From Crocinitomix sp. (lineage in GTDB: Bacteria > Bacteroidota > Bacteroidia > Flavobacteriales_D > Crocinitomicaceae), in NCBI GenBank assembly GCA_013138735.1, contig WTCE01000149.1, positions 1 through 43,444 of the forward strand: 43,444 nt of DNA, given 5' to 3'. Each line of letters starts with the position of its first letter. Within the stretch, counting starts at the first letter, position 1. Positions 1 through 43,444 of this stretch are shown here, piece by piece. The notes below the pieces were generated by a model that saw only the letters and a list, made by a program, of their open reading frames with translations, was not told where the DNA came from and did not search any database. Position numbers and translations under genes: made by a program.

Positions 1-533
1 ATCTAAAGAGAATGGCGCCATGTCTCTAAATCAACTTTCAGTACAAAAAGAACCGTCAGTCGTATCTTGCTGACACAAATTTATGACGAATTTTGCGTAT
101 TATTGATAACCAAAATGATTTTGTCCGGTTTTTATAGGGGGCTAGACCACAATACTAAATGGTAATATGATTACAACTTGTAATCGTTTCCGAGATAACG
201 GTAAAAATTACGCTTGCACTTATAAAAATCAGTTGTTTAAAAAAGAATCATCTTTTCAAAAAAAAATACTTCATCCACTTTCTGACCAAATGCGCTTTGA
301 ACAGTATAATCAGTTTTGTTTGAACCCCTCTTCACTATTAAACAAAGAAGACCCCACGATCCAAATTGAGTATTACGATTAAATCGAGAATATTCAAGGA
401 AGAGATAGAAAATGAAACCGCCATTTTCATAATTGATAATTGAAAAAACCACTTTCCCTCAACCAAACGGCCTTTTCACTCATTCTAGCCCTTCGAAAGC
501 CCTAAAACAGCCATATTCTCCGTTTATTGGAGT
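1..533. other. Region without a convincing gene
   Basis: No recognisable gene is seen here. A 71-codon open frame at 167-382 (+) and an overlapping one on the other strand show no family resemblance, no domain and no obvious ribosome-binding site, so neither is called. I found no good TTG-N19-TAnnTTTG promoter on the + strand. A GGAG motif five bases before the ATG at 534 is the only regulatory element I can point to. The left edge may contain the end of a neighbouring transcript. Confidence 0.5.
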
Positions 534-1403
534 ATGAAACCTGAATATTTCGCAATTCCAAAACCATGTTCGGCAGATTGGAATAAAATGACACCAACTG
601 AACAAGGAGCCTTTTGCACACAATGCAATAAAGAAGTTATAGATCTATACCCTGTTCCTTCTGACCAGATTAAAAAAACGATTGCTGCTAAAAACAATCC
701 TTGCATTAGAATTCTACAAAGTCAAATTGACGAGATGAATTTTACAGAATGGTTCAGGTCGCTCAATTTGGTGAAACAATTGCGCTATCTCTTTTTATTC
801 ACACTTTTACTCGTATTTCAGCAAAAAAGTCACGCTCAGGAAAGTGATACGACTTTCATCCCCTATTCAAATGAGTATTTGGATGAATTAGCTCTAAAAA
901 CGGAGGAAAAAGAAACTGCAATTTTGGAAGAACAAATTGACTCGAATGCAACAGCAATTTCACCCCCCTTTGGGATTCCCATTTGGGAAGGTCTCGAACT
1001 ACCAATAGGTGTTAATGACGGTTGGATGGGGACTTATCCTGGAACCCCGATTGACCCATGGGATGGATTAGAACTTTATGAATTTGCCATAGTAGGTGGA
1101 GGCATGTATTTCGAAATGCCACTAGAGACACCAATTTTAAATCAAATAATTCTTGATCAAAATGTTTATAAATTTAAAATTATTGAGAATCAATTACACT
1201 TCAATTATCAATCCTTTAAACATCAAAAAGTACGGATTAAAATCACAAAGGAAAATGGTGAAGTCGTATATTTCACACCAATCGAGCTAGGTTTAGGTGA
1301 AAATGCAATTATCTATTCTTTAGAAAAATTCGAATTGGGACATTATACGATAACACTTGAAACTGATTCAGAATCACAATCCACCGATATAATTTACCTT
1401 TAA
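534..1403 (+). CDS. Cys4-module membrane/secreted protein, paralogue 1 of 3
   Basis: Function unknown. The 289-residue protein opens with a module shared by the next two genes: an IPKPCSxxW start, then C12, C28, C31 and C57 (spacing C-x15-C-x2-C-x25-C), GAFC and EVID motifs, and a QIDEMN block near residue 64. A hydrophobic stretch at about 83-95, ending in a signal-peptidase-like SHAQ near 99-102, follows basic residues. The Cys module should therefore remain in the cytoplasm and the remaining ~185 residues be exported. That part is acidic with Pro/Gly-rich loops and ends in a beta-rich segment resembling a degenerate sorting or Ig-like domain without the YPNP motif. GGAG lies just upstream of the ATG. 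The four cysteines suggest metal or Fe-S binding, which is inference. Its nearest relative is the gene 37 bases downstream. Confidence 0.8.
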   Translation: MKPEYFAIPKPCSADWNKMTPTEQGAFCTQCNKEVIDLYPVPSDQIKKTIAAKNNPCIRILQSQIDEMNFTEWFRSLNLVKQLRYLFLFTLLLVFQQKSHAQESDTTFIPYSNEYLDELALKTEEKETAILEEQIDSNATAISPPFGIPIWEGLELPIGVNDGWMGTYPGTPIDPWDGLELYEFAIVGGGMYFEMPLETPILNQIILDQNVYKFKIIENQLHFNYQSFKHQKVRIKITKENGEVVYFTPIELGLGENAIIYSLEKFELGHYTITLETDSESQSTDIIYL

Positions 1404-1409
1404 TTCCAA

Positions 1410-1440
1410 CTATTCTAAAAGGTATGTTTATTTAGAATAG
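1410..1440 (+). promoter_or_regulatory. Perfect 10-bp hairpin abutting a start codon
   Basis: The arms CTATTCTAAA (1410-1419) and TTTAGAATAG (1431-1440) are perfect reverse complements around an 11-base loop, and the second arm ends directly before the ATG at 1441. There is no T-run, so it is unlikely to be an intrinsic terminator. If transcribed with the upstream gene, it would fold over the ribosome-binding region of paralogue 2 and could limit its translation or stop RNA decay between the two genes. The pairing is seen; the role is inferred. Confidence 0.6.
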
Positions 1441-2433
1441 ATGACAGCGTTTTTCTCTATACCAAAACCATGTTCCGAAAATTGGAATGAAATGGATGCG
1501 ACTACTCAAGGCGCCTTCTGCTCAAAATGCACAAAAGAAGTTATTGATTGCACGACCATCAAAACTGGTGAAATAAAGGCTGCTTTAACGACTAAAGCGG
1601 ATCCCTGTGTACGGATTTTTTCGGATCAAATTGACGAAATGAACTTTTTAGAATGGTTCAAATCATTGAGGCTAAAAATACAATTGAAATATTCGTTCTT
1701 ATTTGCTTTTTTGATTGTGTTTAATAACAATACTAAGGCGCAAGATACAATAAATGCTCCCTCAGTTAATCTGGCTCCATATCCCTCAAAAAATGATTCG
1801 TGCCATCAGGTTTATTCCTATGATCCGATCGTAGTTGAAGATCCGCTTGTTGCTTTAGACGCTTTAGATTCCTTAGCCAATTCAGAAACAGAAGGAATCC
1901 TAATCGACAGCACTTTGCAAACCGCTGATAGTTCAGCTGTTTTAAAAGTTGAAACGAACGTAGCGGAACAACTCGGAACCTCCATTGAATATGAGGAAAT
2001 GTGGATTGGAGATATCGCCTACGAGCCAGAATTCATTGGAGACATTGGCTGTACACCAACTACGGGATTTGTCGTTTTCGGCAACTGGATCGTGGAAGAA
2101 CCTTTAGCGCCAACTTCTCCATTTTTGCAAAACAACTCCGAACCATTTGAACTCATTACAAATTCGAACGATTTAGCATTAAACAATAGTCGCTTTTCAT
2201 TTTATATTGAAGGAGATTCACTTCGTTTTATGTCTTACGCAGTTGAATCTGAACGCATCCGAATTAAAATTGCAAAAAAAGGAGAAATAACCCCGTTTTA
2301 CTTTAAGCCCATTCAACTTGGACGGGGCAAAAACGAGATCATTTTCCCCTTGGACGATTTTGACAATGGCGCGTATATCGTTACCGTTGAAGGCGAACAA
2401 AGTTCTAAAGCAATAGAGTTGATTTATTGGTGA
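1441..2433 (+). CDS. Cys4-module membrane/secreted protein, paralogue 2 of 3
   Basis: Function unknown; 330 residues and clearly a duplicate of the preceding gene. The N-terminal module has C11, C27, C30 and C56 with the same C-x15-C-x2-C-x25-C spacing, plus an extra C37, and the same GAFC, KEVID and QIDEMN motifs. A membrane segment at about 80-95 is followed by a possible cleavage site near TKAQ, again placing the Cys module on the cytoplasmic side and the rest outside. The exported part is acidic and Ser/Asp/Glu rich. The last ~60 residues (RIKIAKKG, then a YFKPIQLG-like strand) align by eye with the end of paralogue 1 but lack a typical T9SS YPNP start. The start at 1441 is fixed by alignment of the module with both paralogues. 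Confidence 0.8.
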   Translation: MTAFFSIPKPCSENWNEMDATTQGAFCSKCTKEVIDCTTIKTGEIKAALTTKADPCVRIFSDQIDEMNFLEWFKSLRLKIQLKYSFLFAFLIVFNNNTKAQDTINAPSVNLAPYPSKNDSCHQVYSYDPIVVEDPLVALDALDSLANSETEGILIDSTLQTADSSAVLKVETNVAEQLGTSIEYEEMWIGDIAYEPEFIGDIGCTPTTGFVVFGNWIVEEPLAPTSPFLQNNSEPFELITNSNDLALNNSRFSFYIEGDSLRFMSYAVESERIRIKIAKKGEITPFYFKPIQLGRGKNEIIFPLDDFDNGAYIVTVEGEQSSKAIELIYW

Positions 2434-2445
2434 GAAAAGTACTTA

Positions 2446-2540
2446 GATCGCTTCGCTATTAGATTTTGAATCCTGCGGCACTCATACTTTCACAAATAGC
2501 ATTGCAAGCGCAGGATTACAAATCCGGCGAAGCACTAGTG
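2446..2540. repeat. REP-like imperfect palindrome
   Basis: Arms at 2463-2477 and 2509-2523 share the inverted core ATCCTGCG/CGCAGGAT with flanking near-complementary TTTGAA/TTACAAA. A second inverted match (GCTTCGC near 2449-2455, GGCGAAGC near 2526-2533) extends the pairing outward. The result is a long imperfect hairpin about 85 bases across, more GC-rich than its surroundings and lying between two genes. This is the shape of REP/BIME elements mobilised by RAYT (IS200/IS605-related) transposases. No transposase is in the window, so the class is inferred from shape only. Confidence 0.5.
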
Positions 2541-2591
2541 CAGAGGATCTTCACAGCACAACAAACTGAGTTATGAGTACTAAAGACTAAC

Positions 2592-2626
2592 GACTTGAGA
2601 CTTGAGACTTGAGACTTGAGACTTGA
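2592..2626. repeat. Tandem repeat, GACTTGA x5
   Basis: Five exact head-to-tail copies of the 7-mer GACTTGA, followed by a partial unit. It lies between the palindrome above and the start of paralogue 3. A 7-bp unit is prone to slippage. It is 60-95 bases upstream of the ATG at 2688, so length changes could move promoter or leader elements of that gene without touching its reading frame. Confidence 0.9.
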
Positions 2627-2687
2627 GAGTAAAAGCTAAATGAACCAATTTCATCTGTAAGTGTACCGAAAGAAAAACAAGTCAATT

Positions 2688-3677
2688 ATGAGAGTTAATA
2701 TACCAAATCCTTGCAGTGAAAATTGGGCTGAAATGTCGACGACACAACGCGGAGCTTTTTGCCAGAAATGTGCTGTTGATGTGATTGATTTCAGTAAAAA
2801 AAATGCACAAGAGGTTAAAGAAACTTTAAAAGCCAATATTGGTAAACACATGTGTGGTCGATTTTCAACAACTCAATTAACAGACTTGTCGCATGCCTAT
2901 CAAGTTTGGGAGAATCAATCCGCCAGAACATTTCAGAGTAAATTTTTATGGGCTTGTATGATTGCATTTGGCTTGACATTGTTTACGGGCTGCGAAAATT
3001 CCATAGCGCAAGATCACGCAATTAACTCCTTTAATTCACATCAAATTAATTTAGCAATTGACGATTCTACTAAAACAGATTCGACTATAACAACTTCATA
3101 TATTGATCGCACTATCAACGGGCAAGTTGAATATACTGACTTTGTGAAAGGAGATATTGATATTAGCGAACCTGAACTTGAAATAAAGATTTTAGGTGAA
3201 TTTGTTTCAGAAAATGACGAAATTGATGAAGTAATAGAACCTATGGTTTGTGATACAATAACTGAAGATAGCACGGTAAAAACACCTCCGAGTCCTCTAG
3301 TTATTCAACCAGATAAAGTTAGACACGTTATGGGGAAAATTGCACCACCTCCCCGTTTCAATGATTATTTAGCCGATACCGTGAAAGTTGAGACTATTCC
3401 TGAAAGTATTGAAACTGCCACAATCAACGCATTGGTCTATCCGAACCCAACGACAGGTGTTGCAAAATTGAAAGTTAACGTAACAGAAGCTGAATATTAC
3501 ACCATAGAATTATACAGCTTTCAAGGTGAAAAAATAAACACGATTTTTACTGGTGTAATTGAAAACAATCAACGAACTTTTGAGATCGATTTATCCAACT
3601 ATCCCTCAGGAACCTATCTGGTAAAAATCACCTCAAATTATGTTGCGCATGTTTTAAAGATCATTAAAGTGAATTAA
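2688..3677 (+). CDS. Cys4-module protein with T9SS type A sorting tail, paralogue 3 of 3
   Basis: Function unknown; 329 residues from the ATG at 2688. An in-frame GTG at 2661 would add nine residues, but alignment with the paralogues favours 2688. The Cys module is again present (C9, C25, C28, C56; C-x15-C-x2-C-x27-C, the last one in a CGRF motif), followed by a membrane segment around 85-103. That segment ends in FTGC (a weak lipobox) and then SIAQ, so it could be a lipoprotein or be cut by signal peptidase I. After a Thr/Asp/Glu-rich linker the protein ends in a clear T9SS type A sorting domain (VYPNPTTG, then SGTYLVKI, then a short basic end). A cytoplasmic Cys module in front of an export signal, on a T9SS cargo protein, is the odd feature. 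Confidence 0.82.
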   Translation: MRVNIPNPCSENWAEMSTTQRGAFCQKCAVDVIDFSKKNAQEVKETLKANIGKHMCGRFSTTQLTDLSHAYQVWENQSARTFQSKFLWACMIAFGLTLFTGCENSIAQDHAINSFNSHQINLAIDDSTKTDSTITTSYIDRTINGQVEYTDFVKGDIDISEPELEIKILGEFVSENDEIDEVIEPMVCDTITEDSTVKTPPSPLVIQPDKVRHVMGKIAPPPRFNDYLADTVKVETIPESIETATINALVYPNPTTGVAKLKVNVTEAEYYTIELYSFQGEKINTIFTGVIENNQRTFEIDLSNYPSGTYLVKITSNYVAHVLKIIKVN

Positions 3678-3697
3678 ATCCTATCCTTTTTCGTTTA

Positions 3698-3727
3698 TTT
3701 GCGTATTAGAATTTAAGGCTAATATTG
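3698..3727 (+). promoter_or_regulatory. Possible promoter for the 4,6-dehydratase gene
   Basis: TTTG at 3698-3701, an 18-base spacer, then TAATATTG at 3720-3727: one mismatch from the Bacteroidota consensus TAnnTTTG. The expected transcript start would give a leader of only a few bases before the GTG at 3740. Confidence 0.4.
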
Positions 3728-3739
3728 AATTAAACTGTT

Positions 3740-5617
3740 GTGATACTTTTACCGAAACAGAATACACCTAGATGGATCATTTTTGGAGTTGATATCTTCA
3801 TTAGTGTTCTCGCATTGTTGGTGGCTTATTTAATTCGATTTGATTCCACCGATTTACCTTTAGATGAAGAGTTAGCCATCTTCAAACTAGGGCTTCCAGT
3901 CTACATTATTATCCGCGGTATTTGTTTTTATATTTTCAAAACCTATAGAGGCATTGTTAGACATACCAGTACTGAGGACATCAAAAAAATTGCTTTGGGC
4001 GTAACCATGGGTACTTTTGCCATGATCGCTGTATCTGCCGTTAAGTATATTTGGTATGATAGTCACTTTTTGTTTCCGTCCTCTATTATAATGGCAGAAT
4101 ATTTTGTCTGCATCTTCTTTTTATTGGTTTCTCGCTTCGCCATTAAGTTAATCTACATGGAAGGGATAAAGCGGACAAAGGAAATGATTCCAACTGTGAT
4201 TTATGGCGCTGGAATTTACGGTGTAATCACCAAGCACACCATTGAAAAAGAATCTGGCTTAGATGGTAAAATCATTTGTTTTGTAGATGACAATAAAAAA
4301 CAATTAGGCAAAACATTAGAAGGACTTAAGATTTTTCACACCTCAACATTGGAGCATATCATTAAAAAAGAAGGAGTTAAGAAATTAATTGTCGCCATAA
4401 AAAATCCAGACAAAGCAAAAAAGCGAACGGTAATTGACATGTGTTTAACGCATAATGTAGAGATCTTGAACGTTCCTTCACCTACCAAATGGATTAATGG
4501 CGAGTTCACTTCAAATCAGATACAAAAAGTACACATTGAAGATTTGCTGGGCCGTGAATCCATTAAACTTGATCCTGAAAGATTGTCAGACGAGTTTAAT
4601 CATAAAACGATTTTGGTAACTGGTGCTGCGGGAAGCATAGGAAGTGAAATTGTGCGACAATTGGTTCAATACGCACCAGAAAGGATTATTTTGTTAGATC
4701 AAGCCGAATCACCTTTATATAATTTACAAGTTGAATTAAAGGAGAAAGGGGTACTTCATTTAACTGAAACCGTAATTGGCGACATTCGGAATTATGAACG
4801 TTTAGAGAATGTTTTTAAAACCTTTAAACCAGATTATGTTTTTCATGCGGCGGCTTATAAACATGTCCCACTAATGGAAAACAATCCGTCAGAAGCAATT
4901 ATTACGAATGTGCTGGGCAGTAAAAACTTGGTGGACTTATCCTTGTCCTATAATGTTGAACGCTTTGTGCTAATTTCAACAGACAAAGCCGTGAACCCTA
5001 CTAACGTCATGGGTTGTTCAAAAAGAATTGCTGAAATTTATGCCCAATCAGCCAATCAATTAGGAAAAACGAAATTTATAACCACCCGCTTTGGAAATGT
5101 ATTGGGCTCGAACGGCTCCGTGATTCCGCTCTTTAAAAAACAAATTGAAAATGGCGGACCGCTAACGGTAACCGACAAAAGAATCACTCGTTTTTTCATG
5201 ACCATTCCAGAAGCTTGCCAATTGGTATTAGAGGCTGAATCAATGGGGAAAGGCGGTGAGATTTTTGTGTTTGACATGGGTGAATCGGTACGGATTTATG
5301 ATTTAGCCAAAAAAATGGTGAAGTTAAGTGGACTTGAATTGGGCAGAGACATTGAAATTAAGATTACAGGGTTAAGACCTGGTGAAAAATTATACGAGGA
5401 ATTATTGACTAACGAGGAAAACTCGCAAGAAACCCATCATCCGCAAATATTAATTGCAACGGTGCGCGACTATAATTTTGAAGAAATATCAAACGATATA
5501 CTCATTTTGACAGCACTTTTTGATTGTCAAGACAATCTTAAAATTGTGAAGAAAATGAAGGATATTGTTCCTGAATTTATCAGCAACAATTCAGAATTCG
5601 AAAAATTAGACAAATGA
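3740..5617 (+). CDS. CapD/WbpM-type nucleotide-sugar 4,6-dehydratase, membrane bound
   Basis: Predicted to convert a UDP-HexNAc (typically UDP-GlcNAc) to its 4-keto-6-deoxy form at the inner membrane, an early step toward bacillosamine-, QuiNAc- or FucNAc-type sugars. The 625 residues match the long WbpM/PglF class: four membrane helices in the first ~135 residues, a first Rossmann-like domain with GAGIYG near 155, and a second, catalytic SDR domain with TGAAGSIGSE near 290. In place of the YxxxK motif it has the family's MGCSK near 425-429, preceded by STDKA. It begins with GTG; the hydrophobic N-terminus follows at once, which supports that start. The next gene overlaps by four bases (ATGA), so the two are translationally coupled. 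It could supply a deoxy amino sugar to the glycan genes downstream. Confidence 0.9.
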   Translation: MILLPKQNTPRWIIFGVDIFISVLALLVAYLIRFDSTDLPLDEELAIFKLGLPVYIIIRGICFYIFKTYRGIVRHTSTEDIKKIALGVTMGTFAMIAVSAVKYIWYDSHFLFPSSIIMAEYFVCIFFLLVSRFAIKLIYMEGIKRTKEMIPTVIYGAGIYGVITKHTIEKESGLDGKIICFVDDNKKQLGKTLEGLKIFHTSTLEHIIKKEGVKKLIVAIKNPDKAKKRTVIDMCLTHNVEILNVPSPTKWINGEFTSNQIQKVHIEDLLGRESIKLDPERLSDEFNHKTILVTGAAGSIGSEIVRQLVQYAPERIILLDQAESPLYNLQVELKEKGVLHLTETVIGDIRNYERLENVFKTFKPDYVFHAAAYKHVPLMENNPSEAIITNVLGSKNLVDLSLSYNVERFVLISTDKAVNPTNVMGCSKRIAEIYAQSANQLGKTKFITTRFGNVLGSNGSVIPLFKKQIENGGPLTVTDKRITRFFMTIPEACQLVLEAESMGKGGEIFVFDMGESVRIYDLAKKMVKLSGLELGRDIEIKITGLRPGEKLYEELLTNEENSQETHHPQILIATVRDYNFEEISNDILILTALFDCQDNLKIVKKMKDIVPEFISNNSEFEKLDK

Positions 5618-6012
5618 TAACAACTAAAATCCAATTGCGATTTAGCGATTTTGATATGGGCGGACACGTTCATAATGCAGCATATCTCAATTATTTTGAA
5701 TCAGCACGAATTGGATTTTTCATGACTGGCTTTGGACAAAACTGGGATTGGAAAAAAGATGGATTAATCCTTAAGAAGAATACCATTGAATATCATATTC
5801 CGACTTTTATTGAAAACGAAATTCGCGTAGAAGTATCCTGCAACCACATAGGTTCAAAAAGCTTTACCCTTACCTACTCTGTTTTGGATGCCGAAAACAA
5901 GTTAAAGGCATATGGCGAATCAGTTGTTGTATCCTTCGATTATAATCAACAAAAAACGGTTAATATAACCGACAAAATGCGAAAACTTTTATCAGAACAT
6001 TTGATCGATTAA
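5614..6012 (+). CDS. Acyl-CoA thioesterase, hotdog fold (YbgC/FadM-like)
   Basis: The 132-residue protein is a single 4HBT hotdog domain and probably hydrolyses an acyl-CoA thioester in the cytoplasm. It has the family's early strand and helix: RFSDFDMGGHVHNAAYLNYF at about residues 9-28, including the usual catalytic Asp and the GH(V)xN turn before the long helix. Its ATG overlaps the stop of the dehydratase gene (ATGA), so the two are co-expressed. A direct role in sugar synthesis is not known; release of an acyl group used for an N-acyl sugar is only a guess. The substrate cannot be read from the sequence. Confidence 0.85.
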   Translation: MITTKIQLRFSDFDMGGHVHNAAYLNYFESARIGFFMTGFGQNWDWKKDGLILKKNTIEYHIPTFIENEIRVEVSCNHIGSKSFTLTYSVLDAENKLKAYGESVVVSFDYNQQKTVNITDKMRKLLSEHLID

Positions 6013-6123
6013 AAAGCTGCGCTCACATACATCTACTCTTTTCTGTGAATAAATTGAAATGGGCATAATAATTGCCTTCATATTATTATCTTCAACACAG
6101 AATAAGAAAAAACGAATCAAAAT

Positions 6124-7221
6124 ATGAAAATTGCATTTTTAACAGCACTTTTATTTCCCATCAGTTTCCTTTACGGACAAACGGACACTACAAAAACCAT
6201 TACTAAGGCTCCAGCTACAGCTTCAAACGTACCGAAATGTAGAGACTTATTAATGGTACCTGATTGCCGTGGCTACGTTTATGATGAGCCAAGACAGATT
6301 GAGGGAAAAGAGGTTGTTATCGTCTTTCATACCAAATCGGGAAAACCATTTACAGGAGACTGTAAGGTATGCTATGATAATGGTGTTTTACAAATGCACA
6401 TTGACTATGCAAAGGGTTATTTAACTGGTGTTGACACTGTTTATTATCAAAACGGTTTTGTAAAACTAATTACAGCACATGATGCTTTAGGCTATGGCAA
6501 AGAAGATGGACTTTGGAAATATTACCGAAAAGATGGCAGTTTAAAATGGGAAAAGAACTATGTCATGGGATTGGCCCAAGGTGAACACCGTTTTTATTTC
6601 CCAGATTCTACCATCTATAAAATTGAAGTATATAAAAACAACCAGTTAAACGGAAAAAAACAAGAATACTACAGCAACCATTCTTTGAAGAAAGAAGTGG
6701 AATATAAAAATGGAAAATGGGATGGTAAATACATTACTTACTTTGAAGACGGAAAAGTAGAATCTGAGCAAGAATATGTTCGGGGAGAAAAAGATGGCCC
6801 CTCTTCTTATTATTATAAAAATGGTATTTTATTCTACAACGAAAATCATGAAAACGGATCACGCGAAGGGAACTTTAAACGTTTTTATGCTACAGGAAAA
6901 ATGTGGACCAAGGAAACCTATAAAAAGGATCAACGCAACGGAGAATTTGAAGAGTTTTACGACAATGAAAAAAACACCATCAAATACCGCGCTACCTATA
7001 AAAAAGGCCTTAAAACATACGAAATGTATTATGATGAGTTTGGCGGTGAAGTAATGTCACCTGAACGGATAGAACAAGTTAGAAAAGCGAAAGAAGCTGA
7101 GGCCAATGGCACTGTTGGTGAGGAAGAAGAAGGTGAAGGCGAAGAGGAAAAAGAGGGTGACAAAAAGAAAAAAAAGAAGAAAAAGAAAAATGAAGAAGAA
7201 GAGGACGAGGATGAAGACTAA
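6124..7221 (+). CDS. Secreted MORN-variant (YwqK-like) repeat protein with charged tail
   Basis: The 365-residue protein has a signal peptide (to about residue 18, ending LYGQ) and then about eight MORN-variant repeats of the form G-K-W/Y-x-Y-x-G-x-L-x-x-E-x-x-Y (residues ~95-300). This architecture is called YwqK-like and is very common in exported proteins of Bacteroidota. Two early CxxC-like cysteine pairs (near 39-50 and 80-84) may form disulfides. After the repeats comes a ~30-residue low-complexity end: Glu/Gly rich, a run of nine Lys, then Glu/Asp only. There is no T9SS tail. The database label 'antitoxin' attached to YwqK homologues has no support here. A periplasmic or surface role is likely; the function is unknown. 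Confidence 0.82.
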   Translation: MKIAFLTALLFPISFLYGQTDTTKTITKAPATASNVPKCRDLLMVPDCRGYVYDEPRQIEGKEVVIVFHTKSGKPFTGDCKVCYDNGVLQMHIDYAKGYLTGVDTVYYQNGFVKLITAHDALGYGKEDGLWKYYRKDGSLKWEKNYVMGLAQGEHRFYFPDSTIYKIEVYKNNQLNGKKQEYYSNHSLKKEVEYKNGKWDGKYITYFEDGKVESEQEYVRGEKDGPSSYYYKNGILFYNENHENGSREGNFKRFYATGKMWTKETYKKDQRNGEFEEFYDNEKNTIKYRATYKKGLKTYEMYYDEFGGEVMSPERIEQVRKAKEAEANGTVGEEEEGEGEEEKEGDKKKKKKKKKNEEEEDEDED

Positions 7222-7301
7222 TTCATCTGAGTTTTACAAATAGCGGAATAATTCAAAAAAATCCGTAATTTACAAGTAGGGAACAAAAAACCTAACCTAC
7301 T

Positions 7302-8654
7302 ATGAAATATCTGTTCACGCTACTAATCGCTGTACTAGGAATACATTCTTTTGCACAAACTCCAGCATTGCGTTTCGACGGTGTTAATGACTATGTAAAT
7401 CTTGGAACAGAGGTGGCAACAGATGTCCGCACCATTGAATTTTGGTTTAAGTTGGACGAAGATATCACCCCTGCACTCGCGACTCATATCTCGCTCGTTG
7501 TTCGTGACAATACCACATCTAATTATGACGAAATTGTTTTGAATTTTGATCCGAGTGGAACAGCTCATCCCGGAAAAATAAGATTCGGAGTGGTAAAAAC
7601 TTGGGTTGATTATTCTGATATTTTCACAAATAATGATCATTGGAACGCAGACCAATGGTACCATATCGCTGCGGTAGTTCATCCCGCATTAGGAATGATG
7701 CTATTTGTGGATGGCATAAAACAAGATGACACCCACCCCAATACAATTCCGCCACCTGCCTTAGATAAAATCACAACTATTGGATGTTGGGGCGAGTTAA
7801 ATAATCGTTTTTTTGATGGGACGATTGATGATGTTCGATTTTCATCAGAAGGTTTATATACAGAAGATTTTATACCACCATGCCCAGATTTACCTTACGA
7901 AGGTTCAACGATAGCCTTATGGCACTTGAATGAAGCAATTGGTAGTTTAGCGCACGATTCTGGTTTAACACATGATGCAGATATCGAAGGTGCATCTTGG
8001 GGCTTTGGACCGATATGCTGTACCTCTTCCGAAAACACTATGCCGCCCATTTTTTTATGCAGAGGACAAAGCGCTGAAGTTTTTGGTGATTATGTTACAG
8101 AAGAAGGAACTTATATTGATAGCCTAATTAACATTGGAGGTTGCGACAGTATTGTTTATCAAGAAGTTTATGTTTCAGATGATGTGATAGATGATGGCAT
8201 TTCAATTACTGGTGACCTTTTTACGGCTGACCAGGCTGGAGCAACTTATCAATGGATGAATTGTAATACGGGTGAAATTATTCCGGGTGAAATCAACCAG
8301 TTTTACGAACCTACTGATAACGAACCTTATGCAGTTATTATAACTATTGATGGCTGCATAGATACTTCAGCGTGCATTACAATTCAGCAAAGCGGAATTA
8401 AAGTCAATTCTTTGCTTGACTTTAAAATCTATCCAAATCCTGCCGACCATCTTGTTACCATTAGCGTCAACAATTTTACAAGCCCAATTCAATTAACAAT
8501 TTTTGATTTAACTGGCAAAAGAATTTATTCCGAACAAATGAATACTGAGAAACTTGAGTTAAATACAAGTAATTTTGTAGCTAGTATATATTTGGTAAAA
8601 CTGCTTACAGCAAAAGGTTCAATGCAAGTTTTTAAACTATACGTTCAGCATTGA
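7302..8654 (+). CDS. LamG-domain surface protein with T9SS type A sorting tail
   Basis: The 450-residue protein has a signal peptide (to ~18, ending SFAQ) and a LamG/concanavalin A-like domain at ~20-225 (FDGVNDYVNLG, EFWFKL, WYHIAAVV, FVDGIKQDD, FDGTIDDVR). A small module ending in CDSIVY follows near 245-285, then a linker and a T9SS type A sorting domain from ~375 (IYPNPADH, FDLTGKRIY, ASIYLVKL). It should be exported by Sec and then displayed or released through the T9SS. LamG domains bind glycans or proteins; the ligand is unknown. Three other LamG genes with the same FDGVNDYV opening lie in this window. It ends 12 bases from the convergent flippase gene. Confidence 0.88.
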   Translation: MKYLFTLLIAVLGIHSFAQTPALRFDGVNDYVNLGTEVATDVRTIEFWFKLDEDITPALATHISLVVRDNTTSNYDEIVLNFDPSGTAHPGKIRFGVVKTWVDYSDIFTNNDHWNADQWYHIAAVVHPALGMMLFVDGIKQDDTHPNTIPPPALDKITTIGCWGELNNRFFDGTIDDVRFSSEGLYTEDFIPPCPDLPYEGSTIALWHLNEAIGSLAHDSGLTHDADIEGASWGFGPICCTSSENTMPPIFLCRGQSAEVFGDYVTEEGTYIDSLINIGGCDSIVYQEVYVSDDVIDDGISITGDLFTADQAGATYQWMNCNTGEIIPGEINQFYEPTDNEPYAVIITIDGCIDTSACITIQQSGIKVNSLLDFKIYPNPADHLVTISVNNFTSPIQLTIFDLTGKRIYSEQMNTEKLELNTSNFVASIYLVKLLTAKGSMQVFKLYVQH

Positions 8655-8666
8655 TTGGACTGAGTC

Positions 8667-10142
8667 CTAATTTTTACTGATAAATTTTCGTTTCATCTTC
8701 AAAAGCCACTCTCGCATATCAGGCGCCAAATTGAATTTTAAAATAAGCGTCCAATAAATAATCGTAATGCCAAAGACATAGGTTAATATTAACCAGAATG
8801 GTGGAATAGGCAGCTCAACAAATGATATAAATAAGGTAAGTACAACACCAATTAAAACGATTTTCGCAAAACCTTTGTCAAAAGGTTGCAATCCGTAAAC
8901 ACGTTTAAGGTAATACCAACGTCCTAGGTTGACTGCAAAAATGGCGAGCGCAGATGCAGCAGCCGCTCCTAAAACTTGCCATTCACTAATAAAAAAATAG
9001 TTTAACGTTATCACCAATAAGGCCAATACAATATTAAAGTAAGTATTGACTTTATAGCGTTTTGAAGTTAGTACAACCTCCATGTTCAATCCTGTCATCA
9101 TGTCAAACAACTGACCTAAGCCTAAGAAAAAGAAAACATAAAGACCGTCTTCATATTTTGGTAAAAAAGTCAAAGCCGGAGCAAAACAGGCCCAGCCTAC
9201 CAAAAACAAGAAAACGGCAATTACAGTTTGGTTAATGACACTCTTTCTATAAATACTGTCAATCTTATCCAAGTCATCCGTTTTCCATGACTCTGTAAAA
9301 ACAGGAACTGCAATTCGCTTAATTCCTCTGGAAGGAATTCCAATTAATGCTGCAGCAAAGAAAATAACCGAATACAAACCAACAGCATCAGTCCCCACCA
9401 TTTGATTGAGCATTAATTGATCAATTGTAATGATAATAACACCAGAAGTGGCTGCTATGATTCCAAAAATGCCAAAATTGAACATTTTTTTATTAGTTGC
9501 GCGATCAAAGAGTTCTTTTTTGGGTAAGGTTAATTTTTGTGTTTTTATAATCGCCAAAAAGATGATAATTAATCCCGGAATGCACAAAGCTATTGTATAA
9601 ACATAAGCCAATCCTTCATAATCTACCCAGCCCAGCCAAAAAAGCACAATACCGAGTAAAACAATTAGCTTCAACAAAATTCCTTCCAAAAATGCTCCCG
9701 TAACCGAACTAAAAAGCATCCGCAAGTAAACATCTAAATTCCGAAAGAAGATCCTGAAAAAAATGATTGGGAAGATTAAATAGACCAAGGATCGAATCAA
9801 CTTTTGTTCATCTCCCGTTCCTACAAAAACATCTTGAAATATGTAAAAGGTAATTTCCCCAGTTAAAACACCAATCAAAGAAAAAATGAGTCCAAAAATT
9901 AAGAATCCTGAATGTCCATTATGTTCATTTCTGAAATTAGAAAATACCTGAAACGTAATTTGCGCAAATCCTAAACAAAATATAATGGCAATAACATTAG
10001 AAATAGAGTTCAATAAGGATAAAGCACCTATTTCTGTCTTCGTTAAATAAACAGCAAATAACAATTGCGACGTCACCCCTATTCCAATCCCTAAGAAAGA
10101 AATAACGGTTGTTCTAAGTGCTTGTTTTTGAATTATGCCCAA
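8667..10142 (-). CDS. Wzx-like oligosaccharide flippase (MOP superfamily)
   Basis: The 491-residue protein consists of about 14 hydrophobic helices with short basic loops, in the pattern of RfbX/Wzx polysaccharide transporters, and ends in a basic tail. It should move a lipid-linked oligosaccharide across the inner membrane. The start is near a conserved-looking hydrophobic opening (RTTVISFLGIGIGV). It is transcribed divergently from the nonulosonic acid operon across a 194-base gap and fits as exporter of the glycan made by the surrounding genes. The carried glycan cannot be determined from sequence. Confidence 0.88.
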   Translation of the reverse strand: MGIIQKQALRTTVISFLGIGIGVTSQLLFAVYLTKTEIGALSLLNSISNVIAIIFCLGFAQITFQVFSNFRNEHNGHSGFLIFGLIFSLIGVLTGEITFYIFQDVFVGTGDEQKLIRSLVYLIFPIIFFRIFFRNLDVYLRMLFSSVTGAFLEGILLKLIVLLGIVLFWLGWVDYEGLAYVYTIALCIPGLIIIFLAIIKTQKLTLPKKELFDRATNKKMFNFGIFGIIAATSGVIIITIDQLMLNQMVGTDAVGLYSVIFFAAALIGIPSRGIKRIAVPVFTESWKTDDLDKIDSIYRKSVINQTVIAVFLFLVGWACFAPALTFLPKYEDGLYVFFFLGLGQLFDMMTGLNMEVVLTSKRYKVNTYFNIVLALLVITLNYFFISEWQVLGAAAASALAIFAVNLGRWYYLKRVYGLQPFDKGFAKIVLIGVVLTLFISFVELPIPPFWLILTYVFGITIIYWTLILKFNLAPDMREWLLKMKRKFISKN

Positions 10143-10293
10143 TTGTTCGTCTTTAAAGTGTAAATGAACGAAAATTTCTGTAATTCAATACTTGCCTTAT
10201 GATTTTTTAACAACAGAGCAAAGTGAATGAAAAGCAAATGCTGAATCAACGCTTTACTGCATTGCATGACCTTTACTACAATACATAGCGCGG

Positions 10294-10320
10294 ATATTAT
10301 TAATAATATTGCTAACTTTG
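10294..10320 (+). promoter_or_regulatory. Operator-like palindrome next to the -7 box of the nonulosonate operon
   Basis: A perfect 16-bp palindrome, ATATTATTAATAATAT (10294-10309), is followed three bases later by TAACTTTG (10313-10320), a full match to the Bacteroidota -7 element TAnnTTTG. The ATG is at 10337. No TTG is present at the expected -33 position, so the palindrome fills what would be the promoter spacer. A dimeric regulator binding there could control the operon; this is inference from position and symmetry. Confidence 0.5.
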
Positions 10321-10336
10321 TTATAGGACTAAATTT

Positions 10337-11386
10337 ATGAATTTCAACGACTCATTTCAAATAGGAAATTTTACAATTAGCGAAGGTTCACCTGTGTTTA
10401 TTATTGCCGAAGCTGGCGTAAACCATAATGGTGACATTGAGTTAGCAAAACAGCTAATTGATGTTGCAGTTGCTGCAGGAGCTGATGCCGTAAAATTTCA
10501 ATCATTCATTACAGAAGAATTGATTTTAGATAATGTGGAAAAAGCCACTTATCAAAAAGAAACAACCGAACGTACAGAAACTCAGTTTATGATGCTGAAA
10601 AAACTGGAGTTTGCTGTTGATAATATGAAGCTGTTAAAAGCCTATTGCAAAACCAAAAATATCCTCTTTCTGACAACTCCATTTGATGAAAAAAGTTTAG
10701 AATTGTTAGATGAATTGGATTTAGAAGCTTATAAAATTTCATCAACCGACACAACAAATATTGGGTTCATTCGCAAAGTGGCTAAAAAAGGCAAACCAGT
10801 TATTTTATCAACGGGTATGTGTTATATGCATGAGGTTGAAAAAGCCGTACAAACGATTGCAGAAATAAATCCTAATGTAGTTCTATTACAATGCACATCC
10901 AATTATCCGGTAAAGGCGAACGAAGTACATTTAAACGTGATAAAAACGTTTAAAAATAAGTTTAACATGGTCATTGGATTTTCCGATCATACGCCATCAA
11001 TTGGTGCATCACCTTATGCTGTAGCAATGGGTGCAAAAGTGGTTGAGAAGCACTTTACGCTTGACAAAGAAATGGAAGGCCCCGATCATAGAGCGTCTTT
11101 AGATCCTGAAGAATTAAAAGCGTATATCGCAGAAATTAGAATAGTTGAGCAATATTTAGGAGAGGGTTCTAAAACACCTACGGAGAGTGAAAAAGATACG
11201 CGCAATAGATTACAAAAATGCTTAGTTGCAGCCAAAGCAATTAAAAAAGGAGAAGCTTTTGACGACGACAACATAGTTGCGAAACGCACAGGTGGAAATG
11301 GAATTTCGGCCATAGATTATGACAATGTCATTCATAAAATTGCATCACGCGATTTTGATAAAAACGAAATTATAATTACCGAATGA
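10337..11386 (+). CDS. neuB: Nonulosonic acid synthase (NeuB/LegI/PseI family)
   Basis: Predicted to condense phosphoenolpyruvate with a six-carbon N-acyl sugar (ManNAc or a 2,4-diamino relative) to make a nine-carbon sialic-acid-like sugar. The 349 residues match family length. A TIM-barrel part carries EAGVNHNGD near 27, TTPFDE near 115, STGM near 153, SDHTPSIG near 217 and FTLDKEMEGPDH near 238-249. A C-terminal SAF (antifreeze-like) domain starts near 285 with CLVAAKAIKKGE. It is the first gene of a five-gene operon and overlaps the next by ATGA. The sequence alone does not say whether the product is Neu5Ac, legionaminic or pseudaminic acid; the aminotransferase in the same operon favours a diamino type. 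Confidence 0.92.
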   Translation: MNFNDSFQIGNFTISEGSPVFIIAEAGVNHNGDIELAKQLIDVAVAAGADAVKFQSFITEELILDNVEKATYQKETTERTETQFMMLKKLEFAVDNMKLLKAYCKTKNILFLTTPFDEKSLELLDELDLEAYKISSTDTTNIGFIRKVAKKGKPVILSTGMCYMHEVEKAVQTIAEINPNVVLLQCTSNYPVKANEVHLNVIKTFKNKFNMVIGFSDHTPSIGASPYAVAMGAKVVEKHFTLDKEMEGPDHRASLDPEELKAYIAEIRIVEQYLGEGSKTPTESEKDTRNRLQKCLVAAKAIKKGEAFDDDNIVAKRTGGNGISAIDYDNVIHKIASRDFDKNEIIITE

Positions 11387-12003
11387 GAAATTTGATAGTT
11401 ATAGGAACCGGTGGACATGCAAGACCTGTAGTCGACATTGCGCAATTATTGAACTTGCACCTTGTAGGTTGTATCGACCTTAATTATAAAGGAAATTTTG
11501 AGGATATATTAGGAGCACCTGTAGTTGGTGGCCTAGATCAACTCAGTAATTATGCGGCTGAAGACACAGACGTTTTTGTAGCGATAGGAAATAATTTAGA
11601 ACGTAAAAAAAATAGTACTGATCTGCAAAACAAGGGTTATAAGCTTATAACATTAATTCATCCCACTGTTATTTTTCCAAAGCATATAAAAATTGGTAAA
11701 GGCAGTTTAGTTTGTGCTGGCGTAATTCTAAACTCTGATCTTGAAGTAGGTAAAGGATGCATTATTAATACAGGAGCCATTATTGATCATGAAACTGTAA
11801 TTGGGGATTATTCTCACATTGCTCCCGGAGTTAAAATTGCAGGTCGTGCAAAAATTGGCGAACTGGCTTTTATTGGAATTGGCAGTGTAATTATTGACAA
11901 AATTAAAATTGGCGACAATGCTATTATTGGTGCTGGAAGTGTAATACTTGATGATGTAGTTGAAAACACCACGGTTGTTGGACTTCATAAAAAAATGAAA
12001 TAA
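11383..12003 (+). CDS. neuD: NeuD/PglD-like sugar O- or N-acyltransferase
   Basis: Predicted to transfer an acetyl group to the nonulosonic acid or an amino-sugar precursor. The 206-residue protein has the two-part architecture of NeuD/PglD. A small nucleotide-sugar-binding Rossmann domain (GTGGHARPVVDI near 8-19) precedes a left-handed beta helix of hexapeptide repeats (~90-190; KIGKGS, VGKGC, IGELAF, IGDNAIIGAGSV). The IDHETVIG segment near 134 carries the expected catalytic His. It overlaps neuB by four bases and is two bases from the next ORF. PglD acts on an amino group and NeuD on a hydroxyl; either is possible, and the aminotransferase in the operon makes the PglD-type reaction attractive. 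Confidence 0.87.
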   Translation: MRNLIVIGTGGHARPVVDIAQLLNLHLVGCIDLNYKGNFEDILGAPVVGGLDQLSNYAAEDTDVFVAIGNNLERKKNSTDLQNKGYKLITLIHPTVIFPKHIKIGKGSLVCAGVILNSDLEVGKGCIINTGAIIDHETVIGDYSHIAPGVKIAGRAKIGELAFIGIGSVIIDKIKIGDNAIIGAGSVILDDVVENTTVVGLHKKMK

Positions 12004-12005
12004 TT

Positions 12006-12863
12006 ATGGCTTTCGTTTCATCCTCTTGCGTTAAACATGAAAAAATTATTGATTCCATTCGTGAATTAAATGCTTTTGGTTTTAATGCAATTGAATTGTC
12101 AGGAGGCACGAGACCATATCCAGAAATGTTAATGGATTTGAAAAGCGCCAAAGAAAATTTGGGCGTAGATTTATTATTGCATAATTATTTCCCTCCCCCA
12201 CCTGTCGATTTTGTCTTGAATTTAGCATCAGCGCATGATACCATTCAACAACAAAGTTTGGAGCATTGCAAACGGGCCATTGAAATGTCAATTGCATTAG
12301 AAACAGGTCAATTCGGTTTTCATGCGGGCTTTTTTATTGATATAAAAGTATCTGAGATTGGAAAAAAATTGTCACCAAGTGACATTACCGATAAAAACGA
12401 AGCTTTTGACCGCTTCTGTGATGCTCACCAACATTTAACAACATTTGCGGGGAATGATTTAAAACTATACGTCGAAAATAACGTCTTTTCAAAATCTAAC
12501 CACGAATCATTCGAAGGCAAAAACCCTTTAATGCTAACAGATCTTGAAGGTTTTAAGGAATTAAAATCGCGCATTGATTACAATTTATTATTGGATGTGG
12601 CACATTTAAAAGTGAGCTGTAAAACGCTCGATCAAAATTTTACTGAAACACTCGAATTGTTATTTAACAGTTCTGATTATATTCACGTTAGTGATAATGA
12701 TGGATTGCATGATACGAACAACGCGCTTCAAGCAAATTCTGATTTATTTAAGCAATTGGAAACATTGAATTGGGAGAATAAAACAGTGACTTTAGAAGTG
12801 TACGAACCCTTAGAAAAGGTGGCAGCATCTGTTGATACAATAAACTTAATATTAAATGCTTGA
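12006..12863 (+). CDS. TIM-barrel sugar isomerase/epimerase-like protein
   Basis: The 285 residues match the xylose-isomerase-like/AP-endonuclease-2 TIM-barrel superfamily: FNAIELSGG near 25-31, a HNYFPPP segment near 60, GFHAGFF near 104, YVENNV near 158, LLLDVAHLK near 198, YIHVSDNDG near 225 and LEVYEP near 266. The Glu, Asp, His and Glu at strand ends look like the divalent-metal site. Members isomerise or epimerise sugars, or are hydrolases. It is not part of the classical Neu, Leg or Pse pathways as I know them, yet it is fixed inside this operon, with a two-base gap before and an eight-base overlap after. It may supply or reshape the six-carbon substrate of the synthase. Confidence 0.75.
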   Translation: MAFVSSSCVKHEKIIDSIRELNAFGFNAIELSGGTRPYPEMLMDLKSAKENLGVDLLLHNYFPPPPVDFVLNLASAHDTIQQQSLEHCKRAIEMSIALETGQFGFHAGFFIDIKVSEIGKKLSPSDITDKNEAFDRFCDAHQHLTTFAGNDLKLYVENNVFSKSNHESFEGKNPLMLTDLEGFKELKSRIDYNLLLDVAHLKVSCKTLDQNFTETLELLFNSSDYIHVSDNDGLHDTNNALQANSDLFKQLETLNWENKTVTLEVYEPLEKVAASVDTINLILNA

Positions 12864-14268
12864 ACAATTAAAATGTGAGCAAAATGGAACACTTTTAGAT
12901 GTTCTGCAAGTCATTAATACCAATGGCAAAGGCATAGCATTTGTCGTTAATGAGGGAGACGAATTTATTGGCGTTTTAACAGATGGCGACATTAGACGTT
13001 TGTTATTAGAAGGCAAGGCTTTAAGTTCAAAAATTGGAGATTATCCCAATACAAATTGTGCAACTGCTCAAGTGAACGAGACTTTTCAAGAAATGCTTGA
13101 AAAAACGAGTGATGCGGTAAGCATCTTACCCATTTTAGATGAGCAAGGCAAATTAGTTGACTTTTTTCAATATCAAAACAATGTATATATTCCTGTTGCC
13201 GCACCAAACTTAAAAGGCAACGAATTCAAATATTTAGTAGATGCTTTTTTGTCTACATGGATTTCAAGTTCAGGAACTTATATCAGACAATTTGAGCGTG
13301 ATTTTTCTACTTTTTGCGAATGTGAATATGGCGTAGCCGTATCTAACGGTACAGTAGCCATTCATTTGGCCTTAGAAACACTAGGCGTTGGAAAAGGAGA
13401 TGAAGTTATTATTCCTGATTTAACCTTTGCAGCAACGATTAACGCCGTTTTTCATGCCAATGCAACACCTGTAATTGTAGATGTAAAAGAAGACAATTGG
13501 TGCATTGATCCTGCTGAAATTGAAAAAGCCATAACACCACAAACCAAAGCTATTATTCCTGTTCATATTTATGGACAACCTTGTGATATGGATGCCATAA
13601 TGGACATTGCAAAAAGACATAACCTTTTTGTGATCGAAGACTGTGCAGAAGCGCACGGCGCAACATTCAATGGTAAAAAAGTAGGGTCATTTGGAGATAT
13701 TTCTACCTTTTCGTTTTTTGGAAACAAAGTCATTACTACTGGCGAAGGCGGAATGTGTGTTACCAATTCGGAAAAACTTAACGACCGTATGTGCGTATTG
13801 CGTGACCATGGCATGAGTAAAACCAAACGCTATTGGCATGATGAAGTAGGTTATAACTACAGAATGACCAATTTACAAGCGGCTATTGGCGTTGGACAAT
13901 TGGAACGTATTGATGAAATCATAGATTTTAGAAGATCGATTGAAGCCGCTTATGTTGAAATGTTGGCGGATGTTGATTTTATTCGATTTGAACCACATTT
14001 CGAAAATAGAAAACGGATTACGTGGTTGGTTTCCGCTTTAGTTACAAATGGTAAACGTGATTTATTGATAGAAAAACTCAAAGAGAATAGCATTGATGCG
14101 CGACCTTTCTTTTATCCATTGGGAGATATGGAACCTTATAAGGATAACGTTTTTTCCAATGCAAACAGTAAAAAACTTTCTGCTACGGGAATCAACTTCC
14201 CTACGGCTCAATTTTTAACTCCAAAATTACAAGAACGGATCAAAGCCATTTTTGAGGAATTAAAATGA
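12856..14268 (+). CDS. CBS-domain / DegT-type PLP aminotransferase fusion
   Basis: The 470-residue protein has two parts. Residues ~1-110 look like a CBS pair (GKGIAFVVNEG, GVLTDGDIRRLL, then a second repeat with VSILPILDEQGKL), a nucleotide-binding regulatory module. From ~115 on is a full DegT/DnrJ/EryC1 (ArnB/PglE/LegC) sugar aminotransferase with SSSGTYI, VSNGTVAIHLAL, DCAEAHGA, the PLP-lysine segment FFGNKVITTGEGG and DHGMSKTKRYWH. It should add an amino group to a keto sugar using glutamate and PLP. CBS pairs are usual on the PtmE nucleotidyltransferase of legionaminate pathways; on an aminotransferase they are unusual. It overlaps the gene before by eight bases and the CMP-sugar synthetase after by four. 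Confidence 0.87.
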   Translation: MLEQLKCEQNGTLLDVLQVINTNGKGIAFVVNEGDEFIGVLTDGDIRRLLLEGKALSSKIGDYPNTNCATAQVNETFQEMLEKTSDAVSILPILDEQGKLVDFFQYQNNVYIPVAAPNLKGNEFKYLVDAFLSTWISSSGTYIRQFERDFSTFCECEYGVAVSNGTVAIHLALETLGVGKGDEVIIPDLTFAATINAVFHANATPVIVDVKEDNWCIDPAEIEKAITPQTKAIIPVHIYGQPCDMDAIMDIAKRHNLFVIEDCAEAHGATFNGKKVGSFGDISTFSFFGNKVITTGEGGMCVTNSEKLNDRMCVLRDHGMSKTKRYWHDEVGYNYRMTNLQAAIGVGQLERIDEIIDFRRSIEAAYVEMLADVDFIRFEPHFENRKRITWLVSALVTNGKRDLLIEKLKENSIDARPFFYPLGDMEPYKDNVFSNANSKKLSATGINFPTAQFLTPKLQERIKAIFEELK

Positions 14269-14966
14269 ATGTCTTAGGCATCATACCAGCTCGTGGAGGT
14301 AGTAAACGTGTTCCTAATAAGAACATAAAAATGCTTGGCGGAAAACCGTTGATTGCTTATACGATTGAAGCTGCTCAACAAGCTTTGAATCTCACTGATG
14401 TAATTGTATCTACCGACAGCGCAGCGATTGCGGAAGCCGCAAAAAAGTTTGGAGCAAAAGTGCCATTCATTCGCCCGGCTGAATTAGCATTAGACGGAAC
14501 GAGTGATCGACCTGTTTTGATTCATGCCTTAGAACATTATTTAGCAAATAACGAAGGTACAATAGACGCCATTTGTTTGTTAAGACCAACCTCACCGTTT
14601 AGATCCGCCGCAAGTATTGATAAAGGTATTGCGCTTTTAAAGTTGAGTGGATCAGATGCTGTCCGCAGTATGACCAAGGTAGAAGGTGTACACCACCCCT
14701 ATTGGATGTTTCAATCAGAAAATGGTTTGGCGACTAATGTTGTACCAGACGTTTCAATTGAAAAATATTATCAAAGCCAATTGTTACCGCCGGTTTATAG
14801 ATTGAATGGTTGTGTTGATTTAATAAAAACGGAGGTCTTACTCAATCCAAATTTGCCGCTTTATGGTAATTCCATGCAAATTTTAGAAACCGCCGAACAA
14901 GAGTCATTGGATATTGATACGTTGCAAGATTTTGAGTATTGCGAATGGTTGCTATCGCGGAAATAG
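14265..14966 (+). CDS. neuA: CMP-nonulosonate cytidylyltransferase (NeuA/LegF/PseF family)
   Basis: Activates the nonulosonic acid as its CMP derivative, the donor for transfer onto surface glycans. The 233 residues match family length and open with the signature IIPARGGSKRVPNKN, followed by GKPLIAYTI, VSTDSAAIA near 44, LLRPTSPFR near 106-114, a YRLNGCVDLI segment near 178 and DIDTLQDFEY at the end. It is the last gene of the operon; its ATG overlaps the aminotransferase stop (ATGA). It converges with a small membrane-protein gene 14 bases away, with no clear terminator between them. Confidence 0.92.
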   Translation: MNVLGIIPARGGSKRVPNKNIKMLGGKPLIAYTIEAAQQALNLTDVIVSTDSAAIAEAAKKFGAKVPFIRPAELALDGTSDRPVLIHALEHYLANNEGTIDAICLLRPTSPFRSAASIDKGIALLKLSGSDAVRSMTKVEGVHHPYWMFQSENGLATNVVPDVSIEKYYQSQLLPPVYRLNGCVDLIKTEVLLNPNLPLYGNSMQILETAEQESLDIDTLQDFEYCEWLLSRK

Positions 14967-14980
14967 GATTTGAATATTAC

Positions 14981-15274
14981 TTAAATATGATCTCTGTTTT
15001 TCAATTTGTTTTTGGCCCAAACTCCTAGAAATATGCAAATAAGAGTTGGAATAAACAACCATAAAAAATTCAGATACTCTGGATTCCTCTCATAATTTTC
15101 CTTGAGAACGCCGAACATATCTAATTCGGAATTACTTCGAGCTTCAATTTTGAACAAAGCATACAATGGAATTCCAACACCGAATAAAATTATTGGGATT
15201 AGAAAGGCTAACAGGGTTCGACACCAAACCTTAATTAGCATTAATTTATATTCTGATAGTTTCTTAAATGACAA
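14981..15274 (-). CDS. Small two-helix membrane protein, unknown
   Basis: Unrecognised; 97 residues. A hydrophobic helix at ~21-41 (TLLAFLIPIILFGVGIPLYAL) and another at ~69-88 (FLWLFIPTLICIFLGVWA) flank a polar loop of ~25 residues; the ends are basic. It is probably an inner-membrane protein. It is the last gene of a leftward run and lies 45 bases downstream of the methyltransferase gene. No domain is recognised. Confidence 0.55.
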   Translation of the reverse strand: MSFKKLSEYKLMLIKVWCRTLLAFLIPIILFGVGIPLYALFKIEARSNSELDMFGVLKENYERNPEYLNFLWLFIPTLICIFLGVWAKNKLKNRDHI

Positions 15275-15319
15275 ATCGACCTCGTTTCTAATCTAAGTCT
15301 GCCTTAATCCTATTTCCAA

Positions 15320-16225
15320 CTAAAAAAAGCGTCTTTTTACTTTGCTAATTTTATTCTTTAGCCCATAAACCAAACTGCTTTGTTCTTTTTGAACACGTTC
15401 AAAAACTGCGCGTTGTTCTGTATAGTGATCTTGAGAGATATTTGGTTTCACAATTTCCTTACTTCGCCTTGCCATTAGAAAAACCTCCCCATTATTATGT
15501 CGATCCCCTTCTACAATTTCAATTTCTTCTAAACCAGCTAAACGCAAGATATTTGCAAGCGAATATTTATTAAAATAATACGTATGTACCACCCTAAACC
15601 ATGATTTCTCTAAACTTTGAATTGGATTTAAATTATTGGGTACAGCAATATAAAGGATTCCAGTATCGCTCAATGTTTCACGAATTCGTTTTAAGGCCAA
15701 CAATGGATCTAAAAAATGCTCTAATACATGCCGCATGATGATTACACCAAATTTATCGGTCAATGCTTCATCCCAATTCGAGTTTACATCATCACTTAAA
15801 ACTTGAATGCCATTTTTTTTGAGAATCACTTGTGATTCTTGAGACGGTTCAATCGCGTTTAATTTTGCTTCCGGAAAAGCTTTACCTAAATCCAATAAAT
15901 TATCCCCTGCTCCACTTCCAATATCTAAAATGTGCTTTACGTCAGTACCCAATAAGTTTCTTTCTTTCAAGCGACTTAAAATTGGATTTTCTTTCGTGCT
16001 AACCTTTTTTTCCTTTTTAATATCAGGACGATAATAATTATCGTATTGATTTTTGTAAAAATCAAGGTAACCATCTGCATCCCAACGTGGGTTTAAATAA
16101 CCCAAACCACAGGCCTTGCACAAAACCACATTTAGCGGTAAACTATGCTGCCCTTTGTCAGTTACTTTATGTGTATCGTCAGCACCACAAATATTGCATT
16201 GAATGGTTTCTAATTTATAATTCAT
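15320..16225 (-). CDS. SAM-dependent methyltransferase with N-terminal zinc-ribbon
   Basis: The 301-residue protein combines an N-terminal treble Cys motif (CNICGAD at 9-15 and CKACGLGYLNP near 36-46; probably one zinc) with a class I methyltransferase domain: LDIGSGAGDNLLDLG near 112, an acidic IEPSQ after strand 2, and MRHVLEHFLDP near 165. This arrangement is common in O-antigen and sugar-modification clusters (NovU/TylCIII-like C- or O-methyltransferases and C20_methyl-like proteins). It likely methylates a nucleotide sugar or a glycan end in the cytoplasm. A TACTTTTG -7 box lies at 16254-16247, about 20 bases before the start. The acceptor is not evident from sequence. Confidence 0.82.
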   Translation of the reverse strand: MNYKLETIQCNICGADDTHKVTDKGQHSLPLNVVLCKACGLGYLNPRWDADGYLDFYKNQYDNYYRPDIKKEKKVSTKENPILSRLKERNLLGTDVKHILDIGSGAGDNLLDLGKAFPEAKLNAIEPSQESQVILKKNGIQVLSDDVNSNWDEALTDKFGVIIMRHVLEHFLDPLLALKRIRETLSDTGILYIAVPNNLNPIQSLEKSWFRVVHTYYFNKYSLANILRLAGLEEIEIVEGDRHNNGEVFLMARRSKEIVKPNISQDHYTEQRAVFERVQKEQSSLVYGLKNKISKVKRRFF

Positions 16226-16246
16226 GAGTTTGAAGCTTTATTCGAA

Positions 16247-16254
16247 CAAAAGTA
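16247..16254 (-). promoter_or_regulatory. Candidate -7 box of the methyltransferase gene
   Basis: Read on the minus strand this is TACTTTTG, matching TAnnTTTG, with the ATG about 21 bases downstream. A matching TTG 19 bases upstream is not seen, so only the -7 element is supported. Confidence 0.35.
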
Positions 16255-16322
16255 ATTAATTCTTGCATATCAGTTACCGTGATTGATATTGAATTAATTG
16301 AGCGAAATACAAAAAGTGAAAA

Positions 16323-17327
16323 TTACTTCACAACAAATTTATAATCCAACCAAGCTCCATTCTCTAATTTTATTCGAAGTAAATAAAAGCCGTTTAATTC
16401 TGCTACATTTAAACGCAAATTCTCGAGTCCTAGCACGTTATATGTATTAATCAATTGACCGTCGATTGATGATATTTGAATAGAAGAAGCTTTATTTTTC
16501 AACTTCGAAAAATCTAGATTTAGATCATCACTTGCGGGATTTGGGTAAATAGTTGCATCTTCCATTAAATCTGTCTCTTCAATCTCATTAGTATCATCAA
16601 TCCTGCAGATAAATCCACTAGACCAACTCGCCCCATTAATATCTCCATCATTATCAATAGCGCTCGAATCAACTGCTACCGCCCCCGTACCTTCTTCAAA
16701 ATTAAATAAAAGCTGCGTCTCTTCATCCGTTATTAAGGGAGGACATGGAGGATCAAAATTCACTGTATAACGGGCATAGGTTGAAAATCTCAAATCTTCT
16801 ATCTCTCCATCAAAATACCGTATATCAAAATCACCCCACCGACCAACAGAAGTTGGATAAGACGAAATTTCTGTCGGATTTGTGATTTCATCCGTATCAT
16901 CCTGTTTAATTCCATCAATAAAAATAGCCATTCCGTCAATTGGGTGAATTACCCCAGCTACATGGTACCACCTATCAGCATCCCATGAGCTAGAATTTGA
17001 TGCAACTTCATAGTCAAAAGACGACTGCAAATTATATCCAAAAACTAATCTTCCAGTTAAGTCAGGCATAAAACCATCTTGATAAAAGGCTAGAAATATT
17101 TCTTCATATTCTGATGGAGTATTTCGAACTATCATAGATTGTGTAACGCTTAAATCGGCATCAATTGAATTATTCAATTTGAACCAAAGCTCTATGGTTC
17201 TTATATTGTCAGCTGATTGCCCAATATCTACATAATCATTCACCCCATCAAAAGCTAATGTCCCAGATGTTTGGCTAGTCCCGAAAAGCGAAAAAAATAA
17301 TACGAATATTATTAATACATTTCTCAT
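16323..17327 (-). CDS. LamG-domain surface protein with T9SS type A sorting tail
   Basis: The open frame extends upstream to 17348, but the ATG at 17327 gives a clean signal peptide (RNVLIIFVLFFSLFGTSQ), so I choose it (334 residues). A LamG domain (~22-230) follows, with FDGVNDYVDIG, ELWFKL, WYHVAGVI, FIDGIKQDD and FDGEIEDLRF. Then comes a short linker and a type A sorting domain from ~258 (IYPNPASDDL, SIDGQLINTY, GFYLLRIK, ending YKFVVK). It is the closest relative of the LamG gene at 7302, differing mainly by lacking the CDSI-type module. It should be a T9SS cargo protein at the cell surface; the ligand is unknown. Confidence 0.87.
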   Translation of the reverse strand: MRNVLIIFVLFFSLFGTSQTSGTLAFDGVNDYVDIGQSADNIRTIELWFKLNNSIDADLSVTQSMIVRNTPSEYEEIFLAFYQDGFMPDLTGRLVFGYNLQSSFDYEVASNSSSWDADRWYHVAGVIHPIDGMAIFIDGIKQDDTDEITNPTEISSYPTSVGRWGDFDIRYFDGEIEDLRFSTYARYTVNFDPPCPPLITDEETQLLFNFEEGTGAVAVDSSAIDNDGDINGASWSSGFICRIDDTNEIEETDLMEDATIYPNPASDDLNLDFSKLKNKASSIQISSIDGQLINTYNVLGLENLRLNVAELNGFYLLRIKLENGAWLDYKFVVK

Positions 17328-17375
17328 AGTAAAGTTTTGTTCATACAATGTACAATATAAAATTCCCTAAATACT

Positions 17376-19064
17376 TTAATCTGAATTTAACACATCCAAC
17401 ACTATTCCCACAGCCTTCTCCCCTTTTTCGTAAAAGTAATTGGCTACAAATTTATCGTAGGCGTCTTGATCAATATCTAGTTTTTCTTTACCTAAAATTT
17501 CAACTAGATTATCTAAAGAACGAACGGGGATTCCTACACCTTGTTTAATATAATTGACCAAATCGGCATCTAAATAATCCAATACCAATAGCGGTTTATT
17601 GAACGGTATAAATTCGGCACCAACGGTTGAATAACTTGTAATCAAAAGGGATGCTACTTCAAAATGTGTTTGTAAATCTGATTCGCGATCAATTAATAAA
17701 TTGTTAAAACCGACCTCATTGGCAAGATCTAAAAAAAATTGATCAGACAATTCAGCGGGATGTGGCCGTAATACCAATTGATAGTTGGCGGTAAATTGTT
17801 TTGTTACGGCAAAAACATCACGTAATTCACGTTTTCTTAGGTTCGTATCGGGTTGTGGTTGTGTTGCATAAACAATGACCTTTTTATCCTTTTGAATTGC
17901 TGCGTTCTGCTTTCGGTTAATATTGATAGGCTCTAACCGACCTGCGGTGATTACTTGTGCTTTTTGATAGCCTCCTTTATCGATCAATAATTGGGTGAAA
18001 TAATTCCCCCAAGTAAATGTAATATTGGGCAAAATTGGTGGATGTTTATATTTCCCAAACATATAGGCCGGATGCAAGTCATAGATTGCGCCATGTTGAA
18101 TTCCGTAAACTTTTACATTATGTTGGCTAGCTGCAAATTGAATGGCTTTTTGCTGTGCACTATTTTCATTGATGAACAAAATCCCTTTATAATTTGTCTT
18201 TTTAAAGAAGCCACAAAAGGCACGATAGCGCAGATAGTAGATATAAAAACTCATTTCATTTTGGCGAAATAAAGAAAGAATTATTTTAGCGTTTCCTTCT
18301 GTTTTATTGCTCAGGTTTGTCGAAAGGGTTTTAAACGATTTTCTGAATTTCCGAAGATCAAGAAGCCATTTTGCTCCAAAAAAATAATCTCCCATGAGTT
18401 GATCCACATTGGGATTTGCGTTATATACGCTTGCTTCTAATTTATGCGCCTTATTCGGATTAAAACTCTCACGATTGAATATTTTATCGCATTTTAATTC
18501 AATGGCTCCAAAACGTTGATCCTTCCCTTCTCTATCATCTTCAATTCTAGACAGGATCAGGTTTTCATGCTGCTGTTTGTGCTTAAATTTGGTTTTTTTA
18601 AGCATTGTAAACAATTCGCCGAGCATTTTCTTTTTATTTGCTTTTGCCCGCTTTTCAGTTGGTACAAATTGTAAACGATCTACAGCAATAAAGGCCTTTA
18701 AAGTTTGATCACTTGTAATGACAATGCCAGTTTCATTTTCAACCAAAAACTGACGAATACAAGCCAATCTTAGAAAAAAAGTTCGGTAAGCAAAGTACAT
18801 TCGGAACTGTTCAAAAAACCAAACATCTACTCCATTTTCTTTGGCAAAAGTTTGAAATAAGTCTTCGTTTTCATTGTAAAAACCAACCACCTCATCAAAA
18901 GCTTGCTCATTAATCAGTTTTTGCTCCTCTGGTTTTAGTAGAATTTGTTGATAAGCTGAGTTTGCTGAACTATAAGAGGAAGAATAACACGCTTGCTCAG
19001 GTTTTGGCAGCAGATTATCTTTAAAATCACCGTCTATATAATAAGCCATTTGAGCATTTTCCAT
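17376..19064 (-). CDS. Putative GT-B glycosyltransferase of surface polysaccharide synthesis
   Basis: The 562-residue protein has no signal peptide or membrane helix. The C-terminal half looks like a GT-B donor domain of the capsule/CDP-glycerol transferase type: VYGIQHGAIYDLHPAY near 330, a TWGNYF segment, VITAGRLEP, LRPHPAE near 440, and SYSTVGAEFIPFNKPLLVLDY near 495-515, where the early Glu usually contacts the nucleotide sugar. The N-terminal ~280 residues are Lys/Phe-rich and not recognised. Capsule-type and sialyl-type transferases share this QHG and HP pattern, so transfer of the CMP-nonulosonate made nearby is one possibility, but the donor cannot be read from sequence. It is cotranscribed with the LamG/PKD gene upstream (39-base gap). 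Confidence 0.6.
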   Translation of the reverse strand: MENAQMAYYIDGDFKDNLLPKPEQACYSSSYSSANSAYQQILLKPEEQKLINEQAFDEVVGFYNENEDLFQTFAKENGVDVWFFEQFRMYFAYRTFFLRLACIRQFLVENETGIVITSDQTLKAFIAVDRLQFVPTEKRAKANKKKMLGELFTMLKKTKFKHKQQHENLILSRIEDDREGKDQRFGAIELKCDKIFNRESFNPNKAHKLEASVYNANPNVDQLMGDYFFGAKWLLDLRKFRKSFKTLSTNLSNKTEGNAKIILSLFRQNEMSFYIYYLRYRAFCGFFKKTNYKGILFINENSAQQKAIQFAASQHNVKVYGIQHGAIYDLHPAYMFGKYKHPPILPNITFTWGNYFTQLLIDKGGYQKAQVITAGRLEPININRKQNAAIQKDKKVIVYATQPQPDTNLRKRELRDVFAVTKQFTANYQLVLRPHPAELSDQFFLDLANEVGFNNLLIDRESDLQTHFEVASLLITSYSTVGAEFIPFNKPLLVLDYLDADLVNYIKQGVGIPVRSLDNLVEILGKEKLDIDQDAYDKFVANYFYEKGEKAVGIVLDVLNSD

Positions 19065-19103
19065 TCCAGTGACTAATATAGCATGTTGAAGACGATTCTA
19101 GGT

Positions 19104-21500
19104 TTATTTGAGTACATTAATATGACCTGTATGCGTATGTTTTTGATCGTTATTGGCGTCTCCAAATTCGATCTCCCAAATGTAAACTCCGTCTTGTACT
19201 AAATTGCCGCCATAGGTGCCGTTCCACCCGTAGGCTGCGTTGTATGATTCAAAAATGATCTCTCCCCATCTATTTAAGATTTTTAAATGATAATCATAAG
19301 GATCGAATCCAGAAGTGAATACAGGCAAAAATTCATCATTAAAGGAATCGCCATCAGGCGTGAAGGTATTAGGCACATAAAATATAATTTCTTCAGCAAT
19401 AAAAATCACTTTCGTAATCGTATCAGAACATTCGCCATTTGTAACCACCAATTGCACGTTATAAGATCCAATACTACTATAGGCATGTGTTGGGTTTTGA
19501 CTGGTAGAAACATGACCATCACCAAAAAACCAGAACCAAGTCGTAGCATTAATAGATTCATCTGTAAATTGAATCACGTCTCCAATTTCAGGACTTGGAG
19601 GATCAAAACTAAAAGCAGCAATTGGTTGCGGGGTTGCATTTACAATCACCGTTTTTGTAATCTCATATTCACAACCGCCAGCAGTCGTAACTTTTAACGT
19701 AACAGTATAAGTTCCTCCGTCTAAATAGTTATGACTTGGGTTTTGATCATAACCTAAAGTGCCATCTCCAAAACTCCATAACCATGATTCACCACCAGAA
19801 AGTATTACCGTTAAATCTGTAAAATTGAGTGTAATAGGTGCACAGCCATTTGGGTCGCTATACGTAAAGTCAACCGTTAAATCATCAATAATAATTACGG
19901 TATGTGTGATAATCGAATCACAATAATCTCCAATAGAAATTGTATCCACATAAACTCCTGCGTCACTAATTAATGTTCCGTCAATTAAAACCGACTCACC
20001 ACCACAAAGTGTATGACTTTCTGCTCCAGAAAAATAGAGCGTATTCGGATAAATCATTCTTATTGTTGTATCAACGACACAACCTTCAGCACTCGTAATT
20101 GTTAGTGTAACGTCATAGGGACCTGGGCTTGTATATACGTGATCTGGATCTTCTAATACACTTGTTCCGCCATCTCCAAAATCCCAATCCCAACTTGTTA
20201 TTCCTCCAGGTAAAACAGTTTCGTCTTCAAAACTAACAGTTAGCGGATAGCAGCCTACAGAATCTGTCACGCTAAAAATCACATCACCAGCCGAAAATTC
20301 AGTAATTGTATAGGTAATTATTGAATCACACTCATCCGCAAAAACAATTGTATCGACATAAATCCCTGCATCAAAAACATAGGCTTCATTCACTAAAACA
20401 CTATCCCCCGGGCAGATGCTAAGGGCAATCTCCTCAATAAGCGCTTCACCTTCAGGCACAATTGTGATTATAGAATCTAAATCTACCTCACAACCAGAAA
20501 CGGTATGGGTTGCTACAATTCTATAATCTGTAAGCTCCGTCATCAAATCTGTATTAAAGATCAAATCACCACAATCGCCCATTTGCGGAACGTCAATATA
20601 AACGCCGTTAGTAATATCAAATAACTGATATTCAACATCAATTTGCGTGTTATGGAGAATTACTTCTGCCGAATCATTTATACAGTTCGGAAATCGCTCT
20701 ACCTCCATGTCCAATAAGGCACAGGTATGATAAACATCCAAAATTTCTTCATGTGTTAGAATGTCTTCATAGACCCGAACTTCATCTACAATTCCATCAA
20801 AAGTATTGGTATAACCTGCAATACTGGAAGAAGCTCCAATTGTTGTCAAATAAGCAATCCCAGGCTCAAAACTTACGAGAGAGGCCATATCCAAGGTCAT
20901 CTCAGTTTCATATTCCACACAGTTTATATAGAGTTTAACGATTCGATCCTCCGTATTATTATTTTCAACGGTTAAGGCCACAAATGTTGGTTCAAGATCA
21001 GGAATTACAATTCCCGGATTCGTATAACGATCTCCACCAGACCAACCGGTGCAGCCGATATGCTGATTAATTTGATTACTTAAGGGGGCTACTCCATACT
21101 CACCCATTCCGAATTGAACTTTTGAATAACCTCTAAATGTTGTGGCGCATTGCTCGCGGATTGAAAAAATTCCCATTGGATCATCTGAATCGGTTGGTGT
21201 GATCCAAGCTGTAACGGTATAATCATCATTTAAGACCATATTGGGTGAAACCAATACATAGTCATCAACTCCGTCAAATGAAAGTCCTTCGCCACAAGTT
21301 GAACTGGTATAAGTAGCACCTGATACTGTGGCGCTGTAAGTTGGATCTCCTAAATTATCTAATGTGCCGTCAAAAGGAAAATATAGTAATAAATTATCTG
21401 TAACGGGGACCGGTGCTTCTTCGAGATTTAAAGGACATTGCGCTTGCACTGATTGACCAATTAGGATAACAAATAGTAAGAAAATTAGACGTATGCCCAT
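19104..21500 (-). CDS. Large LamG-PKD surface protein with T9SS type B (CHU_C) sorting tail
   Basis: The 798-residue exported protein has a signal peptide (to ~20, ending VQAQ) and a LamG domain at ~45-245 (YFPFDGTLDNLG, SFDGVDDYVL, FDGIVDEVRVY). Then follow Ig-like or SprB-like stretches and two copies of a short module (CPGDSVL... CDSIITYT; CGGESVL... CDSIITHT). Three PKD domains (WDWDFGDGG, WLWSFGDGT, WFWFFGDGH, at ~440-690) precede a C-terminal type B sorting domain (PNTFTPDGDSFNDEF, ILNRWGEIIFES, DGVYIWEI). Type B proteins are T9SS cargo that often needs SprF-like partners. The CDSI module also occurs in the LamG protein at 7302, showing shuffling between cargo genes. A consensus promoter ends four bases before the ATG. 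Confidence 0.9.
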   Translation of the reverse strand: MGIRLIFLLFVILIGQSVQAQCPLNLEEAPVPVTDNLLLYFPFDGTLDNLGDPTYSATVSGATYTSSTCGEGLSFDGVDDYVLVSPNMVLNDDYTVTAWITPTDSDDPMGIFSIREQCATTFRGYSKVQFGMGEYGVAPLSNQINQHIGCTGWSGGDRYTNPGIVIPDLEPTFVALTVENNNTEDRIVKLYINCVEYETEMTLDMASLVSFEPGIAYLTTIGASSSIAGYTNTFDGIVDEVRVYEDILTHEEILDVYHTCALLDMEVERFPNCINDSAEVILHNTQIDVEYQLFDITNGVYIDVPQMGDCGDLIFNTDLMTELTDYRIVATHTVSGCEVDLDSIITIVPEGEALIEEIALSICPGDSVLVNEAYVFDAGIYVDTIVFADECDSIITYTITEFSAGDVIFSVTDSVGCYPLTVSFEDETVLPGGITSWDWDFGDGGTSVLEDPDHVYTSPGPYDVTLTITSAEGCVVDTTIRMIYPNTLYFSGAESHTLCGGESVLIDGTLISDAGVYVDTISIGDYCDSIITHTVIIIDDLTVDFTYSDPNGCAPITLNFTDLTVILSGGESWLWSFGDGTLGYDQNPSHNYLDGGTYTVTLKVTTAGGCEYEITKTVIVNATPQPIAAFSFDPPSPEIGDVIQFTDESINATTWFWFFGDGHVSTSQNPTHAYSSIGSYNVQLVVTNGECSDTITKVIFIAEEIIFYVPNTFTPDGDSFNDEFLPVFTSGFDPYDYHLKILNRWGEIIFESYNAAYGWNGTYGGNLVQDGVYIWEIEFGDANNDQKHTHTGHINVLK

Positions 21501-21504
21501 AGCA

Positions 21505-21534
21505 CAAAGATAACAAATTCTAAAGTGAATTCAA
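21505..21534 (-). promoter_or_regulatory. Consensus promoter predicting a leaderless mRNA
   Basis: Minus-strand TTG at 21534-21532, a spacer of exactly 19 bases, then TATCTTTG at 21512-21505. Only TGCT separates the -7 box from the ATG at 21500, so transcription should begin at or within a base or two of the start codon. The -33 element lies inside the 3' end of the upstream acetyltransferase gene. Confidence 0.65.
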
Positions 21535-22149
21535 AAAGGCTTCTGCGTCATGCAAATGTTCCATTCTTTTAGACAGTTCTTCTTTGGACAAATTCCACCA
21601 TTCAGTTTTTAATAGCTTCTTAATCACCTCATCTGTATGTCGATAACGTAAATGCTTTGCAGGCATACCAACCACAATACTATAAGGTTCAACATCCTTG
21701 TTTACTAATGAATGTGCACCAATAATAGCTCCGTCTCCAATTTTAACACCAGCCAACACGGTTGAATTAGCGCCAATCCAAACATCATTTCCGATAATGG
21801 TTTCTTCGCTATCAGTCGTCCATGGTTTGTCCTCATTAGTAAAACCGTAACTTTTATTATAGGCAAATGGATGGGTTGAAAGCCAATCCGTAGGATGACC
21901 ACCTAAACCAATTCGAACGTTATATGCAATGGAACAAAATTTACCGATTGAACTTACATTTTTGTCTACCAAACAAAACTTATTGATATAGGTATAATCG
22001 CCAATTTGATGCGCTAGAATAGAAGAACCATATTCCAAGGTAACTTGTTTCCCTAATTTGACGTTTTTCCCTAACCGAGCGGTGCGAATGGTACAGGACG
22101 GGTTTTTAATTTTCGCCAGTTGTTTCCATATATAATGCACCAATTCCAT
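21520..22149 (-). CDS. CatB-type hexapeptide O-acetyltransferase
   Basis: The 209-residue protein is a left-handed beta-helix acetyltransferase of the CatB/WbbJ (xenobiotic acyltransferase) group: repeats from ~28 (VKLGKQ, IGDYTYIN, IGKFCSIAYNVRIG), the GGHPTDWLSTHPF loop with the active-site His near 78, GNDVWIGANSTVLAG near 123 and VVGMPAKHLRYR near 166. It probably O-acetylates a sugar of the surface glycan in the cytoplasm, with acetyl-CoA as donor. It lies 19 bases upstream of the LamG/PKD gene, whose promoter is inside its 3' end. Its own start is preceded by a TATCTTCG box at the same four-base distance as in that gene. Confidence 0.86.
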   Translation of the reverse strand: MELVHYIWKQLAKIKNPSCTIRTARLGKNVKLGKQVTLEYGSSILAHQIGDYTYINKFCLVDKNVSSIGKFCSIAYNVRIGLGGHPTDWLSTHPFAYNKSYGFTNEDKPWTTDSEETIIGNDVWIGANSTVLAGVKIGDGAIIGAHSLVNKDVEPYSIVVGMPAKHLRYRHTDEVIKKLLKTEWWNLSKEELSKRMEHLHDAEAFLNSL

Positions 22150-22153
22150 AGCA

Positions 22154-22188
22154 CGAAGATAGTATTTTAAACTAATTTATTTCGACAA
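22154..22188 (-). promoter_or_regulatory. Possible near-leaderless promoter of the acetyltransferase gene
   Basis: On the minus strand TATCTTCG (22161-22154) is followed by TGCT and the ATG at 22149. This matches the arrangement in the next gene, sharing TATCTTYGTGCTATGG. A TTG at 22188-22186 gives a 24-base spacer, slightly longer than usual, and the box has one mismatch, so support is weaker than for the downstream copy. Confidence 0.4.
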
Positions 22189-22309
22189 GCGCGTTCACAG
22201 CTTTGCGATAATAATTCAGTGCGTCTCGAATCAAGCTAAATAAATATCAAGGTCGGTGATTTTTGAATTGTTGGAAGTAAGCTTAACTCATCTTTCCATG
22301 TCACAAACA

Positions 22310-22348
22310 AAAAAAGACCGCGCTAATAAATAGCTTCGGTCTTTTTTT
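22310..22348 (-). terminator. Rho-independent terminator (bidirectional by symmetry)
   Basis: AAAAGACCG pairs with CGGTCTTTT, with an inner GCTA/TAGC stem around ATAAA, flanked by an A-run on the left and a T-run on the right. Read leftward it follows the GIN-domain gene that ends at 22419 and ends in a U-run, so it should stop that transcript before the acetyltransferase promoter. Confidence 0.8.
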
Positions 22349-22418
22349 AAATTTTTATCTCAATTTAGATTTACCTCAATTTAGGAGGATATCTAATGTG
22401 CCTTTTTTTCGCTACCTC

Positions 22419-22991
22419 TTATAGCTCGGTAGAAGCGGTAGTAACACTTGAAGGGGTCTCGGCTGGAACAGAAACATCAATCAATTTTGTATGAACTTTT
22501 CCTGAGCCATTAATTTCAATAGCCACTTTGTTTGTCTTCACAGCATCATGACATTGAATGTTACCACTGCCATTGATCACAATACCTTTCACCTCTTTCA
22601 TAGTTACAATTATTGTGAACTTTTCGTCTTGCATTTTACTAAGAAACTCAGCTTCTCCGCCTTCTTTAGCATTGATTTTCAATGCTTTACCTTCAACTGT
22701 AATGTCTACTAGACTTGCGATTTCTGTATCTCCATCAAATATAACATCAGTTTCATTTCCTGCAACAACCACAACGTTCACATTCAAGTTTAGGTTAATC
22801 GAGTGAAATTCACCAAGACTCTCATAATTGCTTGAACCCATTAGTCCCAATTCATTATCATTTAATACTTTTTCTTTTTTAATAACTTCGGTCCGCGTGA
22901 TTTCGTTCTGCGTTTCGGCGCCAATAGTTTGATTTTCTCCTGTGTTTAACATAGCGGCAACTGTAATAGCCGCAAAAATACTTCCTAACAT
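22419..22991 (-). CDS. Exported DUF2807 (GIN-domain) protein
   Basis: The 190-residue protein has a short hydrophobic N-terminus (LGSIFAAITVAAML), taken as a signal peptide or anchor, then a polar linker. A single head domain at ~60-160 matches the DUF2807 'putative autotransporter adhesin head GIN' pattern: FHSINLNLNVNVVVV, then strands of alternating hydrophobic residues, and NGSGNIQC and NGSGKVHT repeats. Such proteins are frequent in Bacteroidota and are envelope located; their function is not established. The C-terminus is Ser/Thr/Pro rich and lacks a sorting tail. It has a clear terminator downstream. Confidence 0.75.
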   Translation of the reverse strand: MLGSIFAAITVAAMLNTGENQTIGAETQNEITRTEVIKKEKVLNDNELGLMGSSNYESLGEFHSINLNLNVNVVVVAGNETDVIFDGDTEIASLVDITVEGKALKINAKEGGEAEFLSKMQDEKFTIIVTMKEVKGIVINGSGNIQCHDAVKTNKVAIEINGSGKVHTKLIDVSVPAETPSSVTTASTEL

Positions 22992-23320
22992 AATTAATAG
23001 TTTTATAGATTAAATTTTCAGTTCCCTACTTCAATGGCGCCTATCAAAGTAGTTCTATTTTTTGCCCTCGGTTTAGTTTTATAAAGGGTTCTATACATAA
23101 GAGGCTTATTTGATTAAAAGGTTACAGCAAGCTCCAATTATTTTTCAATTGGCGATCAAAAACAACAACAATCAGCTAGCTTTAAGCGGTTTATGTTTTA
23201 CAAATTTTTATTATTTTTTTTAATATTTAGCTTGCTTTGATTGACTGCTAAAAATTTTATCGCTTGAAAAGTCCTTCTTTTTTTCCTGATTTAAAACAAT
23301 AATATGACTAAATTAAGGCT
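22992..23320. other. Divergent intergenic region
   Basis: This 329-base AT-rich gap lies between the DUF2807 gene (left) and a LamG gene (right). It must hold both promoters, but I could not find a TTG-N19-TAnnTTTG match on either strand. There is no open frame with coding character, no repeat and no convincing hairpin beyond short T- and A-runs. I see nothing else in it. Confidence 0.5.
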
Positions 23321-24370
23321 ATGAAAACTATTCTCTACTTCTCTATCTTTCTATTTTTTGGGCAAGCTCTTTTTGGGCAAATTGGCAATGACATGCATTT
23401 TGATGGCGTTGATGATTATGTAAACCTTGACGCGATATCATCCCATATCGAGGATGCAAACGACAATTTTAGTATTGAATTTTGGTGTAACTATAATGGC
23501 GAGGATAATTATGACTATGGAGTTATTTTCAGTGCAAATGACTCAACAGGAGGTAATAGATTTTTAATAAGAGCCGCTGGGCCAATTGACGATACTGATG
23601 GAATTGTAATCTATATAAATGAGTTTGGAGAGAATCAATACATAAGAGGTGACATTCTTGTTGGTGACGGACGTTGCCATCATATTGCATTAACTTATGA
23701 AGAAGGCATTTGCTCACTTTATGTAGATGGTGTTTTGGATGTAACTGCAAATAGAACGATCGAATTTGAAACTGGTGATCTCTATAGTTTAGGTCAAGAG
23801 TATGATTTAGGCATGATCACTTCTGATTTTTACGAAGGTGAAATTGATGAATTCAGAATTTGGAACAAAACCATTTCAGAGGTCATACTCAATATTTTTA
23901 AGGATGAAGAATTAACTGGAGCTGAGCCTTACTTAATTGCGTATTATAATTTTAACGAAGGGACACCAGATGGAGACAATACGGGCTTAACAATTCTAGA
24001 TAATGGCAGCGTAACTCTTGGGTTAGATGGAACACTTATGAATTTTGAGTTGCTTGGATCAACATCAAATTTTACTGTTGCCGATTGCATCTTTATCTCA
24101 AACGACATGGCTATTGAGGCGGCCATTATTGAAAATGAACCACAAATTCAGTTCATAAATAAGCTCTTAGAATTGCAAATTAAAGCCGCAACACAATTAC
24201 TCGATACAGAAATAAAGATACATGACATATCAGGTAAAATTGTTTTTGAAGCTTTTTTTCCAAGCTTTGAAATGGAATCATTTGATATTTCACACTTAAA
24301 TGCAGGTTTGTATCTCGTGACTGTCTCGAATTCTGAAAACGAATCCGTTTATAAATTATTGAAACAATGA
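23321..24370 (+). CDS. LamG-domain surface protein with divergent T9SS type A tail
   Basis: The 349-residue protein has a signal peptide (to ~19, ending ALFGQ) and a LamG domain at ~22-235 with FDGVDDYVNLD, IEFWCNY, HHIALTYEEG, YVDGVLD and YEGEIDEFRIW. The C-terminal ~70 residues (LLELQIKAATQ, IHDISGKIVFE, NAGLYLVTVS, ending VYKLLKQ) have the strand pattern of a T9SS type A sorting domain, although the usual YPNP opening is missing. Its fourth-member status in the FDGVNDYV LamG family supports a surface role. It is the only + strand gene between 15 and 34.5 kb. It ends 12 bases from the convergent wecB gene. Confidence 0.82.
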   Translation: MKTILYFSIFLFFGQALFGQIGNDMHFDGVDDYVNLDAISSHIEDANDNFSIEFWCNYNGEDNYDYGVIFSANDSTGGNRFLIRAAGPIDDTDGIVIYINEFGENQYIRGDILVGDGRCHHIALTYEEGICSLYVDGVLDVTANRTIEFETGDLYSLGQEYDLGMITSDFYEGEIDEFRIWNKTISEVILNIFKDEELTGAEPYLIAYYNFNEGTPDGDNTGLTILDNGSVTLGLDGTLMNFELLGSTSNFTVADCIFISNDMAIEAAIIENEPQIQFINKLLELQIKAATQLLDTEIKIHDISGKIVFEAFFPSFEMESFDISHLNAGLYLVTVSNSENESVYKLLKQ

Positions 24371-24382
24371 GACCTTTTCGGA

Positions 24383-25525
24383 CTATTTCAAATGGTCAAT
24401 AATCCGTTCACAAGCTTTTCCATCTCCATAAGGGTTAATGGCATTCGACATTTGCGCGTGATAAGCTTTATCTTCTATTAGTCTAGATACCTCTGCAATG
24501 ATCAAGTCCTTATCCGTTCCAACTAATTTAACGGTCCCAGCATGCACGGCTTCTGGACGCTCAGTCGTGTCGCGCATGACTAAAACGGGTTTTCCTAAAC
24601 TCGGTGCTTCTTCTTGAATCCCTCCTGAATCGGTTAGAATTAAGTATGACTTACTCATTAAATGAATAAAGGACAAATAGCCCAATGGTGCGATTAACCG
24701 AACATTTGAAATGCCCGTTAACAATTCATTTACAGGTCCTTTTACGTTCGGATTTAAATGAACGGGATAAACAAACGTAGTTGCCGGAAACTTCTTTGCC
24801 AAGTCCTTTATTGCCGCACAAATATTTCGAAATCCTTCTCCAAAATTCTCACGCCTGTGCCCGGTAATTAGTACAATTTTATCTTGCTCAAGGTTCACGT
24901 TTGGTAAAAGAGATACTGTTTCTGCGGCTAGTCTTTCTTTTATGGATTCGTTTTGCTCAATTTTATTCAAAGCTAAAAACAGCGCATCTACAACAGTATT
25001 ACCTGTTACCACAATTTGATCAGCACTCACATTTTCTTTGAGTAAATTTTCTTTTGATTTTTCTGTTGGTGCAAAATGGTAATTCGCAATTGCTCCTGTT
25101 AATTTACGGTTCACCTCTTCTGGCCAAGGCGAATAAATATCACCTGTACGTAAACCTGCCTCAACATGCCCAACAGCAATTTTTTTATAATAACAGGATA
25201 ATGACACCGAAAAAGTAGTTGTTGTATCACCATGCACCAAAACTAAGTCTGGCGAAAAGTCATCTAATACGCTTTTGAAAGACAATAAAATATTACTTGT
25301 AACATCATATAGATCTTGATCCTTTTTCATTAAATCCAAATCATATTCAGGTTGGATTTCAAAAATGTCGAGTACTTGATCCAACATTTCTCTATGCTGA
25401 GCGGTGACGCAAACTTTTGTTTCAAAATCTGCTTTATGATTTTCAAAGGCTTTAACCAAGGGTGCCATTTTTATGGCTTCTGGTCGGGTTCCAAATACAA
25501 TCAATATTTTTCTTTTCAAAGTCAT
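24383..25525 (-). CDS. wecB: UDP-N-acetylglucosamine 2-epimerase, non-hydrolysing
   Basis: Interconverts UDP-GlcNAc and UDP-ManNAc in the cytoplasm. The frame opens at 25540, but the ATG at 25525 overlaps the wecC stop (ATGA), giving 380 residues and a typical family start (KRKILIVFGTRPEAIKMAPL). Motifs are HGDTTTTF near 95, HVEAGLRTGD near 115, GHRRENFGEGF near 207, YPVHLNPNVKGPV near 235, DSGGIQEEAPSLGKPVLVM near 285-303 and ERPEAV. It is the non-hydrolysing kind because it is paired with wecC, which uses UDP-ManNAc. It is the last gene of a leftward run (GT4, wecC, wecB) and could also feed ManNAc units to other glycans. Confidence 0.93.
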   Translation of the reverse strand: MTLKRKILIVFGTRPEAIKMAPLVKAFENHKADFETKVCVTAQHREMLDQVLDIFEIQPEYDLDLMKKDQDLYDVTSNILLSFKSVLDDFSPDLVLVHGDTTTTFSVSLSCYYKKIAVGHVEAGLRTGDIYSPWPEEVNRKLTGAIANYHFAPTEKSKENLLKENVSADQIVVTGNTVVDALFLALNKIEQNESIKERLAAETVSLLPNVNLEQDKIVLITGHRRENFGEGFRNICAAIKDLAKKFPATTFVYPVHLNPNVKGPVNELLTGISNVRLIAPLGYLSFIHLMSKSYLILTDSGGIQEEAPSLGKPVLVMRDTTERPEAVHAGTVKLVGTDKDLIIAEVSRLIEDKAYHAQMSNAINPYGDGKACERIIDHLK

Positions 25526-26760
25526 TCTCTTATTCCGCAAAAATCTAATTCTAGGGTAGATTCATTTGCAATTAAATCTTTAAACTCTTTATGCCCAACC
25601 AAAAACACAACAATGTCAGCCGTTTGATAAGCATCTTTATAAGTAGACAAATCTACATTTAAATAATGATTTTCTTTTCCGCTAGAAAGATTAGGTTCTA
25701 CAATGCTATACTCCGCATTTAGATTTGCTGTTTTTAAAGCCTTTACCACTTGAATTGCCGGTGACTCTCTTAAATCGTCAATATTTGGCTTAAAGGCCAA
25801 GCCCATTAAAGCCACTTTTGGTGGACGATTTTCTTTTTGACTAAAAGTTAAAATTTCGTTTTTCACTTTTTCAATTACCCAAAGCGTTTTATAGGAATTG
25901 ATTTCGCGCGCTGTGCGAATCATTTTGGCCTCTTTAGGATAATCGGCAACGATAAACCAAGGATCTACTGCGATACAATGTCCACCAACACCAGTTCCAG
26001 GATTGAGAATGTTTACACGCGGATGCTTATTCGCTAGTTGAATAAGTTCCCAAACATTAATGTTTGCCTGTTCGCAAATGATTGAAAGTTCATTGGCAAA
26101 TGCAATGGAAACGTCTCTAGATGAATTCTCAACGAGTTTACACATCTCGGCCGTTTGCGAATTGGTGACGTACAAATTAGACGACACAATTTTGCGATAA
26201 AACTCTTTTGTAATTTGAGAAGAAGCTTCATTTATACCGCCAATAACACGATCATTATGCTCTAATTCATAAATTACCTTACCGGGTAAAACACGCTCAG
26301 GACAATAAGAAATATAGATTTTATTGATGAGTTCTGGCCGTTCTTCAAATATAATGTCGCGCATTTTCTGCGTCGTACCAATAGGTGATGTCGATTCAAT
26401 AATGAAAAGATTTCCTTCTCTTAAAAATGGAATAACAGCCCTTGTTGCATTTTCAACATAAGAAATATCGGGTTGAAATCCTTCTTTAAAAGGAGTGGGA
26501 ACGGCAATCATAAAAACATCAGCATAATCAGGAACTGTGTCCGCTTTTAATGTCTTTTTACTGACAACATCTTTTACGATTCCTGATAAATCTGGTTCTA
26601 CAATATGGATTTCACCATTGTTGATCGTATCAACCACTGATTGCGTAATATCTACTCCTAATACGGTGAATTTTTTGCTGGCCATTAATGCTGCTGTAGG
26701 CAAACCAATGTACCCCAACCCTACCATCACTACTTTCTCTAACTTATTCTCCATACGCAT
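25522..26760 (-). CDS. wecC: UDP-N-acetyl-D-mannosamine dehydrogenase
   Basis: Oxidises UDP-ManNAc at C6 with two NAD+ to UDP-ManNAcA, a uronic acid of ECA, capsule and other envelope glycans. The 412 residues match family length. The N-terminal NAD domain has GLGYIGLPTAAL near 15; the central part has FIIESTSPIGTT, the YCPERVLPG segment near 152 and NPGTGVGGHCIAVDPWF near 255-270 with the catalytic Cys; the C-terminal UDP-binding domain has GLAFKPNIDDLRESPA near 320. The ATG overlaps the stop of the glycosyltransferase gene upstream (TAATG), and the stop overlaps the wecB start. The order wecC-wecB makes ManNAcA the predicted product of the pair. Confidence 0.92.
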   Translation of the reverse strand: MRMENKLEKVVMVGLGYIGLPTAALMASKKFTVLGVDITQSVVDTINNGEIHIVEPDLSGIVKDVVSKKTLKADTVPDYADVFMIAVPTPFKEGFQPDISYVENATRAVIPFLREGNLFIIESTSPIGTTQKMRDIIFEERPELINKIYISYCPERVLPGKVIYELEHNDRVIGGINEASSQITKEFYRKIVSSNLYVTNSQTAEMCKLVENSSRDVSIAFANELSIICEQANINVWELIQLANKHPRVNILNPGTGVGGHCIAVDPWFIVADYPKEAKMIRTAREINSYKTLWVIEKVKNEILTFSQKENRPPKVALMGLAFKPNIDDLRESPAIQVVKALKTANLNAEYSIVEPNLSSGKENHYLNVDLSTYKDAYQTADIVVFLVGHKEFKDLIANESTLELDFCGIRE

Positions 26761-28067
26761 TAAAAAATTGCCTCAAATGATTCACTTATTTTCTTAATTG
26801 AGAACTTTTCAAGGTTATCTTTTTTAAATCCTTTCAAATTATTATTGAGATAGGCTTCGTAAAAAATATTTACTGCATTTTGAGCAGCTTCCGAATCTCC
26901 AAAATTTGTAATTGCACCTAAACTGTTTTCAGTAATAATGTTTCCTGCATCTCCGTCTGGTTTTCCAATAGCCAAAATCGGATTTCCAACCCCCATATAT
27001 TCAAATACTTTTCCTGGAATAATACCATCAATATTTTTTGCATCATTCAACAAAAGCAAAGAAAGTGAACTATTATACAATTCCTCAATAGCGTCCTTAT
27101 GGGCCATATTTGGAACAAAAGTGACATTATCTGTCAATCCATATTTAGCCACGTCTCTGTTGACATTTGAATGCACATTACCAACCAACCTTACACGTAA
27201 ATTAGCTTTGAATCCTTCTTTAGTCTTGCATAACTCACTTAAAGCTATCCACAAGGCCTCAGGATTTCGATCAGCATTAATTGATCCTAAATGGGTAATT
27301 GCAAAATGCGGATTGTTTTTTTCGTGCGCTTGTTTATAATCCGTGCTATCAAATCCGTTCGTAATGACTTTTCTTCTACTCGCACCCAATTCTTCAAAAC
27401 TGCCTGCCCAACTCTTACTTACCGTCACCAGTGTATTGCACGTTTGAATAACTTGTTTTTCTAAGCTCTTATTTTTATTGTCAGCCTTTTTGCCCACACT
27501 CAACATGTCGTAAAAGTCAATATTGGTCCATGGATCACGAAAATCAGCAATCCAATTAATTTTATCGCCAAAATAATTCTTCAGCTTTAAACCAATCAAA
27601 TGCATACTGTGCGGTGGACCTGTGCTAATAACAACTTCTATATTTTCTTCTTGAATTATTCTTTTAAGGTATCGAAAAGAAGGCTTAACCCAAAATACAC
27701 GCGGATCAGGAATAAAGATATTTCCCCTGGCCCATTTGCCTACTCGTTTAATCGGACTTTTTGAAGCATCAACTGATGAAGGTTGGTTCACTTGACTGCG
27801 ATCCTTTTTTTTTATAAAGGCACGATAGATAAAGTAAGGTTCAAAAATTTTACGCTTTAGCACTTTAATTTTTGGCGATACTTTTTCCAACAAACTTTCA
27901 TCTTTCAATGCAAAGTCAGGATTGGCTGGTGTATAAACAAAAACCTCATTATTTTCGGCCAAATATTTTGAAATTTTAAGCCAACGGTGTACACCCGCAC
28001 CTCCACTCGGAGGCCAATAATAGCTAATAATTAATACACGCTTTCCTTTACTAGTCTTCGAACTCAT
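26760..28067 (-). CDS. Glycosyltransferase family 4-type protein
   Basis: The 435-residue protein has the GT-B fold of family 4. An N-terminal acceptor half opens with VLIISYYWPPSGGAGVHRWL near 10-29, and HSMHLIG and DFRDPWTN segments follow near 155-185. The C-terminal donor half has VITNGFDSTDY near 238, HLGSINADRNP near 258, and FEYMGVGNPILAIG near 370, the EX7E-like donor-binding stretch. It should transfer a sugar from a nucleotide donor onto a lipid-linked or sugar acceptor on the inner face of the membrane. It overlaps the yfhO-like gene upstream by 17 bases and wecC downstream by one, so donor synthesis (ManNAcA) and transfer are probably coupled. Exact linkage unknown. Confidence 0.87.
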   Translation of the reverse strand: MSSKTSKGKRVLIISYYWPPSGGAGVHRWLKISKYLAENNEVFVYTPANPDFALKDESLLEKVSPKIKVLKRKIFEPYFIYRAFIKKKDRSQVNQPSSVDASKSPIKRVGKWARGNIFIPDPRVFWVKPSFRYLKRIIQEENIEVVISTGPPHSMHLIGLKLKNYFGDKINWIADFRDPWTNIDFYDMLSVGKKADNKNKSLEKQVIQTCNTLVTVSKSWAGSFEELGASRRKVITNGFDSTDYKQAHEKNNPHFAITHLGSINADRNPEALWIALSELCKTKEGFKANLRVRLVGNVHSNVNRDVAKYGLTDNVTFVPNMAHKDAIEELYNSSLSLLLLNDAKNIDGIIPGKVFEYMGVGNPILAIGKPDGDAGNIITENSLGAITNFGDSEAAQNAVNIFYEAYLNNNLKGFKKDNLEKFSIKKISESFEAIF

Positions 28068-31000
28068 TTGGAATTTCAGTATCTAATTCTTCAGGTTCTC
28101 CTTCACGTTTTGATTCTAAATACAACCCTGCTAATAAGAGCAATAATATTGCACCTGAACCGATAGTAGCCATTGTTGTTGCTTTCGCATACGAATCAAG
28201 TTTGAATTCCATTGTAATGGTATGATCACCTGCCGGAACTTCAATGGCACGTAATACATAATTCACACGTGAAATAGGAACTTCCTCATTATCAACATAA
28301 GCTTTCCAACCACCTTCATAATACATTTCAGAGAAAACAGCCAATTGTGTTTCACTCGAAGAAGATTTATAGGCCATTTTATCTGGATGGTAAGAAGTCA
28401 TTTCAATACTTCCGCTTCCAGAATAAGTGGTTGACGACAAGTTTTCAGAAAACCTTGAATCCATAATAGTTGTTTTCCTTGGCTCCCAACCATTTCGTCC
28501 ATTTGAGGTCAAACTCATTAGTTTATACACTAATGAATCTGGTGCAGAATCAGGAATCCACCTTAATTCTTCCCCTTCAACTATCAAAGCAATTGGTTGA
28601 TCCAAGGTGGCTTCAAATGGGATATTGGTTACAGTCATTGGAACCTCCATATTAGGTAATAACATTGTTATTACTTCAGTTCCATTCAATATTGCAGTCT
28701 GAATCTCCTCACCATTAACAAAAACTTGTGCATCACCTTTTTGCTGAAGCATGGCTTCATTGTAAGAGTTTAAGGCTAAAATCTCTTCATTTGCACTTTC
28801 AACAACTTCAATGTTTTTAGCAAACCAGACATTACCCATGGCATTTTTGTTGGTCTTTACAAACTTCGTGTTTCCAATTTGACCATTTGGACCTCCTACA
28901 GGTTGTATGTAATATTTCGTATTTAACATGTCAAGCACAGAAGGATTGTTCCCCATAATATGGAAAGCAATCAAATCTTGATATCTGCCTAGTTTTGCAC
29001 CATGATAACCTCCAATAGATTTATTAAAATAAGAAGCATAAGCACTGTTATAGTGACTACCTACTTCATAAACTCTAAAGTTTGTATTTCTATTTAAAAT
29101 ACGGAAGGTTAAGAAATCTCTACGTACTTGCTTCTCTCTTGCACTTACATCATCCTCTTCTTTCATTTGTGCGTTTAACACGTTTAACGCAGAATCAATT
29201 TGCACAGTAATTGCAGGATTTAATTGGCTTTCTATTTCCAAAATTTGCTTTTCACCGTCGCCAGCGGCAAAAGGATATTCCATCTCGTAGTTTTCAACCC
29301 ACATGTCATAATTTTTACCACGACCATCATTATTTACATAACGTAGATCGATAAAAATTAAGTCTAATAAAATGAAAAGTGCTAAGCCTCCGCCAAATAT
29401 AATTTTAGAATATCCAAAACGGATAAAAGAGAAGACTAAACCAGCGCCTAAAACAAAGAAGCCTAATGAACGTAAAACATCTTGGCTATAGATTTCTTTT
29501 CGCGCCAATTCAAGTGCATCATAAAATTCTAAATATTGCATTTGATATTGCGGATCTGTTATTCCTTCTAGCCCGGCTAATTCGCCATTGCTTAAGAAGG
29601 TATTAAACATATCTGGCGCAATTATAAAGATGATCAAAATCAAAGCGAAAACACCTGTTACAATATAAAAGCCTTTCATATTATCCGCAATTTCTTGTCG
29701 GTTTTTTATCACACGTTGCAAGAACAAAATTCCCATTAGCGGTACACATAATTGTGCCACTACTAAAATGATTGTTACGGCTCTGAACTTATCATAACCT
29801 GGCATGTAATCTAAGAAAAAGTCAGTTAAGCTAGATGACCAAATTATACCGCCTCTTGTTAAAGCAAACAATAAGAGTAATGAATTAATCGCTGTAAATA
29901 TAATTTGCTTTTTGCCGTCTAGGAACATGTTAACAGTATAGAGCAGAATTGGGATTAGCACTAAGGCTGAGACATAATTACTCCCCCAACTGAGCATGAT
30001 AGTTAAGAGCGTTATAGAGAGCAAGGCCCACTTATACTTATCTTGTACATAAACTAAACCTAAAAAGGCTAAGAACATGACAATGATTCCAATGTAAACC
30101 GGACCAGAGACAATCGGTTGATCACCCCAATACTGATTACTTTGTGCGACATTATTTTGAAAGTTAGACTCAACATTATCTAAAATTTCTTCATTGGCTT
30201 CGTTCGTTCCAATTCGTTGTGATTCGCCTCCTTTAAAGTTCGGCACAACCATAGCAAATGTTTCTGCATGCCCATAACTCCAGCTGGTTACATACTCTCG
30301 ATCTAAACCGCCCGTTGTAATGCTGTCATTTGCCGTTCCATCAGGATTAATAGTTAATTCTGTACCACCACGAATGGTTTGTTTTGCATAATCAATTGTT
30401 CCAAATAAGTTACCATAATTGACCATTAAAGCGAAGATATACCCAACGGTTAATAAACCCGTTACCTTGAAAAATTTGGGCAAATTACCAGCCTTAACAT
30501 GTCTTACCAACTCCACAAATCCTAAAAGGATCAAAATCAAAGCCATATAATAGGTAATTTGAATATGGTTCGCGCCTAAGTTAATCATCATAAAAACCGA
30601 GGAAAGGGCAACACCCAAAATCCAATTTTTAAAGCGATAGGACATTATAAAACCTGCAATCATGAGCGGTGCTAGACCAATTGCGGCGGCCTTGGAATTG
30701 TGCCCCGCCTCTAAAATCACAATAAAATAGGATGATAAACCGAAAGCTATGGCACCAATGATGCCTAAGTAGGGTTTAATCTTGAGACTTAAGGCCAGTA
30801 TATAAAAACTTAAAAAGTAGACGAACATGAAGAAAATAGGCGCTGGCAATCCAAATCGCACAATCTTAGTAATGACAGTGTTCAGCCAAGTACCTTCATA
30901 CTTCATTGAAATTTGCGTAGTCGGCATTCCTGAGAACATTGAGCCTGTCCATAAGATTTGCTCGCCATCATTTGTTCGGAAATCTTGCACCTCACGCGAC

Positions 31001-31149
31001 ATTCCAACGTAGCGCACAATATCCCCTTGTTTCAATGAATAGCCTTTTAATGCTGGTGAAAAATAAGCACACGCTATTGTTACAAACAACAAAATGGCAC
31101 CTAAATGCCAAAGATTTGATTTTCTAAAGATTCTGTCTTTCAAATTCAT
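28051..31149 (-). CDS. YfhO family membrane protein (GT-C-like)
   Basis: The 1032-residue protein is a YfhO (DUF2206/GT-C-like) member: about 12-13 membrane helices through residue ~620, starting with LWHLGAILLFVTIACAYF, and a further helix near 990. A large periplasmic part (~640-980) precedes that last helix, and the C-terminus is short and acidic. YfhO proteins resemble polyprenyl-linked-sugar-dependent glycosyltransferases and in Gram-positives are linked to sugar addition on teichoic acids. Here the substrate is unknown, but the gene is the head of the run yfhO-GT4-wecC-wecB, so a role in modifying the ManNAcA-containing glycan outside the inner membrane is reasonable. No sorting signal is present. 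Confidence 0.85.
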   Translation of the reverse strand: MNLKDRIFRKSNLWHLGAILLFVTIACAYFSPALKGYSLKQGDIVRYVGMSREVQDFRTNDGEQILWTGSMFSGMPTTQISMKYEGTWLNTVITKIVRFGLPAPIFFMFVYFLSFYILALSLKIKPYLGIIGAIAFGLSSYFIVILEAGHNSKAAAIGLAPLMIAGFIMSYRFKNWILGVALSSVFMMINLGANHIQITYYMALILILLGFVELVRHVKAGNLPKFFKVTGLLTVGYIFALMVNYGNLFGTIDYAKQTIRGGTELTINPDGTANDSITTGGLDREYVTSWSYGHAETFAMVVPNFKGGESQRIGTNEANEEILDNVESNFQNNVAQSNQYWGDQPIVSGPVYIGIIVMFLAFLGLVYVQDKYKWALLSITLLTIMLSWGSNYVSALVLIPILLYTVNMFLDGKKQIIFTAINSLLLLFALTRGGIIWSSSLTDFFLDYMPGYDKFRAVTIILVVAQLCVPLMGILFLQRVIKNRQEIADNMKGFYIVTGVFALILIIFIIAPDMFNTFLSNGELAGLEGITDPQYQMQYLEFYDALELARKEIYSQDVLRSLGFFVLGAGLVFSFIRFGYSKIIFGGGLALFILLDLIFIDLRYVNNDGRGKNYDMWVENYEMEYPFAAGDGEKQILEIESQLNPAITVQIDSALNVLNAQMKEEDDVSAREKQVRRDFLTFRILNRNTNFRVYEVGSHYNSAYASYFNKSIGGYHGAKLGRYQDLIAFHIMGNNPSVLDMLNTKYYIQPVGGPNGQIGNTKFVKTNKNAMGNVWFAKNIEVVESANEEILALNSYNEAMLQQKGDAQVFVNGEEIQTAILNGTEVITMLLPNMEVPMTVTNIPFEATLDQPIALIVEGEELRWIPDSAPDSLVYKLMSLTSNGRNGWEPRKTTIMDSRFSENLSSTTYSGSGSIEMTSYHPDKMAYKSSSSETQLAVFSEMYYEGGWKAYVDNEEVPISRVNYVLRAIEVPAGDHTITMEFKLDSYAKATTMATIGSGAILLLLLAGLYLESKREGEPEELDTEIPNEFED

Positions 31150-31371
31150 CTATTATCGTTTTGTTTTAGTCCTCTGATTCAAATTGTTTCTGTTGTAAAT
31201 AATAGGATTATTCACTTCAAAAAAAGCTGCTGCTAAAATAGGATTTTTTATTGAAATCGCGCACCTCAATAAGCTATTAATTAAGCAGAATTAACAGATT
31301 ATTCGGTGATCAAATGTGATACTTAGTGCTTGGTCGACTTGCTTTGAGGAAGTTCGTACCGCAGATTTTAA

Positions 31372-31635
31372 CTAATCTTCTTTAATCTCTTCGAAATCAA
31401 CAAAATCACCATCTGACTTTTTGGACTTACCAATTTTTGATATGGTAGTTTTGCCAAAATTCTCCTTGGCATCTCGCACCATTTCGTCTGACGCATTTTG
31501 TTTACGTTGGACTTGATTGTGCTCATCCATAGTGCGTTTAGCAATCATCATTTTGCCTACTAAACGCAACAATACAAACACGCCGAGTATAATCAGCACC
31601 ATTTTTAAAAACCCTGCTATACTCAGTAAAACCAT
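31372..31635 (-). CDS. DUF4834 family small membrane protein
   Basis: The 87-residue protein has one N-terminal membrane helix (~5-25, GFLKMVLIILGVFVLLRL) followed by a basic and then acidic cytoplasmic tail (ending DFEEIKED). The pattern is the DUF4834 family, short membrane proteins found in Bacteroidota. The start overlaps the carB stop by one base (TAATG), so it is translated with carB. Function unknown; the linkage with carB is a positional fact only. Confidence 0.75.
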   Translation of the reverse strand: MVLLSIAGFLKMVLIILGVFVLLRLVGKMMIAKRTMDEHNQVQRKQNASDEMVRDAKENFGKTTISKIGKSKKSDGDFVDFEEIKED

Positions 31636-34451
31636 TATTTACTCAAATAAAGGTTACGTTCGCTATAAATCTTACGGAAATAAGGATCTTTCAAATCTTT
31701 AATGAATAGAATACCTTCTCCAGTCGATTTCATCTCAGGTCCTAATTCTTTGTTCACATTTGGAAATTTTTCAAACGAGAAAACAGGTACTTTGATTGCA
31801 TAACCTTCTTTGTGCGGTTTAAAATCAAAATCCGTTACTTTTTTCTCACCCAACATTACCTTAGTAGCATAGTTCACATAAGGTTCGCGATACGCTTTTG
31901 CAATAAAAGGAACTGTTCTAGAAGCACGTGGATTGGCCTCAATCACATAAACCTTATCATCTTTAATAGCAAACTGGACATTGATTAAACCAACTGTTCG
32001 TAATGCTACGGCAATTTTATTCGTGATGTCAATAATCTGATCCATTACCAAATCACCAAGGTTGTAAGGCGGTAAGAGCGCATATGAATCTCCAGAGTGA
32101 ATTCCGGCAGGTTCAATATGTTGCATAATACCAATGATATGAACATTCTCACCATCACAAATTGCATCAGCTTCAGCTTCAATCGCACCACCTAAGAAAT
32201 GATCCAATAAGATTTGATTGTCAGGTAATTCATTCAAAATATCAACTACGTGATGTTCCAAATCTTCTTTATTGATGACAATTTTCATTTTCTGACCACC
32301 CAAAACATAAGATGGACGAACTAATAAAGGAAAACCTAATTCATCAGCCAAGTCTAAAGCCTGCTCAGCACTTTCAACAATACCAAATTCAGGATAAGGA
32401 ATTTTATACTCTTTTAATAGGTTTGAAAAACGCCCTCTATCTTCAGCCAAATCTAAGGCATCCCAAGAAGTTCCCATTACACGAATTCCGTAACGCTCTA
32501 GTTTCTCAGCCAATTTAAGAGCTGTTTGTCCTCCTAATTGAACAATTACCCCAACTGGTTTTTCATGGCGAATGATGTCGTAAATATGCTCCCAAAAAAC
32601 AGGTTCAAAATACAATTTATCGGCTGTATCAAAATCGGTAGAAACCGTTTCAGGATTACAGTTGATCATGATGGTTTCATAACCACACTCTTGTGCAGCT
32701 AATACGCCATGCACACAAGAATAATCAAATTCAATTCCTTGACCAATTCTATTTGGACCAGAACCAAGTACTACAATTTTAGGTTTGTCTGTTACAACAG
32801 ATTCGTTTTCATACTCGAACGTTGAGTAATAATAAGGCGTTTGAGCGGCAAATTCAGCCGCACAGGTATCAACCAATTTATAAACACGGTTAATGCCATA
32901 ATCGCTTCGTTTATTGTAAACTTCAGATTCTAAACATCTTAATAAGTGGGCAACTTGTCTATCGGCATATCCTTTTTGTTTGGCTTCAAATAATAGATCT
33001 TTTGAAATGGTAGTAATTGAATAACGTTCAATTACTTTTTCCATGCTCACCAACTCTTCAATTTGTCTTAAGAACCAATTGTCAATCTTTGTTTTTTCTT
33101 GGATTCTTTTAAACGGAATCCCCAATTTAATGGCGTCATAAATATGGAAAAGTCGATCCCAACTTGGATGTTCTAAACTATCTAAAATTTTGTCTTGATC
33201 AGTCAATTCACGTCCATCAGCACCTAATCCATTTCTACCAATCTCTAATGATTGACAGGCTTTTTGTAATGCTTCTTGGAAGCTACGTCCAATTGCCATT
33301 ACTTCACCAACCGACTTCATTTGAAGTCCTAATTTAGTATCTGCTCCTTCAAACTTCGCAAAATTCCAACGAGGAATTTTTACAATTACATAATCCAATG
33401 TTGGCTCAAATAAAGCCGAAGTTGTTTTCGTAATTTGGTTTTTCAATTCGTCCAAGTGATAACCAATTGCTAATTTCGCTGCAATTTTTGCAATAGGATA
33501 ACCTGTTGCTTTTGATGCTAATGCAGACGAGCGTGAAACTCGCGGATTAATTTCAATTGCAATAACATCTTCATTCTCATCTGGACTAACGGCAAATTGA
33601 ACATTACACCCTCCGGCAAAATTTCCAATTTTTCGCATCATCTTGATGGCCATGTCACGCATTTTTTGGAATGTCGTGTCAGATAAAGTCATTGCAGGCG
33701 CAACTGTGATCGAGTCACCAGTATGCACACCCATAGGATCAAAGTTTTCGATTGAGCAAACAATAACAACGTTGTTATTCGCATCTCTCAATAATTCCAA
33801 CTCAAATTCTTTCCAACCCAATAAGGCTTTGTCAATCATTACTTCCTTGATAGGAGAAAGATGCAAACCTCTTGTCAATAATTTATCAAATTCTTCTTCT
33901 TCGTATACAACTGCTGCACCTGCACCTCCTAAGGTATAAGATGCTCTAATACATAGCGGGAATCCAAACTCTTGTGCAACTTCTTTTCCTTCAAGAAAAG
34001 ATTTTGCAGAGGCTTGTGGAGCCATTGGGATGTCAATCTCCAACATTAAATCTCTAAAAGCTTCTCTATTTTCTGTAATTTCAATGGCATCAATATCAAC
34101 ACCTATAATTCTTACACCAAACTCTTCCCAAACACCTTGTTCATCACATTTAATGGCCAAGTTTAATGCCGTTTGCCCGCCCATAGTAGGGAGCACAGCA
34201 TCAATGTTATGCGTTTCCAAAATTTCGCGAATGGATTCAACCTCTAACGGTTTCAGATAAATATTATCTGCCATTACTGGATCGGTCATAATAGTCGCTG
34301 GGTTACTATTTATTAATGTAACCTCAATTCCCTCTTCTCTTAATGATCTGGCCGCTTGTGAACCTGCATAATCGAACTCACACGCTTGTCCAATCACAAT
34401 CGGTCCACTTCCTATTATTAAGATGGATTTTATACTATTATCTTTCGGCAT
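31635..34451 (-). CDS. carB: Carbamoyl-phosphate synthase large chain, short form
   Basis: Makes carbamoyl phosphate from bicarbonate, ammonia and 2 ATP, the entry to pyrimidines and arginine, with the small subunit CarA (not in this window). The 938-residue protein carries two ATP-grasp halves: GSGPIVIGQACEFDYAGSQ near 13 and PTMGGQTALN, then the matching second half GSGPNRIGQGIEFDYSC near 538 and VQLGGQTALKLA near 610. It ends near the second ATP-grasp domain, about 130 residues shorter than E. coli CarB: the C-terminal MGS-like allosteric domain is absent. I recall the same short form in flavobacteria, so this is lineage-typical rather than a pseudogene, but feedback control by UMP/IMP must differ. 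DUF4834 follows with a one-base overlap. Confidence 0.93.
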   Translation of the reverse strand: MPKDNSIKSILIIGSGPIVIGQACEFDYAGSQAARSLREEGIEVTLINSNPATIMTDPVMADNIYLKPLEVESIREILETHNIDAVLPTMGGQTALNLAIKCDEQGVWEEFGVRIIGVDIDAIEITENREAFRDLMLEIDIPMAPQASAKSFLEGKEVAQEFGFPLCIRASYTLGGAGAAVVYEEEEFDKLLTRGLHLSPIKEVMIDKALLGWKEFELELLRDANNNVVIVCSIENFDPMGVHTGDSITVAPAMTLSDTTFQKMRDMAIKMMRKIGNFAGGCNVQFAVSPDENEDVIAIEINPRVSRSSALASKATGYPIAKIAAKLAIGYHLDELKNQITKTTSALFEPTLDYVIVKIPRWNFAKFEGADTKLGLQMKSVGEVMAIGRSFQEALQKACQSLEIGRNGLGADGRELTDQDKILDSLEHPSWDRLFHIYDAIKLGIPFKRIQEKTKIDNWFLRQIEELVSMEKVIERYSITTISKDLLFEAKQKGYADRQVAHLLRCLESEVYNKRSDYGINRVYKLVDTCAAEFAAQTPYYYSTFEYENESVVTDKPKIVVLGSGPNRIGQGIEFDYSCVHGVLAAQECGYETIMINCNPETVSTDFDTADKLYFEPVFWEHIYDIIRHEKPVGVIVQLGGQTALKLAEKLERYGIRVMGTSWDALDLAEDRGRFSNLLKEYKIPYPEFGIVESAEQALDLADELGFPLLVRPSYVLGGQKMKIVINKEDLEHHVVDILNELPDNQILLDHFLGGAIEAEADAICDGENVHIIGIMQHIEPAGIHSGDSYALLPPYNLGDLVMDQIIDITNKIAVALRTVGLINVQFAIKDDKVYVIEANPRASRTVPFIAKAYREPYVNYATKVMLGEKKVTDFDFKPHKEGYAIKVPVFSFEKFPNVNKELGPEMKSTGEGILFIKDLKDPYFRKIYSERNLYLSK

Positions 34452-34480
34452 ACTTAGATATATTTGCAGTTAATTGCCGT

Positions 34481-34516
34481 CAAAATTACACAGAAAATTC
34501 TACAATTGATTAACAA
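34481..34516 (-). promoter_or_regulatory. Possible carB promoter
   Basis: On the minus strand TAATTTTG (34488-34481) matches TAnnTTTG, about 30 bases before the carB ATG. The nearest TTG elements give spacers of 14 or 25 bases, neither ideal, so only the -7 part is supported. Confidence 0.4.
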
Positions 34517-34598
34517 TATTTGAATGTTATTCACATAATTTTAACTTTTGAATTTATGGTGTTAACTTGGTAGTTTTTCTTTAAAAAAATGTGGCGCA

Positions 34599-34632
34599 TT
34601 GGGTTTATCGAAATGGAAATAGTTTATCTTTG
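34599..34632 (+). promoter_or_regulatory. Promoter of the PyrR-like gene
   Basis: TTG at 34599-34601, a 23-base spacer, then TATCTTTG at 34625-34632, a full -7 match at the long end of the usual spacing. The start codon at 34670 is about 37 bases downstream. The region between this gene and carB therefore has divergent promoters about 110 bases apart. Confidence 0.6.
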
Positions 34633-34669
34633 AATAAACAGTGAAATTGGCCTATAAAAACAGCTTGAC

Positions 34670-35170
34670 ATGAAGGATAAATCAATTGTATTGGATCAGC
34701 AACAAATTCAACAAAAGATTGAGCGCATTGCCTATGAAATTTACGAAAACACCTTTGAAGAGGATGTGCTTTTTGTAGCTGGAATTTCTGGAAATGGCTT
34801 TCTTTTGGCTGAGCGTATGGTAAGTCTCTTGGCTAAAATATCAGATCAAGATGTGCGCTTATTCGAAGTAACCGTAAATAAAGACAACCCATTAGATGAA
34901 GAGATTAAACTTTCAATAGCGGATAGCGATTTATCAAAACGTACAGTAATCATCTTTGATGATGTCATCAACTCTGGCAGAACAATGATTCATGCTGTAC
35001 GAAGAATTCTAGATAATAAATTGAATGTTTTAAAGGTTGCTACACTCGTGAATAGAACGCACCGTAGATATCCTGTTCAGGCAGATTTTGTTGGTTTAAA
35101 TATCTCTACGACACTAAAGGATAATATAATTGTGGAACTAGGCGCTAATGAAATCGCTTACTTAGCATAG
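34670..35170 (+). CDS. PyrR-like phosphoribosyltransferase
   Basis: The 166-residue protein is a type I phosphoribosyltransferase: FVAGISGNGFLLAERMV near 34-50 (the PPi-binding loop region), and VIIFDDVINSGRT near 93-105, the PRPP-binding signature with two Asp. Length and pattern are closest to PyrR, which regulates pyrimidine genes and has some uracil phosphoribosyltransferase activity; other small PRTases remain possible. It is divergent from carB, a pyrimidine gene, which fits a regulator acting on pyrimidine supply. No PyrR-type RNA antiterminator is obvious upstream of carB. The start has a good promoter in front. Confidence 0.75.
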   Translation: MKDKSIVLDQQQIQQKIERIAYEIYENTFEEDVLFVAGISGNGFLLAERMVSLLAKISDQDVRLFEVTVNKDNPLDEEIKLSIADSDLSKRTVIIFDDVINSGRTMIHAVRRILDNKLNVLKVATLVNRTHRRYPVQADFVGLNISTTLKDNIIVELGANEIAYLA

Positions 35171-35184
35171 CGCTAACTTAGTGT

Positions 35185-35790
35185 CTATTTCTTTTCAAAT
35201 TCTCCCCAGTACTTTTGATCAGGGTTTTCTGTTTCGCTTTCGCTTTTCTTCTTTTTATTTTTTCTTCTCGTATCTTTCACTCGCACTTCACCCCGCTTAA
35301 AAATCTTTCTTTTTCTTTTTTTCCAAATACGGTTAGATTTTTTATGTCCATCTAAGGCCAAACCTTTATTGTGGATCCATTCAATTTTTTCTTGATTTAA
35401 ATATTGATGGAAAGAAAGTAAGACAAATGTTTCCATTGCTTTAGGATAATAAATTCCCATTTTATGAAATCCTAAAACAAAACCTGAATATCCTTCTAGA
35501 CAAAATTCTTTGCGCAGACGAGCGCTTGGATAGTAAATCCCTTTATTAACAACTGCAGGAATGGTACGCCTTTTAAAGCGCTCAATTATATGAGAGTCAT
35601 TTGAACCTAAAATTTTAAAGGCATGAAATAAGTTAGATGGAATGTATTTAGCGGTGTATTTATAAAATTTATATTCCGTTTTACTATATACTATTGGTGG
35701 GTAATTGGGATTGGTATAGAGGGTGTCCAAACTAAACCCATTCAATAGTGGCAAAACAGTAAAAAGAAGGGTTATGATGACTTTTCGCAT
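35185..35790 (-). CDS. Exported basic protein, unknown
   Basis: Unrecognised; 201 residues. A signal peptide (~1-19, KVIITLLFTVLPLLNGFS) leads a compact basic region with many Tyr/Phe/Ile (KYTAKYIPSNLFHAF, GIYYPSARLRKEF, GFHKMGIYYPKAM). It ends in a strongly Lys/Arg-rich stretch (about 150-180) and then an acidic tail. A weak resemblance to DUF6794-like proteins of Bacteroidota is noted but not relied on. It could bind polyanions such as LPS or nucleic acid; that is a guess. It converges with the PyrR-like gene, 14 bases apart. Confidence 0.6.
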   Translation of the reverse strand: MRKVIITLLFTVLPLLNGFSLDTLYTNPNYPPIVYSKTEYKFYKYTAKYIPSNLFHAFKILGSNDSHIIERFKRRTIPAVVNKGIYYPSARLRKEFCLEGYSGFVLGFHKMGIYYPKAMETFVLLSFHQYLNQEKIEWIHNKGLALDGHKKSNRIWKKRKRKIFKRGEVRVKDTRRKNKKKKSESETENPDQKYWGEFEKK

Positions 35791-35852
35791 GCAGAATAAA
35801 TTTAACTGTGAAGATACAATTTCTATCCAATAATGTCTAAAGACAGAAAAGG

Positions 35853-36437
35853 TTACTTTCTTTCAGTTATATGATCTCCCAATGAATGATATAAAACGCT
35901 AATTAGGTGCAACATTTGATCGCGTCCAGTGCGCTGACCCAACTTTGCAATTATATAAACACTCAATATTAGTATGAATGCGATCGGAAAACACCATAAC
36001 CAACCTGTTCCGTTTCCTACATTCCATTGGGCCATACCATACATCCCTCCAAAAAGAGTTAAGACGCCCAAAAAACCATAAATGAAAATAAACATTAGCC
36101 AAACACTGTGACGAGGACCTAATACACAACGAATAAATGTTCCTTCACCTGCCTCGTTCTTCTCTAATGAAACACGCAGCTCTGGTGACCAATAATGCTG
36201 TTCGCTTGGCGGAACATCTAAATAAAAAATATCGTGAACTTGCTTTCCTATTACAGAATTATCTTTATGCACCGACTCTTTCAAAAGGTCAAGTACTTCT
36301 GGTATAGAATACTCAGTTATCAACCTAAATCGCGGTCGAATTTCAATTACATTTTTATGTTCCTTTTTATTAAATGGCAAGATGAGTGAATTAGATTTTT
36401 TGAATGTATTGAAATCTATTGAGAAAAAAAATGACAA
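35853..36437 (-). CDS. Two-helix membrane protein with unusual TTG start, unknown
   Basis: Unrecognised; 194 residues. An N-terminal polar beta-rich part (~20-90, RPRFRLITEYSIPEV, then SEQHYWSPEL) precedes two membrane helices at ~105-130 (FIFIYGFLGVLTLFGGMYG) and ~145-165. The start is deduced: an in-frame TGA lies just upstream and no ATG occurs in the first ~110 codons, so TTG at 36437 (or another non-ATG codon nearby) must be used if the N-terminus is real. It is probably an inner-membrane protein; the family is unknown to me. Confidence 0.6.
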   Translation of the reverse strand: MSFFFSIDFNTFKKSNSLILPFNKKEHKNVIEIRPRFRLITEYSIPEVLDLLKESVHKDNSVIGKQVHDIFYLDVPPSEQHYWSPELRVSLEKNEAGEGTFIRCVLGPRHSVWLMFIFIYGFLGVLTLFGGMYGMAQWNVGNGTGWLWCFPIAFILILSVYIIAKLGQRTGRDQMLHLISVLYHSLGDHITERK

Positions 36438-36526
36438 AAGTCAGTTGAGGGATTTATATAGTATGCAAAAGGATTGACTTTGTCCAATTTCATTTCGTGT
36501 GGGAGCAAGGGAATTATTTCCTACTA

Positions 36527-36952
36527 TTATTCATATGTATCTTCCGCCTTTAAGCCACCAATGAAACTCTCAAAAGATTCGGATAAAAAGATAGGTTTGT
36601 TATCTACAACACCGTTCGGTAAAATATAAATATGTCCATAATCAATGTCATTTGTGTTAATACAAAAATTCCAGCCGCCACTATCAAATGCGAACGGAAT
36701 ATAGCCTTCAGGCAATAAATCACCTAATTGATGTACTTCCATAATAATCCCTGTCCTCCCCGACTCTCTGCCATATTTAATAGATGTAAACGCTGCTATC
36801 CTCTGATCTTTATAATATCTTAGACTTGGTATCCCTCCATTATGCTCTAAATAAAAATCTTTAAAGGATTTTGGCAATTTGATACCGTATTGAGTCTCAA
36901 AACCTTTGAGATCACTTTCATTTATTTTTTCACTTGTTAATCTAAATTTCAT
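36527..36952 (-). CDS. SMI1/KNR4 (SUKH-1) family protein
   Basis: The 141 residues match the SUKH-1 fold: an opening FETQYGIKLPKSFKDFYLEHNGG (residues ~18-40, the family signature with the LP and NGG) and later LLPEGYIPFAFDSGGWNFCIN near 75-95, a FAxDSGGxxFC motif. SUKH proteins are often immunity proteins of contact-dependent toxins, and also regulatory proteins. No toxin-like gene is adjacent, so it appears to be an orphan. It acts in the cytoplasm; there is no signal peptide. Confidence 0.8.
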   Translation of the reverse strand: MKFRLTSEKINESDLKGFETQYGIKLPKSFKDFYLEHNGGIPSLRYYKDQRIAAFTSIKYGRESGRTGIIMEVHQLGDLLPEGYIPFAFDSGGWNFCINTNDIDYGHIYILPNGVVDNKPIFLSESFESFIGGLKAEDTYE

Positions 36953-37113
36953 AATTCAACTTTGAAATACCATTAAACACTTTTTCTGCACATTAACTGT
37001 GAGTGTTTTTGACCTAGGCGCACTCACAAGAAAGTATTACTAATTAATGAAAGTCGTAGCAGAACAGCTAGTCCGAAGATATATAAAAAACCATTAGAAA
37101 AATTCCAGGAAAT

Positions 37114-38676
37114 TTATTGATTCAAATTGCTTTGCGCAGCAATCACATCAATACAACGCATACCATCAATAGCTGCCGATATAATTCCGCCAGCATAGCC
37201 TGCTCCTTCACCACAAGGATAAAGCCCTGCAACTGTTGGATGTTCCAATGTTTCGATATCTCTTGGGATTTTTACGGGAGATGATGTACGAGATTCTGGC
37301 GCATGTAAAACTGCTGTATTGGTTAAAAAACCGTTCATTTTTTTACCAAATTCTAGAAATGCTTTTCGCAATCTTTTAGCGACCAAATCAGGTAAAACTT
37401 TATTTAAATCTACTGCTGTTAACCCAGGCTGATAAGATGTTTCGGGCAAATTAGTTGAAACTTTCCCGTCGATAAAATCTAGTAATCGTTGTGCTGGAAC
37501 AGCCTGTGTTTTGCCAGCGGCTTCCCAACAATCATGTTCTACTTGGCGTTGAAAATTGAGTGATACAAATGGATCTTCAGATGAATAATTGGGTAAATCT
37601 TTCGGTTCCACCTGTACAACAATTCCTGAGTTGGCGTAAGGATTATTTCGCTTAGAAGGTGACCAACCGTTTGTAACAACCTCATTCTGCTTGGTTGCGC
37701 AAGGTGCTATAATTCCACCAGGACACATGCAAAACGAATAAACGCCCATTCCATCAACTTGTGCCACTAAGGAATAAGAAGCCGGAGGTAATTCTTCTCC
37801 ACTCAATTGACCATGGTATTGAATTTCGTCAATTAAGTCTTGTGAATGTTCAATTCGCACACCAATTGCAAAGGGCTTAGCTTCCATAGCAACATTGCGT
37901 TTATGCAATAATTCAAAAATATCACGCGCTGAATGTCCTGTTGCTAAAATGACCCGATCAAAATTATTCCAAGTGTCATTATTTATTTGCAAGGCGGTTA
38001 TTTTACCATCTGCAATTTTCAAATCAGTTAGTTTTTCTTCAAAACGAACTTCTCCACCGCATTTAATAATCTCCTCGCGCATGGCTTGAATGATCTTAGG
38101 CAATTTATTTGTCCCAATATGCGGATGGGCATCTACCAATATATCTTTATCCGCTCCAAAATGAACGAACCACTCTAATACCTTTTTTAAATTCCCTCTT
38201 TTCTTTGAGCGGGTATATAATTTCCCATCAGAATAGGTTCCTGCTCCACCTTCACCAAAACAATAATTCGAATCCGGATCTACTAAATGTTCTTTATGAA
38301 TCTTGGCTAAATCCCTTCTTCGAGCGCGCACATCTTTTCCGCGTTCAAAAATGATAGGTTTCAACTTGCTTTCAATGGCATTTAATGCAGCAAATAAACC
38401 AGCAGGACCAGAACCAATAATAGCCACTTCTGGCGCCGAGGAAACATCTTGCGCTGTAAAAGAGGGTGCTGGTTCTTGAAAATCTTCTCCAATATATACT
38501 GCGTATCGCAAGTTGTATTGAATAGTTTTCTTTCGCGCATCAATTGAGCGCTTCAATAATTCAAGATGATTTATGGCATCAATTCTAATATCTAATTCAG
38601 CAACAATGCGTGCATGGATATAAGCCTCATTATTGATGAAGTTTGACGGTATTCTTAAATCAACTGTTTTTATCAT
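37114..38676 (-). CDS. FAD-dependent oxidoreductase of the COG2509 type
   Basis: The 520-residue protein is a two-dinucleotide-fold flavoprotein of the uncharacterised FAD-dependent dehydrogenase family COG2509. A ~75-residue N-terminal domain (VDLRIPSNFIN) is followed by VAIIGSGPAGLFAALNAIE near 84-102 (FAD binding), YCFGEGGAGTYSDGKLYTR near 138, ATGHSARDIFELL near 244, and LYPCGEGAGYAGGIISAAIDG at the C-terminal end. The electron acceptor and substrate are not known. Its start touches the stop of the PorT-like gene (TAAATG), so the two are cotranscribed. Confidence 0.85.
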   Translation of the reverse strand: MIKTVDLRIPSNFINNEAYIHARIVAELDIRIDAINHLELLKRSIDARKKTIQYNLRYAVYIGEDFQEPAPSFTAQDVSSAPEVAIIGSGPAGLFAALNAIESKLKPIIFERGKDVRARRRDLAKIHKEHLVDPDSNYCFGEGGAGTYSDGKLYTRSKKRGNLKKVLEWFVHFGADKDILVDAHPHIGTNKLPKIIQAMREEIIKCGGEVRFEEKLTDLKIADGKITALQINNDTWNNFDRVILATGHSARDIFELLHKRNVAMEAKPFAIGVRIEHSQDLIDEIQYHGQLSGEELPPASYSLVAQVDGMGVYSFCMCPGGIIAPCATKQNEVVTNGWSPSKRNNPYANSGIVVQVEPKDLPNYSSEDPFVSLNFQRQVEHDCWEAAGKTQAVPAQRLLDFIDGKVSTNLPETSYQPGLTAVDLNKVLPDLVAKRLRKAFLEFGKKMNGFLTNTAVLHAPESRTSSPVKIPRDIETLEHPTVAGLYPCGEGAGYAGGIISAAIDGMRCIDVIAAQSNLNQ

Positions 38677-39390
38677 TTATCCTTCAAAGGTAATGGAAAA
38701 CCACCATGTTTGTGATTTTAAACTCTCCAAAGGTGAGGCAAAGAATGTGTCGTCTTGAATTAATAGGTTTTTTAATCCGTTGGTTAATTTAATTTCAATT
38801 CCGAATTTAAAATAAGGCAAATAGAAATCGAATCCACCACCAACATGATATGCAAAATCGTGTTTCTTTAATTTCACAATGGGTTCGCTCAACGTTTGCT
38901 CCACATCATCTTGACTGGCCAAGTCATAACTATAAGAAATTCCTGTAATCGCGTAGGCCGCAAAATTATTAATTCGTTTGGTATTGGCCTTTAAAAGAAT
39001 TGGAAAATTCAATAAAGTAGGTTCCGTTCTTGTCGACAATGTTTTACGTTCTCCATTTCTCCAATAGGAATATGCAAACTCTGTTTCATGGAAAGTGAGT
39101 GAAGGAATTGTCCGTAAATGGAAAGTTGAATGGATGTTCCAAGAAATTAATGGCAAATGAATTGCAAAACCCGGTCCTGAGTTAATACTTACTTGATAAA
39201 CCGAATCAAATTTCGAGAAATTTGTTTTTAAAACATAACGATAGCTTGTGGTATTACCACCAAGTGCAGTACCAAAATGCCATTTTTTATGTTCAAAACT
39301 TGGGTAGTTTTTACCATAGCGTTGTGCACTCAAACCCTGAGAGAACAACAGTAACAATACTAACCAAATCAATCTAATCTTCACTTGCAC
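38677..39390 (-). CDS. porT: PorT-like outer membrane beta-barrel protein (T9SS)
   Basis: The 237-residue protein has a signal peptide (to ~22, ending LSAQ) and then alternating hydrophobic beta strands with polar turns (WHFGTALGGNTTSYRY, FAAYAITGISYSYDL, FAYHVGGGFDFYLPYF, WWFSITFEG), consistent with an outer membrane barrel of PorT size. The start codon is GTG. The identity rests on gene context: porT lies directly downstream of ubiE in flavobacteria as I recall, and the window is full of T9SS cargo. PorT is a T9SS component of the outer membrane. The family is loosely defined at sequence level, hence moderate confidence. It sits between ubiE/menG (85-base gap) and the flavoprotein (adjacent). 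Confidence 0.68.
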   Translation of the reverse strand: MQVKIRLIWLVLLLLFSQGLSAQRYGKNYPSFEHKKWHFGTALGGNTTSYRYVLKTNFSKFDSVYQVSINSGPGFAIHLPLISWNIHSTFHLRTIPSLTFHETEFAYSYWRNGERKTLSTRTEPTLLNFPILLKANTKRINNFAAYAITGISYSYDLASQDDVEQTLSEPIVKLKKHDFAYHVGGGFDFYLPYFKFGIEIKLTNGLKNLLIQDDTFFASPLESLKSQTWWFSITFEG

Positions 39391-39475
39391 AATTTATAAA
39401 ACGTTTTTTTCTTGAATTTATTCCGCAAATTCTATACCCAAAGTATAAAACATACGGCGGATAAAGTTACATGGT

Positions 39476-40204
39476 TTATTTTACTCCGTAATATATTGTG
39501 GCAATTCCACCACCAACAATCTTAGATTTGACATTTTTATAGCCCACATCAGTCATAATATCCATAAAGGCTTGACCTTCTGGAAATGCTTCAACAGATT
39601 CGGGCAAATAAGTATATGCGGCCTTGTCTTTAGAAATAGCCTTCCCTATTGTGGGTATAATATATTTAGAATGAAATTTAAAATATTGTTTAACTGGAAA
39701 TTTTTTCGGTTTAGAAAATTCTAAGATTACCCCTATTCCACCTGTTTTTAATACACGCAGCATTTCTGATAATCCAGCGTCTAAATTCTGAAAATTTCGG
39801 ACACCAAACCCAACCGTAAATGCATCAAACGTAGCCGTTTCAAAACTTAAGTTTTCAGAATCTCCCTGTACCATTTCAACGATTTGGTCGACTCCTTTCT
39901 TTTTCATTTTTTTACGCCCCACTTCTAACATCCCGTTAGAAAGGTCTACGCCCACCACTCGATCCGGATTTAACTTGAGCGCTTCAATCGCAAAATCACC
40001 CGTACCAGTAGCCATGTCCATAATGACCTTTGGTTGATATTCTTTCAGAATTTTAATGGCCTTTTTCCGCCATACTTTGTCAATACCAAGAGATAAAAAA
40101 TGATTTAGAAAATCGTATTTTCCTGAAATGTTGTCAAACATTTCTTCTACTTCTTCCTTTTTAGTAGCATTAGCCTTATTGTACGGCTTTACTTTTGTAC
40201 CCAA
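39476..40204 (-). CDS. ubiE: Demethylmenaquinone/ubiquinone C-methyltransferase (UbiE/MenG)
   Basis: Methylates demethylmenaquinol with SAM, the last step to menaquinone, in the cytoplasm. The 242 residues carry the family signature: MFDNISGKYDFLNHFLSLGID (split over residues 22-42), MDMATGTGDFA near 61, VVGVDLSNGML near 82-92, FGVRNFQNLDAGLSEMLRVLK near 132-152 and EFSKPK. The start is TTG; the in-frame stop two codons upstream and the conserved VKPYN stretch make this the only sensible start. It is followed by porT and preceded by the heptose-kinase-like gene (29-base gap). Flavobacteria use menaquinone, so menG is the biochemically better label. Confidence 0.92.
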   Translation of the reverse strand: MGTKVKPYNKANATKKEEVEEMFDNISGKYDFLNHFLSLGIDKVWRKKAIKILKEYQPKVIMDMATGTGDFAIEALKLNPDRVVGVDLSNGMLEVGRKKMKKKGVDQIVEMVQGDSENLSFETATFDAFTVGFGVRNFQNLDAGLSEMLRVLKTGGIGVILEFSKPKKFPVKQYFKFHSKYIIPTIGKAISKDKAAYTYLPESVEAFPEGQAFMDIMTDVGYKNVKSKIVGGGIATIYYGVK

Positions 40205-40233
40205 AACTTATCGTATTTATGGTTTACTTTATT

Positions 40234-41217
40234 TTATAATGCCAAAACCTCGCTCATCAACTGCTCCTTATCAACTGTGGTTACTCCTATTTGTTCACAA
40301 ACTAAACCGCCAGCCAAATTCGCGATTTCAGCCACCAATTTGGGAGGCAGATCACACGTCAAACATAAGGTGGCTACACTTATTACTGTATCTCCAGCGC
40401 CAGAAACATCAGCTATTACGCGCGCATGTGCAGGTACAAAATGATGTTCCTTCTCGACTCCCATATACACCCCATATTCTGACAAGGTAATAAATGTATG
40501 TTCGGGTGCTATTTTTGCCTGTAATTCTTCAACCGCCGCAATAAAAACTTCGCGCTCTTCCATTTCAAAATGCACCCCTAAACCTTCTTTAAACTCCTTT
40601 AAGTTTGGTTTAAATAATGTAACATCTGAATAGGCGAAAAAGTTTTCCTTCTTTGGATCTACAGTCGTAATGATGTCATTTTCTTTTGCAAATTCAATAA
40701 TTGATTGAATAACATTTTCAGTTAATATTCCCTTATTATAATCTTCAAAAATTATGGCGTCAACTTTTTCCTTTTCTGCCACTTTTTTTACCCGTTCAAT
40801 CAGAGCAAATTCTGTCAACGAATTAATCGGATCAGTGCGTTCATTATCAACTCTTAATAATTGCTGATTATTACCAATCACTCTCGTTTTAACCGTTGTC
40901 ACACGGTCGTCGCTCGCTAAAACACCCCAATCAGCTAAATTGCTCTCAGCTATTAAGCGTTGAAACAAATCTCCCTCTTCATCCTTACCAATAACAGAAC
41001 AAATAAAGGGCTGTGCACCCAAAGCTTTGATATTTAGGGCCACGTTTGCAGCTCCACCGAGCCGGTGTTCTCTTGATTTGAATTGTACTATTGGAACTGG
41101 AGCCTCGGGAGAAATGCGATTCACCGAACCTTTTAAATAAGTATCAATCATCACATCTCCAACAACAATAATCTTCTTGCTAGCAAATGCGTTAAAAGTA
41201 TATCTCAAATCAATCAT
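40234..41217 (-). CDS. rfaE1: PfkB-family heptose-phosphate-type kinase (RfaE domain I)
   Basis: The 327-residue protein has the PfkB ribokinase fold of RfaE domain I: KIIVVGDVMIDTYLKG near 14, an RISPEAPVPIV segment near 32, HRLGGAANVALNIKALGA near 50-68, DYNKGIL near 157, and the C-terminal ATP/catalytic motif DVSGAGDT near 266-273. It predicts phosphorylation of D-glycero-beta-D-manno-heptose-7-phosphate at C1 for ADP-heptose, a precursor of inner-core LPS. The second (adenylyltransferase) domain of HldE is absent here, so that step must be elsewhere in the genome. The start overlaps the aminotransferase stop (TAATG). Confidence 0.88.
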   Translation of the reverse strand: MIDLRYTFNAFASKKIIVVGDVMIDTYLKGSVNRISPEAPVPIVQFKSREHRLGGAANVALNIKALGAQPFICSVIGKDEEGDLFQRLIAESNLADWGVLASDDRVTTVKTRVIGNNQQLLRVDNERTDPINSLTEFALIERVKKVAEKEKVDAIIFEDYNKGILTENVIQSIIEFAKENDIITTVDPKKENFFAYSDVTLFKPNLKEFKEGLGVHFEMEEREVFIAAVEELQAKIAPEHTFITLSEYGVYMGVEKEHHFVPAHARVIADVSGAGDTVISVATLCLTCDLPPKLVAEIANLAGGLVCEQIGVTTVDKEQLMSEVLAL

Positions 41218-42410
41218 TAGCTCAATTTTTCTAGTGCTCTTTTTATCCGTGCAATTGCTTCAGTCAATATTTCTTCGGAGGTAGCATAAGATAAACGAAT
41301 GCAATCAGGATCTCCAAAAGCATCCCCCGTTACTAATGCAACCAATGCTTCATCTAATAAATATAATGACATATCGTTCGCATTTGCAATCGTTCTGCCA
41401 TTTACTGATTTCCCAAAAAAGCTAGAAATGTCAGGGAAAACATAAAAAGCTCCTTCTGGCACGTTAATCTTCACGCCATCTATTTCACCTAAAAGTCTTA
41501 ACACTAAATCACGACGACTTTTAAAAGCGTCAACCATGAATTGTATTTCGGTTGGATCAGTTTCGACCGCTTTTTTCGCAGCACGTTGACCAATAGAACA
41601 AGTACCCGAAGTATATTGTCCTTGAATTTTTCCACAAGCAGCAGCAATAGCTTTTGGGGCGCCAATATATCCTACACGCCAACCCGTCATTGCAAAAGCT
41701 TTAGAAACTCCGTTTATGGTAATTGTTTTATCGTAAACTCCTGGAAGAGTCGCAAAACTGACATTTTTTTGATTGAAAACGATATGTTCGTAGATCTCAT
41801 CAGAAATCACATAAAAATTTTCAGTTCCAGCGACAACTTTCGCCACATCCTCTAATTCAGCTTTTGTATAAACCGAACCCGTGGGATTACAGGGATTACT
41901 AAAAATCATCAATTTAGATTTTGCCGTTAAAGCATTGGCCAATTGATCACTCGTAATTTTGAAGTCGTTATCTATAGAAGTTTCTATTATTACCGGTATT
42001 CCACCAGCCATTCTAACCTGCTCAACATAAGTCACCCAATATGGAGCGGGTACAATTACCTCATCTCCTGGATTAACCAAACTTAGTATCACGTTGATTA
42101 AACTTTGTTTTGCTCCAGTTGAAACCACAATTTGATCCGCAGCATAATCCAAGTCATTATCGCGCTTAAACTTTTCAGAAATTGCTTCGCGTAGATCCAA
42201 ATAACCTGGAACTGGCATGTATTTTGAGAAATTTTCGTCAATACCTTCTTTGCCTGCAGCTTTAATAAAATCAGGCGTATTAAAATCTGGTTCGCCAAGG
42301 CTTAAAGAAATAATATCTTTTCCAGCCAATTTAAGTTCGCGACTTTTTGAAGCCATTGCTATAGTAGCTGATTCTGCAAGGTCTTTAACTCTTTCCGAAA
42401 TTTGGATCAT
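41217..42410 (-). CDS. PLP-dependent aspartate-type aminotransferase
   Basis: The 397-residue class I aminotransferase (from the ATG at 42410) opens MIQISERVKDLAESATIAM and SLGEPDFNTP. Motifs: YLDLREAI near 71, APYWVTYVEQV near 123, SNPCNPTGSVY near 173 and INGVSKAFAMTGWRVGY near 230-245 with the PLP lysine in SKAF; a substrate-binding Arg is expected near the end (IRLSYA). It probably interconverts aspartate and glutamate. The open frame extends to 42485, but a -7 box at 42439-42432 lies inside that extension, so the shorter start is chosen. A kinase gene follows with a one-base overlap. Confidence 0.92.
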   Translation of the reverse strand: MIQISERVKDLAESATIAMASKSRELKLAGKDIISLSLGEPDFNTPDFIKAAGKEGIDENFSKYMPVPGYLDLREAISEKFKRDNDLDYAADQIVVSTGAKQSLINVILSLVNPGDEVIVPAPYWVTYVEQVRMAGGIPVIIETSIDNDFKITSDQLANALTAKSKLMIFSNPCNPTGSVYTKAELEDVAKVVAGTENFYVISDEIYEHIVFNQKNVSFATLPGVYDKTITINGVSKAFAMTGWRVGYIGAPKAIAAACGKIQGQYTSGTCSIGQRAAKKAVETDPTEIQFMVDAFKSRRDLVLRLLGEIDGVKINVPEGAFYVFPDISSFFGKSVNGRTIANANDMSLYLLDEALVALVTGDAFGDPDCIRLSYATSEEILTEAIARIKRALEKLS

Positions 42411-42431
42411 TGTTACTGCTTTAATGTTTTG

Positions 42432-42439
42432 CAAAGTTA
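42432..42439 (-). promoter_or_regulatory. -7 box of the aminotransferase operon
   Basis: On the minus strand this reads TAACTTTG, a full match to TAnnTTTG, about 22 bases before the ATG at 42410. No TTG is found at the ideal distance upstream. It decides the start of the aminotransferase because the longer open frame would begin upstream of this promoter. Confidence 0.5.
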
Positions 42440-42515
42440 AATATTTTATGGGATGCATAACTCTGTTTTTGAAAACAAATTGCATCTTTTTATCTCAACT
42501 ATTTTAGCAGATTTT

Positions 42516-42956
42516 TTAGAAGCTCATCCCCGCTTTTTGATAGGGATAAGCATTGAATGTTCCAGTAGCGATTGCTACCAATTTACCTGAACCTTCTTGA
42601 AAAATCTTTCCTTCAGTTATAATAATTCGCTTCCCTGCTGAAATGGTTTTTCCTTGTCCAATTAAAACATCCCCAATTCTTACTGGAGAAATATAATTGA
42701 TTTTAAATTCAACTGTTGATACCAAGTTCGAGTTTTCGGACGAGACATATAATGCGGCTAAGCCTAAAACTCCATCCATATATCCCGCGACTAAACCACC
42801 ATGCGCAGTTGTTGGTGTTGCCAAATGCTCGGGTTTTACCAATAATTTGTATTCAATCCCGTCTTCCTCAAACTTTGTCAATTCCATTCCCAACATTTTA
42901 CCGTATTGATTGGTTTGTTGATAGGTCTTGATTAAAAGTTCTCTAAAATTCTCCAT
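42516..42956 (-). CDS. PaaI-type acyl-CoA thioesterase, hotdog fold
   Basis: The 146-residue single hotdog domain has HGGLVAGYMDGVLGLAALY at about residues 52-70, the PaaI/YdiI signature with the catalytic Asp and the G-x-x-x-D helix, then KINYISPVRIGDVL near 87 and GKIFQEGSGKLVAIATGTF. It should hydrolyse an aryl- or acyl-CoA in the cytoplasm; the substrate cannot be read from sequence. It has its own consensus promoter upstream and stands alone, with 105 bases to the aminotransferase start. Confidence 0.88.
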   Translation of the reverse strand: MENFRELLIKTYQQTNQYGKMLGMELTKFEEDGIEYKLLVKPEHLATPTTAHGGLVAGYMDGVLGLAALYVSSENSNLVSTVEFKINYISPVRIGDVLIGQGKTISAGKRIIITEGKIFQEGSGKLVAIATGTFNAYPYQKAGMSF

Positions 42957-42998
42957 AACATGCTTTTACGCTATTGCTTTGTGTTCATTATTATCGTG

Positions 42999-43028
42999 CA
43001 AATCTAATGAATTAAAAAAAGCTTGCAA
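42999..43028 (-). promoter_or_regulatory. Promoter of the PaaI-type gene
   Basis: Minus-strand TTG at 43028-43026, a spacer of exactly 19 bases, then TAGATTTG at 43006-42999: a full Bacteroidota consensus. The ATG at 42956 lies about 42 bases downstream of the box. Confidence 0.75.
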
Positions 43029-43044
43029 TTCATTTGGAAATTGA

Positions 43045-43074
43045 TTGTGTTTTAAATAAAAGAACATATCTTTG
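43045..43074 (+). promoter_or_regulatory. Promoter of the tRNA-Gly transcript
   Basis: TTG at 43045-43047, a spacer of exactly 19 bases, then TATCTTTG at 43067-43074: a full consensus match, divergent from the PaaI gene promoter 17 bases away. The predicted transcript start is near 43079-43081, about 115 bases before the mature tRNA. Confidence 0.75.
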
Positions 43075-43104
43075 CAGCGAATATTAATTTATTCAAATAC
43101 CAAT

Positions 43105-43166
43105 CAGGATTTATCCTGGCAAAATGCGAGAGTAGCTTACGCCAGTTGGCGCACAAGCAACTTCGC
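43105..43166 (+). ncRNA. Structured leader upstream of tRNA-Gly
   Basis: Within the leader, CAGGAT/ATCCTG (43105-43110 with 43113-43118) forms a tight hairpin. A second, nested structure pairs GCGA with TCGC (43126-43129, 43163-43166), GCTT with AAGC (43135-43138, 43155-43158) and CGCC with GGCG (43140-43143, 43148-43151). Its first 12 bases, GCGAGAGTAGCT, are identical to the first 12 of the mature tRNA. It could be a tRNA-derived remnant, a processing signal or a small RNA; the class is uncertain. Confidence 0.35.
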
Positions 43167-43193
43167 AAATATTAAGCTTAACGAATATTACAA

Positions 43194-43266
43194 GCGAGAG
43201 TAGCTCAGTTGATAGAGCGTCAGCCTTCCAAGCTGAGGGTCGCGAGTTTGAGTCTCGTCTCTCGCT
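43194..43266 (+). tRNA. tRNA-Gly (anticodon TCC)
   Basis: All four arms can be folded. The acceptor stem is GCGAGAG with CTCTCGC (43259-43265) and discriminator T; the D-stem is GCTC/GAGC; the anticodon stem TCAGC/GCTGA carries loop CTTCCAA with anticodon TCC at 43227-43229; the T-stem GCGAG pairs with CTCGT (one G-T pair) around TTTGAGT. CCA is not encoded. It reads GGA/GGG-type glycine codons. A well-known false protein family arises from the antisense of this tRNA and is not annotated here. Confidence 0.95.
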
Positions 43267-43270
43267 CAAC

Positions 43271-43307
43271 AAAGCACTGCTTATTTTTATAAGTGGTGCT
43301 TTTTTTG
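43271..43307 (+). terminator. Rho-independent terminator after tRNA-Gly
   Basis: AAAGCAC pairs with GTGCTTT and CTTAT with ATAAG (43280-43284, 43288-43292), separated by a TG/TG mismatch, followed by a T-run (43300-43306). It lies five bases after the tRNA. Confidence 0.8.
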
Positions 43308-43444
43308 TTTCTTTAGAACGGATCAAGTACAATTGTTGTTGTTATCTGAGTGTTAAGCAAAAATTTTCTCTAATCTAAAAAGGAAATAATTGACATCTCT
43401 AACGCCTCTAAATTGAGATCTAAAAGCTTTAATTTTTGAATTAA

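What the first reader, a model, noticed from the sequence alone, without database searches (positions are those of the whole stretch)
534..3677. Three tandem proteins with a cytoplasm-facing Cys4 module placed before an internal export signal
All three share a ~60-residue N-terminal module with cysteines at C-x15-C-x2-C-x25/27-C, plus PCSxxW, GAFC and VID motifs, ahead of the only hydrophobic segment. By the positive-inside rule the module stays in the cytoplasm while the rest is exported; the third copy also ends in a T9SS sorting tail. A redox- or metal-binding module attached to a secretion signal could act as a sensor, a retention device or a membrane-tethered switch that is released on cleavage. 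I recall similar N-termini on other Bacteroidota proteins but know of no described function.
Basis: partly seen in the sequence, partly recalled or inferred. Interest (0 to 1): 0.75.

Follow-up and report, generated by a model that had tools for sequence, protein, structure and literature searches.

The report
Cysteine-rich domain on cleavable secretion signals
Three neighbouring genes, and many relatives in related bacteria, make exported proteins whose apparently removable secretion signal is about 100 residues long because it begins with a small conserved four-cysteine domain that should stay inside the cell and may control export.

Summary
Three tandem genes share a ~65-residue N-terminal module (C-x15-C-x2-C-x25/27-C) before their only hydrophobic segment. 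It belongs to a large family: 8 copies in this genome, 129 of 395 genomes of the class, 24 of 49 in-class and 0 of 149 other genomes in a phylum sample. No Pfam or NCBIfam model above cut-off covers it in the window. The four cysteines are unchanged in every ungapped row of 127 members; one decayed copy outside that set lacks the fourth.

New here is what follows the module. Of 238 members, 154 show A-x-A^Q-type signal-peptidase-I sites, 43 a lipobox, 36 only another A-x-A, 5 none by my patterns, about 101 residues from the start. So it looks like a conserved cytoplasm-facing domain on an extended, cleavable signal peptide rather than a lasting anchor. Cargo varies, and the module is more conserved than the cargo in 79 of 80 tandem pairs.

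Most likely it is a metal-binding export handle acting before cleavage. Metal, cleavage, topology and partner are inferred; cysteine distances could not be measured, and no significant fold match was found.

The parts
534..1403 (+). copy 1, whole gene (289 aa)
   Evidence: ORF; module match in own genome
534..731 (+). copy 1, Cys4 module (residues 1-66; C12, C28, C31, C57)
   Evidence: alignments
534..836 (+). copy 1, predicted whole leader (101 residues), SHA^Q site after residue 101
   Evidence: sequence; motif scan
1441..2433 (+). copy 2, whole gene (330 aa)
   Evidence: ORF; module match
1441..1635 (+). copy 2, Cys4 module (residues 1-65; C11, C27, C30, C56; extra C37)
   Evidence: alignments
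1441..1740 (+). copy 2, predicted whole leader (100 residues), TKA^Q site after residue 100
   Evidence: sequence; motif scan
2688..3677 (+). copy 3, whole gene from ATG (329 aa)
   Evidence: ORF (listed from GTG 2661); alignment start
2688..2882 (+). copy 3, Cys4 module (residues 1-65; C9, C25, C28, C56)
   Evidence: alignments
2688..2990 (+). copy 3, predicted leader up to the lipobox cysteine (101 residues)
   Evidence: sequence; motif scan
2982..2993 (+). copy 3, lipobox-like FTGC; an alternative SIA^Q site lies a few residues on, so the peptidase is uncertain
   Evidence: sequence
3435..3662 (+). copy 3, T9SS type A sorting tail
   Evidence: Pfam PF18962 5.5e-12, TIGR04183 2.1e-10

Best explanation
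The first ~100 residues of each protein form one extended, cleavable signal peptide. Residues ~1-65 fold in the cytoplasm into a small domain whose four conserved cysteines bind a metal ion, most likely zinc. A linker of about 25 residues leads to an ordinary signal core that enters SecYEG with the N-terminus inside; signal peptidase I (A-x-A^Q) or II (lipobox) then separates leader and cargo. The module acts before or at cleavage as a cytoplasmic handle that a partner (Sec machinery, chaperone or membrane scaffold) can hold to route, delay or gate export of this protein set. Shown here by sequence: the family, conserved cysteines, purifying selection, the order module-linker-core-cleavage motif, the narrow spread of leader length, and variable cargo. 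Inferred: fold and metal, actual cleavage, topology, partner and role.
For: Cysteines unchanged in all ungapped rows of 127 members. dN/dS 0.08 in the module against 0.25 in the next 34 residues, seven Chryseobacterium loci, 21 pairs, some with saturated dS. Strict [AVSTGLI]xAQ in 128 of 238 in the 50 residues that start 15 after the last Cys, against 19/228, 2/192 and 2/89 in later windows; lipobox 44/238 against 10/228, 2/192, 2/89. Per protein: 154 A-x-A^Q type, 43 lipobox, 36 other A-x-A, 5 none. Gln follows in 154 of 190 putative signal-peptidase-I members; ~71% is given for the phylum's substrates (PMC10653852 passages). Predicted leader length median 101, 5-95% 94-110, n=197. Module more conserved than cargo in 79 of 80 tandem pairs. 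Charge bias towards N-in. T9SS-tail proteins elsewhere in the window start with ordinary short signal peptides, so the module is an addition to export, not a requirement.
Against: No processing, metal or topology data. AlphaFold models are only moderate (pLDDT 76.7 and 79.8), gave no coordinates, and Foldseek finds nothing significant. The weak class 'other A-x-A' (36) was not given a chance control and A-x-A is common. In 80 of 238 the charge bias is equal or reversed. An internal Met that could start a short signal peptide exists in 63 of 238, copies 1 and 2 among them. One decayed copy lacks the fourth Cys (L028). No conserved gene partner that could be the handle's receptor.
Confidence: 0.5

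Rival explanations
1. Uncleaved one-pass membrane protein: the module is the cytoplasmic sensor or output domain of a transducer whose periplasmic part (carboxypeptidase-like, TonB-like, plug-like or T9SS tail) reads the envelope state.
For: N-in charge bias; conserved cytoplasmic domain; some cargo is TonB-related: 4 of 115 TonB_C, 1 Plug, 60 match part of the SusC/RagA model at E <= 0.01.
Against: Signal-peptidase motifs at a constant place in most members; a hydrophobic core too weak for my 17-residue hydropathy cut-off in 23 of 127; T9SS tails, which imply release to the cell surface, in 31 of 115.
Confidence: 0.2
2. The leader works after cleavage: the ~100-residue piece stays in the inner membrane as a small tethered cytoplasmic domain with its own regulatory job, reporting that export has taken place.
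For: The module is under stronger constraint than the rest; the leader keeps a complete membrane segment behind a conserved domain.
Against: Signal peptides are as a rule degraded (general knowledge); the three stand-alone module ORFs that I looked at are broken genes, not natural leader-only genes.
Confidence: 0.15
3. Redox switch: the cysteines form disulfides on oxidation or lose metal, changing export under stress.
For: Four conserved Cys including a C-x2-C pair.
Against: No conserved resolving pattern or redox-linked gene neighbour seen; four conserved Cys in the reducing cytoplasm fit structural metal at least as well (general knowledge).
Confidence: 0.1
4. Membrane anti-sigma-like regulator.
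For: Cytoplasmic C-x2-C domain plus one hydrophobic segment plus exported domain.
Against: No sigma-factor family among the 25 commonest of 233 Pfam families hit by 143 flanking genes (rarer families were not shown); two neighbour clusters that read to me as sigma factors are in 3 loci each of 85; no anti-sigma model among the 24 families hit by 115 members.
Confidence: 0.03
5. Wrong start codons: the true genes start at internal Met codons and have ordinary signal peptides.
For: Internal Met in 63 of 238, including copies 1 and 2.
Against: The upstream module is a conserved protein sequence with dN/dS about 0.08; 175 of 238 have no such Met.
Confidence: 0.02

Closest known systems
Extended signal peptide region (ESPR, PF13018) of type 5 secretion proteins
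   Same: A conserved N-terminal extension in front of a normal, cleavable signal sequence, found on many different cargoes (PMC8151025 passages).
   Different: ESPR is about 25 residues, belongs to type 5 secretion, and no member of 115 matches it; here ~65 residues with four conserved Cys, in Bacteroidota.
YSIRK/GXXS signal peptides of Gram-positive surface proteins
   Same: A signal peptide with a job before translocation (PMC12004944 abstract).
   Different: A short motif, no cysteines, cell-wall proteins; no YSIRK model among the Pfam hits of 115 members.
Cytoplasmic zinc ribbons on envelope proteins such as GltJ/AgmX of Myxococcus or TcaA of Staphylococcus (recalled, not read)
   Same: Small cytoplasmic Cys4 domain, membrane segment, exported part; as I recall it serves as docking site.
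   Different: Those segments are permanent anchors; no zinc-ribbon family matched. This row rests on recall; one search gave only a listing.
Proteins annotated 'carboxypeptidase-like regulatory domain-containing protein' or 'energy transducer TonB'
   Same: These are the names of members in two of the three plasmid records found (the third has none); the names come from the cargo.
   Different: The annotation does not speak of the N-terminal module.

Membership tests
Cleavable Sec signal peptides of Bacteroidota (Q-rule) | hydrophobic core followed by A-x-A with Gln at +1, or a lipobox | tested here: met
   154 A-x-A^Q type and 43 lipobox of 238; strict motif 128/238 against 19/228, 2/192, 2/89 in later windows
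Cleavable Sec signal peptides of Bacteroidota (Q-rule) | actual cleavage | not testable with these tools
   needs N-terminal proteomics
Cleavable Sec signal peptides of Bacteroidota (Q-rule) | short (about 20-30 residue) leader | tested here: not met
   predicted leader median 101 residues, 5-95% 94-110, n=197
ESPR (PF13018) | match to the family model | tested here: not met
   not among the 24 Pfam families hit by 115 members at E <= 0.01
ESPR (PF13018) | type 5 secretion cargo | tested here: not met
   cargo is CarboxypepD_reg-like, T9SS tail, TonB_C
Zinc ribbon / zinc finger | match to a known family model | tested here: not met
   none among the Pfam hits of 115 members or NCBIfam hits shown, 25 of 30
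Zinc ribbon / zinc finger | four ligands within one site | not testable with these tools
   model coordinates not provided
Zinc ribbon / zinc finger | fold match to a solved structure | tested here: inconclusive
   no Foldseek match with E <= 0.001; moderate models of a very small domain
T9SS cargo | C-terminal sorting domain | tested here: inconclusive
   copy 3 met; copies 1 and 2 not significant; 31 of 115 members Por_Secre_tail, 2 CHU_C
Membrane-anchored anti-sigma factors | adjacent sigma factor gene | tested here: not met
   no sigma family among the 25 commonest families of 143 flanking genes; sigma-like clusters by eye in 3+3 of 85 loci

The most novel reading that the evidence does not exclude
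A Bacteroidota-specific class of signal peptides that carry a folded, metal-loaded sensor domain: cytoplasmic zinc or redox state decides, through the leader, whether or where a whole set of surface, periplasmic and TonB-related proteins is exported, after which the leader is cut off.
Probability: 0.15. Interest if true: 0.85.

Novelty: new variant of a known kind. Interest (0 to 1): 0.6.

Why it matters
Signal peptides are usually treated as disposable address tags of 20-30 residues. Here a conserved ~65-residue domain is built into a leader that, by the sequence signs, is cut off, in about a third of the genomes sampled from the class (129 of 395), on proteins whose annotation, where I saw it, names only the cargo. 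If confirmed it gives these bacteria a modular layer of export control with a simple test: remove or add the module on a reporter in a Flavobacterium laboratory strain. It would also affect topology, start-codon and lipoprotein predictions for such proteins.

Tried and rejected
Anti-sigma or operon partner: neighbours of 85 loci were clustered (the largest cluster is in 9 loci and reads as TonB_C-type lipoproteins) and 143 of 146 listed flanking genes of 80 loci were scanned (233 Pfam families, the commonest in 5 genes; only the 25 commonest were shown). No constant partner.

T9SS dependence: SprA is in 385 of 395 genomes of the class, so there is no contrast there. In the phylum sample SprA is in 48 of 49 genomes of the class and 106 of 149 outside, the module in 24 of 49 and 0 of 149. 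The class counts are mine from the listings; 24 SprA-less genomes were not listed and I took them as outside the class because rows are ordered by kinship. The module follows the class, not T9SS. The narrower profile A3 had one weak hit outside the class (G096, E 2.4e-4) that the broader profile did not repeat.

Viral origin: 28 candidate stretches in viral contigs, none confirmed. Known structures: best sequence match an HMG box at E 0.032 over 19 residues, echoed by a sub-cut-off Pfam HMG_box_2 hit on copy 3 (E 0.015); taken as chance. Fold: nothing significant. RNA family in 1-12000: none. Stand-alone module proteins: short ORFs in L113, L028 and L023 are interrupted by in-frame stops. Dual start: see rivals. 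My seed-based cargo labels were not used for counts.

Cysteine invariance covers the 127 members, where two rows are gapped at the first Cys and one each at the second and third; in the 115-row alignment the first Cys is only 'nearly invariant' (90% or more), which may come from my trimming of starts. L028 (fourth Cys lost) was outside that set.

Literature: eight searches, listings and abstract beginnings seen, gave no description of this module. Read: passages of PMC10653852 and PMC8151025; abstract and outline of PMC12004944. The library lacks most subscription journals.

Rows dropped: 246 members, 242 after removing identical N-termini, 238 usable (dropped: L113, one L081 ORF, L175, L159). 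The two collections may hold the same species under different names, so members are not all independent. Tree: 210 modules after removing near-duplicates, 206 labelled; branch support not examined. Family scans used 115 full proteins, 3 from the window and 112 taken from the 140 printed of 198 dissimilar ones.
Full report
WHAT WAS CLAIMED. Three tandem proteins share an N-terminal module with four spaced cysteines in front of the only hydrophobic segment, so that the module should remain in the cytoplasm; the third has a T9SS tail.

CHECK. The three ORFs, the cysteine spacing and the motifs are as stated. The third start is better placed at ATG 2688 than at the listed GTG 2661. Each copy has one hydrophobic segment, after the module. 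Copy 3 has a significant T9SS sorting tail; copies 1 and 2 do not. No Pfam or NCBIfam model above its cut-off covers the module in the three proteins; the nearest is a sub-cut-off HMG_box_2 hit on copy 3 (E 0.015).

FAMILY. The genome holds eight copies: three here, three on contig C149 (two of them adjacent), one each on C99 and C120. A profile of these finds 24 of 198 genomes of the phylum, one of them outside the class and weak. A nine-row profile finds 129 of 395 genomes of the class, 76 of 196 genera. A 106-row profile again finds 24 of 198 in the phylum sample; by my count these are 24 of 49 in the class and 0 of 149 outside, while the T9SS protein SprA is in 48 of 49 and 106 of 149. That list holds the closest matches only and does not prove absence elsewhere. 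Of 28 viral candidates none was confirmed. Three plasmid records hold a relative; two are annotated, as 'carboxypeptidase-like regulatory domain-containing protein' and 'energy transducer TonB'.

CONSERVATION. From 80 fetched stretches, the window and four loci of its genome I collected 127 module proteins. The four Cys columns hold nothing but Cys where ungapped (125, 126, 126 and 127 rows); Asp36 is 125, Gln64 124, Gly24 117, Met18 117 and Trp15 114 of 127 (profile numbering). Selection by a profile favours conserved rows, and one broken copy outside the set has lost the fourth Cys (L028). The 79 named loci add 119 members; in a 106-row alignment of modules from these loci and the window all four Cys are invariant. 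In seven Chryseobacterium loci the module has median dN/dS 0.081 (21 pairs, dS saturated in some) and the next 34 residues 0.253.

WHAT FOLLOWS THE MODULE. The best 12-residue hydrophobic core starts a median 26 residues after the last Cys (5-95% 21-33). Behind it lie 154 A-x-A^Q-type sites, 43 lipoboxes and 36 other A-x-A in 238 members; 5 are unassigned, of which three show a Cys and one an AQ that my patterns missed. A slightly different rule gives 153, 44, 37 and 4. The strict pattern [AVSTGLI]xAQ occurs in 128 of 238 in the first 50-residue window and in 19/228, 2/192 and 2/89 of later windows; the lipobox in 44/238 against 10/228, 2/192 and 2/89. Gln at +1 is the Bacteroidota 'Q-rule', ~71% of signal-peptidase-I substrates phylum-wide (PMC10653852 passages); here 154 of 190. 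The predicted leader is 101 residues long at the median (94-110, n=197). In the window: SHA^Q, TKA^Q, and FTGC in copy 3 with SIA^Q as an alternative. Both site types occur in 5 of 50 tandem arrays, the window among them with that caveat, and on a module tree the type changes at least 15 times (30 shuffles: 37-41; branch support not examined). What seems to be kept is removal of the leader, whichever peptidase does it. This is the main argument against a lasting anchor.

TOPOLOGY. Mean net charge is +2.06 before and +0.64 after the core; before exceeds after in 158, equals it in 51 and falls short in 29 of 238. This supports N-in as a trend, not member by member.

CARGO. Of 115 members, 66 match CarbopepD_reg_2, 62 CarboxypepD_reg, 31 Por_Secre_tail, 4 TonB_C, 2 CHU_C and 1 Plug at E <= 0.01; 60 match part of the SusC/RagA model. 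Tandem neighbours, 80 pairs in 50 of 158 loci, share a median 65% of the module and 30% of the mature part; the module is the more alike in 79 of 80. The leader is thus reused on diverging cargo. It is not needed for export as such: two T9SS-tail proteins elsewhere in the window (7302-8654 and 19104-21500) start with ordinary short signal peptides ending in AQ.

CONTEXT. No constant partner: in 1028 genes of 85 loci the most widespread neighbour cluster is in 9 loci, and 143 flanking genes hit 233 Pfam families, the commonest in 5 genes.

STRUCTURE. AlphaFold2 gives moderate models: copy 3 residues 1-111, pLDDT 76.7, pTM 0.46; module of L202 with 106 rows, pLDDT 79.8, pTM 0.62, strands 33-37 and 57-59 with helix 43-52 between. 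The C-x2-C pair (28, 31) precedes the first strand and the last Cys (57) opens the second, which could bring them together, but no coordinates were supplied and distances are unmeasured. Foldseek finds no significant PDB match; for so small a domain that says little.

MECHANISM. A conserved, probably metal-binding domain kept in the cytoplasm on a leader that is then removed can act only before or during export, or as the leftover leader. I prefer the first: a cytoplasmic handle for routing or pacing export, as the 25-residue ESPR of type 5 secretion proteins has been proposed to slow Sec passage, with mixed evidence (PMC8151025 passages), and as YSIRK signals direct precursors into the cross-wall (PMC12004944 abstract). 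My breakdown: extended cleavable signal peptide 0.85; Cys4 metal site 0.7; export handle acting before cleavage about 0.5 overall. All of function is inference.

NOVELTY. The kind 'conserved extension of a signal peptide' is known. A four-cysteine domain of this size as such an extension, widespread in a Bacteroidota class and on several cargo types, was not found in eight literature searches or in the Pfam and NCBIfam scans (for the 115 members hit positions were shown for the first member only, and 25 of 30 NCBIfam families). I call it a new variant of a known kind.

Noticed in passing
window 2592-2628: A perfect 7-bp tandem repeat (GACTTGA, 5.3 copies) ends 59 bases before the ATG of copy 3; three of its units in a row occur nowhere else in the genome as held. 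It could be a slippage-prone stretch near the promoter.
   Followed up: partly
window 2462-2570: An imperfect inverted repeat (arms 2462-2477 and 2509-2524) between copies 2 and 3; parts of it recur at 14 other places of the genome (24-45 bases, 85-96% identity), like a dispersed palindromic element.
   Followed up: partly
L113:5903-6500; L028 and L023 around 1480-1840: Three module genes are broken by an in-frame stop at a domain border: between module and signal core (L113, L028) or right at the cleavage site (L023); the same frame goes on behind the stop.
   Followed up: partly
C-termini of L125, L140, L129, L107, L163, L188, L192, L213: Many carboxypeptidase-like members end in a short basic, aromatic, amphipathic-looking tail (by eye).
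   Followed up: no
L206, L207, L223, L226, L227: The mature part of these Chryseobacterium members ends in what reads like a fragment of a TonB-receptor plug domain (by eye; one of 115 members matches Pfam Plug).
   Followed up: no
L133:2028-2618 and eight other loci: Beside some module genes lie lipoprotein genes of TonB_C type without the module (cluster in 9 of 85 loci; TonB_C in 5 of 143 flanking genes), i.e. similar cargo with an ordinary leader.
   Followed up: no
window 31635-34451 (-): A carbamoyl-phosphate synthase large-chain gene on a contig that also holds surface-polysaccharide-type genes (3740-5617, 17376-19064, 26760-28067).
   Followed up: no
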